A stretch of 64,000 nt of DNA, from assembly GCF_901000735.1 (NCBI RefSeq), contig NC_081541.1:34366060-34430059 (forward strand), written 5' to 3'. The notes under the pieces were generated by a model. That model did no database searches. It saw only the letters and a list, made by a program, of their open reading frames with translations, and was not told the origin of the DNA. Both the position numbers and the translations under genes were made by a program. Position 1 is the first letter of the stretch. Each line of letters starts with the position of its first letter. This document shows positions 1 through 64,000 of this stretch, one piece after another. Source of the stretch: Corylus avellana. Lineage: Eukaryota > Streptophyta > Magnoliopsida > Fagales > Betulaceae.

Positions 1-743
1 TTTAAATCTCCTCAATTTCCTCCTGTTAGTGTATTTAGAAGGGTAGTGTTATCCAAAAATTTTAACCTAAAAAATATTTGAACAATTTTGCCATTCTAAA
101 TACACTAACCGGAAAAAAATGGATGAAATTTGAAATGGAGAGAATCTTTTTTCGCCCAGTACATATATGATATAGTGGTGCCTGTTCACAAATGCGAAAA
201 AAACGTATTTGGCATTTGAGATGTGAAATCCATTGTAGATGATTTTTTTAGTGTTTTGATTATCTATTATAGATAAAGGTAAAAAATGGCTAATCCATTA
301 AGAAACTCACAATCCCCTAAACCATGCAATTAAACTTTAAGTATTCAATTAGAGAAAAAATAAAAAAAAAGAAAACTTTATACATAATTTATTTGACGAA
401 ACCAAGAAGGGAAAGTAAAAAGAAGGAAGAAGGAGGGGCAATAGAGGAAAGAAAAAAAGAAAATCGAAGTTCCCTCGTGTCGACACTCTTAAGGTAATTC
501 ATGGAGACAATAGTCGTCTTCTCACACAAGTATATAGTCACGCTCACACAGACCTCGGCGTCAACCCTCTCCCTCTCGCGTGCTTTTGGATTTTTCTTTT
601 TCCCACTTTTTCTTCGCCAGAGAAAGACAGAGAAAGAGAGAGGGAAGAATTTTGGCTCTGAGTTTTCCCTGTCGCTTCCGAAATGCCGCGTAGCCAAACA
701 CCAACAAACAGTCAAACTCCTCGCTCCTCCATTTCTCCTCTTT
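1..743. other. Upstream region of DHFR-TS, no gene seen
   Basis: AT-rich DNA with A and T runs. The open frames here are low-complexity (poly-K/E or poly-S/F) and overlap on both strands, as expected from purine/pyrimidine-rich plant promoter DNA. No convincing TATA box was found near the likely transcript start, so the promoter may be TATA-less. It is inferred to carry the DHFR-TS promoter. Confidence 0.5.
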
Positions 744-749
744 AAACCC

Positions 750-783
<34 letters not shown>
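744..783 (+). promoter_or_regulatory. Telo-box followed by (TC)n tract in the DHFR-TS promoter/leader
   Basis: AAACCCTAA, an exact telo-box, lies at 744-752 and runs straight into about 15 TC dinucleotides (753-783). Telo-boxes are known in promoters of plant ribosomal-protein and cell-cycle genes. TC tracts are common at plant transcription starts and in 5' leaders. Placement about 0.95 kb before the ATG fits a leader that contains an intron. The regulatory role is inferred. Confidence 0.5.
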
Positions 784-785
<2 letters not shown>

Positions 786-1704
786 GTGTGTCAGAGTGAT
801 CGAAGATTTTGCGGTTTGGTTCGAGATCGGTCGGTTACTTTTTGGCATTTTGGTTTTTGTTTTGTACACTTTAAATTCTCTCTCTTTCTCTCTGTGGGGG
901 GTGTTTTGGGTTGCGATTGAAGGGTTGTTTGGTTGGGTAATTGTTGTCTGAGTGGAGATGTTTTGTGGTGGCATTTCTTTCTTGGATGGGTTTTGAGTGT
1001 AAATTAGTTGGTTTTTTGCTGGGACGATTGGGGGGTTTTCAATGAATGTTAGGTGGGTTTTTGCGATTACCTATCAGATTCGTTTTATTCATCCTCTTCT
1101 CGGATTTTGCATTACCAATCTTGTATTTGGTGTTTGATGTAATTCCGATTATGCGAATTGTGGGATTTCTTTTGTTGTTCATGTCTGCATGGATGTATTT
1201 TCTGAGGTTTTGATCGTGTTGAGTCTAGATATTGTCTTCTATGAATGTTGAATGTTTTCTTCTGGTTTTTGTAACTTGTTGCAATGACATGCACACAGAA
1301 ATATAAAAGAAAGAAGCTTGTTGTAATGAGATAACTCGGATTTCATTGCATGTGCTTATATCCATGGGACATTATCTCTGGAGTAAGCTGGATGTCTCTA
1401 GTATTGGTCTGAATTTTCTTAGTATTTAGTTCAGTAGGGGTTTTAAATTTGAAGGGTTAGAGCATTGGAATTAGTCGCTTCAACTTTTCCAGACCTTGTT
1501 TGCTCCTTTGTTATTTATGTTCCAGTCATTACTTTTCTTGTTGGATTGCAGTTGAGGGATGGGTTTTCATGTATTCTAGTTTTTGTTTTTTTAACACATT
1601 TTTGTGATCGATTGTAGGTTCTACCGCACTTCTGGAAAAGTTGGCAGTGCGGTCCTTGTTTTGAGCCGTCGTCTTTGAGTTTTTGTCGGTTTTTGAGTTC
1701 AATT
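784..1704 (+). other. DHFR-TS 5' leader with a probable 5'UTR intron
   Basis: T/G-rich, intron-like sequence with a good acceptor (gattgtag) near 1617, followed by a short untranslated exon up to the ATG at 1705. The donor could not be fixed; gttag|gtggg near 1050 is one candidate. No alternative coding frame is convincing. An intron in the leader is inferred from base composition and the acceptor. Confidence 0.45.
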
Positions 1705-5306
<3,602 letters not shown>

Positions 5307-5660
5307 CCATCTTGTAGAGGTTCTCACGCGAAATATTACTGAATGGTCCCTCCTAGGCAATGTTTGGCCTAGTTTTTGAGGCAAGTATATATAATTCTAC
5401 TTGTTTTCTGCTGATAATTCAATTTTTTGGGCCCCTTGATGGTCCACTAAATAACATGTGTATATGACTGATTTTTGTGGACTTAATTTTTGCATGTGTT
5501 TTTTCCTTTAATTATCCCACAATTAGTGTGAATTGATAGCTTTCTTTCTATGATATTTCAGGCACAACTGTTGGAGGATCATGTTGATATAAAGTTATGT
5601 ACAAATAAAGAAATGCTAGTTGAATACATACTCAAAACTTTGGACATGATGCAGTAAGAG
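5307..5660 (+). terminator. DHFR-TS 3' untranslated region and poly(A) signal
   Basis: Non-coding sequence after the TAG at 5304-5306. An AATAAA lies at 5604-5609 and is a plausible polyadenylation signal. A possible 3'UTR intron (donor near gaggcaagtat at 5382, acceptor ttcag near 5561) cannot be confirmed. From 5660 to about 6235 nothing gene-like is seen, only AT-rich spacer between convergent genes. Confidence 0.5.
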
Positions 5661-6237
5661 AGAATCCTTTAGTTCCACAGAGTTTGGTGGTTCTAAGGTG
5701 ATTTAGTTTCTCAGTAGCTTCTGACTTTTCAAGTTTATTTTTGCCTTTTTACATGGAGCTATTAATTTTCTAATAGCCGCAAATACTCTGGTACTATTGT
5801 TGAAAGTAACCAGAGTTTTGAATACTGAGTTTTCTTGAAATCGTTGTTGAAAGTAACTGGATTTGTGCCTTTTCTTATACAATTGGGTGCTTCCACTCGT
5901 TTAAAGTATTGGTAAAGTGATATGATAGATGGAATTGTGATGTTCCCTTAATTTGTTGTGATTTTTATGGGGTTAAAATCATAAAAATTTGTTCTTCCAA
6001 ACACAAATGAATTGAGGTTTTAGCGGCTGGTCTATACTTAAAACACACGAACATCAAATGGTGGAAATGACATTATTTTCTAGTAATCGTATATCTTATG
6101 GTCTAAATGATCAAACGGCGGATTGCAAAAATCCTTATATATATATTTGCTAAATACAAACCCCACAAACTAAGGTGAGTTTTTAACTCTTTTTGTAAGA
6201 ATAGGCAAGTACAATTCTACTAGTACCTGAATATCTC

Positions 6238-6243
6238 TTTATT
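6238..6243 (-). terminator. Poly(A) signal of the AAA-ATPase gene
   Basis: AATAAA on the minus strand, about 70 bases after the stop codon at 6313-6315. It faces the 3' end of DHFR-TS, so the two genes are convergent with about 1 kb between their stop codons. Confidence 0.5.
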
Positions 6244-6312
6244 ACATAAGAGTATGGATACCATCTTTCCAATTCTGTTCATATTTCTTGGCTTTTCTGA
6301 CCCTCCCTTATC

Positions 6313-8701
6313 TCATCTCCACCTTTGCCCTCCACCTCGTGTACCTTCTCCTCCCGGTGCCACCACTTCCTCCTTACTGGCTTCAATTTCATCACGTTCT
6401 CTCTTCTTCCTTTCAAGAAACTCAATTAGGTCCCTTAGGGCAATGTCAGGTTCCTCATTTTTGAGCAACTGCTCACCAACCTCCGCCGGAGTTACCTTTG
6501 CCGTCCCAATCAGCTGCTCAACATCTGAGAAAAGTGGGTGCTCTGTAATCTCAAGGTAGTTTGATGCCAGCATTTTGAATCCGCATGGGGTGCAATAGGA
6601 AAGGTGGATGTGTACATCCATTCGACCAGGGCGCAACAGAGCAGGGTCCAGCCTATCTCTATGATTGGTTGTGAACACTATTATCCGCTCATCCCCACAG
6701 CTTGACCACAGTCCATCTATGAAATTAAGCAGCCCTGACAGAGTCACCTAAATAGAAACCAAACACATGATCAGAAGAAGGCACACGTGAGAATACATAC
6801 AGAGACTCCCACAAGAATGCTTGCCAAAAATTGAAATGGAAAGTGAACGAAAGGAAATAAAGCTTGAACTCCAGACTTTTTATTCTAACTGTTTCCTCCT
6901 TAGTGGTGTCTCTCTTAGTGACAATCCTAAAGGACCTAAACCCAATGCCTGCTGCCGCCTTATAGGCTGAGGTGCATGTGTATATTTCCAATTGAAACTT
7001 GAGAAAGATTTTCTGGCAAGAAAATAGAGATGCTTTACACATACATGATGTTGTAGATTGAGTAGTCCTGAACCTAATAGTGAAGCCATTAGGAAAGCAA
7101 TTGGACTTCACATCACTCCTCTCAACTTGGGTCCAAAACCAGAATCAGAGGATGAAAACAAAAAAATTTTGTTGCTGGTGCAAGGTAATTCTAGCATGTG
7201 AAGGATACTGATCTACCGGGTCCCTTTTCTGACAGTGAATCGAATTTTGAGAGCTTTGTAGTAGTAATTTAACATGATATTGAGCAAATGTTTTGAGTTT
7301 AAATTTTATCCATCATTTATTCCCTATTTCAATTAAAATAGTACACGAGTTGTCTAGTTCTGCATGCGAGAAGAAGTGTTATAGTATTAACTAATAATTA
7401 AATTTACTCTCTTCTATCAATTTAAGCCTTTAGAAAGAGTAGGAATTTAACCATGCAAATCCAAACACGCATTCTCAAACAATGTATTTTCTGCGATTTA
7501 ATTTAAAAATCACACTTGGTATGCGGTAATCGCAGTGCCAAATGCGCTCATAGTGTGAATGTGTATAAGCAGAAGTAGCATGTATCATAAGCATGATATA
7601 GAAAATGATTGAGAAAAAGAATGGTAAGCAAAAAAAGTGAGAAAAAATCAAAAAGTAATTACCCTTAATTACCTGTGCTCCTTGATTAGAGGAATGAGGA
7701 TTCATAGCCCTGGCAGCTGCAAGCCTATCCTGCAATTCAATAGAGCAATCAATATCCTCCACCACAAGTATCGAGCGGTTGGCGGTGGAGATCAACAGCT
7801 TCCGGAGCTCAGAATTACGCCGAACATCAGTCAGCTCCAAGTCATAGATATCAAAATTGAGGTAATTCGCCATGGCTGCAACCAAGCTTGATTTCCCAGT
7901 TCCCGGCGGCCCGAACAAGAGATACCCACGTTTCCAAGCCTTCCCAACCTTCCTGTAAAACTCCTTCCTCCGCACAAACCGCTCAAGATCCTCCATTATC
8001 GTCGCCTTAACATCCATATCCATTGCCAGGGTCTCAAACGTCGCCGGATGATCGAGATTCACCGATTGCCACGCTTCCATCCCTCTCCTCCCCATCACCC
8101 GATCATGTCTCATGGTGAAAAGCTTCAGCGTCTTTCTCTCTTCCTCGACCTCCTTGGACTTTTCCAAGACGTACGGCAGGTAGGTCTGCAAAACCATGTC
8201 CTTGTGCTTCTTGTGGAAGCAGAGCTCGAAGTATCGGAGCTCCGATTTGAGCGTGGAGTGGTAGGGGCCGGATCCGGGGCTCTCGACCCACTTGGACGGG
8301 ATTTGCTTGGAGACCAATTTCCATTTCAATTGGACGCCGTTGAATAAGTCAACGATCTCCTCGTTCCTTTCCATTGAGACGGAAATCTTGGTCTCCTTGA
8401 CGGGCATGGTGACTCTGAAGCGTCTTGTGTTGGGAGAGATGGTGGGTCGGAGATAGACACCGGCGGCTTGGTAGAGGAGGTTGTGGTTGAGGCCCTCGTA
8501 TTCATCGATGATGAGGGTGAGTTGGGAGGAGAGTGAGGTGAAGAGGGTGCGGATTTTGAGGAGGACGTAGGCCTGGAGCTCTCGCGGGAGGTAGTCACGG
8601 GCTAGCGAGCGGATGAGAACGGCGGTGGCGGCAGTGGATGCCGCCACAGAGATCACTGTTTTGGTGGAGGGGACTTGGAGGTTTTGGAGGAACATGAACA
8701 T
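6313..8701 (-). CDS. BCS1/OM66-like mitochondrial AAA-ATPase
   Basis: Two exons, 8701-7673 (343 codons) and 6747-6313 (144 codons plus TGA), separated by a 925-bp intron. The donor reads CAG|GTAATT and the acceptor ttctatttag, with a phase-0 join. The product is about 487 aa, normal for plant AAA-ATPases of the BCS1 clade. An N-terminal hydrophobic stretch (about 15-32, VISVAASTAATAVLI) fits a membrane anchor. The N-terminal AAA-associated domain follows. Walker A GPPGTGKS is at 264-271 and Walker B ILVVEDID at 311-318. Exon 2 supplies the second half of the AAA fold: LNFIDGLWSSCGDERI, the FTTNH sensor and the arginine-finger region LDPALLRPGRMD. The charged C-terminus (KKRERDEIE, glycine-rich tail) is variable in the family. 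A second Met at residue 3 is an alternative start. Relatives such as Arabidopsis OM66 are stress-induced; that role here is inference. Confidence 0.93.
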
Positions 8702-9690
8702 GGTTTCTAGTTTTTTCAGAAATGGGTTTAGGAAAATGGTGGGTTTTGTAGTTAATGGCCTGGTGCAGAGAAAGACGGCGTCGTTTTTTGTTCTGTTGTG
8801 GCTTCTTTCATTTGGGTTCTTCTTCTTCTTCCTCCTTGATCAGTGATCTTCTCTGGTTGACGATTGACTTGGGGCAGAGGACTTCTGCCACTTGAACAGT
8901 CCATCAAGTCAAGCTAGAACCTTTTTTTTTTTTTTTTTTTTCAAAACAATTAAACAACAGTGAAAAAGAAACCTAAAATTATTGAAAATGGTTCCAATAA
9001 ATGGTGGACCTTTTAGAATTTGGATTGGCCAGCACAAGAGACAATTTGAAGTGACTATACTGAAATGAAAGTACCTACTACACACCTACTACATCATTAG
9101 AATAAAGAGAAGTACCCCAAACAACAGGAACAACTTTCTTAGATTCTTCCAAAGAGTGTGCATCGTCTTTGTGTAATTGGCTTATCCACATTGTCTCATA
9201 GGGTTGCAAACACTTTGGCACTCATTCTCCAACTGTGCATTTGGTGCATGATTGTCATATATAGGGAATGAAGAGTGGAAAACCAAAACAAGCCCGCGAT
9301 TAGGGGTGGAACTACGTCGTATCCCAATTTTTACCCTAATTCCTCTAAACCTAAAATTCTAGTTTCACCTCTTTGCCTGTATTCCACGGGCACCGTCACG
9401 CATATATACAGAAGTTCCTTTAAAAGATATGTTCAGAAATTCAGACTATGGACTCTTACCCTGGACTTTATTTCAAAAAACATTGAAGCTGCTTTACAGA
9501 AATATAAGTTAAAACATGCAGGTGAGGGTGTATGAAATACAAAATGAATAGCAGCACACACACTATGTTGCTTTTGGAATTGCAAGAACAATTACATTTT
9601 CAGATAATTGAATTTCTTCTAGATTGATGGACTTCTTGAGAAACATGAAATGTTATGCAGATCATAAAATTCTTTTAGGAGGAGCTGGAG
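8702..9690. other. Spacer; edge of the tandemly duplicated SABATH unit
   Basis: The first ~85 bases are the 5' flank of the AAA-ATPase. From about 8786 (tttgttctgttgtgg) the sequence matches 24407 onward and 26700-26840, the region flanking the second SABATH gene. It therefore marks the left border of a duplicated unit. The copy at 24.4-26.3 kb is longer because of extra repeats. Open frames here are not conserved as protein. 9610-9695 is the 3' flank of SABATH-1. Confidence 0.55.
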
Positions 9691-9695
9691 AACAT

Positions 9696-12088
9696 TCATC
9701 CCTTATTCATGGAAATGATCATGTTCGTGTACTTGCCTTCCTCAACCTCCAAGTATTCTTCAAGGTTGTTGGAAAACATGTCAAACAAATCATCCATGAT
9801 CTCTTCTCCAAAACAACTTGCCAGAATTGGCTCTGCAACCACCCTTATGCTCATAGCCACATACTTTACTCTAGTGGGTTTATCAAACCCAAAGCTTTTG
9901 TTACTGTCATCCATGTTAGAATCCCAGTCCACTTCAAATGTTTCCAATCGTTGAATGTTGAAGGATCCTTCTGTTTGAATCACATCCCTAACTTCTTCTA
10001 CAGTAGGTGCATAAAATGGCAGATTGAACCTGTCCAATTTTGCCTCTTCAGCTTTTCCCTAGATAGGATTAATAGATAATGGTAAGGACATTATGATGAC
10101 CCCTAGATAGAAGCAAGAACACTAGTGCATGCTAAGGGTGACAATTCGTGTTTGGTCGGGTTCTATTAAATCACTACTTATCCCAAAAGCTTAAGCCAAT
10201 AGGAAAAGATGAATTTAATTATTTAATCAATACTTTAACATTCTCCCTCATATGTGAATTCAAACTCATTTTAATAGCTGATGAGTCAAGGTTCGAATTC
10301 ATGACCTCTGATTTTGATACTATGTTAAATTACCATTTATCTCAAAATATTAAGCTTTTAGGAAGAGATATAAATTTTATTCATTTAATCAATACTTTAA
10401 CATGTTCGGGCTGTATCGATGCATGAATATAAGACTATATACGTCAAATCTAATCTAACTCACTTAATTAAAAGGATCAAACTCAACCCTAACTGGCTCA
10501 TTTTGTATTGGGTTTGTCTTGGGTTGTAGGTAGTGTCAAAAATTGTTAGTCCCTATGTCGAGTGTAAAAGTTCGGGTCATGTCGAGGCATATATAAGACT
10601 ATATAGGTTAATTATAACATATCCATTTAATTAGACAAGTCATATCTCTTAACTAGAATCTGCTAATTTCGTGTCAAAAAGTGAAAGAAATAAAGAAAAA
10701 GAGTTTTCTGTACCTCTAGAAACATGTCATTTAGGGTGATTCCTAATAACTCCCAGATGGTGCAGTTCTTGTTGCTAGAAAAATCAGCTTTCCTGTTACT
10801 GCCCATAGCTTGAAAGGTAAGGACCATGTGACCACCAGGGACCATCTCTTGCGCACATGATCTCAGAAATGATATGAAATCCCTCTTGAAAAGATCCAAA
10901 GACGCTTTAAGCACACTATGGGGGCTTGTCTTTGCTATGTGAATGTTCCCTTTGTTTAATGGAATCCCTAATTCTCAGACAAGCTCATCAGGGACCTCTA
11001 AATGTTAAAATATTAATTAAATGATTAAATTAACATATTATTATCAACTTAAGTTTTTGAGATAAATAATGATTTAATGTAGTATCAGGAAAAAAGTTAT
11101 GAGTTTCAACTTTGTTGTGGCTGTTATTTATAACCTCATATTTCATTTCGTGTTGTTTGGTGTGGATAGAAATTTTTCTAAAACCTAGTTTATAAATTTG
11201 TCACTTATTTCTCGGTATTTGAGAAGTAGATGAACCAGGGTTGGTGATAATTTTAGTTTTCATTTTGTATTATTTGATTTTTGAGATAAATGGTAATTTA
11301 AACGTAAAATATTTACAGGATAGCATCCCATTAAAGACTCATTGTCAATTGAGTAATGCAAAATTGTTTTTTTTTTTTTTTTTCCTAAGCAAATAAGATT
11401 AGGGTACAAGGAATCAAAAAACCGAAAAAGGGTTGGGTTCCCCAACAACTAGGGGTGGGAGTTGGATAATTCGGTTACGAAAATGGGGTTTTGCATTTCT
11501 CACCGTCATTGTCGATAAAGTCGAAATTTTCATCGATTATTCCACCAACTTTTTGTTCCGTTACCGAATGGCGGTCAGTAATGTCGGTTCGGTAAGCAAA
11601 GAAATGAAAAATTGGTCGGCAAAGCCGGTCAGTGTCGGTTTGGTTATAAAATGTTATTCCGCCTACCGAACCGAGATTGTCAGAAATAGAAAAAGTCTAC
11701 CGCCTACCGGCCATCAGTTAAGCGGTGTTGATCGGTTCTTGGTCGGTAGGCGGTCGATAATCGACCACCCCTACCAACAACAAACCCAAAACATCAATAC
11801 CATGCAGAAAATAGAAACAAATAGGAAATGTGCCAAAAAAGGGCCTGGTCCTCTAGATCTTGGTCAATAGACCAGGAAATGACACCATCAAAGTTGTGTT
11901 TGGAGCAAGCCAAAGAGCTGACCAGTTTTGAAACAATAACACCCTCCTAAATTCGCCAATACTGGGCAGTTTTAAAAGGCAAAGTTTTCCAAAGATGATA
12001 CTTAAAAGATATTTATATTTTATATACTTGTAATATCTGGGAAGGTGAAAATTGGTAACCTGGGAACGCCAATGAAGACAGTAAGAAG
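9696..12088 (-). pseudogene. SABATH methyltransferase pseudogene, 3' half (SABATH-1)
   Basis: Minus-strand remains of a SAM-dependent carboxyl or N-methyltransferase of the SABATH family, paralogous to the intact gene at 27255-30201. Exon 4 (10058-9696) encodes GKAEEAKLDRFNLPFYAP to the end, MNKG-stop. Exon 3 (10995-10714) encodes NKGNIHIAKTSP and EMVPGGHMVLTF. The last 29 bases of exon 2 (12060-12088) encode LHWRSQ-like sequence and stop at a retrotransposon. Defects: a TGA at 10975-10977 replaces a Gly codon (GGA in the paralogue) in exon 3, and the copia element starting at 12089 cuts exon 2. Intron 3 (10998-12059) holds repeat debris. The 5' half lies at 19786-20336 in a contig that is apparently inverted. 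Confidence 0.88.
10164..10402 (-). mobile_element. Small TRIM-like element, ~79-bp LTRs, in a SABATH-1 intron
   Basis: Minus-strand LTR-like units at 10323-10402 (TGTTAAAG...TTTAACA when reversed) and about 10164-10240 flank about 80 bases. That interior has a decayed TAGTATCAAAAT primer site, where TGGTATCAGAGC is expected, and a purine-rich tract. Flanks ggttc and tgttc are a near 5-bp duplication. A matching relic occupies the same intron of SABATH-2 (27723-27925), so the insertion predates the duplication. Related fragments recur at 10990-11090, 15607-15790, 26336-26525, 51484-51565 and 58675-58760. Confidence 0.5.
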
Positions 12089-13127
12089 TGTTAGTTCAAG
12101 AGTTGTTAAATTGGCTGGATTTGTGTGAACAAAATATTTGTGTTTTAATTAGCTTGTTTAATTGTGCAGTGTGAAAGATAGCAAAAAATAAGCAAAATAT
12201 GTAAATCACACAGGGTCTCGTCTGAAGGCTTGTCTGCACTACGTCCGGACAAGAAGAAGGAAATCTTTCCAGAAAGCTTCGTCTGAAGTCTCGTCTGCAC
12301 CATCATCCGGACGAGATTGTTATGCAAGAAACCCGAGAGCTTTGTCTGAAGTCTCGTCTGCACCATCGTCCGGACGAGATTGATATGCAAGAAAACCCGA
12401 GAGCTTCGTCTGAAGTCTCGTCTGCACCACCGTCCGAACGAGATTGCTATGCAAGAAACTCGAGAGCTTCGTCTGAAATCTCGTATGCATCAACGTTCGG
12501 ACGCGCAGCTCCAGAGAACTAGTGTTAGTGATTTTAACCTAGTTTCATCCGAATGGTCATTCATGTCGTTCGGACGCCTAGTGCATTGCATGAAATTTCT
12601 ACGTAGAAACTAGTTCTCGTCCGGACGAGCTTACTAACCGTCCGGACACCTTGTAGCAGATAAGGTTGTTAGTATTTGAATTTGTATTTTAGCTGGACTA
12701 AGAGTCCATGGTCTATATATTTGAAACTATGCATAGATGTATAGTTACGATTTCTAATTAGGTTTTAAGATATTTTGGGCTAAGAAAGAGCTGAAGAAAT
12801 CGAAGTCAACAGGAGTTCCGGTGAAGGGAGATCACGTAGAAGGAACAGTCCAGATGTTTTGGAAGAACTACTGCGGTAGCAGATAAGTGGGTCGCTTATC
12901 TAGTATACTTGAATGTCAAGTGCATAGGTTATGTAAGTCTTCGACATTAAGATATTTCTTGTTATTCTACTAATTTAGTTGATTTCCTGGGTTTGGCTGC
13001 CCCTGAGAGGTTTTACATTTAGAACGTTGTCTAAATGGTTTCCTCTTCGTAAACAAATCTTTGTGTTCTTGATTGTTGTTTTATTTCCGCACATGATTGT
13101 TTAATTTGGAGTCGTATTAGTTTTTCA
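12089..13127 (+). repeat. 5' LTR of Sirevirus-like Ty1/copia element 1
   Basis: Begins TGTTAGTTC directly after the 5-bp target agaag (12084-12088) and ends ...GTATTAGTTTTTCA, followed by a tRNA-Met-type primer site. Its partner is the unit at 20337-21419 as drawn, which is its reverse complement apart from small changes. Inside, four ~65-bp direct repeats (about 12225-12500) and further copies carry palindromic cgtccggacg-type boxes. A TATA-like tctatatat lies at 12712-12720. Confidence 0.92.
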
Positions 13128-13129
13128 AT

Positions 13130-13141
13130 TGGTATCAGAGC
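13130..13141 (+). other. Primer binding site of element 1
   Basis: TGGTATCAGAGC, complementary to the 3' end of initiator tRNA-Met, is the usual Ty1/copia primer site. It starts two bases after the LTR end at 13127. Confidence 0.9.
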
Positions 13142-13194
13142 AGGTTCACTTGTTTGGATTTATTTCCTAAGTGTGATCCTAGACTCCTCATAAA

Positions 13195-14272
13195 ATGTCT
13201 CATACTGTTGCACCAAATTCTCTTCCCGTTTTTGACAAATCAAATTATTCTTTTTGGAAAATCCGTATGAGAGCATATCTCAAATCCGTAGATGTTTGGG
13301 ACATTGTTGAAACTGGATGGACTCCTCCGGTTAAAGCAATTGCTGAATGGACTACGAATGAAAAGAATGACTCTTCTGCAAATGACAAAGCTTTAAATTC
13401 CATATTCACATCTATCTCCATCGAAGAATTCTCAAGAATTTCTCGATGTGCGATAGCTAAAGAAGCATGGGAAACATTGGAAATTACTCATGAAGGAACT
13501 CAAGTTGTTAAAGCTTCAAAACTTCAGATGTTGGTTTCAAAATTTGAAGAGATTAGGATGCAAGAGGATGAGACATTTGATGAATTTTATTCTAAACTTA
13601 GCGTCATTAGAAACAATACTATAAATTTAGGAAAGAAAATGTCTAATGCTAAAATAATCAAGAAAATTTTGAGATCTTTACCTGCTAAGTTTATTCCCCA
13701 GATTGCAGCCATACAACAGAGTAAAGATCTAGAAAAAATGAGAGTAGAGGAACTTGTAGGTTCACTGCAAACCTTTGAGCTTTTGTTACCCCAGTCAAAA
13801 ACCTCAAAAAATGTTGCTCTCAAGATCAAAACTCCTAAAGAAAAATCTAGAGATTCATCCATTGTGGATTCAGGAGATGATGAAAAAATTGCCTTGATTG
13901 TTAGGAAGTTTCGAAAATTTTTCAAACCTAGATCTGAGAATTTTAAAGGTAGGGAACATAAAAAACTTGTGAATGCTAGACATGAAGGTAGAGAAAACTC
14001 CCAAGACAGAAATGTCTTTGATCAGAAAGACAGTTCCTCATGGTCGTAAGTGTCATGAGTGTGGAGGTATTGGTCATATCCGTGTTGATTGTGAGAATTT
14101 GAAAAAGTTAAAAGGTAAGGCATTTAATGTGACTCAAAGTAATGAGTCAGATAATGATGACTCTGAAGAAGATGAAGAAGAAAATGTTAACTACTTAGCC
14201 TTTACTGCTTCATATGATAATCAGTCATATACCTCATGTAGTGTCCCAGAATTTTCAAAGCTATTTAAATAG
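13195..14272 (+). pseudogene. Copia gag of element 1, frameshifted and truncated
   Basis: An ATG 54 bases after the primer site opens MSHTVAPNSLPVFDKSNYSFW. This is the start of a UBN2/copia-type Gag, with FWKIRMRAYL and ETFDEFYSKLS. The first frame stops at 14049. The CCHC zinc knuckle (CHECGGIGHIRVDC) lies in the +1 frame from about 13973 and stops at 14272, so a frameshift near 13960-14040 separates capsid and nucleocapsid parts. No protease, integrase or reverse transcriptase follows before the gap. Element 2 at 39061-40900 has a close relative. Confidence 0.88.
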
Positions 14273-14344
14273 ATTATTTTGATAATGATGTTATTTTAAT
14301 ATCCATTGTAGCTAAGGATTTTAATTCTTGGGAAATTTATGAGA

Positions 14345-15071
14345 GTGGTAATTAGAGAATGGTAATTGGTGAAATAATAGGATAGTAAATGGTAGGTATA
14401 AGGATGGTAGAATAAGAAGGTAGAATAGTATAGGGTAGATAGAATAGTATATGGTTGGTGAAATAGTAAAATGAGGGTATAATTGTAAATTGAAGATAGA
14501 ATGAGGGTATAATTGTAAATTGAAGGTAGAATAGTATAGGGTTGGTGAAATAGTATAGGGTTGGTGAAATAGTAAAATGAGGGTATAATTGTAAATTGAC
14601 GGTAGAATAGTGTTTGATTTTCTCCTATAAATAGAGCTCTTCTCCTTCAGAATTTTCACAACTCATCTCCTCTCCCATCTCTTGCATATATTCTTCCTTC
14701 TTCCGCTTTTTACTCGGCCTTTCTTCTTTCTAAGAGTGTTTACTCAGAACAGAGAGAGAAAGGGCGAGACCAAGCGCTACAAGAAAGAAAGAACACAAGA
14801 GATAGCGGACTTTAGAAAGTAGTTTCAAAAGATATACTAGTGGTGTTAATCATATTGGAGCAACTGGATTCCTTCATACCACTTTTAGCTTCAGTCTAGA
14901 GGTAAGTAAATTCACTACCCCTTCTAAAATTACTTCATGTCATGCTATTTATATATTCTTGTATCAAACTGTAAATGATTATTTTATTTACCTGTCATGG
15001 AGATATGTTGCATGCATGAAGGATTTTTAAAAGAATTATTTAGAAAGTTTATATTTCTTTAAATGCTTTTT
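14345..15071 (+). mobile_element. Nested LTR- or promoter-like insertion in element 1
   Basis: The gag-like sequence ends near 14345 and is replaced by tandem motifs (ggtagaatagtatagg, gagggtataattgtaaattg; 14360-14610). A clear TATA box (ctataaatagagctc) follows at about 14625-14640, then a pyrimidine-rich leader and a strong splice donor (gag|gtaagt, about 14899). This is the layout of an LTR promoter with a spliced leader. No partner LTR or target duplication can be seen because the contig ends at 15071. Family unknown. Confidence 0.4.
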
Positions 15072-15171
15072 NNNNNNNNNNNNNNNNNNNNNNNNNNNNN
15101 NNNNNNNNNNNNNNNNNNNNNNNNNNNNNNNNNNNNNNNNNNNNNNNNNNNNNNNNNNNNNNNNNNNNNNN
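15072..15171. other. Assembly gap, 100 N
   Basis: Exactly 100 N, the convention for a gap of unknown size. If the next contig is flipped, the gap should contain the pol region of element 1 and the rest of the nested insertion. Confidence 0.95.
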
Positions 15172-18100
15172 CTTTCCTATTTGTTATTTTCTCTCTTCCT
15201 GAATTCACTTTTCAACCTTCAATTCTTAGTTTATGCTATTATCATACGCTGTCAGGACAATCTTACTTCTGCCTGGCGTCAATAAGGAATGAATGTTCTC
15301 CAGCTCCTCCTAAAAGAATTTTATGATCTGCATAAGATTTCATGTTTCTCAAGGTGTCCATCAAAGCAATCAGATTCTGCATGTGGGCATAATCCAATCC
15401 AGAAGAAATTCAATTATCTGAAAATGTAATTGTTAAATATTATTTTTGTTCATCTGTTATATATAAGAAGGAACTTCATAGACCCTCCCCTGCCTATTTT
15501 AACTTGTAATTCTGTAAAGCAACTTCTCTGCTTTTTGAAATGAAGTCCAGGGTGAGATCCATAGTCTGAATTTCTAAGCATATCTTTTAAATGAATTTCT
15601 ATATGTTTAAACTAATGATTAAGTTATTAAATTTACCTATTCCTATCAACTAAAGCTTTTGGGACAAATAGTAGTTTAACATGGTATCAGAGCCACAAGT
15701 CATGGGATCGAACCTTGACTTCAATGTTCAAAGTAATGATTAAGTGGTTAAATTTGCCTCTTCCTAACAACTCAAGCTTTTGGGACAAATGTGGTGGAAC
15801 TAGAATTTTAGGTTTAGGGAGAACTAAAAAAAATTGGGGTAAAAATTGGGACACATTGAGGCTTAAGGAGTCTACAACGTAGTTCCACTCTTAAATGCAA
15901 GCTTTTTTTGGTTTTCCGCTCTTCATTCCCTCTATATGACTATGATGCACCAAATGCAGAGTTGGAGAATGACTGCCAAAGTGAACTCTCACACCTTGTT
16001 TGCACCCTCTGAGACAATGTGGATAAGCCAATTACACAAAGACAATGCATTCTTTGGAAGAAGGAAAAATTACAGTTTACCCTTCTAAAGTTGACGGTGT
16101 TTTTCAATTCGAACATCAAAGTTTCAATTTTTGCAATTTACCCCCACAAAGTTTCATTTTTTTTTCAATTTGACCAATATTATCCCAAAATTCTCATACG
16201 ATCCCTAATTTTTATTTTTTATGAAAAAATAAATAAATTTTAGCTAAGTAAAATATCGAGAAATAAGTGGGTGGTTGGACATTTTGGGGAAATTTTGACT
16301 TCGCCTTTTCTTCCTGTCGCCCCAACCCCAATCAGAATTTGAACTTTTGTGATTGCAAAATTATTGAAAACTTTGTGTTCGAATTTTGAAAATCGCTTAA
16401 CTTTAGATAAATCACTTTTTTCCCCTTAGAAGAATCGCAGAAAGCTTTTTGGGGTAATATTTTTCCCATCAATCATAACGGTGATTTACTTCCCTTCTCT
16501 ACGAATTCACCAATTGTGCACTTAGACTCATGACGGTCACTATTTTTGGCGCCTAAAACCCTATTTCTTCTTTTCGCCAATCAGCAGCATTAGCTCTCTC
16601 GACGCACAACCCGTCACTTTGTTCCCATGAACTACAACGCATTGTTACTTTGCCCACATAAACTATAACGCATTGTCACTTTGCCCTCATGAACTATAAC
16701 GCATTGACACTTTGACCGTCTGAGTTAACACCTTTGACTGATGGAATTTGAGTTTTGGACACAAAATGGTAGTTCATAGGGTCGAGTGGTACAGTTAGTA
16801 GTTCATAAGAAAAAAATGAAATTGCGTTATAATCGATGGAAAAAAAAGGTAATTATCCCAAAGTTTTTCCAATTGTTTGTGGTACTTCTCTTCTATTGAT
16901 GTAGTAGGTAGTTTTCATTTCAGTATTGTCACTTCAAATTGTCTCGTGGTGGCCAATCCAAATTCCAATAGGTCCACCATTTATTTGAACCTTTTTCAAT
17001 AATTTTAGGTTTCTTTTTCTCTGTTGTTTAATTGTTTTGAGACTTTTATATATTGAAATGCTTACCTTTTACTTGTATTAAAAAACCCATTTCTTTGAGT
17101 TAATTGAAATAAATAATAATTTTTTTTTAAAAAAAAAATGTAACTTCACTTTAGACCTCTGAATTGTCATGCAATTCAAAAAATTCCAAAAACTTTAAAA
17201 CTTCTTAATTTGGACTTATAAAATTTCAATTGCAATCAATTTAAACCTCTTGTCAAATTTAAAATGTTAAAAGTGAGACAATGGCATTTATATCCCTAAT
17301 TTTTTTATAAAATCCCAAACTTACCCTAAATTCCAAATTTTTAAAAAAATCAAAGATATTTTCGTCATTTTAGGGGTAAATCAGGAAAGTTAATGGCTAA
17401 TCTGAGAAATTGGTTCAAATTGACTGCAATTGAAAGTTCAAGAGTCCAAATTGAGAGGTTTTAAAGTTTAAGAAATCTTCTTAAATCGCGTGATAATTAA
17501 AGGGTCTATAGTAAAATTAAAAAATAAAAATAAAATAAAATAAAATAAAAAAGGTTCTAGCTTGACTTGGGACTGTTCAAGTGGCAAAAGTCCTCTGCCC
17601 CAAGTCAATCGTCAACCAAAGAAGATCACTGATCAAGGAAGAAGAAGAAGGGCCCAAATGAAAGAACCCACAACAGAACAAAAACAAAACCAAAATTATG
17701 TTATTTACTACCTTGAAGTTATTTACTACCAAAATTATGCCCCGCCACGCGAGAATCTGTTGGTTGATTGGCACAGAAGCAATGGAAAGCAGAGAAGCTG
17801 ACCGAGACAAATAGATTTGAGCATGAAGAACTAGATCTAAACCTAAATTTAAAACAAAACTATGAAAACGAAGATCAAAAGCAACTACAAAAAAGATACT
17901 GAGCATTGCTATCAGAGGAAGAAGAGGGAGAGGGACAAGGAAGGAGAGAGATTAATGTTAGGATTAACTTAATAATTTTCCAGAAGACAAAGATACAATA
18001 GGTAGGTATGTCCCATTCATGGACTTTAACTTTACATTTGCTAACATCAACAAAAAAAAAAAACACCTTTACAATTACATTCGCTAAGAGATAATTGTAG

Positions 18101-19140
18101 CTTCTCCATCTTGGTGTGTTTGCTGACTTCTTTAATTGAAGATAATGTTTTTGGTGAGTATTTGTGGGTATTAAAAATGAGATGATCACGCTAACCTTTT
18201 GGCAGGTCAAGACTCAAGAGTGCCTCGACTGTTACCAAACTAGTCATATTAGTCGCAAAAAGCTCTTCTTTTTTTTTACCCGTGAAAGCGAAGGAAATTA
18301 ACTATTTGGAGAAAATTTACAAATGACCCTCAAATTATTATGCAATTTGAAAAGATTTTTTCAAAATTTTGAAGTATCTCGATTTCATTCCTTGAACTTT
18401 CAATTTGATGCAATCTACTCACTTTCGTTAGTTTTTGGACGTTAAAAGTGATTAAATGATTTTTATACCCTTGAAACTTTTTTAAAATTTCAAATTTACC
18501 ATTAATTTCAAATTTCAAATTTTAAAAAAATAAAAAAATAAAAGAGGATAATTGAATGGTAATTTGGTCTTTTTAGTGTTTTTCGTTAGGGTTTAAAGGC
18601 AAAAATATATAGAGCTGGAGTTAATTGCATCAAATTGAAAGTTTAAGAAGTGAAATTGAGAATTTTTAAAATTTTGAAGATTTTCTCAAAACGCATGATA
18701 ATTAAAGGATTTTAAGTGAAGCTATTCCTTACTATTAAGTACATCAAAAGTGACAAAGATAACATAAAATTAAATAATTAAATAATTAAATAAATAATAA
18801 TAATAATAAAGATAAGACAGCTCAACAAAGACTTCAGGACACTGATTACTAAAAAATCTGATTTACTAATCCAATTTACCATAATAATTACTATATTATA
18901 GTCAATAGTCACCGCAATAAATATAAGCAAAGATACACACGAGACAAAAAAATTAGGAGACGATCTTTGAAGAATTCTTAAGAAGTAAAGCCACACTGAG
19001 GGTCAACCAACCTCAAAGATATTTATTATAGAAAACTTGTGTTATAGATTTATCTTACAAAATATTTTGTAACTCCCAAGACTTAATATGTAACATCGGC
19101 AAACAACTTATTCACCTCCCACCTTAGCAACTCCAAAACC
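15172..19140. repeat. Left arm of a ~4-kb inverted repeat (probable assembly artefact)
   Basis: Reverse complement of 22953-26953. Paired positions sum to 42093 from about 16607 to 19140 and to 42125 from 15172 to about 16239, so each stretch is collinear without net indels. The arm starts at the first base after a gap and its mate also starts at the first base after a gap. Between 16240 and 16606 it differs from the mate (367 versus 399 bp). Contents: a solo-LTR fragment (15172-15281), a TRIM-like repeat (15607-15790), gttcatga/cgcattg minisatellite units (16620-16700) and AT-rich spacer. Open frames mirrored in both arms look non-coding. Confidence 0.9.
15607..15790 (+). mobile_element. TRIM-like repeat with LTR, primer site and second LTR
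   Basis: An LTR-like unit ending tagtttaaca is followed by TGGTATCAGAGCC (about 15682-15694), a short interior, and a second unit from about 15725 to 15790. The same family occurs in the SABATH introns. The mirrored copy in the other arm is 26336-26525. Confidence 0.5.
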
Positions 19141-19785
19141 TCTAACTTTCTTCTACAGGAAGCACTTTTACGACCAATTTTGTCTATTACAACCCAAAAC
19201 TCTGATAACTAGATATTTTTATATGGTTTGATCGATGAAAATCAAGGAGATGAATCAAATATGTTTAGGTTCAATGGTGCTTAGAAACCTCTGTAAGAAC
19301 AATGGAAAATAGTCTATAGGTCCTATGAAAGTCCTGCCTTAATTACGAAACTAATATAGATGGGGAGAGCATTGAAGTTTTTAGACTACGTCCGCAATTT
19401 AAAAAAGGATGAGGGGCCACGCATAATGAAGCGGAGGTCACTAGTTTGAATTCCCCTCCCCCTTTTGTGCAGACATGTAAAAAAAAAAAATGAAGGGCCA
19501 AGCAATACCTTTCTTACACGTGTCATGTGATATGGGAAGCTTATGTGAGGATGGTAAACAAGATTTTCGACCAAACAGCTCTCCATGCTTTGTGTGACAG
19601 CAGCCTTTTTCTATCCGTGTTTCATGCTAATAGACAACAGCTCCAACTGGTGACTTTGTTTCATGTGACAGAAGCAGCTGATGTTTCTTCAATCTCTGCA
19701 CTTTTTGCTATATATACAAATGAACTACTCTGTTTTTGGTTAAGTTAACCAAACAGAGCTTCACAAAAATTTTCAGAGAGAGGCC
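19141..19785 (+). promoter_or_regulatory. SABATH-1 promoter region
   Basis: About 19500-19785 matches the region upstream of the SABATH fragment at 46373-46595. TATATATA at 19709-19716 lies 70 bases before the ATG, as in SABATH-2. A piece near 19386-19500 (gtcactagtttgaattcc, then an A run) resembles a tRNA-derived SINE with a B-box, but no A-box or target duplication was found. 19141-19380 resembles 36170-36330 and 43110-43230. Confidence 0.5.
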
Positions 19786-20336
19786 ATGGAAGTAAATCAA
19801 ATTCTGTGCATGAATGGAGGAGAGGGAGAAACTAGCTATCCCAGTAACTCACTCATTCAAGTCTTTCTCTCTTTCTCTCTTTCTCTCGCATGCATACACC
19901 AATTTATTTTCAATGTTTTTAATCATTTGTTTCCTTATTTTTCTTTGTGTTCCTGAAAGAGGCAATGCTCGAGGCAAAGCCAATATTAGAAGAGAGCATT
20001 GTAGAGGTGTATCTAAGCAGCTCCCCTGAGTGTCTAAATGTGGCAGACTTTGGATGTTCATCTGGACCCAACACACTGTTGCTGATTTGGAAGATGATAG
20101 ACAAAATCCATGCAACATGCCAAGAATTCAATCGAAAGGCACCCATGTTCCAATTTTTCCTTAATGATCTTCCAGGAAATGATTTCAATACCATTTTCAG
20201 GTCATTGCCAAGTTTCTATGAGAAACCAAATAAAGATAAGGGAAGTGAGTTTGGGCCTTGTTTCATTGCAGGAATGCCTGGGAACTTCTACAGGAGGCTC
20301 TTTCCTAATCATTTTCTTCATTTTGTTCATTCTTCT
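19786..20336 (+). pseudogene. SABATH methyltransferase pseudogene, 5' half (SABATH-1)
   Basis: Exon 1 (19786-19860, 25 codons) encodes MEVNQILCMNGGEGETSY and the QNS-type end NSLIQ, with donor GTCTTT. The exon-2 homologue (19956-20336) has the SAM-binding motif ADFGCSSGPNT and LNDLPGNDFN, and ends in HFVHSS where an LTR begins. Its acceptor is damaged: the paralogue has ttccag, this copy ttcctg (base 19954), so normal splicing of intron 1 is doubtful. The last five bases (cttct, 20332-20336) reverse-complement the agaag at 12084-12088. It is therefore the missing first part of the pseudogene at 9696-12088, drawn on the wrong strand because of contig orientation. Confidence 0.9.
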
Positions 20337-21419
20337 TGAAAAACTAATACGACTCCAAATTAAACAATCATGTGCGGAAATAAAACAACAATCAAGAACA
20401 CAAATATTTGTTTACGAGAGGAAACCATTTAGACAATGTTCTAAATGTAAAACCACACAAAGATTTGTTTACGAGAGGAAACCATTTAGACAATGTTCTA
20501 AATGTAAAACCTCTCCGGGGCAGCCAAACCCAAGAAATCAACTAAATCAGTAGAATAACAAGAAATATCTTAATGTCGAAGACTTACATAACCTATGCAC
20601 TTGACATTCAAGTATACCAGATAAGCGACCCACTTATCTGCTACCACAGTAGTTCTTCCAGAACATCTGGACTGTTCCTTCTACGTGATCTCCCTTCACC
20701 GGAACTCCGGTTGACTTCGATTTCTTCAGCTCTTTCTTAGCCCAAAATATCTTAAAACCTAATTAGAAATCGTAACTATACGTCTATGCATAGTTTCAAA
20801 TATATACACCATGGACTCCTAGTCCAGCTAAAATACAAATTCAAATACTAACAACCTTATCTGCTACAAGGCGTCCGGACGGTTAGTAAGCTCGTCCGGA
20901 CGAGAACTAGTTTCTACGTAGAAATTTCATGCAATTCACTAGGCGTCCGAACGACATGAATGACCATTCGGACGAAACTAGGTTAAAATCACTAACACTA
21001 GTTCTCTGGAGCGGCGCGTCCGGACGTTGATGCAGACGAGACTTCAGACAAAGCTCTCGGGTTTCTTGCATAGAAATCTCGTTCGGACGGTGGTGCAGAC
21101 AAGACTTCAGACGAAGCTCTTGGGTTTTCTTGCATATCAATCTCGTCCAGACGATGGTGCAGACGAGACTTCAAACAAAGCTCTCGGGTTTCTTGCATAA
21201 CAATCTCGTCTGGACGATGGTGCAGACGAGACTTCAGACGAAGCGTTCTAGAAAGATTTCCTTCTTCTCGTCCGGGTGTAATGCAGACGAGACCCTGTGT
21301 GATTCACATATTTTGCTTATTTTTTGCTATCTTTCACACTGCACAATTAAACAAGCTAATTAAAACACAAATATTTTGTTCACACGAATCCAGCCAATTT
21401 AACAACTATTGAACTAACA
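20337..21419 (-). repeat. 3' LTR of Sirevirus-like element 1 (contig inverted)
   Basis: Read on the minus strand it begins TGTTAGTTC and ends TTTTTCA against the target agaag. It is 1083 bp versus 1039 bp for the 5' LTR. A 57-bp tandem duplication (periods starting 20407 and 20464, tttgtttacgagagg) accounts for most of the difference. It shares the cgtccggacg-type boxes. Confidence 0.9.
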
Positions 21420-21421
21420 AA

Positions 21422-21429
21422 CTCCCCCT
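21422..21429 (-). other. Polypurine tract of element 1
   Basis: AGGGGGAG on the minus strand within aaagggggagtttg, immediately inside the 3' LTR. This is the plus-strand primer position of an LTR retrotransposon. A second similar tract (aaaaggggag) lies near 21602-21612. Confidence 0.8.
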
Positions 21430-22450
21430 TTGGCTATTCGTTGACAAAATATTAAATCAATTTACTAGACAAACTTGAAATGAGAGTTTTAACATAGTTT
21501 ATCATGTTTGTGAAAATTGAAACCATAAGAGCTGTAAAATAAGTTGAAGTTCTAAAACCACAAACAAAAGTTCTAAAAACACAAACAAAAACTTCACTGC
21601 ACTCCCCTTTTTTGTCACGAAAAACAAAGGGACTAATCTTGAGCAGGTGGATCACTTGGAAATTGCTCTTCAACAAGATTGTCTGCAACTGTGCTGGCGA
21701 CTGCAGAGGCTCCCATGAACTTGTTCTTCAAGTCATGAACATCTGTCTGCAATTGAGAGAGGATGGAAGAAAATCCTGCCATTTGAGATGTCATTGTATT
21801 CAGCTTTGTCATTACATTGTCGAGAGACATATAGACAGATGGAGTAGCGGTGTCCGAGGGTCCAGCAGTGGCAGCAGGAACAGCAGTGTCGTCATCAAAA
21901 TCCACAGTACCTCGCAATCGCATCTGACCTTTGGATCAACTCACGGTGACTTTGCAAAAGGGACCAAGGTGCTTGATGGTTGGTTCAAAAAATGGAAACC
22001 CAGAATCTTCAATGAGTGGAACGCCTGTGACTTCTGCTATTACTTCACAAGTGACCACAATGTTTACACCCCGAAGAAATGTGACAATCTGGAGAGATTC
22101 TTCGGTGTCTGGCTGTATATCCATGTTGGCATGGAATTCCCGAACCAGATTTATAAATGGACGAACGGGGGTTGAGATGAAGTAGTTCCATTGTCACTGA
22201 GTGAAAATCTGAGAGATGAGATTGAATGGATCCTCCTGAAGATCAGATAGATTTATCGGTCTTTCTGAAATAATAGTGCGGTCATGAAATCGATCCTGAA
22301 AAGCTGTCTTGGCTGACTTGTTCCGAAATTGAAATCAGGTCTTGAAGGAGGGACGGGAGAAGCAGCCTCCATTGTCTTTCTCTTTTGGGCCTTGGTCTTT
22401 GTGCGGATGGGTAATTTTCTTGAAGATGGAGATCCACTCACCATAGCCTA
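21430..22450 (-). pseudogene. Degenerate ORF between pol and 3' LTR of element 1 (env-like region)
   Basis: Minus-strand coding remnants at 22444-22253 (KRKTMEAASPVPPSRPDF), 22124-21936 (FLRGVNIVVTCEVIAEVTGVP) and 21923-21633 are broken by frameshifts and stops. The last has a heptad-like coiled-coil segment, NVMTKLNTMTSQM. Position after pol, a basic N-terminal part and a C-terminal coiled coil fit the extra env-like ORF of Sireviruses. The middle resembles the 'putative plant transposon protein' domain. Identity is inferred from layout and remembered family features. Confidence 0.5.
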
Positions 22451-22852
22451 CACACATGAATCCATATTGTATATTACCAACACAAATAACCGAAAATGGA
22501 GTACATGAAAGTTCAACGTGCATAAACATATCAAATGTTGGGAAATGAATAAGAAAGACATGTTTTGAACCAAAATCAATGTCATTCAGACAATTTGTCA
22601 AACACTTGGTGGGCAAGAAAAAATTTTTGATGTACAAATGTGGTTCCCAAGTGAATACCCATCCTAAATACATTTGACTGGAACTCAATTTTCAGTGCTG
22701 CCAATCTTAGGACACTACTTAACATAGAAATAAACACAAATCAACCAAACCAAACACACAATGTAAACCCTAATTTCGGCAGTTTGATGAAAGAAAAAAA
22801 AGAAACAAATGACTGAAATTACTTGTGCCGAGTAATGTAAACAGGAGCAGAT
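22451..22852. other. Internal region of element 1, no clear ORF
   Basis: AT-rich sequence up to the contig end. By position it should be the pol side of the env-like region. No reverse transcriptase or RNase H motif was recognised. Confidence 0.4.
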
Positions 22853-22952
22853 NNNNNNNNNNNNNNNNNNNNNNNNNNNNNNNNNNNNNNNNNNNNNNNN
22901 NNNNNNNNNNNNNNNNNNNNNNNNNNNNNNNNNNNNNNNNNNNNNNNNNNNN
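22853..22952. other. Assembly gap, 100 N
   Basis: 100 N of unknown true size. In the corrected layout this join would not exist, because the flipped contig overlaps the next one. Confidence 0.95.
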
Positions 22953-25900
22953 GGTTTTGGAGTTGCTAAGGTGGGAGGTGAATAAGTTGTTTGCCGATGT
23001 TACATATTAAGTCTTGGGAGTTACAAAATATTTTGTAAGATAAATCTATAACACAAGTTTTCTATAATAAATATCTTTGAGGTTGGTTGACCCTCAGTGT
23101 GGCTTTACTTCTTAAGAATTCTTCAAAGATCGTCTCCTAATTTTTTTGTCTCGTGTGTATCTTTGCTTATATTTATTGCGGTGACTATTGACTATAATAT
23201 AGTAATTATTATGGTAAATTGGATTAGTAAATCAGATTTTTTAGTAATCAGTGTCCTGAAGTCTTTGTTGAGCTGTCTTATCTTTATTATTATTATTATT
23301 TATTTAATTATTTAATTATTTAATTTTATGTTATCTTTGTCACTTTTGATGTACTTAATAGTAAGGAATAGCTTCACTTAAAATCCTTTAATTATCATGC
23401 GTTTTGAGAAAATCTTCAAAATTTTAAAAATTCTCAATTTCACTTCTTAAACTTTCAATTTGATGCAATTAACTCCAGCTCTATATATTTTTGCCTTTAA
23501 ACCCTAACGAAAAACACTAAAAAGACCAAATTACCATTCAATTATCCTCTTTTATTTTTTTATTTTTTTAAAATTTGAAATTTGAAATTAATGGTAAATT
23601 TGAAATTTTAAAAAAGTTTCAAGGGTATAAAAATCATTTAATCACTTTTAACGTCCAAAAACTAACGAAAGTGAGTAGATTGCATCAAATTGAAAGTTCA
23701 AGGAATGAAATCGAGATACTTCAAAATTTTGAAAAAATCTTTTCAAATTGCATAATAATTTGAGGGTCATTTGTAAATTTTCTCCAAATAGTTAATTTCC
23801 TTCGCTTTCACGGGTAAAAAAAAAGAAGAGCTTTTTGCGACTAATATGACTAGTTTGGTAACAGTCGAGGCACTCTTGAGTCTTGACCTGCCAAAAGGTT
23901 AGCGTGATCATCTCATTTTTAATACCCACAAATACTCACCAAAAACATTATCTTCAATTAAAGAAGTCAGCAAACACACCAAGATGGAGAAGCTACAATT
24001 ATCTCTTAGCGAATGTAATTGTAAAGGTGTTTTTTTTTTTTGTTGATGTTAGCAAATGTAAAGTTAAAGTCCATGAATGGGACATACCTACCTATTGTAT
24101 CTTTGTCTTCTGGAAAATTATTAAGTTAATCCTAACATTAATCTCTCTCCTTCCTTGTCCCTCTCCCTCTTCTTCCTCTGATAGCAATGCTCAGTATCTT
24201 TTTTGTAGTTGCTTTTGATCTTCGTTTTCATAGTTTTGTTTTAAATTTAGGTTTAGATCTAGTTCTTCATGCTCAAATCTATTTGTCTCGGTCAGCTTCT
24301 CTGCTTTCCATTGCTTCTGTGCCAATCAACCAACAGATTCTCGCGTGGCGGGGCATAATTTTGGTAGTAAATAACTTCAAGGTAGTAAATAACATAATTT
24401 TGGTTTTGTTTTTGTTCTGTTGTGGGTTCTTTCATTTGGGCCCTTCTTCTTCTTCCTTGATCAGTGATCTTCTTTGGTTGACGATTGACTTGGGGCAGAG
24501 GACTTTTGCCACTTGAACAGTCCCAAGTCAAGCTAGAACCTTTTTTATTTTATTTTATTTTATTTTTATTTTTTAATTTTACTATAGACCCTTTAATTAT
24601 CACGCGATTTAAGAAGATTTCTTAAACTTTAAAACCTCTCAATTTGGACTCTTGAACTTTCAATTGCAGTCAATTTGAACCAATTTCTCAGATTAGCCAT
24701 TAACTTTCCTGATTTACCCCTAAAATGACGAAAATATCTTTGATTTTTTTAAAAATTTGGAATTTAGGGTAAGTTTGGGATTTTATAAAAAAATTAGGGA
24801 TATAAATGCCATTGTCTCACTTTTAACATTTTAAATTTGACAAGAGGTTTAAATTGATTGCAATTGAAATTTTATAAGTCCAAATTAAGAAGTTTTAAAG
24901 TTTTTGGAATTTTTTGAATTGCATGACAATTCAGAGGTCTAAAGTGAAGTTACATTTTTTTTTTAAAAAAAAATTATTATTTATTTCAATTAACTCAAAG
25001 AAATGGGTTTTTTAATACAAGTAAAAGGTAAGCATTTCAATATATAAAAGTCTCAAAACAATTAAACAACAGAGAAAAAGAAACCTAAAATTATTGAAAA
25101 AGGTTCAAATAAATGGTGGACCTATTGGAATTTGGATTGGCCACCACGAGACAATTTGAAGTGACAATACTGAAATGAAAACTACCTACTACATCAATAG
25201 AAGAGAAGTACCACAAACAATTGGAAAAACTTTGGGATAATTACCTTTTTTTTCCATCGATTATAACGCAATTTCATTTTTTTCTTATGAACTACTAACT
25301 GTACCACTCGACCCTATGAACTACCATTTTGTGTCCAAAACTCAAATTCCATCAGTCAAAGGTGTTAACTCAGACGGTCAAAGTGTCAATGCGTTATAGT
25401 TCATGAGGGCAAAGTGACAATGCGTTATAGTTTATGTGGGCAAAGTAACAATGCGTTGTAGTTCATGGGAACAAAGTGACGGGTTGACCGTCTGAGCTAA
25501 TGCCTTTGATTGACGAAAATGGGGTTTTAGGCACAAAATGGTAGATCATGGGAGTCTAGTGGTACAATTGGTAGTTCATGGGGAAAGTGAAAATGCGTTG
25601 TAGTTGATGGGGAAAAATAATTACCCCAAAAACTTTCTTAGATTCTGAAGGGAAAATTACAGTTTATCCCCCCAAAGTTAACGGCGTTTTTCAATTCGAA
25701 CACAGTTTCATTTTTGCAATCCACCCCCCAAAGTTCCAAATTTTTGCGAATTTGATCAATTGTATCAAAAACTTCCTATATTGCCCATAATTTTTATTTA
25801 TTTTTATTTTTTTTTATAAAAAAATTTTAAAAAAAAAATTAATTTATAGCCACTTTTACTGGCTATCGACCGTTTTATAGCCCCAAATTTATTTATTTTT

Positions 25901-26953
25901 TCATAAAAAATAAAAATTAGGGATCGTATGAGAATTTTGGGATAATATTGGTCAAATTGAAAAAAAAATGAAACTTTGTGGGGGTAAATTGCAAAAATTG
26001 AAACTTTGATGTTCGAATTGAAAAACACCGTCAACTTTAGAAGGGTAAACTGTAATTTTTCCTTCTTCCAAAGAATGCATTGTCTTTGTGTAATTGGCTT
26101 ATCCACATTGTCTCAGAGGGTGCAAACAAGGTGTGAGAGTTCACTTTGGCAGTCATTCTCCAACTCTGCATTTGGTGCATCATAGTCATATAGAGGGAAT
26201 GAAGAGCGGAAAACCAAAAAAAGCTTGCATTTAAGAGTGGAACTACGTTGTAGACTCCTTAAGCCTCAATGTGTCCCAATTTTTACCCCAATTTTTTTTA
26301 GTTCTCCCTAAACCTAAAATTCTAGTTCCACCACATTTGTCCCAAAAGCTTGAGTTGTTAGGAAGAGGCAAATTTAACCACTTAATCATTACTTTGAACA
26401 TTGAAGTCAAGGTTCGATCCCATGACTTGTGGCTCTGATACCATGTTAAACTACTATTTGTCCCAAAAGCTTTAGTTGATAGGAATAGGTAAATTTAATA
26501 ACTTAATCATTAGTTTAAACATATAGAAATTCATTTAAAAGATATGCTTAGAAATTCAGACTATGGATCTCACCCTGGACTTCATTTCAAAAAGCAGAGA
26601 AGTTGCTTTACAGAATTACAAGTTAAAATAGGCAGGGGAGGGTCTATGAAGTTCCTTCTTATATATAACAGATGAACAAAAATAATATTTAACAATTACA
26701 TTTTCAGATAATTGAATTTCTTCTGGATTGGATTATGCCCACATGCAGAATCTGATTGCTTTGATGGACACCTTGAGAAACATGAAATCTTATGCAGATC
26801 ATAAAATTCTTTTAGGAGGAGCTGGAGAACATTCATTCCTTATTGACGCCAGGCAGAAGTAAGATTGTCCTGACAGCGTATGATAATAGCATAAACTAAG
26901 AATTGAAGGTTGAAAAGTGAATTCAGGAAGAGAGAAAATAACAAATAGGAAAG
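22953..26953. repeat. Right arm of the ~4-kb inverted repeat; spacer between SABATH genes
   Basis: Reverse complement of 15172-19140. 22953-24150 is also a diverged direct paralogue of 36410-37330 and 43310-44625. 24407-26340 is the expanded counterpart of 8786-9320. 25487-25885 replaces 16240-16606 of the other arm. Around 25380-25490 there are units of gcgttatagttcatg-type repeats. No gene is convincing. Confidence 0.88.
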
Positions 26954-27257
26954 AGAAAGCTCCTAATTGCCCTAAATAAGCAAACAGAAAAATAGCTCTG
27001 AAAGACTTAAATTTAATTGATAGTGTAAACTAAATTGAAAAATAACAAAGACTAGATGCCTTTATATAGGCTAGGCACCTCCTAAATTAACAAGAAAAAG
27101 GAAAACCAAACATAATTGGAAAATGAAATCAAATCCTAATAGGAAAAGTAAAACCAATCCTAATAGGAAAGGAAAAACTCAATCCTTATTGAAAAAGGAA
27201 AACTAAAACACACATACATAATTAAAATAACAATTTTTTCAAATTTCTCCTGCATCA
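26844..27257. mobile_element. Solo LTR inserted at the 3' end of SABATH-2
   Basis: 414 bp starting TGACGCCAGG and ending CCTGCATCA, flanked by perfect 5-bp duplications cttat (26839-26843 and 27258-27262). The empty site is seen in SABATH-1 at 9691-9712. The interior has caatcctaataggaaa repeats. No interior retroelement sequence is present, so it is a solo LTR or a very small element. On the gene strand its first bases, TGA, act as the stop codon of SABATH-2. Confidence 0.85.
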
Positions 27258-28111
27258 CTTATTCATGGAAACGATTATGTTCGTGTACTTGGCTTCCTCA
27301 ACCTCCAAGTATTCTTCAATGTTGTTGGAAAACATGTCAAACAAATCATCCATGATATCTTCTCCAAAATAACTTGCCAGAATTGGCTCTGCAACCACCC
27401 TTATGCCTATTGCCACATACTTTCCTCTACTGGGTTTATCAGACCCAAAGCTTTTGTTACTGTCATCCATGTTAGAATCCCAGTCCACTTCAACTGTTTC
27501 CAATCGTTGAATGTTGAAGGATCCTTCTGTTTGAATCACATCCCTAACTTCTTCTGCAGTAGGTGCATAAAATGGCAGATTGAACCTGTCTAATTTTGCC
27601 TCTTCAACTTTTCCCTGGATAGGATTAATAGATAATGGTAAGGACCTTATGATAACCCCTAGATAGAAGCGAGCACACTAGTGCATGCTAAGGGTGACAA
27701 TTCGTGCTTGTCTGTCGAGTTCTGTTACATCATTACTTATCTCAAAAGTTTAAGATGATTGAAAAAGAAGAATTTAATCATTTAATCAATACTTTAACAG
27801 CCCCTCACGTGTGGGCTTACATTTATTTTAATAGGTGAGGAATCATTGTTCAAAATAATCTTTGATTCTGATATTATGTTAAATCACTACTTATCCCAAA
27901 ATTTTAAGCTCTTAGGAAAATAAATAAATTTAAGGGTTAAATACTCTTTTGCCCCCTAGGGTTTGAAGATTTTATTTTTTCTTTCTTAGGGTTTCATTTT
28001 TATCACAAGAGGTACATGTGGTTTCATAAAGACCAAGCTAGTACATCCATTAAAATTCTGTCCAAAACTTAACAGAACGCCATGTCAGCACCAATCAGAT
28101 GTCACCACATG

Positions 28112-28146
<35 letters not shown>

Positions 28147-30201
28147 TTCATAACTTATCCATTTAATTAGACAAGTCAGAACTTTTAACTAAAATCTGAT
28201 AATTTCGTGTTGAGTTCATGTAAAAACTAAGAGAAATAAAGAAAAAGAATATCGTGTACCTCTAGGACCATGTCATTTAGGGTGATTCCTAATAACTCCC
28301 AGATGGTGAAGCTCTGATTGCTAGAAGAATCAGCTTTTCTGTTACTGCCCATGCCTTGAAAGGTAAGGACCATGTGACCACCGGGGACCATCTCTTGCGC
28401 ACGTGATCTCAGAAATGATGTGAAATCCCTCTTGAAAAGATCCAAATACGCTTTACGCACTCCATGGGGGCTTGTCTTTGCGATGTGAATATTCCCTTTG
28501 TTTAATGGAACTCCTGATTCTCCGACAAGGTCAGGGATCTGTAAATGTAAAATTATTAATTAAATAATTAAATTAATATATTATTATCGATTTAAGTTTT
28601 TAAAATAAATGATGATTTAATGCGGTATCAGAAAAAGTTCTAAATTTTAACCTTAAATGTTATTTACCTCGTATTTCATTTCGTGTTGTTTGGTATGGAT
28701 ATAAATTTTTAAAAATCTAGTTTATAAATTTGTCACGTATTTCTCAGCATTTAACAAGTACCAAGGTACGTTGGTGATAATTTTAGTTCTCATTTCGTGT
28801 TATTTGATTTTTTTAGATAAATGGTAATTTAACCATAAATATTTACATGAAAGCATCGCATTAAATACTCATTGTCAATTGAGTAATGCAAAATTGTTTT
28901 ACTTTTTTTTTTTTTCTCTAAGCAAATAAGATTATGGTACAAGGAATAAAAAAAAAAAAATCGAAAACTGGTTGGACTCCCTAACAACAAACCCAAAACA
29001 TCAATACAATGCAAAAAATACAAACAAATAGGAAATAGGCTAAAAAATGGTCCGGTCCTCTAGATCTTGGTTAACAAACCAATAAATTACACCATTAAAG
29101 AGGTGTTTGAAGCAAGTCAAAGAGCTGACTATCTCTGAAATAATAACACTCTCCAAAAGAAGGCTGTTGAAGAAGAGGCACTGAAATCATTTCGTTGGAA
29201 AAACAAAATTATAAGTAACCTATTCTCTTTTTCCTCAACAAATTATAAAGTAATTGGACTAGGATTTGTGATCAACCTTTTGAAAGGAGAAATCAACCAT
29301 ACGCATCTCAATTATCACCTAAAATGAACTGTCCCAAAAATGATAACTTTTTTTTTTTTTTTTGGTTCAATGCAGGGAAGAGAAAGGAATTATAAAAAAG
29401 TAAAAAACAAAATGCCACATAGCCTTCCTAAGAACCGTTAGAAATGAGTCAAATAAGTTGCTCGGCCCATTGGCCCATCAAATGATCCAATACCGAGATG
29501 GTTTTAAAAGGCAAAGTTTCCCAAAGATGATACTTAAAAGATATATATTTTATGTACTTCTAATATCTTCGACCCAGCAAACAAAAAAAAAAAAGATGAT
29601 GAAGGAAAAAACTGTTAACCTGGGAACGCCAATGAAGACAGTAAGAAGAATGAACAAAATGAAGAAAATGATTAGGAAAGAGCCTCCCGTAGAAGTTCCC
29701 AGGCATTCCTGCTATGAAACAAGGCCCAAACTCACTTCCCTTATCTTTCTTTAGTTTCTCATAGAAACTTGGCAATGACCTGAAAATGGTATTGAAATCA
29801 TTTCCTGGAAGATCATTAAGGAAAACTTGGAACATGGGTGCCTTTCGATTGAATCCTTGCGATGTTGCATGGATTGTGTCGATCATCTCCCAAATCAGCA
29901 ACAGTGTGTTGGGGCCAGATGAACATCCAAAATCTGCCACATTTAGACACTCAGCGGAGCTGCTTAGATACACCTTTGCTATGCTCTCTTCTAATATTGG
30001 CTTTGCCTTGAGCATTGCCTCTTTCTGGAACACATTGAAAATAAGGAAACAAATGATTAAAAACATTGAAAATAAATTGGTGTATGCAAGCGAGAGAAAA
30101 AGAGAAAGAGAGAAAGAGAGAAGGACTTGAATGAGTGAGTTGTTCGCATAGCTAGTTTCTCCCTCTCCTCCATTCATGCACAGAATTTGATCTACTTCCA
30201 T
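27255..30201 (-). CDS. SABATH-family SAM-dependent methyltransferase (SABATH-2), intact
   Basis: Transfers a methyl group from S-adenosylmethionine to a carboxyl or ring nitrogen of a small metabolite. The family includes salicylate, benzoate, jasmonate, IAA, gibberellin and caffeine-pathway enzymes. Four exons: 30201-30127, 30024-29620, 28538-28260, 27614-27255. They total 1119 nt, giving 372 aa, within the family range. Exon 1 has MNGGEGETSYANNSLIQ. The SAM site ADFGCSSGPNT is at 55-65, LNDLPGNDFN at 94-103 and the substrate-pocket motif HSSYCLHW at 150-157. EMVPGGHMVLTF is in exon 3 and LDRFNLPFYAP in exon 4. Junctions are gttccag, tttacag and atccag acceptors with GTCCTT, GTTAAC and GTACAC donors. 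The stop is supplied by an inserted solo LTR, ending the protein at ...MNK instead of ...MNKG. The substrate cannot be told from sequence. It is the tandem partner of the SABATH-1 pseudogene. Confidence 0.92.
27723..28145. repeat. Intron 3 repeats of SABATH-2: TRIM relic, half MITE, (AT)n
   Basis: 27723-27925 is the relic TRIM shared with the SABATH-1 intron. About 27935-28110 (gggttaaatactcttttgcc onward) is one arm of the fold-back family at 32498-33056. 28115-28143 is an AT microsatellite. Confidence 0.55.
28539..29619 (-). other. SABATH-2 intron 2
   Basis: 1081-bp intron homologous to 10998-12059 in SABATH-1. It contains AT-rich repeat debris, A/T runs and a segment near 28920-29060 (aagcaaataagattatggta onward) that also occurs at 11385-11830 and, in part, at 46320-46370. 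No gene seen. Confidence 0.6.
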
Positions 30202-30310
30202 GGCCTCTCTGTGTGGATTCTCTATGATCAATCCTGTGAAAGATTTTGTGAAGCTCTGTTTGGTTAACTTAACCAAAAACAGAGTAGTTTATTTGTATAT
30301 ATAGCCAAAG
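30202..30310 (-). promoter_or_regulatory. SABATH-2 leader and TATA box
   Basis: TATATATA at 30296-30303, about 95 bases upstream of the ATG, in the same context (gccaaagtgca/ctatatata) as the other SABATH copies. Homology to the other SABATH promoters stops near 30310, so this copy has lost or replaced its upstream promoter region. Confidence 0.6.
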
Positions 30311-30409
30311 TGCGTAGTCTTTTACATGAAACATGTTAATTGAGACTATTATAACAGTTTTCAACACTGTCGGCTGTGTGCTCTTCGGGACTGTGCGCTC
30401 TTCAGGGCC

Positions 30410-30864
30410 TTAGGGTTTTCTCCCTTTATTCTTGTTTGTTAATGAGTTGTCTCCCATTAATTTTTTTTACCCAAGATTATCTCATTGTCTTCTTTTTTTT
30501 ACCGAGTTGTCTCCCGTTAATTGTTTTTACCTAAAGTTGGCTCATTGCCTTCTTGTATTTTACCGGGTTGTCTCCCGTTAATTGTTTTTATCCTAGGTTT
30601 TCTCATTGTTTCCAATAACGCTCCTTGTTTTTACTGGGTTGTCTCCCGTTACTTATTTTTACCCAAGGTTGTCACATTGTCTTCTTGTTTTTTACCGAGT
30701 TGTCTACCATTAATTGTTTTTACCCAATGTTATCTCCTTGTCTTCTTGTTTTTTATTGGGTTTTCTCCCGTTAATTTTTTTGCCCAAGGTTGTCTCATTG
30801 TCTTCTTGTTTTTTATTGGGCTGTCACCCGTTAATTGTTTTTACCCAAGGTTTTCTGTCTCTGA
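30410..30864. repeat. ~60-bp tandem repeat array
   Basis: At least six units of the type ccgttaattgtttttaccc, caaggttgtctcattg, cttcttgttttttac, with periods around 60-71 bp. Hydrophobic repeat peptides (FLPKV.SLSSCFLL) result but are not evidence of a gene. The array is bounded by gtgtgctcttcgg-type sequence (30365-30400) that recurs at about 31665. Confidence 0.75.
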
Positions 30865-31282
30865 GAATCTTCTTGTTTTTACCCAGGGTTTTATCCATGT
30901 CCTTTCTAACAAAGAGTAATTGTCAAAGGGGTCCCTAGGGATCGAGGGCACTCCAATGCTTAAATTAGCATTACTCTTTATTTAAATCAAATTTGTTATT
31001 AAAAGACAATCGCATAATAAAAAGCACAAATAAATTCCAACGATGGTACCCGAGTGTGTTAATGATAGCTGTCGAATCTTCTTGTTTTTACCCAGAGTTT
31101 TCTCTATGTCATTTCTAACAAAGAGTAATTGTCAAAGGGGTCCCTGGGGATCGAGGGCACTCCAATGCTTAAATTAGCATTACTCTTTATTTAAATCAAA
31201 TTTGTTATTAAAAGACAATCGCATAATAAAAAGCACAAATAAATTCCAATGATGGTACCCGAGTGTGCTAATGATAGCTGTC
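30865..31282. repeat. Two 209-bp direct tandem units
   Basis: 30865-31073 and 31074-31282 are nearly identical, each starting gaatcttctt and including aaaggggtccct and gataatgg-type sequence up to atagctgtc. A third partial unit starts at 31283. The end of each unit overlaps the ~60-bp repeat motif, so the two arrays are related. Confidence 0.85.
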
Positions 31283-32174
31283 GAATCTTCTTATTTTTGC
31301 CCAAGGTTTTCTCATTGTCTCCGAGAATCTTCTTATTTTTGCCCAAGATTTTCTCCACGTCCCGAGTATGATACTAATAGCACCCTACCAAATTTTTTAT
31401 TTTTCCCAAGATTTTCTCCTTTTCTCCGAAGTTGAGTCATTTCCTTCTCTCTTTTCTATCTTCTTTTCTTTTCTTTCCTTTTTTCTTTCTTTCGTTTCAT
31501 GGCGTCATGAGTCCCATCTTCCACCTTTCAACCTTTTTTGTTTTTTTCTTTGAATGCGTGCCCACCACCATGACTATTTTTTATTTATTATTATTTTTAT
31601 GAGAAAAAGTTAGTCATTCGTATATACAGCACCAATCTGGTAGAACAATTTTTGATACGATGTGGGTTGTGTGCTCTTCGGGGCCTTGTAGATTTACAAT
31701 ACGTCATTGTCGTGCACTCTGAGACAAGAAGGTCTGATGACGTATGTGTTATGAATACTCCGATGCCAAAGTCAGTCAGTTTTTAAGAGAAATATCGTGC
31801 TTCGGCGCATAATAATTCAATATACTCAAATGGACTAATTGAGTCCTAATCTGTAATTTATGATATGAGAGAATATGTAGATGAGAGAATGTATTTTTGT
31901 ACATTGTGTAGGGGTTGAGGTAGACTTGAATTGGATCTTATTATTGGAGTTGAATTGGGATTTTTGGAGCTTGACTTGGAATTTGGCTTCTATTCCCCAG
32001 CAGACTTGGAATAGAACTCTTATATAATTGGAATATATCTTCTATTAATTAATTAAATAATCCTTGTTTATTTAATTAATATTTTCATAGGCCTACTCTT
32101 GGCCATTGGGTCTGAATTTGGTGGGCTTGTAGTGCGAATTTATTCCCAACAGTGACAAATCCTACGTGACAGCA
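31283..32174. other. Repeat-rich spacer, no gene seen
   Basis: Partial repeats (31283-31410), a pyrimidine-rich stretch (31440-31560) and AT-rich DNA ending in tattcccaaca (about 32150). The last could be an LTR edge, but no partner was found. Confidence 0.4.
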
Positions 32175-32184
32175 TTATTCTTTT

Positions 32185-32343
32185 GAGTAATGCTAGAGAT
32201 CATCTTTTTATTCTTCTAAAGCTATTGTGGCTTTCAAAATCACCATTGGATCAAAATTCATGTATGATTCATTTAAAATTTAATAGTAATTTTAAAAGCC
32301 ACATCAGCTTTAGGAGGATAAAAAGATGATCCATAGCATTACT
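32185..32343. mobile_element. 159-bp MITE with 10-bp target duplication (Mutator-like)
   Basis: Terminal inverted repeats (g)agtaatgcta..gatcatctttttat are flanked by ttattctttt at 32175-32184 and 32344-32353. A 9-10-bp duplication is typical of Mutator-like elements. No coding capacity. Confidence 0.8.
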
Positions 32344-32497
32344 TTATTCTTTTAGGGCTCGTTTGGCTCTCAGATAATCAGATTGAGTATTCCGTTAGAA
32401 AAAGAAATAGCTATTACCAGGAACAAAGAAAAATAGAATGAAATAGTTATTCATATTCCTTAATTTGGTAACAACATATGTATTCTAATTAAAATTA

Positions 32498-33056
32498 GGG
32501 TTAAATACTAAATACCCCTGGGGTTTAGTTGCTTTATTTTTTCCTCCCTAGGGTTTGATTTTTATCACAGGAGGTTCCTGTGGTTTTGATAATAGACCGA
32601 ATTAGTCATTTGTCAATTGACTGTTAGTTGACTTAACGGAAGTCCACGTGAACCAATCAAATGTTGACACGTGGCACTTGCTTAATTTTTTTTATTATTT
32701 TTTTTAATTAAAAAAAATGTATTTTTTTTTTTTAAAAAAAAAAAAGAAAGAAAAAAGAAAAAAAAATTGGGGGTGGCTCGGGTACTGGGGGTGGCCGAGC
32801 GCCCGAGCCACCCTCAAATGGCCAAGGGAGCCACCCCCAATTTTATTTTATTTTTTTTATTTTTTTTTAAAAAAGAAGTTAAGTAAGTGCCACATGTTAA
32901 CATTTGATTGGTTCACATGAATCAACTAATGGTCAACTCACAGAAAGACTAATTTGGTCTATTATCAAAACTATATGGACCTTCTATGATAAAGATCAAA
33001 CCCTAAAAAGAAAAAAAATAAAACAACTAAACCCAGGAGTATTTAGTATTTAACCT
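32498..33056. mobile_element. Fold-back MITE with long inverted arms and 9-bp duplication
   Basis: Arms of about 190 bp (ggttaaatactaaata ... tatttagtatttaacc) flank a core of A/T runs and a GC-rich hairpin (ggggtggctcggg / cccgagccaccc). The target duplication ttaaaatta is at 32489-32497 and 33057-33065. The 9-bp duplication points to a Mutator-like origin. One related arm is in the SABATH-2 intron. Confidence 0.8.
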
Positions 33057-33206
33057 TTAAAATTAAACTAAAATTACTAAAAATCCCATAATTTTTAAAA
33101 GAAAAAAAAAGGTGGGAAAATCAAGAATTGCAAGAGTGGGGAACAACCCCATCAAATTGGAAATCATTCAATCAAATTAACCGGATCTGGCCGACAACCT
33201 TTGTAT

Positions 33207-33434
33207 AATTGAAAATAATTCAATCAAACTAATCGGATGGTAATTGGTTGTTTGAAATTCTCCACCCAAACTTATCCATGAACCTAATTGAAATTCTCAA
33301 CTCAAACGACATGGCATTCTAATTGAAAATAATTCAATCAAACTAATCGGATGGTAATTGGTTGTTTGAAATTCTCAACCCAAACTTATCCATGAACCTG
33401 GGGCCTTCTACTCCAGCCTTCACGTGGGAGGGCA
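33207..33434. repeat. 114-bp direct tandem duplication
   Basis: Units start at 33207 and 33321 with aattgaaaataattcaatc and stay alike through cccaaacttatccatgaacc. Non-coding. Confidence 0.75.
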
Positions 33435-33575
33435 GCAAGCCGTACCCTACGCCTACTTTTGCTTGCAGTGCTTTTCATGTGAAGCCTCTTTCCTTTCTCT
33501 CCTTTAATTTGTTTCCTTTCTCTCCTTTGTCTTCTTTCTCTCCTTTCTCTTGTACTTCTGTCTCTCTCCTTCACA

Positions 33576-33578
<3 letters not shown>

Positions 33579-33617
<39 letters not shown>
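33579..33617. repeat. Compound (CT)n(CA)n microsatellite
   Basis: About 14 CT units run into about 6 CA units, within a longer pyrimidine-rich stretch (33480-33640). Open frames on both strands here are repeat peptides. Confidence 0.9.
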
Positions 33618-33639
33618 GTTGCACTCACACCTAACGGAG

Positions 33640-34699
33640 CCAAAATTTTAGTTGAGAGGGTCAAGGTTAAAACATAAAGTTGAACAAAAGTTGATTAATT
33701 TTTTTTAAAAAAATATAGTAACAAAATAAATAAATAATTAAACAAAATTTAATTATTGTTTAAAATATATAAATGTAACTTACATATATATTTTCTGTCA
33801 CGCCTATTGTTAGAACATATGAAATATATGGAAAATATAATTTATTCTAACATTTATATATTTTAAATGTTAGTATATATTTTAAATTTATATTCTAACA
33901 TTTATAAATTTAACTTACGTATATATTTTAAATTTCCATATATTCTAACATTTAATATTAATTTATTTAGTTGTTCTCCACTAATCTTTATATTTTAAAA
34001 TCATTACATGATTTATTCATTGTTTATAGTCTTGAATATAACATTATCAATATGTGCCATCACACAATTTTAATGGTAAATTTTACAACTAGCAGAATCA
34101 ATGATAATATCACTCATAAATAAATCAATAGATATACAATATCCCTTTTCATCTCTATCATCTTCTCAACAAGCTTTCCAATCCATGAGTATTGTAAATT
34201 CTTTCATAGATATGCAAATGCAAAATAATAATAATAATAAAGTTAAAGTTTCATAAAAAATCAATAGTTATTGAATTTACATTGAATTTGTGATAATGTT
34301 AATTTTATATTTATAGATGAAATTACTTTATTCATTTATTCTCTTTATTTTTTGTATCTATCATATATAACTTTTATCTCACAAAGTAAAAATAAAATTT
34401 TGAGAATCGTTTTCCGCTAGCTGCTGCCGCCGGTAAAGTTGATGCCCTTCTTGAGAGTAGTTGAGGGTGGGCATTCAGAATATCCATAAAAAATCTATTG
34501 GGGCAAGAGAAATTTTTGGGGGTTGAGAGGGGACATATGCCCCCTCTCGACCCCCTGTGTGGCACCAAGCATGTACCGCTTGGCTTTGGCTTTCACGTGA
34601 ACAAGTTCCCTAAAAAGCACACTACCTAATTGTACGTATCATAATTATTAAACCTCTTGTCTTTTCCTTTTCCCCTTTCACGTCAACTCGGATTGTTAG
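33640..34699. other. AT-rich spacer, no gene seen
   Basis: Mostly AT-rich with several tatattctaacattta-like repeats (33790-33960). A GC-richer piece at 34400-34570 (gccccctctcgaccccctg) looks like old transposon sequence without recognisable coding. Confidence 0.4.
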
Positions 34700-35541
34700 C
34701 TGAAAGGACCCCCACTTCCAGTTTGTTTTTTTTGTGGTTCTTCTGATTTGTAATGTACTTACAAAAATAAATAAATAAATCTCTTGCCTTTTCTTTTTCT
34801 TGGTTTAATCAAATAAATTTAAGAACCCTAATTTAGACTTTCTAAGAGCATTAGCAGTGGATTCTTTATAGCTTATTCTCTTTTTTATATTTAAGAAAAA
34901 TATCAAAAAAAATTACAAAAAAATACTCATATTAAAAGCTCCAAATTTAATCAACATTAAAGGGCTTAAACCGTTAAACGTTCTGGGTTTCAAAATATCC
35001 ACAAGAAACAAAGTAGGTGTGAGATATGGCAGCACGTGAAGGGGTTAACAAAAAATTCTTTCTTTTCAACTACAAGACAACACGGCTACCAAGGCAAAAA
35101 TACTAAAATTTTGACTCACACCGGCCTCGTTTGCCAACAGGCCAGGAATGACACTGTAGCTGGAACGATACTGTTCTAGCTACAGTGCCATCTTTTAAAA
35201 AATAATATATATATATTTTAAAAGCAAAATATTAAAAAACTTCTTAAAAAAAAAAAAANNNNNNNNNNNNNNNNNNNNCTGAAAGGACCCCCACTTCGTT
35301 TTTTTTTTTTTGTGGTTCTTCTGATTTGTAATGTACTTATAAAAATAAATAAATAAATCTCTTGTCTTTTCTTTTTCTTGGTTTAATCAAATAAATTTAA
35401 AAACCCTAATTTAGACTTTCTAAAAGTATTAGCAGCATATTCTTTATAGCTTATTCTCTTCTTTATATTTAGGAAAAATATCGAAAAAATTAAAAAAAAA
35501 TACTCATATTAAAAGTTTCAAATTTAATCAACATTAAAGGG
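34700..35541. repeat. Direct duplication spanning a 20-N gap
   Basis: 34700-34968 and 35279-35541 both start ctgaaaggacccccacttc and stay alike to aacattaaaggg. The second copy begins at the base after the gap 35259-35278. 34985-35130 also resembles 42070-42225. At about 35150-35192 a hairpin (actgtagctggaac / gttctagctacagt) begins a segment absent from the 42-kb copy, suggesting an insertion that runs into the gap. Confidence 0.65.
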
Positions 35542-35929
35542 CATCTACAATGTTTTGCAATACATTATTTCTGTATACTTCTTATACATTATTAAATTAT
35601 AAAACATCTCATTCTCTTTTCTCTCTTCTTCACATGTTCCAACAATTCTCTCACATTTCTTCTCTCTCATTGGTTGCATTGATAAAAAGAAGGATAAAGT
35701 CCTTTTAACCTACTCAAACTACCATCTCAATGACAATCACTCTCAAACTATCAATTGCGATAATTTACACAAAAAAACTATTAAAACATTAACAATGTGC
35801 CCCTAATGCTAACAAAATAACGAAATTATTCTTATTAAAAAAAATACTAAAATTTATTTATAAAAAAATAATAAATAAATAAAAAGGGGTGCCGTACCAC
35901 CCGTGTTTGAATTCCGATCTTGTTTGACT

Positions 35930-36484
35930 CATTTGGTGTCTCTCTCCTTAACATTTTTGAATGCCTCGATCGCAGCCAGGATCAAATCCAATTTGAATGT
36001 AGTCAGTCTTAAAGGCACTTCCAGAATATCTTGATTGTAGTCTCATTCGAATGAGAGGAGTTTAGAATGCCTCAATTGAAGTGTCATTTGAAGCTTATTC
36101 GATTGCCGCTCGAGAAAATTGTGAAACCCTAAATCTCGTTCGAACGAGATTGTGGCAGATTGCTGACCTAGTCTAAAAACTTTAGTGTTCTCCCCGTCTA
36201 TATAAGTTTCGTGAGGCAAGACTTTCATAGGACCTATAGACTATTTTTCATTGTTCTTAGAGAGGTTTCTAAACACCATTGAGCCTAAACAGATTTGGTT
36301 CCTCTCCTTATTTTCATCAATCAAACCATATAACAATCTCTAGTTATCAGAGTTTGGGGTTGTAATGGACAAAATTTGGTTTGTAAAGGTGCTTCCTGAA
36401 GAAGATGGCTAGAGATTCTGGAGTTACTAAGGTGAGAGGTGAATAAGTCGTTTGCTGATGTTACAAATTAAGTCTTGGGAGTTA
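35930..36484. repeat. Segmental duplication, copy 1 (paralogue of 42820-43390)
   Basis: Begins tttgactcatttggtgtctc and matches 42820-43385 almost base for base. Its last part also matches 22960-23030. The small open frame at 36043-36228 is interrupted in the paralogue. 35542-35929 is AT-rich spacer with nothing recognised. Confidence 0.7.
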
Positions 36485-36489
36485 CAAAC

Positions 36490-37055
36490 TGTTGGGGTTA
36501 TCGCACATCAATTGTGGAAGGGGCTAGTGGTCACTTTATAAGTGTGAGGGAAAGCCTCACATTTTGAGCTAACTTTTGGGGTTGAGATAGGCCTAAGATC
36601 ACCCAACACTGGTATCAGAGCCCATGTTTGCAAAAAAGTCTCAGCCCAACAGTCCACGGGAGAAACAAGTTGTTGCTGCTCCGACCTAAGGCCCGATGTG
36701 TGAGGAAAAAATTGTTGAAGTTATCCCACATTAGTTGTGGAAGGGGCTGGTGGTCACTTTATAAGTGTGAGGGAAAGTCTCACATCTTGAGCTAGCTTTT
36801 GGGGATGAGAGAGGCCCAAGACCACCTAACATTGATATCAGAGTCCAAGTTCAATCAACAAATCTCGGCCCAATAGTCCACGGGAGAAACGAGTTGTCTT
36901 TGCTCCGACCTATGGCCCGATGTGTGAGGGGGAGATTGTTGGAGTTATCCCACATCAGTTGTGGAAGGGGCTGGTGGTCACTTTATAAATGTGAGGAAAA
37001 ATCTCACATCTTGAGCTAGCTTTTGAGGTTGAGATAGACTCAAGACCACCCAACA
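36490..37055 (+). mobile_element. TRIM in tandem form: three 119-bp LTRs and two interiors
   Basis: LTRs at 36490-36608, 36713-36831 and 36937-37055, each TGTTG...CCTAACA or CCCAACA and 119 bp. The interiors (~104 bp) carry TGGTATCAGAGCCC (36610 on) or its decayed form, and a purine tract (gtgaggggga) before the next LTR. The target duplication CAAAC is perfect at 36485-36489 and 37056-37060. There are no ORFs, as expected for a terminal-repeat retrotransposon in miniature. The site is empty at 23028 and holds a two-LTR form at 43391. Confidence 0.88.
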
Positions 37056-37330
37056 CAAACTATAACACAAGTTTTCTATAATAAATATCTTTGAGGTTTG
37101 TTAACCATCAGAGTGGCTTTACTTCTTAAAAATTCTTCAAAATATTTGCACATTGTCACCGAATCTTTTTGTCTTATATATTTTTGCTTATATTTGTTGC
37201 GGTAATTATTGACTATAATATAGTAATCGTAGATTGATAATTGTTTTATATAGTCAATTGGATTAGAAAATCAGATTTTTTAGTAATCATTGTCCTCAAG
37301 TCTTTGTTGAGCTGTCTTATCTTTTATTTT

Positions 37331-37430
37331 NNNNNNNNNNNNNNNNNNNNNNNNNNNNNNNNNNNNNNNNNNNNNNNNNNNNNNNNNNNNNNNNNNNNNN
37401 NNNNNNNNNNNNNNNNNNNNNNNNNNNNNN
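37331..37430. other. Assembly gap, 100 N
   Basis: Hides the outer part (about 0.57 kb) of one LTR of element 2 and its left flank. The sequence before the gap (37061-37330) is the paralogue of 43723-43990. Confidence 0.95.
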
Positions 37431-38558
37431 AACTGGGGTCCGGACCCGGGGAATTGAGGTCCGGACCCTGCTTGAAAAATCAAGTTTCTGGAAATGGGGT
37501 CCGGACCCGGCTTCTGGAGGTCCGGACACGGACTGTCCAGTCTTCATCAACAACTCCGATCGATAGGCGTTTGTGGTCCGATTGAGCTGAAATTTTGCAG
37601 GGACGTTCATAACACATGAATCTACATTATGATCGGTGGAGATTGGATTCTAAGTATTCTATATCAGTGTTTGAGCCGTGAACAGTAGCATCTGCATTTT
37701 GGAACTGAATTAAGCCAACACAAGAACTAACAAACTCCCCCTTTGGCAATTCAGTGACAAAACCAAAATGTCGAGCCAATCCCATCATCTCCCCATATTT
37801 ACTCCCCATTTTTGTCACAGAATGACGAAAGGTCTTCATGTTTCCTGAAACACTTCACAAAATACATCAAGGCATATGTGGAACAAGAAGACATAAATAA
37901 AACTCAGAAAAAAAATGATGCGTGATTATAAAGAAACATCAGCAAAACTCCCCCTCAATGTATGACTCAATTAACAACAGGAAACTGGAAATGCAAAGCA
38001 TGTTTCTCCCCCTTTAAAAGTTAAATAAACACACATGATAACACATCAATGACTCATGTATTGCACAATGAATATCCAAAAGCTTTCCTTTTTTTTTTTT
38101 TTTGTTAAAACAAAACACCAAAAAAAAACTTGTATAGATAAGCAATAGATCATGCATGCTTGTATGAATATCTGAACAATTCGGAGTGATCAACAAGCTA
38201 CACTTACACCGTAAATGTACCATATGCATGACACAACCTTGGTCTGTGAATGCAGTCAAGTAGGCAATAATCAGAAATCTCATGTGATGGTGTAGTGTGT
38301 GAGTACTCCCATTAACTAAGATTTCATCAATGAAAGGTAAATCTAGGCAGACATTTTGTAAAGGAAGACCAGCAGTCTGATTCAAACCACAGTAAACCCT
38401 TATAATGTTAGGACCTAGATTCCCTCATCCGATACACTCCCCCTGAGACTGATCATTTTCTTTTACCATGTCCTTTAGTAATCATCTATTTCCGCAATGA
38501 TTTGATCACTGATTCTTTCTTTAGGGACAGACAGAAGCAAAATGAAATCATCTGAGCT

Positions 38559-38600
38559 TATTTTATTTTTTATTTTTTATTTTTTATTTTTTATTTTTTT
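38559..38600. repeat. (TTTTTAT)n minisatellite inside element 2
   Basis: Five to six heptamer-like units of tattttt in the 3' untranslated part of element 2. Confidence 0.8.
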
Positions 38601-39060
38601 GGAAAATGGTGGAATTTTTTGGAGCTAGGTTCAACTAACGAGTTGGTCAAGTGGCAAGATTCTACACTGCCTATCTTCCAAACAAAATGTTTTCTCCAAA
38701 TTTCCAAACATATAACAAAAATCTAAACCTAATGGGGGCAAAAAGTGCACAATTTCGAACATGAGAAAAACTAACTCTTACTCCTTTAACAGTCTTCAGA
38801 AAAACAAGGTATATCAGAAACATATGGAGCAATAGATGTAAATTGCAGAAATATTGACCCCACTCATATGTAAAATATTCATTTGAGCACAAGACATGAA
38901 AAACTGAGTATCTAACAATTAAAACAATCTAAAAGAATAAAAAATAATCAAAGAAAATAAAAACAAAGCAAACAAAAATTAAGAAAAAATTACCCTAGAA
39001 CAGCTATAGACAAATATCAATATGCTCAATTTCTAGGCATGGTCTATGTGCCCACCTAAT

Positions 39061-40900
39061 CTAGGTGAGTCCATTACCACTCCCCCTCAATGGGTGAATG
39101 GTATTAATCTTCTTGATCCAAACTTTCTTCACATCAGGGACAACTGTGTGACTCTTATCCAAGACATCTAACCGTGTTACTACGTCTCTCATCATGTTGA
39201 ATAATTTCTCATAACTATTTCTAGAATGGAAATATTCTCTTTTAGGCTCATGACTGTTAAGCTGAAAACACTTAGGACGAATATGTCCAAACTTACCACA
39301 GTTATGACACGTAGGAATAAACCTTTGAGAAGGTTGGTTCCTTAACATATGCATACTTTTCGACTTAGAACTAGACATATAGGAATCAGTTAGAGTTCCC
39401 TTACCTTTTCCACCTTTGGAAATTTAAGGAGAAATTACCTTCTTTTCAGCCAAGCTATCTTCTTTGTTCACTGGTTTCATAAAAATCATCTTTGAAGAAG
39501 AAGCAACATTAGTAGATAAAATAGCAGATTTATCAAAACCCAATCCAGTTCTATCAAACAAATGTTTCTGATTATGTAGCATTTGATTTAGCTTTTCACT
39601 AGAGAATTTTGTTAAATGATTCTTTGATTCATTCAGTTCATTCTCTAAGGATTTCACTTTGGCAATTAGCATTTTATTTTCAGACATCAAAGTATTATGA
39701 GTAGCAAGAGAATCAGTTAAGGTGACAGAAAGTTGATCATTTTCAAGATTAACCTCATTGAGTTTCTTCAATTGCTGCTTATTCAGCTTTTTCAGTTTAG
39801 TGTATTCCACAAAGAGATTATTATAAGCATTTTGCAAATCATCTTCTTCTTCCGAATCATTATCGGACACACCTTGTTTGTCTTGAGAATTACACTCACT
39901 ATTCTCATGTTCACTCTCATAACTAACTCCAAATGCTAAGTAATTAACTCCCTGTTCAGCATCGTCCTTATCTGACTCATCACTTTGAGTCACATTAAAT
40001 GCCTTGCCATTTGACTTTCTCAAGTTAGCACAGTCAACACGAATGTGTCCATGTCCTCCACATTCGTGACACTTGATACCTTTAGGTGACTTTCCTTTCT
40101 CAACATTCTCATTTCTAGATTTTTCAGAAAATTGTGAATTGCTATTTCTAAGATTTCCTTTCTTGGCTCTAAAGAATTTCCTAAACTTCTTAGCAAACAT
40201 AGCAATTTCTTCCTCATTTCCAGAATCCTCATCAGATGAACCACAAGAGTCAACCTTAACATTTTTTTGCCTTAAGAGCAATATTTTTGGTGTTCTTGTG
40301 TTTAGGAAGAATTAGCTCAAAGGTCTGAAGGGAACCTACAAGTTCTTCTACTCTCATAGTATCTAAGTCCTTGCTCTGTTGTATAGCAGCAATTTGGGGA
40401 ATAAACCTCTCAAGCAAAGATCTTAAGATTTTTTTCACCACTTTAGCATCATCCATTTTCTTTCCCAAATTAATGGTAGAGTTTCTAATGACACTAAGCT
40501 TTGAATAGAATTCATCAAAAGTTTCATCTTCCTGCATTCTAATCTCCTCAAACTGAGAAACCAACATTTGAATTTTTGAAGTTCTAACAACCTTAGTTCC
40601 TTCATGTGTGAGTTCTAAAGTTTCCCAGGCTTCCTTAGCTATTTCACATCTAGAAATTCTAGAAAATTCCTCATTTGAAACAGAGATGTAAATAGCATTT
40701 ATAGCTTTGTCATTCGTAGTAGCATTATTCTTTTCCTCTGTTGTCCATTCAGCTATTGCTTTTTCTGGACGTGTCCATCCAGATTCGACAATATGCCAAA
40801 CATTAATGGATTTAAAATATGCTCTCATACGAATTTTCCAAAGCGTATAATTTGTTCCGTCAAAGACGGGAAGAGAATTAGGAGCAACAGTATGAGACAT
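39061..40900 (-). pseudogene. Copia gag of element 2 with two zinc knuckles, frameshifted
   Basis: Starts MSHTVAPNSLPVFDGTNY at 40900, with the UBN2-type capsid region. The first frame ends at 40256. A one-base shift at an A7 run (about 40263-40270) leads into the frame 40281-39424, which has CHECGGHGHIRVDC and a long coiled-coil region (KLKKLNKQQLKKLNEVNLE). A third piece (39378-39061) has CHNCGKFGHIRPKC and ends HPLRGSGNGLT-stop, just where protease would be expected. It is closely related to the element-1 gag. Confidence 0.85.
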
Positions 40901-41845
40901 TTGATATGGAGTTTCGGATCACACTCAGGAAATAAATCCTTCACAGAGTGAACCCGCTCTGATACCAATTGAAAATTCTAAAACGACTCCAATTATCACC
41001 TACTCACACGTCTAGGAGTTTTACAGAAAATATCCAGAAAAGAGATCTAACTTAGCAGTTAAAAATCAACCAAATACTGATATGAAATATGCAATCAAGA
41101 ACACAGAAATTTGGTTACGAAGAGGAAATCATTTAGAGAACTCTCTAAATGTAAAACCTCTCCGGGGCAGCCAAACTCAGGAAATCAATTCACTATATAG
41201 AAGAATAAGGAATACAAGAAGAATAACAAAACCTTTGACTCTTCCTTGCACACGACAAGTGACCCACTTGACTTCTACCTCAGTAGCCCTTTCCAGAACA
41301 TCTGGCACGATTCTTCTAAAAGATTTCCTTTCACCGGAACTCCGCTTGGCTTCACGTATTTTCTCTTCAACAATAATCTAGAACAAATTCTCTCTCTCTA
41401 AGCACCCAGATATTTGCTCAATAAAATACGTACTGTAAATGTAGCAAAATCGTGTTTAAATAGAAAATAACCCTAATAAGTCACCCAGGTCCGGACCCTG
41501 CAGATCTGAGGTCCGGACATGCCTCATAAAATGCACTTTCGGGAACTGGGGTCCGGACCCGGGGAATTGAGGTCCGGACCCTGCTTGAAAAATCAAGTTT
41601 CTGGAAATGGGGTCCGGACCCGGCTTCTGGAGGTCCGGACCCGGACTGTCCAGTCTTCATCAACAACTCCGATCGATGGGCGTTTGTGGTCCGATTGAGC
41701 TGAAATTTTGCAGGGACGTTCATAACACATGAATCTACATTATGAACGGTGGAGATTGGATTCTGAGTATTCTATATCAGTGTTTGAGCCGTGAACAGTA
41801 GCATCTGCATTTTGGAACTGAATTAAGCCAACACAAGAACTAACA

Positions 41846-42819
41846 CCATCCTTCGCTTCAAGGCCTGCTTTCTCAATACTTCAAATCAATATATTTATAT
41901 CTTTATACTTTAAAGTATTACCTATGTATATATTCATAAATACTTTACATCATTCTGTATATATGAATATAGATGGCAGTGATTATTAGCAGGTCAATGG
42001 CATGAGTGTAGGCAGAAACTATATATTAAGATTTTACTAGGACAACCCTGCTTACACGTTAACAGAGAGGGCTGGGTTTCAAAATATAAGCATAACTTGT
42101 TCCCACGAGACAAAGTAGGTGTGAGATACGGCAGCACGTGAAGGGGTTAACAAAATTCTTTCTTTTCCATTACAAGACAACACGGCAACCAAGGCAAAAA
42201 TACTAGAATTTTGACTCACACTAGTGCTCTGAAACCATACCTGACACACGCTGAGGATTGTGTGAATGAATTGCAGGGAGAGCGACCTGAGGAGATTAAG
42301 TGAGGCGGAATAAATTTTTTCAGAGCTTGTCTTATTTGGTTAAATATAATACTTTTTTTTCTTATCTGGGGCTGCTCTGTTTGTGATGGTGTTGGTGTTG
42401 GTGTTGGTGTTGTTGGGTTGGTTTTAAAAGGGTAAAGAGTGGGGCCGTGGGGGGCACGAGTTGAAGGCCTTGCATTTTGAAGTCAAATATTTTACATTTT
42501 CTTTTATATGGGCTCATTTTGGAGCAAGCCTAATGTGGTATATGAACCTATATGCTTGTTAAATAGTGCATATAAAGTTTAATTCTAGGGTTGAGTTGGT
42601 AGAATTCGATGTTGGAATTGAGAGATTAAAGGTCTCGTTCAAATGAGAATGTACATCAAGTTTTTACAAAGTTTCTTGTTGTGCATTCACTTGTGAGGTT
42701 TGTGTCCTACATTAAGAAAGTATAAAGAAAAAGAGTGATTAATATACCCGAGTGAACCCAAACCCATTAATTTAGGCTTTTAGGCTAAAAGTGGTGTCCT
42801 AATATGTATATGAACTTAC
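41846..42819. other. Spacer with duplicated block and (GGTGTT)n
   Basis: 42070-42225 matches 34985-35130. A hexamer repeat (gtgttg)n lies at about 42387-42413. 42240-42360 (gagagcgacctgaggag) has no recognisable coding continuation. No gene seen. Confidence 0.5.
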
Positions 42820-43390
42820 TTTTGTTTGACTCATTTGGTGTCTCTCTCCCTAACATTTTTGAATGCCTCAATCGCAGCCATGAACAAATCCAATTCGAAT
42901 GTAGTCAATCTTAAAGGCACTTCCAGAATATCTTGATTGTAGTCTCATTTGAATGAGAGGAGCTTAGAATGCCTCGATTGAAGTGTCATTTGAAGCTTAT
43001 TCGATCCCCGCTTGAGAAAATTGTGAAACCCTAAATCTCATTCGAACGAGATTGTGGCAGATTGTCGACGTAGTCTAAAAACTTCAGTGTTCTCCCCGTC
43101 TATATAAGTTTCGTGAGGCAAGACTTTCTTAGGACCTATAGACTATTTTTCATTGTTCTTAGAGAGGTTTCTAAACACCATTGAGCCTAAACAGATTTGG
43201 TTCATCTCCTTATTTTCATCAATCAAACCATATAAAAATCTCCAGTTATTAGAGTTTTGGGTTGTAATGGACAAAATTTGTTCGTAAAGGTGCTTCCTGT
43301 AGAAGATGGCTAGAGATTCTGGAGTTATTGAGGTGGGAGGTGAATAAGTCGTTTGCCGATGTTACGAATTAAGTCTTGGGAGTTACAAAT
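42820..43390. repeat. Segmental duplication, copy 2 (paralogue of 35930-36484)
   Basis: Near-identical order and sequence to 35930-36484, including the sequence up to gggagttacaaat where the TRIM is inserted. Non-coding. Confidence 0.7.
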
Positions 43391-43717
43391 TATTGGGGTT
43401 ATCCCACATCGATTGTAGAAGGGACTGGTGGTCACTTTATTAGTGTAAGGGAAAACCTCGCATCTTGAGCTAGCTTTTGTGGTTGAGAGAGGCATAAGGT
43501 CACCCAACACTAGTATCAGAGCCCATGTTTACCAACAAATCTCGGCCCAATAGTCCACGGGAGAAACGGAGTGTCACTGCTCCGACCCAGGGCCTGATGT
43601 GTGAGGAAAAGATTGTTGGAGTTATCCCACATTGGGTGGTCACTTTATAAGTGTGAGGGAACTCCTCACCTCTTGAGTTAGCTTTTAGGGTTGAGATAGG
43701 CCCAAGACCACCCAACA
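43391..43717 (+). mobile_element. TRIM, two-LTR form, at the paralogous site
   Basis: LTRs at 43391-43509 (first bases mutated to TATTGG) and 43614-43717 (104 bp, with a 15-bp internal deletion). The interior has a decayed TAGTATCAGAGCCC. Right flank CAAAC; left flank CAAAT. Same family and same target as 36490-37055. Confidence 0.85.
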
Positions 43718-44640
43718 CAAACTATAACACAAGTTTTCTATAATAAATATCTTTGAACTTGGTTAACCCTTAGAGTGGCTTTACTTCTTAAGAATTCGTC
43801 AAAATGTTTGCACATTGTCACTGAATCTTTTTGTCTTATATATTTTTGCTTATATTTGTTGTGGTAACTATTGACTATGATAGTAATTGTAGATTGATAA
43901 TTGTTTTATATAGTCAATTGGATTAGTAAATCAGATTTTTTAGTAATCATTGTCCTGAAGTCTTTGTTGAGCTGTCTTATCTTTTATTTTTATTTTTATT
44001 TTTTATTTTGTGTTCTCTTTGTCTCTTTTGATGTACTTAATAGTCACTTAAAATCTCTGAACAACCACGTGTTTTGAGAAAGCTTCCCAAATTTCAAAAA
44101 CACTCAATTTCATCTCTTAAACTTTCAATTTGATACAATTAACCCAACTCCATCAATTTTTGCCATTAAACCATAACGAAAAACACTAAAAATATCAAAT
44201 TACCCTTTAATTCTCGTTTTTTTAATTTTTAATTTGAAATTAAGGGTAAATTTGAAATTTTAAAAAGATTCAGAGGTATAAAGGTCATTTCATCACTTTT
44301 AACGTTCAAAAACTAACGGAAAGAAGTAGATTACATTAAATTAAAAGTTTGAAAGGTAAAATTGAAAGGTTTGAAACAGCTTTTTGCGACTAATATGGCT
44401 AGTTTGGTTTATTGTGGAGGCACTCTTGACCTGCCAAAAGGTTAGCGAGATCATCTCATTTAGAAGCCACAATTATCTCTTAGCAAATGCAAAGTTTTTT
44501 TTTTTTTTTTTTTTGATGTTAGCAAATGTAAAGTTAAAGTCCATGAATGGGACATAACTACCTATAATATCTTTTGTCTTCTGGAAAAATTATTAAGTTA
44601 GTCCTAACATTAATCTCTCTTAAGTTGAAGTCTGTGGGGT
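43718..44640. repeat. Segmental duplication, continuation (paralogue of 23035-24150)
   Basis: Order of motifs matches 23035-24150 and, up to the gap, 37061-37330: aactataacacaag, ggattagtaaatcagatttt, aaactttcaatttgat and gtccatgaatgggacat. Non-coding. Confidence 0.7.
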
Positions 44641-44989
44641 TTATTATGAAATTACAAACTTACCCTAACCAACCTCAAAGATTGGAACTCTCTTTGTACC
44701 CAAACCTCCTCGTCTCCTTGGGGTCATTAAAGTCAACTTGAAGTTCTTTCTGTTGTTTCCTTTAGTTGGTGTAATTAGGATTCTGAGTGGATTCTGGATA
44801 GTAGGTAAGCAACTTGGTATGGCTTATATTTATGTGGTGACTTGTGAGCAACCTCAGAGGACATGTGACCTTCAAGCCTCATCTCTACATCTCTCTCATT
44901 AATGCATCAACCTTCTCAGCCACTCATTATCATCTCTTTGATCTTCCTTTTTTATATCCATTATCCATCTGCCTGTAAATTAACAATTC
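44641..44989. other. Spacer, no gene seen
   Basis: Mixed-composition DNA without a long frame, repeat partner or recognisable element. Confidence 0.4.
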
Positions 44990-46320
44990 ATTTCCTGTAA
45001 ATTAACATTATCCATCTGCCTTTGGCAACTATCAAGCATCTTATTCACAGGCACACAGATATTTTCTTGTGTACTATCAAATTACTCCTTAAAGTATGTT
45101 CCGTCATCAAATCGCTCACGCCATTAGTTTAAACGGGTGAGCAATTTGATAACGGAGCATACCTTAAAGGAGTGATTTGATCAAAAGTTCAAACAAGAAA
45201 CTGGGAGATTTTAGTTAAACAAAAGCAACTGGGGAGAAGTTTCCATTTGCATATATGACATAATAATGTATAGAGAGAGTCATATTTAATGGAAAAAGAA
45301 AAAAAGCATCATACTCTAGTAATTTAAAGTATAGAGTCCTCTTCTTCCCTCCTGAACCTCTGTTGCCTGGCAATGAAAGCCTCCACGTTGTGCTGGAACT
45401 CCTTGTTGCTCATTGTTGGGAAAATTGATAATTAATTGGCAACCAATTTTCTACCAACCCTTTATGCGAAAGACAAGTTTGAAAAGAAAACACACGAGAA
45501 TACACACCAATCACACACGTACACAAAGAGTTTACGTGGTTTGGCAATATGCCTACGTCCACAGGGCGTGATCCGCTCTCCTTATTGAGAATTATTGAGT
45601 ACAATGGTATAAGCCTAAACCGCTTAAGTTTAATATCTCAAACCCAAGCCCTTAACCCCTTGTACACCCCACTCAACTGTCCCTCTCAAATACCCAGTAA
45701 AGAAAAACTCTCTACACTTTGTAAATAATTTGGATTTTCCGGATCTTCACTTAACCAAGGACCGTATGTCCTTTTATAGAGGCTTAATCACGAAAAAAGA
45801 GGATAAACAATTCTAATCCAATTGCTACTGGGAAAACGAAACCATTATGAATACAAAGTCTTTTCTATGACGAAGATAAACATTGCAGCCCACATGTTTA
45901 TCCACGTAAGTTTTCTCCAAAAATTCAATTCCCAGTTGTTCTTGGACTCCTTTTAAAACTAACCTTATCCTCTTATAGATAAATATGACTTGAACCCACC
46001 AACTTGAATATTGGTATTTTCCAGCAATTATCTTCACATTTATTGACAATTTGAGCCATTATCAATAATTCATCACAGGATATGAACTTTTCGCCAATTC
46101 CTCACAAGAATGGCTGCTATTCCTGCTTATCTCTGTCTGCTGATGTCGAAGAACACGGCGAGATTTCTCACGCACCCGGTTGGTTGAACTCTGAGAGTAA
46201 CTCTGACTCCTCCACTGTACTGTCCTCGTATGTGGTGTGCTTGTGAAGGTACCAGGTTGTCTCGTCTGGGTGAACTTTTTGATTCTTCTCAGAGTTCTTG
46301 ATGATCTCCAAGGCCTCTGT
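44990..46320 (-). pseudogene. DUF4408/DUF761-type gene fragment split by an LTR
   Basis: 44990-45413 and 46078-46320 match 47390-47765 and 47766-48010 of the intact neighbour, covering the 3' flank and the C-terminal ~120 codons. The piece encoding MSNEEFQ is separated from the upstream SRS/KSSY region by 664 bp. At 46320 homology breaks off and SABATH intron sequence begins, so the membrane-spanning N-terminal half is missing. Confidence 0.85.
45414..46077 (-). mobile_element. Probable solo LTR in the DUF4408 pseudogene
   Basis: 664-bp insertion bounded by TGTTGGG and CACA (TG...CA). It contains acgtggtttggcaatatgcc and cctacgtccacagg, motifs common in plant LTRs. On the minus strand a TATAAAAG lies near 45770. 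A clean target duplication is not seen; about 10 bases of the gene are missing at the right edge, so the ends are approximate. Confidence 0.6.
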
Positions 46321-46372
46321 TTTTTCTAAGCAAATAAGATTAGGGTACAAGGAATCAAAAAACCGAAAATTG

Positions 46373-46595
46373 GGGAGCTGCTTGGATGCACCTCTACAAT
46401 GCTCTCTTCTAGTATTGGCTTTGCCTTAAAGAAAAGTAAGGAAACAAATGACTAAAAACATTGAAAACAAATTTGGTGTATGCATGCGATAGAAAGAGAG
46501 AGAGAGAAAGAGAGAGGAACTTGAATGAGTGAGTTGCTGGGATTGCTAGTTTCTCCCTCTCCTCCATTCATGCACAGAATTTGATCTACTTCCAT
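46373..46595 (-). pseudogene. SABATH methyltransferase fragment (SABATH-3), exon 1 and start of exon 2
   Basis: Exon 1 (46595-46521) encodes MEVDQILCMNGGEGETS and NSLIQ. Intron 1 follows, then about 60 bases of exon 2 (KAKPILEESIVEVHPSSS-like) to 46373. There it joins sequence like SABATH intron 2 (46320-46372, matching 11385-11432). An internal deletion has removed most of exon 2. Confidence 0.85.
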
Positions 46596-46960
46596 GGCCT
46601 CTCTGTGAAAGATTTTGTGAAGCTCTGTTTGGTTAACTTAACCAAAAACAGAGTAGTTCATTTGTGTATATATATAAATATATATAGCCAAAGTGCAGAG
46701 AGTCTTTTACAATGAGCAACACGAAAGGAAAGAAATTGAAGAAACTTCTGCTGCTTCTGTGACTGTCACATGAAACAAAGTCACCAGTTGGAGCTGTTGT
46801 CTATTAGCATGAAACACGGATATAAAAAGGCTGCTGTCACACGATGCATGGAGAGCTGTTTGGTCGAAAATCTTGTCTACCATCCTCACATGAGTTGCCC
46901 ATATCACATGACACGTGTAAGAAAGGTATTGCACGGCCCCGCCCCTCATCCTCTTTTGGT
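46596..46960 (-). promoter_or_regulatory. SABATH-3 promoter remnant
   Basis: Matches the SABATH-1 upstream region (19500-19785) in order, including a tatatatata run near 46660-46690 and gctgttgtctattagcatga. It shows the ancestral SABATH promoter that SABATH-2 lacks. Confidence 0.6.
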
Positions 46961-47669
46961 TCTCAAGACAATTTCTTGGCTCTCATGCTTCATTTTTTCT
47001 TCAAATTTAGTTGCAGGTCTATATGTGGTGTCCACTACGCCTTTATTGTTGAATAAAAATAAAAATTGGTGGAAGAGATTTAAGATAGTGGTATGTTATA
47101 ATATGCTTTTTTGTAGATGAAAAATCTAGTAAAGTGTTTAGAAGGCCTGAGCATTGTCGGCTGTTCTTTGAAATCAGCATATGGAATATTACAGAAACTT
47201 GGCATATAAATATCAGCATAATACGACCAATAGGAAACTTGGCATCGAAGCATGTGAATTAGCATATTACAGAATTTAGAATTCATGCCTCCCACTGTGG
47301 CATATTTTTCTCTTATCCAGAAGAAAAATGGCATCATCTCTAGAACTTAGAAATTCTCTTATTCGCATATCAAATCTCCAACACTCCTGTAAATTAACAT
47401 TATCCATCTGCCTTTGGCACCCATCAAGCATCTTATTCACAAAGAGAGATTATTTTCTTGTGTACTATCAAATCACTCCTTAAAGTATGTTCCGTCATCA
47501 AATCGCTCACCCTACGATCAAAAGTTCAAACAAGAAACTGGAAGATTTTAATTAAACAAAAGCAACTGGGGAGGGGAGAAGTTTCCATTTGCATATATGA
47601 CATAATAATGTACAGAGAGAGTCATATTTAATGGAAAAAAAAAAAAAAAAGCATCATACTCTTAGTAAT
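46961..47669. other. Spacer and 3' flank of the DUF4408 gene
   Basis: 47390-47669 duplicates 44990-45330. The rest is AT-rich without a supported gene. Confidence 0.5.
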
Positions 47670-48314
47670 TTAAAGTACAGAGTCCTCTTCTTCCCTCCTG
47701 AACCTCTGTTGCCTGGCAATGAAAGCCTCCACCTTGCGCTGGAACTCCTCGTTGCTCATTTCATCCTCTGGATATGAACTTTTCGCCAATTCCTCACAAG
47801 AACGGCTGCTATTCCTGCATATCTCTGTCCGCTGATGTCGAAGAACATGGCGAGATTTCTCACACACCTGGTTGGTTGAGCTCTGCGAATAACTCTGAGT
47901 CCTCCTGTAATCCTTAACTGTACTCACCTCGTATGTGGGGTGCTTGTGAAGGTACCAGGTTGTCTCATCTGGGTGAACTTTCTGATTCTTCTCAGTGTTC
48001 TTGATGATCTCCTCGCAGAGATCGAAACCCGGCGTCTTTCTCCCGGACTTTGCAAAAAGAGTGATGACTATAGCATTTCCAACAACAAAAACGAAGCCAG
48101 GACTAGCCAAGACGACTGTCAGGTTCCGGAAATAGCCGCCGGAGTTCTTGACAGCAAGTGGGAGTTGCATGGAAAGCCTGGAAATCAAGAGAAGAACAAC
48201 GCATACCTCGATTACCCGGAACAAGTTTGCTATCTTTTGAAGCTGGCGATGCTTTAGCTTCGCGTTTGCCTTCTCAACTTTGATGTTGTAGAAATTGAAT
48301 GAATCCATTTGCAT
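47670..48314 (-). CDS. DUF4408/DUF761-type membrane protein, intact single-exon gene
   Basis: 214 aa from the ATG at 48312-48314 (MQMDSFNF). An upstream in-frame Met 7 codons earlier is less likely because the paralogue at 54245-54889 starts with MQMDSLNF. Two hydrophobic segments follow a short basic N-terminus (KANAKLKHRQLQK): about 30-50 (VIEVCVVLLLISRL) and 60-82 (VLASPGFVFVVGNAIVITLF). The C-terminal half is polar, with SQSSTNQVCEKS and a terminal SNEEFQRKVEAFIARQQRFR that resembles the DUF761 tail. Plant proteins of this layout are uncharacterised; no function is claimed. No introns are apparent and the frame is open throughout. Confidence 0.85.
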   Translation of the reverse strand: MQMDSFNFYNIKVEKANAKLKHRQLQKIANLFRVIEVCVVLLLISRLSMQLPLAVKNSGGYFRNLTVVLASPGFVFVVGNAIVITLFAKSGRKTPGFDLCEEIIKNTEKNQKVHPDETTWYLHKHPTYEVSTVKDYRRTQSYSQSSTNQVCEKSRHVLRHQRTEICRNSSRSCEELAKSSYPEDEMSNEEFQRKVEAFIARQQRFRREEEDSVL

Positions 48315-48703
48315 ATAGGACTTGAAAGACACCACAGCCGAATGTTTTTTCCTTTGTTTTTTTTTTTCTCCTTTTTGGAGTTTTCACTCGAAAGGGAGTT
48401 CGGTTTTCATCAAAGCTTCATGTGCAACCATTTGTCTGAACAGAGAAAAGAGAAAAACTGCTTCCATTAGAGAAGTCAATAAGGCAGATTTGAGGTTTCG
48501 GAGCATTGAGACAGAGGATTAAAAGGCAGCAAAGGCCTCACTGGAAAATAGAGATAGACAGAGGAAACAGAGTGAACTATATTGCTCTGTTTTGTTCGAC
48601 AGGGGATATTAGAAATAGAGGAAACAGAGTGAACTTTGTTCACTCTGTTTGTTCAACAGGGGATAGATATTGTTCTCGAGCTCTTTGTGTTTTGTGGGTT
48701 TGC

Positions 48704-48711
48704 TATTTATA
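48704..48711 (-). promoter_or_regulatory. TATA box of the DUF4408 gene
   Basis: TATAAATA on the minus strand, about 390 bases upstream of the ATG, with a matching box upstream of the paralogue. The leader between contains a duplicated piece (gaggaaacagagtgaac at about 48562 and 48620). Confidence 0.6.
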
Positions 48712-49941
48712 GGGGGGTAGAATATATGCTTTTTAACTTTTTCTTTTATTCCATTTTGTTTGCTTTATTTCTTCCTTCAACCACTCTTGAAGACTATTTT
48801 CCATGCAAGTGTTGTTACTTTTGTACATTGGTTTTAATATGTTTTCTTAGTGAACTATTTACCATAGTTGTGTGATTGTAATTAAATATTTACGATTCGA
48901 CTATGTTTTTTTTTTTTTGTATTTCCTCCATCTATTTTTTTTTCTTATAAATATGGTCATTTGTATTATAAATATATATTCAAGTCAATATCACAAGATG
49001 TAACTTTACCAGGCTCTTTCTTAATGGTAGACATAATTGAGATTGTAGGGAATTCCTACAATTGTGAGAGGCCTCCAATACGGCCAATGTGCCCGAACAC
49101 CTGCTCGGACAGGGGAATTGTAGCCAATTTCGATCCGTTATATCCTATTCATAAATTGAACAATCAAAACTTATTAAACACAAGCCATGATCATAATTCA
49201 TAAATGACTAAAAGCTTTTATGATTACAGGAAATAAAAAAGCAGATTATGTATGTTTAAGACTTATCTAAAACTTTTCTCTTATATTTCTAGTGAGACAT
49301 GACAAAATTGGCAAGGAAACAAGACAACCGGCAACAATATCATGCAGAAGACTTATTTCTTACTCACTAAGAAAACACCATTTTCTCTTTCTTTGTTTCA
49401 AACTTTCACCCTTACTTGCCTTTCAGTTACTCTCTTTTTTTCTTTTTCCAATAAGATTCAGTTTGCCCATATGACTTAATGTTTCTTCCAAGATACCCAC
49501 CAATAATAGAGTGCAGCTGTTTGCCTTATGACACTTTTGAAAGAATCTGTTCAAAATTAGGTTTTAGTGTTGCCTTGTCTGGCTGTCTTTTTTGAGTTCA
49601 GTTGAGACCACAAGCGATTAAGATAAAAAGGTTGCACTGTTCTTATCTTCTAAATGAAGGTGCCACACAAGGTGATATAATGGTAGATTATAGGAAGTTG
49701 TATTCAAATTGGACAAAGTTTTAAAAATGCATGTCAGAATTACGTGTTTTAAAGAAAGACGTCAATCTAATAGTGACTCTCTTTCGCTGCATATAATGGT
49801 GTCCATATCATAACACCATTAGATTTATGAAATCTATTTTGAACCGTAAAATGGATTCCTTCCGTTTCATTTCACCTATTCCTTTCGTGAAGAATATTTT
49901 CCATTATCAGTAAATTGGAAGTCATTAATGGTTTGCACTTA
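48712..49941. other. Spacer between DUF4408 and defensin genes
   Basis: AT-rich. 49300-49490 resembles 55740-55860 and 61790-61930, marking the repeated gene-pair unit. No supported gene. Confidence 0.5.
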
Positions 49942-50175
49942 GAGCCTATTTAGGATTGCGTTTGAGAAATAGAGTTTTTAAGTCAAAAAGAGCTTTTGGG
50001 CAAAAACTTCATTTTCAAGCTTTTGCCAAAAGTGCGTTTTAGCCATTTTTAGGCTTTTTGGACTTTTAAAAGTGTTTTTAATTTTTTTTACCAAATGAGT
50101 ACTTTTTTCTTCAAACGGGCTTTTTGAGTGTTAAAAGTACTTTTAGGACCCTCAAACGCAATCTCAAACATGCTC
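49942..50175. mobile_element. 234-bp Tourist-like MITE
   Basis: Inverted ends gagcctatttaggattgcg / cgcaatctcaaacatgctc, with 3-bp TTA duplications at 49939-49941 and 50176-50178, as expected for PIF/Harbinger-derived elements. Internal ttttaaaagtgttttt and aaaagtacttttagg stretches are self-complementary. Confidence 0.8.
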
Positions 50176-50776
50176 TTAATTGAAGTTATTTTAAAATTTT
50201 TCGTCTTTCCAGAACCATAATGAGAATCCCCAAACTGGATAAACATTGTAAATGAATGAAATTTGGAAAATTATCCTAAAGCAAACAAAAAATCCTATAA
50301 AAATGCCTAAACCTTATGAACAGTCAAGATAACAATATCCCTAGTACAAAACAAAAATATCACTAAAGAAGAAATTACAGATCCCACAGAAGGACAACAA
50401 CTCAAATAAGCCCTCACACCCCTCAATCAAAGAAAAAACAAAACAACAAGTGAACTAATCAGCAACAACCGGCCATGCAAGGCTAATTACAAACATACAG
50501 AGAAAGCAAGAAATCACTACCACTAATATTATAACAAAGTTTTTCTCCAAACGGGATTAAAGCAACTTTTTCCAACAGAGTCTATCGAGTTGACACCTAT
50601 CCTTAAAATAACGTGAAAATCAATCACATTACTCCAATGACAACAATGTTTCTTCAATCTCGTTTGAAGGAAAACTTTGTTCATAATATTATCAAAGGAT
50701 CTGCAAGATATAATCAACCCTAGAAGATGTATTTAGAGACCCAAATAAAGACTTGGTCTTGGCTCTGATCATGTAC

Positions 50777-51721
50777 TCAGCATTTGCCATAGCGGTAGTA
50801 GTAACACTTGCTATGCAAAATCCCATGACATGCTCCATAGTCTTTCTTTTCAATGTTCCGGCAATGCTCATCACAGTGCTGTTCGTTTACACATCTCCCA
50901 TGCCAACTTTCACTGGAAGATTCACATGCTGGTTGTGCTATTATATCATCACCATTTAAACAAAGTCATACGCAAAACAAAAAGAGATTACTATATATAT
51001 ATATTAAAAAACAAAAAAGTGCAGAAATATAGTGCAAATGCAAAAGAACTATCTGAAGAAAATCGTAGGCCTAACTTATCTCATAAAACCGATTCAATAA
51101 GAAAGGGTTGTCAATTCCTTATAAATATGCCCAAAATCTTGTCCATAGGCAATGTGAGATTATTCCTCAACACCCTTCATCGCGTGCAAGCCAATATTTT
51201 TCTTGGTCATTGTCACGGGGTTAAGTAGTGTGGGCTCTATTCATCATGTGGTAGGTTTTGATATCATGAAGAAATTCGTGGGCCTAACTTATCTCATAAA
51301 ACCGGTTCAATAAGAGAGGGTTACCTATTTCTTATAAACATGCTCAAGATCTTGTCCACAAGCAATGTGGGATTATTCTTCAACAGAACCTTGATTCCGT
51401 CAATTCACCCCCATTTAAATTAAATATTTCACGTGTTAGGCTTCACCTATTAAAAGGGAGTTTGAGTCCACACGTGAGGGGGAGTATTAAACTAATGATT
51501 AAGTGATTAAATTTATCTTTTCTTATAAACTTAAGCTTTTGAGACAATTGGTAATTTAACACTATCTATATATACAAACTTGGTGAGAAAAAGAATTTAC
51601 CAGTAAAAGAAACCCGAGGAGTCTTGGCCTCAATCCAAGCGAGTGAAATAATAGCAAGGACTAGAGCAAAGACTGCAAAACCTCCAAAAAGGGCCCTAGA
51701 AGAAAATGAGGAAATTGCCAT
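50777..51721 (-). CDS. Plant defensin-like peptide 1, one canonical cysteine missing
   Basis: Exon 1 (51721-51601) encodes MAISSFSSRALF and a hydrophobic signal peptide (FAVFALVLAIISLAW). Exon 2 (50928-50777) encodes the mature CSab domain with CESSSESWHGRC, HCDEHC, YGACHG and a final YGKC-stop. The total is 90 aa. The intron (672 bp, donor GTAAAT, phase 1) is expanded by a TRIM. Plant defensins have eight cysteines; here the C-x-C pair near the end reads KCYYYRYGKC, so Tyr replaces the seventh cysteine and only seven remain. The paralogues keep C-x-C. Defensins are secreted, often antifungal. The missing partner of the Cys4-Cys7 bond may destabilise this one. The acceptor (caaccag) is inferred. 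Confidence 0.82.
51054..51385 (-). mobile_element. TRIM with two 119-bp LTRs in the defensin-1 intron
   Basis: Minus-strand LTRs at 51385-51267 and 51172-51054, both TGTTGA...TTCTTCA or TTTCTTCA and 119 bp. Between them are TGATATCAAAACC (decayed primer site) next to the first LTR and gatgaaggg before the second. LTR length and the CCCACATTG core resemble the TRIM at 36490. No clear target duplication (ctatc versus gaacc). Confidence 0.75.
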
Positions 51722-51759
51722 TCTCTTCCTATAAAGAAGGTATGGGGTAAGAGAGTTTC

Positions 51760-51767
51760 TTTATATA
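51760..51767 (-). promoter_or_regulatory. TATA box of defensin 1
   Basis: TATATAAA on the minus strand about 40 bases before the ATG. The context ctctatataaagaaa is shared with the two other defensin loci (near 58065 and 63092-63098). Confidence 0.55.
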
Positions 51768-52596
51768 GAGGCTTGCAGTGGAGGACAAAAGAGAGGAATC
51801 GGCCGGCCTTGTCCACTACGAGTAACGTCATTTTATTCTACCACAGTCTCACCCCTACTAATGTGACGGTGTCGATCAATCCTTGTTAAAGAACAAAATT
51901 CCATGTAAGTTTGCAGTTAAGGACTAAATTCTATATCAATGAGCTTGCAGCACTTAAGTTGTTTAATTAAGTAGCGGTTGACTCTACTTTTAACATTGAT
52001 GATGATGACAAAAGAAACTCTTAAAAATTGCCGAACACTAAGGAAAAATAAGTAAAAACTCCTCAAATTACACAAAAGGCAAGGGACAGACTTCATAACA
52101 AAAGAACTCAACTATAAATCCAACCGACATTCAAAAGAGAAAAAGAAAAGCACATATAACCAACTCCACTTCTCTTGAAATGATTCATGGAGCATACCCC
52201 AAATAGTTGGAATTAAAGTTTTATATAAGTTGAATTTGAGTTAGTTTAACAAAATGTGAACTAATTAAGAAATTAGGTGACTTTCAAATAGGCCTCAATT
52301 TTGTATATTTTCAATTACTTTTCTGGTTTTCCTAACCTTAGAGAGTGTTTATTTGTCACAAAAACAAAGCACAAGTTATGTGTCTCTTAGTTGGTTTTAG
52401 CACACATACAACAACAAAGTAAAAATTATATTATGGTGCTCAGAAGGCGCTGACAATAGTTCTTTTAAAAAAGATGCCGGCAAACTATGTTGATGCTTAT
52501 TTTCCCACGCATACGGGTGCCTGTGTGCGCAAACAATCATGAACTACAAACTTTATGATGATTTATTGTTAATTAGTTTTTTCCCGAGCCTATCGT
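51768..52596. other. Defensin-1 upstream region, no gene seen
   Basis: AT-rich. Short frames are not supported by homology or composition. Confidence 0.4.
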
Positions 52597-52790
52597 CACT
52601 ACATGAAAAAACGGTCTTTAGCGACGACCCAAAGTAGTTGTTTAAGGCCTTAAAGTGGTCACTAATGACTTACGTATCGTCGCTAATATGGATCAAGATA
52701 TTATTATTTTATAATTTTAGCAACGACATCAACCGTCATCGCTAATTGTCTAGTATTAACGACGACTATTGTGGCCGCTAATAACTTTTG
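52597..52790 (+). mobile_element. CACTA (En/Spm-type) terminus fragment
   Basis: Begins CACTACATGAAAAAACGG, the typical CACTA terminal inverted repeat. Several tagcgacgac / cgtcgctaat units in both orientations follow, as in subterminal repeats of these elements. The other end was not found. Confidence 0.6.
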
Positions 52791-54244
52791 GGTAGGAGAG
52801 CTCTCCTTTCATATCCTTGCCCCCAAGCCAAAATGACATCAACATGTGCAAGACAAACTAATTACCTATGCCCAAAAATATCATCTAATAGACTTCAAGA
52901 TGTTTGCAACCATAGGTTTCTCTAAGATTGGTGTAAGGCCATACGGAAGGAATTGCATTGAACCTTGACCCTTGTTAAAAATATTTTATATTATTCCTTT
53001 TTTATGTATCTTAGGGTTTATTCCATATTTTATTTAGTCTAGACTTTATTGCTCACTACTCATTGCCCATCTATAAATAGATACATATGTAATATTGTTT
53101 CATATAATTCAATATAGTAAAGATGTAGCCATAATTAACTCTCTCTCTCTCTCTCTGCTAAACGACAACATAGGTTATATGGCTAGGAGATTATTCATGA
53201 AATACAAATGATTGAATTACCTATAAATTAACCCTTTGATGCCATTGATTTGAGAACATATCAAATGTAAAATAATTGATTTGAGAACTAATTAATTAAA
53301 GAAAGTTTATGGCTTTGGTCACTAAAGGTTTAATTAGAATATTCTACAAACCAACAACTACTTTTTATACAAATAGTATGGTTGAAATGTGACCCAGATC
53401 ATCTCATTTACCAAAAGCATCAGAACAAATGCAAGCATCTCTTCATCACCTAGTATATACATCATCTCTGATTGTAAGCAAAATCAGCAGCCCAATTACT
53501 TCCTAAAGTATCAGATACTCCTGAAAGATGCACAAGTGACAATTATGAAATAAAATATAAAATCAGTGGCAACAAAAAGGCGAAGAATATATATATATAT
53601 GCCCCCAACATAGCATATTGCCTTGGAAGATGAAGTTTAATATTGGGTGGGTGGATTGTGAATATATTGCACGGTTGATAAATCTAATATTGGTTTTTTT
53701 ATTAGGCGAAATTGAATTTTATAAGTGATTTTAAGGATCTCTATTTTGAAATAATAGCACCAATATAACTAATAGTGACATATTGCTAAAACATCATTAA
53801 TAGACATAAACCTTGATGAGGACGTTAGATATTTGAATGGGGAGAATTATGACACCCATAAATTATTAGCTCTCCACTGGATAGGGTGGATTATAAAAAT
53901 GTTGCATAGATTCAAGTTCCACTATTGCTTCTTTGTATGGTGACATTATGATGACCCATATGATATTAAATAGAATTTAGAATGTATTCCTCTCATAATG
54001 CCTTATTTTCTCTTATCCAGAGAATTTAGAAATTCTCTTATCCTCATAATAAATCTCCAAGGCATGAATTCCTTGAAATTTGCATTACCCTTTTGCTTTT
54101 GCCTTTTGGTTGTAGTTTTCAAACATTTCAAACAAGAAGTTGGGAGATTTCAAAGAAAAGTAAATTTCAAAGAAGAGAGTTATCTCCGAATTGGGTGGAA
54201 GGAATTTCTATGACAATTGTTTTGACCCTATTTGGGGAAAGTAG
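52791..54244. other. Spacer, remnants only
   Basis: About 53020-53150 has LTR-like features (ctataaatagatac, then a CT run at 53140-53157) but no partner. 53990-54244 is the 3' flank of the next DUF4408 gene, matching 47280-47660 in part. Confidence 0.4.
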
Positions 54245-54889
54245 TCAAATACATAGAGATCTAGAATACTCTTCTTCCCTTCGAAGCCTTTGCTGCCGGG
54301 AAATAAAAGCCTCCACCTTTCGCTGGAACTCTTCGTTGCTCATTTCATCCTCAGAATATGAACTTTTCCTGCATTTCTGTGTCTCCAAACGTCGTAGTAC
54401 ATGGGGAGATTTCTCACACACTCTGCTGTTTGATATCTGAGAGTAACTCTGAGTTCTTCGGTAATTCTGAGCTTTACTCTGATCAGATATACTGTGATTG
54501 TAAAGGAGCCAAGTCTCTTCTGGGTGAAATTTCTGATTTTTTTCTCTGTTCTTGATGAACTCCTGATAAAGATCAAACCCTGAGGGCTTTGTTGTGCAAT
54601 CTCGTGCAGAAAACTGCCCGGACTTGGCGAAAAGAGTGAAGATTATAGCATTTCCGATGATGAACACGAAGCCAGGATTAACGAAGGAGACTGTCATGTC
54701 ATGGAAATACCCGCCGGAGTTGTTGACAGCAAAAGGGAGATGCATGTAAAGCCTGTAAATCAAGACAAGAACAACGCATACCTCGATTACCCTGAACAAG
54801 CTTGCCATCTTTTGAAGCTGGCGATGCTTTTGCATCGCGTTCGCCTTCTCAGCTCTGAAGTCGAAGAAATTCAATGAATCCATTTGCAT
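54245..54889 (-). CDS. DUF4408/DUF761-type membrane protein, second intact copy
   Basis: 214 aa, single exon, ATG at 54887-54889 (MQMDSLNFFDF). Same layout as 47670-48314: KANAMQKHRQLQK, two hydrophobic segments (VIEVCVVLVLIYRL; VNPGFVFIIGNAIIFTLF), a polar middle and the tail SNEEFQRKVEAFISRQQRLR. It has an extra FSARDCTTKPS stretch after the second hydrophobic segment and shorter SSRSCEE-type sequence. The diverged but open frame indicates constraint. Function unknown. Confidence 0.85.
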   Translation of the reverse strand: MQMDSLNFFDFRAEKANAMQKHRQLQKMASLFRVIEVCVVLVLIYRLYMHLPFAVNNSGGYFHDMTVSFVNPGFVFIIGNAIIFTLFAKSGQFSARDCTTKPSGFDLYQEFIKNREKNQKFHPEETWLLYNHSISDQSKAQNYRRTQSYSQISNSRVCEKSPHVLRRLETQKCRKSSYSEDEMSNEEFQRKVEAFISRQQRLRREEEYSRSLCI

Positions 54890-55170
54890 AAAGGAAAGAA
54901 CAGAACGTTTCTGTTTTTTGTTTTGTTTTTGGAGTTGTCACTCGAAAGGGAATTGAGTTTTCATGGAAGCTTCATTGGCAACCATTTCTCTGAACAGAGA
55001 GAAGACGAAAACTGCTTCCATGAGAAAAGACACGAAGGAAGATTTGAGGTTTCGGAGCATTGAGACAGGGGATTCAAAGGCTGCAGAGGAAAACAGAGTG
55101 AACTGTATGCCCTGTTTGTCCGACAGGGGATACTGATTGCTCTTCAACTCTTTATGTTCAGCGGGTTTGT

Positions 55171-55178
55171 CATTTATA
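55171..55178 (-). promoter_or_regulatory. TATA box of the second DUF4408 gene
   Basis: TATAAATG on the minus strand about 285 bases before the ATG, aligned with the box at 48704-48711. Confidence 0.5.
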
Positions 55179-56944
55179 GGCTGTAAAACATATTATTAGC
55201 TTTTACTTTTTTATTTTTATTTTTTTTATTCCATTTGTTCGCTTTATTTCTTCTTTTTCATTAAGATTCTATTTACTTTATTTCAAATATGCAAATTGTG
55301 GGCTCACTCTTGAAGACTTTGACTCAGAAGATCGAGGATCTCAGTAATTGAGAGAGTTTATTGTCTAAAATATTTTAAACTGTTCAACTACTTATTCAAA
55401 CAAGTGGTTCAAAGTTCAATATAAGTTCTTTGGTCTAAATTTTAGAAATTTAGATAGTAAATTATTGAAAATCGCAATCTAGTGTGATTTTTGGGTTATC
55501 TCATTGTGGACATATTAATGCACTTCTTGTGGCTTCGGCTTGGGTTCACTTTTAGTTGAAAGTGGACTTGGTGAGATCTAAACACTTACTCATTTGTGTC
55601 CTATTATGAAACACGTGCCTCAATTCCTACCGACTTAATTCTCACATTAAGTTTATCCAAGCTAAACCCTTTTATTTATTATGGTTGCGGATATCAAAAC
55701 TAATAATGTATATTTAAACCTATCTTGTAAAGTCTAGACTCATTAATCTTACTCACTAAGAAAACACCAAGTAAGAGATGCTTTTTTCCTTTATTTCCAA
55801 GTACTTTCAGGTTTATTTGGCATTCAGGTGATCTCTTTCTTTTAAGATTCAGGTTAGTTGGTCTTCAAAGGGGCCCAATAAGTGCAGCCTTTTGCTTTAT
55901 GATATTCCTGAAAAAAATCTCTACTCAGACAAAACTTGCTTTATGTGTTGCACTCTCTTCTTTGATTTGAGTTGATTGAGACAATGAATGGTTGTGATAT
56001 AACAGTTATACTGTTTTTATCTTCAGAAAGAAGGCACCTTACAAAGTGATTAATGTTCGAATACATAGACTTTTTTTAAAATTTATTTTAAATTATTCAA
56101 AAGCTAAATTCAAGTAAATGTTCGGATTATATAAGGAAAAATATTTTTATACATAGATATTGTATGTGGGAAAATACGGGTAAGGCAAAATTTGAATTTT
56201 TAAAAGTAAATATGGTAATAACTAATAATGTTGATGTAAAAAAAAAAAAAAAAAATCAATTTGAGAAAAAAAAGGACCATGTTCTCTTTCAAATTAAAGA
56301 GTAATAAATTCTTTCAACCAGCCTCTAAAATTGTTATGTGTTCCTTAGCATGTAAGAAAATATTTTTTAATCACATGCATTTTTAACAAATTTCCTCAAA
56401 CTCGGTTAATACTATTCAAAAAAACATGTATTTCTCACATGTTTAAGGGGTACATGACAATTTTATAAACCCAGTTTGAAGAATTTTTCTTTTTCATAGA
56501 ACATCGTAGAATTCTAAGGAATCACGTCTAACTCCGTTTGTTTATACTTTGTAAGGGTGCCTTTTTCTTTTCCTTTTTTTCTTTTTATTGAAAAAATGTT
56601 ATCATGTGACATAAAAATGAAAGTAGTTTTGAGTATTTTGTGTTTTTGGTTGTTAATTTGTTGATATTTTTGTTTTGAAAAGAGAAAACAAAATCCTTGA
56701 ACTTTCTTAGTTTTGTGGAAAGAATTGTGAGTTGTGTGCTTGTAAAATTAATACACCACGTTACATCAAGATGGTAATAGATACATATAACCCTATATTT
56801 GTATTTTTCTCAAGCTTCATTTATTGTACAAAGATCCATAAAATTAATCTAAAATTTCATTATTGTTTTTTTTTTTTTTTTAAAAAAAAAAACACAATTA
56901 ATTATTGAATAATAATGCATTTTTCATTGTATGCATGCATGCAC
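55179..56944. other. Spacer between DUF4408 copy 2 and defensin 2
   Basis: AT-rich. 55740-55860 matches 49350-49460. No gene, no complete element recognised. Confidence 0.4.
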
Positions 56945-58016
56945 TCAGTCGCATTTGTGGTAGCAGTGGCACCTCTTAGACCAAACCCCATGACATGCTC
57001 CTCCTTCACGCAATGTTTATTACAGTTTCTTGTGCTCCAACATCTCCCATGCCAAGTTTTGCTTAATCTTCTACATGGTTGATATATGACTATATATATT
57101 ACCGAATAAACAAATGAAAGGGGAAAATAGATTAGAAGGCCTATATTTGCATATTAAAAAGAACAAAAAAAAAAAAAAGTGTATAAATGTTCAAAATCAA
57201 ATGACCCACCAAAACTGTTAGAATATATGATCATATTTGATTGTATTCAAATCTGATTTGATACTATCTCAAACTACGTACGATATTGTATTCTGTTTAC
57301 CTACCAGAATTTCACAAGCGAGATTCAAGAATAAGCTTAGTTGATGGAACGAGAGGAATGTATTTGGGGATCGACTGGTAGCGAGAAAATGAATCTTTTA
57401 TTTTTTTTGGAATAGTTCTTTCAAAAAATTCATCTATCTGATTAATTAGTCATAAGACAAGACAATTCAAGGTTCACTGTTCAGGCGGTTATTAAGATTA
57501 TCAAAGAATAACTTAATTGAGTTCATAGATTTGTACCTCGATCAGGTTTTGTACCAATAAATGGTTTTTATATTCGAAACCCATTAGAAAGAAAGGAAGG
57601 GGCCGGTAGAGTACTAGAAATCAAATCATACATAAATGATAGAAGCCTTGAATGCCCGAAAAATCCTATGAAGTGTTCGAAAATGGTTGAAGTAGTTGAA
57701 TAGGAGGATCACACTAGTAAATTTACCAAAGATAAAAATGATTTATTTGATATTATGGAGGAACCGTTTCATTTTTGTATGTCGGCCTAGTCTATTTGGT
57801 GGACCCGTACGTAAAATCTCTTGTCTCTATTTTCTCTTATTTCTTCTATTGCCTTTATTTTTCAGTTGATTATGTTTTTCTTCAAGAACCTGTGAAAATA
57901 AACATTTACCAGGCATACGACCGTTTGGATAGTACTGAACCGAAGCAGGCAAAACAATGGCAAAGAACACAAAAAATCCAAAAAAAAGCCCTGGAAGAAA
58001 AGAAAGAAATTGTCAT
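56945..58016 (-). pseudogene. Plant defensin pseudogene (defensin 2)
   Basis: Exon 1 (58016-57910) opens MTISFFSSRAFF; a T8 run, where the intact paralogue has T7, shifts the signal peptide out of frame. Exon 2 (57089-56945) has CRRLSKTWHGRC, NCNKHCVK and, in another frame, GACHGVW and RCHCYHKCD-stop. Exon 2 is 145 nt versus 161 nt in the intact copy, so bases are lost between the fourth and fifth cysteines. Two independent frame breaks make a functional product unlikely. The intron is about 820 bp of AT-rich DNA. Confidence 0.82.
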
Positions 58017-58845
58017 TTTCTCTTCCAATTATGAGTCTGAAGATATGATCAACTTGAGAGATTTTCTTTATATATAGAGGATTTTATTTGGAATTGTTTT
58101 ATTATTTTTTATTTTCTTTCATCTACCTTTTTTTTTTGGGAGAGACAGACTTTAATAAGAGGTTAATTTCATTGATTTTATAAATGCTTATTGTCTTTCG
58201 TGTAATGCAAGAGCAATTGTATTTTTTTAATTAAAAAAGTAAATAGTTTTCGCATACTTTGAAGAGTTTTTTTCTCGAGTTTAAGAAATTGATTTAATAT
58301 AAAGCATATATACAAGAAAATTAATTAATGAGAGAAAATGATTTCATTTATTTACGTCCTTGTGCATAACAAAGACTCTTTTTCCGGCAAGTTGTTGCTA
58401 ATTAACTTCAATTCGTGAAATGGTCGCTGTCCAATTTATGTCCAAAAATTTGATTAGAAGAAAAATGAACCTCTTACAAGCTAGAATATAAATTAAATTT
58501 ATTTTTCTTAAAATTATAGAATAAATGATGATTTAACATATATGATATCATAAGAGCAAAAGCCTTGATCAGTTTGAACATTGTCTTCGTAATTCATCTC
58601 TTATTTCAATTAAACGCATTAGGCATTACTAATTATTAATGGAGAGTTTAAGCTCACACGTGAGAAAGAGTGCTAAAATATAAATTAAATGATTAAATTT
58701 ACCAATTCATATTAGCTAGCTTAAGTTTCTGAAATAAGCCGGTGGTGATTTAACACTTATTTGCTCGTTTAGAGGCCAAACCACGAAAAACTCTAGCTAG
58801 ATTAATCTATTGTTTGTTATTTATCAAATGATCAAAGGGAGCATG

Positions 58846-60751
58846 TAGGGGTGCAAAGGCGGTTACGGTTAGCGGTTAGTGGCAATAACCGCTAACCGTA
58901 ACCGCCCTAGCGGTTAGTAAATTTCACTAACCGCAACCGCTAACCGCCTAGCGGTTAACGGTTAGCGGTTAGTGGCCGGTTAGCGGTTAGTGAAATAGAT
59001 AACCGCCCGCTAACCGCTTTTTTAAAATTGGGGGCTTTTTGGGCTTATTTTTTTGGGCTTTTTTTTACCCTCATTTTTTTTTCTTGTATTTTTAATATCT
59101 TCTTGGGCCCAATTGCTATAAATATTTGAATTGTCATTGGATCATATGATTAAGTGTTGATCTTATAAACTTACAAACAAACAAAAATACTTCAATTGTA
59201 GTTATAAGTAACACATTGTTTAATCCAATGTCAATTACTTAATTTGATATTATATGAATCACATTGTCATTGTCATTGTACATGAATAATTGATTAAGTA
59301 TTGGAATTGTAATTGGATCATATAGTTAAATATTTATCTTATACATTTATATTATTCAATATGCATATAATATAACTATAAGCAATTATATATATATATA
59401 AATTCAAAATTGTTCAAAATTGTTAATTTTCTTTTTTTTTTTCTTTCAAAAAATGGTTAAATTTCTTTTTCTAAAAAATGTTCAAAAAATACATTAATAC
59501 TTCAATTGTGATTATAAGTAACACATTGTTGAATCTAATGTCAATTACTTAATTTGATATTATATAATCATATAGTCTCATTAAATTATATCATATGATT
59601 AATTATTTAAATTCTTATCATATTTACTTATAATCTTTTTTCTTTGAATTGAACTTAATATCTAATGGTAAATGGTAATGTTCAAACTCCTAAATCCTAA
59701 ATTCCTAAAGTATCTAATAATGCTTTAATTAAATTGTAGACTTGTAGTTATAAGTAACATATTGTTTAATTCAATTGAATCAATTGTGATTATCATTGTA
59801 CATGAATCATATGATTAACTTGTAGACTTATGACTTATGAGTTATGTCATATTATATATGTATTATTTATTATTATATAATCATATGATTTAATGATCAA
59901 GTCATCATGTGATATAATCATATCAATTATAGTGATAATATATAAATTACTAAAATTATAATGATAATACATTAATACTTAAATTATGTTTATAAGTAAC
60001 ACATTGGTCATTGTTTAATCCAATGTCAATTACTTAATTTGATATTATACGAATCATATCATCATTGTACATTAATAATATGATTCACTTGAAGTCTTGA
60101 ATAAAGTATTTGAATTGTCATTGAATCATATGATTAACTATTGATATTATACATTTATATTATTCATATACATATGTAGACTTATATAGACTTATAGGTT
60201 TATAACATACATTGGAAATAAGTCTCTAGATATTTAATTGTTGTATTAGTATGAATTAGTATACTTATGAGTTATGTCATATTATATATGTATAATTTGT
60301 TATTATATAATCAAATGATTTAATAATCAATCTCATGTGATATAATCATATAAATTATAGTGATAATATATTAATACTCAAATTGTGATTTAATTATTTT
60401 TTAAAAAAAAATTGTGATTTAATGATCAAGTGATTATATGATATAATCATATAAATTATAGTGATAATATATTAATACTCAAATTGTGATTTAATTATTT
60501 TTAAAAAAAATTGTGATTTAATGATCAAGTGATTATGTTATATGTATAATTATAAAAATATATTATATAAAAAGGCGGTTAGCGGTTAGCGGTTACGGTT
60601 AGTAGACCCAATAACCGCTAACCGCTAACCGCTAGGCGGTTATGGCGGTTAAGCGGTTAATGCGGTTAAACGGTTAGGCGGTTAGGCGGTTGGCGGTTAT
60701 AGCGGTTAGCGGTTAGCGGGCGGTTAAAAACCGCCCGCCTTTGCACCCCTA
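58846..60751. mobile_element. 1.9-kb non-autonomous hAT element with gcggtta subterminal arrays
   Basis: Perfect 17-bp inverted ends TAGGGGTGCAAAGGCGG, with an 8-bp target duplication ggagcatg at 58838-58845 and 60752-60759. Both ends carry dense direct and inverted gcggttagcgg / ccgctaaccgc units (58860-59020 and 60575-60735). The 1.5-kb AT-rich middle has three or more copies of cattgtttaatccaatgtc and atcatatgattaa repeats. No transposase frame. Confidence 0.92.
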
Positions 60752-60759
60752 GGAGCATG

Positions 60760-62618
60760 CATTGTTGGAGCTTGGAGTTCATCATGCTATTGCTACTACC
60801 ATTCTCCTTGCTAATCAATACAAACTCTACTCAATCCCTAATGTGGCAGCTGCCAAGTTAATTAGCTTTCTGCTTCAACATTTTTTTAATCCTATTTGTA
60901 TTCTTTCTGCAACTGCCAAGTTAGGAAGTACGCAATTGAGAGTATCGTAAAAGAAATTGTTTGTGTAGCATTTCTATGTGTTTTGTGTTGCGTACTTTCT
61001 TACTAGGAATATTAATTACTTTGATTACAATGTTTCTTCCTCGCATGATTAATGCAATAAGGTTTACATGGATATATATATGTGTTGATTCATCATTCCA
61101 ATTTAATGAACAATTTAGCTTCACTGCCAAATTAATGTTACGAGTTTTTGCAACTTTTTGTTTTTAATAAAAATACCACCTTTATATTGTTTCGTTTAGG
61201 GTGGAAATCAAGGAGAAAAAAAGACTGCGAAATGGTAAAAAATTGGATGAAACAAACCATAATGCCCTCTTCCATGTACCCCTCATGGGTTATTTTCTAT
61301 GTAAGTTATCATCATTCATGGAGATTGTAGGTGTAGGGTGACCACAATTTTCATGGTGTACGTGATCACCCCTTTACACTATGCTATATATATATATATA
61401 TATATATATATTCTATTCAAATAAAGGAAATGGGTTACATGAGATTAAACAACAATAACGGGGTGGGCACCCCAACAACAGAGCCCAAACAAGAAAGACA
61501 ATACAAGCAAACACAGAAATAGTAGACAATGGTTTCATTCATGATCCCAAAAGAATCATAAATGAGCCGGGCTTCTTTACGGATAGCAGAAGGCAGTAAT
61601 AAATAGTAAAAAGACTCAATGAAGAGCCCTAAGCGGTAAAAGCAACAACCACCGTGAAATAATTGTTGCAGGATAGCTACGTACTTAATCTTATAGGATC
61701 ATAAACTTAATTAGTTAAACTGACATGATTAGAAATAGAATTATGGTGACTTGGCAGCCTTTTGGTTTAAGGGCTTGCCAAATGGAAAACATACAAGACA
61801 ACCGACATTACTACCACAAGGATTCCAGGCTCATTCTTTCTCACTAACAACTGCTTTCCCTTTCTTTCCAACTTTCACCTTTATTTCTTTCTCATAAGAT
61901 TCAGCTTTATTGCTCCAATTAGAACTAAGAACGCCTTAATATTAAGAGATAAATAAAAGACAATAATTAAGATAAAAACTAGGAAAATGGGTTTGGAAAA
62001 CACTTACCGGAATCTGTTCAAGATTGTTCTAACAGTGTATTTGAATTGTATGCCACATAGGGTAAAGGAAACCCTACCGTTTAGATATATAGAGTAACCA
62101 TTCCAACGGTATGGCGGGAAGCCACATGAGACGAAAGTGAAACCCTACCGTTCAGACGATATAAAGCAACGGTTCAAATGGTATCGCTTGAAGCCACATA
62201 CAATAAGTTGAAAAACCCTAGAGTTCGAACAACACAAGGACGTACCGCTCTAATGGTGACAGACTGCATGTGATTTAGATAAGTCCAAAAATTGGCACAA
62301 GCGGTGAGGAGTTTATTGAAAGCCCTTTATGAAATCCTAGCGACCACAGGCTAGCAAAGGAATTAACCACATACTCTCTTGGACAAACAAGTTCATATTG
62401 ATACATTAGAAACCATTAATGGACCATGCTAGCTCTTATATTAGTCCAGGTCAATTATTTTTTTCTCTTTCCAAAAAACATATGAGAATCACCAAATTCG
62501 ATCAACAATATTGTACATGGACAGGGAAATTTAGAAAATCATCTTCAAACAAAGAAATTAAACATCATATACAACAACAAAATTAATCCGTCAACATCTC
62601 TTGCACTCGGGGGCACTT
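60760..62618. other. Spacer before defensin 3
   Basis: Contains the (TA)n at 61385-61411, a retroelement-like tail (61430-61660), the repeated block 61790-61930, and two ~75-bp direct repeats with gaaaccctaccgtt at about 62069 and 62141. Short frames near 60762-61330 have no recognised homology. Confidence 0.45.
61385..61411. repeat. (TA)n microsatellite
   Basis: Thirteen TA units. Confidence 0.95.
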
Positions 62619-63009
62619 TTAGGCACACCTGTGATAGCAGTAGCACTTTTTATGCCAAAACCCATGACATGCCCCATGTTCTTCCTGTTCCTTCTCAATG
62701 CAATGCTTATTACAGTTTTCTGTGCTCCGACATCTCCCGTGCCAAGTTTTGCTTAAGCTTTCACATGGTTGATTCAAGACTATATATATATTATCACATA
62801 AACAAATAAATTAAGTGATAGAAGAAAAGGAAAAAAGAGATTAGAAGGCCTATAAATATGCATATTAAAAACAAACAAAAAAGTGAAAAGAAACATTTAC
62901 CATATAGAGGAGGAGCCGAAGCCAAATCAGGGGAAACAAAAGCAAAGAGTAGAGCAAAGGACACCAAAACTACAAAAAAAGCCATGGAAGAAAAGGAAGA
63001 AACTGCCAT
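62619..63009 (-). CDS. Plant defensin 3, intact eight-cysteine peptide
   Basis: Exon 1 (63009-62901) encodes MAVSSFSSMAFF and the signal-peptide core VVLVSFALLFAFV. A 121-bp intron (GTAAAT...tatatag, phase 1) follows. Exon 2 (62779-62619) encodes CESLSKTWHGRC, NCNKHC, HGACHGFW and KCYCYHRCA-stop. The total is 89 aa. All eight defensin cysteines are present with spacing C-x10-C-x5-C-x3-C-x10-C-x7-C-x-C-x3-C, giving a CSab fold secreted to the apoplast. The ATG at 63007 is chosen because it aligns with the other copies; the in-frame upstream codon is TTG. The C-terminal Ala after the last Cys is unusual but minor. TATAAAG lies at 63092-63098. Target organism unknown. Confidence 0.9.
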
Positions 63010-63644
63010 TTTCTCTTCCAATTAGAGTCTGAAAGTTATTAGAGAAAGAGATAGTATAGGAAGCTTGATATGAATGCAGGAGAGAGAATTTCTTTATACA
63101 GAGGATTGCATGCAGTGGGAGAAGAAAGAAATTAAGGAATGTTTTTCACTTCAAAAAAGAAAAGAAAAAGAAAGGAATGTTTTTATCTTTAAATTAAGTT
63201 TGATATATGTTTTTCATCCCTCCAATTAAAAGGTAACTTAATTATAACTTGTGTTCATCAACCGTACGTGAAAAAGATCTATATACGCCAAGGCCAATTA
63301 AAAAAATAAAAAAAGGGTGCGGTACAATAATATATACCAATTATACTTCTTCTTTCAATACGTGAAAAAGGGCATGAATTATATTTTACTAATTTATGTC
63401 CAAAAATTTATAAGAAAAATATAACCCTTAGTGTGTCGGAAGAACAAAGCGCTTATACGTACGTACGTACCTCTTTGTTTGTTTAGAGGCCAAACCACTG
63501 CAAACACTCGATTAATCTATTGTTAGTCATTTATCAAATGAATCATCAAGATACTATCAAGGTACGTAGCTGTAGATTTATTCACATTAATATATTTTTC
63601 TAGTATTATTGTCACCTTCCCAAAAAAGAATTACAAATAGATCT
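63010..63644. other. Defensin-3 promoter and spacer
   Basis: TATA at 63092-63098, then AT-rich DNA. 63480-63545 matches 58765-58835, the block that flanks the hAT insertion site, so it marks the end of the repeated unit. Confidence 0.5.
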
Positions 63645-63949
63645 TGTTGAACATTGGAAATAACACTCACTAAGAGATGACACAAAATAGGAAGAGGAAT
63701 ATTCAACTTTATTCAACTTGATAAAATAACTTGCTTACATGGGTATTTATAGGATACAAATGACCCTTCTAACTTTTTCACAATAACTTCATTCATTTAC
63801 ATCTCATATAACTTTTATGTAACTCCTATGTAAAATAACTCTTGAAAAACTAAAAGACACAACCTCTTTAACTCACTTAGTAACATATGAAAATATGAAA
63901 TGAAAAGACTCAACTAAATATTAAAATTAATTAAGTTTATTATTCAACA
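63645..63949 (-). mobile_element. 305-bp solo LTR
   Basis: TGTTGAAC...TTCAACA flanked by perfect 5-bp duplications gatct (63640-63644 and 63950-63954). On the minus strand it has a TATA box (tataaataccc, near 63745-63755) followed by AATAAA-type sequence, as in an LTR promoter. No interior sequence. Confidence 0.85.
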
Positions 63950-64000
63950 GATCTAGGCTCTAGTTTTTCTGGCATGAAGATCACACTTGAGGAGGAATCT

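What the first reader, a model, noticed from the sequence alone, without database searches (positions are those of the whole stretch)
15172..22852. Contig placed backwards: the 4-kb inverted repeat is a dovetail overlap
The first ~3969 bases of this contig are the reverse complement of the first ~4001 bases of the next contig. Both matches stop exactly at N gaps, as expected when two overlapping contigs are placed in opposite orientation and not merged. Flipping the contig would also turn the two SABATH copies head-to-tail. A separate LTR and target-site argument supports the same conclusion. Annotators of this scaffold would otherwise report a palindrome, a split gene and a truncated retroelement.
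Basis: partly seen in the sequence, partly recalled or inferred. Interest (0 to 1): 0.92.

Follow-up and report, generated by a model that had tools for sequence, protein, structure and literature searches.

The report
Backwards contig mimics a DNA palindrome
A 7.7-kb piece of a hazelnut-like chromosome sequence was put in back to front beside a piece it overlaps, so the 4-kb mirror-image repeat there is most likely a mistake of genome assembly and not a feature of the plant.

Summary
Observation confirmed, with one correction; interpretation supported. Contig 2 (15172-22852) and contig 3 (22953-35258) share about 4 kb in opposite orientation, ending to the base at the two N gaps.

The overlap alone cannot separate a flipped contig from a true palindrome. 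Two further lines do. (1) A Copia-type retroelement has its 5' LTR and primer site in contig 1 and its polypurine tract and 3' LTR in contig 2. They form one element, with AGAAG on both sides, only if contig 2 is reversed. (2) Contig 3 carries the matching empty site: contig 1 aligns up to 29648 and reversed contig 2 from 29644; the 5-bp overlap is AGAAG itself.

So the order is contig 1, gap, reversed contig 2, merged with contig 3. The gene is a SABATH methyltransferase tandem pair; copy 1 really is broken by the retroelement, copy 2 is intact and identical to a Corylus avellana protein. This is an ordinary false duplication at a contig border, in inverted form. No reads could be mapped.

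The parts
15072..15171 (.). 100-N gap; true neighbours inferred to be 15071 and the 22852 end of contig 2
   Evidence: adjacency
15172..22852 (-). contig 2, inferred to be placed in reverse orientation
15172..19140 (-). arm of the false inverted repeat on contig 2 (the overlap)
22953..26953 (+). arm of the false inverted repeat on contig 3 (the overlap)
16241..16606 (-). 366-bp block that differs between the overlapping contigs (contig 2 version)
25487..25884 (+). 398-bp block that differs between the overlapping contigs (contig 3 version)
25231..26065 (+). hairpin-like repeat holding the differing block: two adjacent self-complementary stretches of about 400 bp, about 70% each
22853..22952 (.). 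100-N gap; inferred to be a false junction
12084..12088 (+). target-site duplication AGAAG, left side, contig 1
12089..13127 (+). 5' LTR (TG...CA, 1039 bp)
13129..13144 (+). primer-binding site TTGGTATCAGAGCAGG (tRNA-Met type, recalled)
13183..14049 (+). copia-type gag ORF (Pfam PF14223)
21422..21431 (-). polypurine tract AAAGGGGGAG just before the 3' LTR (assigned by eye)
20337..21419 (-). 3' LTR (1083 bp), 37 substitutions in 1027 aligned positions against the 5' LTR
20332..20336 (-). target-site duplication AGAAG, right side, contig 2 read reversed
29644..29648 (+). empty target site AGAAG in the tandem copy on contig 3
19786..20336 (+). SABATH copy 1, exon 1 and first part of exon 2, as drawn on contig 2 (start counted by hand)
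9696..12088 (-). SABATH copy 1, rest of exon 2 to last exon, on contig 1; in-frame stop in exon 3
27255..30201 (-). SABATH copy 2, four exons (splice sites assigned by eye), intact, 372 aa

Best explanation
Contig 2 was joined to its neighbours in the wrong orientation. Its first 3969 bases and the first 4001 bases of contig 3 are the same stretch of chromosome (possibly in part its allele, see the second rival), assembled twice at two overlapping contig ends and never merged. Read reversed, contig 2 begins inside the copia-type retroelement that contig 1 ends in, carries that element's 3' LTR and the first exons of SABATH copy 1, and runs into contig 3 by the overlap. Shown here: the overlap geometry, the LTR pair with matching target duplication, and the empty site. 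Inferred: that it happened while scaffolding short contigs, and that the differing block is a local consensus error in a hairpin-like repeat.
For: Each arm has one end exactly at a gap edge, with 0 differences in 3603 bp outside one block. LTR orientation, primer site, polypurine tract and 5-bp target duplication form one element only with contig 2 reversed. Empty site: contig 1 aligns to contig 3 up to 29648 and reversed contig 2 from 29644, overlapping by exactly AGAAG; the inner parts of the element, 13128-15071 and 21420-22852, gave no hit in contig 3. Strand tally of inter-contig BLAST rows (E<=1e-20, 46 rows): without contig 2, 21 direct and 3 inverted of 24; with contig 2, 19 inverted and 3 direct of 22. 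The 3 inverted are contig 1 v contig 5: two retroelement rows and one short repeat. The 3 direct are two hairpin self-matches and one LTR row. The 19 are not independent: 10 lie wholly in the overlap arm (2 of them the overlap itself), 2 straddle its border, 7 lie outside it (5 of these are LTR rows). Dovetail overlaps at contig borders are a described error class (PMC8081667, passages), and short contigs are harder to orient by Hi-C (PMC7672694 and PMC6719893, passages).
Against: The overlap is not identical throughout: 366 bp face 398 bp of partly unrelated sequence. No read depth, long reads or Hi-C contacts were available.
Confidence: 0.96

Rival explanations
1. A real, very recent inverted duplication: two 4-kb arms with a 3.7-kb spacer, with contigs broken at the repeat borders.
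For: Assemblers do break at repeat borders (recalled), so arm ends at gaps are not by themselves decisive; the differing block could be a later change.
Against: As drawn, the retroelement has two half-elements with inverted LTRs and a 5-bp target duplication shared by chance (about 1 in 1000), and the collinear empty site on contig 3 is unexplained. Zero changes in 3603 bp next to a block that aligns only in part, at 71%, is odd for decay of a duplicate.
Confidence: 0.02
2. Contig 2 comes from the other haplotype: a heterotype false duplication, also placed backwards. This is a sub-case of the best explanation (the flip is still right, and its odds are contained in the 0.96), but the overlap is allelic.
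For: The 366/398-bp block could be an allelic difference; hazel is highly heterozygous (1.27% in 'Jefferson', PMC11152071, passage).
Against: At 1.27% about 46 differences would be expected in 3603 bp, and 0 are seen; local identity by descent could explain this.
Confidence: 0.08
3. A fold-back chimera from a single long read (missed adapter or template switch) gave the mirror repeat.
For: Such reads make near-perfect palindromes (recalled, not looked up).
Against: The arms lie in two contigs, each continuing into different sequence (19141-22852 and 26954-35258), and the reversed order is independently required by the empty site.
Confidence: 0.01

Closest known systems
[quoted passage not shown]
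   Same: The same locus is assembled at two contig ends that dovetail, left unmerged with a gap in the scaffold.
   Different: The described form gives a tandem duplicate from a branch of the graph; here the contig is also reversed, so it looks like an inverted repeat, and a 366/398-bp block differs.
Short-contig orientation error in Hi-C scaffolding (PMC7672694 and PMC6719893, passages)
   Same: A 7.7-kb contig in the right place with the wrong orientation.
   Different: Which scaffolder or data made these joins is not known here.
Copia-type LTR retrotransposon
   Same: TG...CA LTRs, primer site, polypurine tract, 5-bp target duplication, gag PF14223.
   Different: No pol domain was found in the little that was scanned; the middle lies in the gap.
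SABATH carboxyl methyltransferases (PF03492)
   Same: Copy 2 is a full-length member; best solved-structure matches are xanthosine and salicylate methyltransferases.
   Different: Copy 1 is a pseudogene. The substrate of copy 2 is not known.

Membership tests
Homotype false duplication at contig boundary | Duplicate lies at contig ends and stops at gaps | tested here: met
   Each arm begins at the first base after a gap
Homotype false duplication at contig boundary | Suffix-prefix (dovetail) geometry after choosing orientation | tested here: met
   Reversed contig 2 ends where contig 3 continues; 2534 + 1069 bp exact, apart from a 366/398-bp block
Homotype false duplication at contig boundary | Single-copy read depth or k-mer excess in the assembly | not testable with these tools
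   No reads available
Contig orientation error | Independent features become continuous on flipping | tested here: met
   LTR pair with target duplication and empty site
Contig orientation error | Reads or Hi-C contacts support the flipped order | not testable with these tools
   No reads available; the own-genome search did not complete
Copia-type LTR retrotransposon | Paired direct LTRs, target duplication, primer site, polypurine tract | tested here: met
   with contig 2 reversed; primer site and polypurine tract assigned by eye
Copia-type LTR retrotransposon | Copia-type gag | tested here: met
   PF14223 E=2.9e-26 for 13183-14049
Copia-type LTR retrotransposon | pol with integrase before reverse transcriptase | tested here: inconclusive
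SABATH methyltransferase | PF03492 over the whole profile | tested here: met
   E=2.2e-123, residues 39-372 of copy 2, profile 2-335 of 335

The most novel reading that the evidence does not exclude
The 366-bp and 398-bp versions of the block inside the otherwise identical overlap are both real alleles: a hairpin-like element whose core was swapped, by gene conversion from a diverged copy or by hairpin-driven repair, with no change in 2.5 kb and 1.1 kb on either side.
Probability: 0.07. Interest if true: 0.3.

Novelty: not a real feature. Interest (0 to 1): 0.12.

Why it matters
If right, it removes a false 4-kb palindrome, a false extra partial copy of the locus, and a false inverted retroelement from this scaffold, and makes one SABATH pseudogene out of two unconnected pieces. 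It also shows a cheap check that needs no reads: a retroelement split by a gap, with its empty site in a tandem paralogue, can fix contig orientation to the base. Biologically the locus is ordinary: a SABATH tandem array with one copy broken by a retroelement.

Tried and rejected
Exact suffix-prefix overlaps of 15 bases or more between different contigs in either orientation: none was printed, because the differing block breaks the contig 2 / contig 3 one. The differing block as an inversion: disfavoured, the best matches between the two versions are in the same sense. A paralogous source of either block elsewhere in the window: none seen beyond the other version, the hairpin-like element itself and short, mostly low-complexity matches. 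Hairpin strength: the contig 3 version of the element folds at -355 kcal/mol in 835 nt, the contig 2 version at -204 in 803 nt (RNA parameters, no shuffled control); this suggests the contig 3 version is the natural one but proves nothing. A truncated hazel protein from the contig 2 piece of copy 1: 188 proteins passed, 120 were listed, and none of those that bear an organism name is Corylus; many rows bear none. The assembler: the paper for the 'Tombul' cultivar is not held and did not appear in the listings I saw (15 of 19, 1 of 1 and 10 of 12 papers), so which assembly and pipeline this is remains unknown. That a 20-N gap is a mark of Celera-type assemblers is recollection only.

Full report
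The window holds five contigs: contig 1 (1-15071), contig 2 (15172-22852), contig 3 (22953-35258), contig 4 (35279-37330) and contig 5 (37431-64000), separated by gaps of 100, 100, 20 and 100 N. Contig 2 15172-19140 and contig 3 22953-26953 match on opposite strands, each starting at the first base after a gap. Two runs are exact: 2534 bp and 1069 bp. Between them 366 bp of contig 2 (16241-16606) face 398 bp of contig 3 (25487-25884); about 250 bp of these align at 71%, and no alignment was found for the rest. Apart from the two runs the longest exact inverted match in the window is 80 bp.

The geometry is a dovetail: the end of reversed contig 2 overlaps the start of contig 3. By itself this does not exclude a real palindrome, because the same contigs could come from an assembly graph broken at repeat borders. 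Features outside the overlap decide it.

First, the retroelement. Contig 1 has an LTR at 12089-13127, starting TG and ending CA, followed by TTGGTATCAGAGCAGG, a tRNA-Met-type primer site (type recalled), and a copia-type gag ORF at 13183-14049 (PF14223, E=2.9e-26). Contig 2 read in reverse has a polypurine tract and then an LTR from 21419 to 20337. The LTRs differ by substitution at 37 of 1027 aligned positions. The 5 bp before the first LTR and after the second are both AGAAG. In the drawn orientation the two LTRs are inverted and no ordinary element results.

Second, the empty site. In one search contig 1 8000-12088 gave 14 rows against contig 3: 8 are collinear, from 8785/24409 to 12088/29648, and 6 are short off-diagonal repeats. 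Contig 2 20336-19698, read in reverse, gave one row, contig 3 29644-30313. The two alignments meet in 29644-29648, which reads AGAAG: the unduplicated target. Around the junction the alignment is without mismatch for dozens of bases. The inner parts of the element (13128-15071 and 21420-22852) gave no row against contig 3. So contig 1 and reversed contig 2 are the two halves of one tandem copy that took a retroelement insertion, and contig 3 holds the sister copy without it. This does not use the overlap at all.

Third, orientation in general. Among 46 inter-contig BLAST rows at E<=1e-20, the 24 without contig 2 are 21 direct and 3 inverted; the 22 with contig 2 are 19 inverted and 3 direct. 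The exceptions are the retroelement family (2 inverted contig 1 v contig 5 and 1 direct contig 2 v contig 5, consistent with each other after the flip), one short contig 1 v contig 5 repeat, and two self-complementary matches of the hairpin-like element. The 19 rows are not independent: 10 lie wholly in the overlap arm, two of these being the overlap itself; 2 straddle its border; 7 lie outside it, 5 of them LTR rows. The tally is therefore only supporting evidence.

The gene is a SABATH carboxyl methyltransferase. Copy 2 (30201 down to 27255, four exons) reads through as 372 aa with PF03492 at E=2.2e-123. It is identical over 372 of 372 residues to a Corylus avellana protein named probable jasmonic acid carboxyl methyltransferase 2, on a 50.95-Mb record. 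The window is therefore most likely from European hazel or a close relative; which assembly is not established. Copy 1 is broken by the retroelement in exon 2, has an in-frame stop in exon 3, and appears to have lost a splice acceptor. A further first-exon-like stretch lies at 46374-46939 on contig 5. Thus the flip makes copy 1 one locus, but not an intact gene.

The differing block lies in a hairpin-like element (25231-26065 on contig 3) made of two adjacent self-complementary stretches, absent at the matching place on contig 1. The contig 3 version keeps both hairpins; in the contig 2 version most of the self-complementarity is lost. With no change in 3603 flanking bases, a local consensus or gap-fill error in a hairpin seems most likely to me; real alleles are not excluded. 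With the 1.27% heterozygosity reported for 'Jefferson' (PMC11152071, passage) about 46 differences would be expected in 3603 bp between haplotypes.

Known kind. The VGP paper describes homotype false duplications in which contigs overlap at their boundaries by dovetailing and scaffolding leaves a tandem duplicate with a gap (PMC8081667, passages). Papers on Hi-C scaffolding say that short contigs are harder to orient (PMC7672694 and PMC6719893, passages). This case looks like the two errors together, though that Hi-C was used for these joins is inference. I did not search for a report of this locus.

Verdict: a correct catch of an ordinary assembly artefact. The palindrome is most likely not a real feature. 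Confidence 0.96 without reads.

Noticed in passing
16241-16606 and 25487-25884: Two different versions of one block inside an otherwise 100% identical overlap, in a hairpin-like repeat; error or alleles not settled.
   Followed up: partly
34700-34965 and 35279-35542: The 20-N gap at 35259-35278 lies near a 266-bp direct repeat at 93% identity whose second copy starts at the gap edge; it may be another unmerged overlap or a tandem repeat.
   Followed up: partly
37431-37732 and 41544-41845: Contig 5 starts inside what looks like an LTR: a direct repeat at 98.7% identity flanks a copia-type gag element, and the repeat is cut by the gap 37331-37430.
   Followed up: partly
35920-37330 and 42822-43990: The 2-kb contig 4 is largely an 87-90% copy of part of contig 5; its placement is also uncertain.
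   Followed up: no
1618-2795: Open frames that look like a plant bifunctional dihydrofolate reductase-thymidylate synthase (recognised by eye, not searched).
   Followed up: no
6313-8839 (minus): Open frames that look like an AAA-ATPase of the BCS1-like type (by eye, not searched).
   Followed up: no
47670-48383 and 54245-54937 (minus): Two related ORFs of unknown function, another repeated pair.
   Followed up: no
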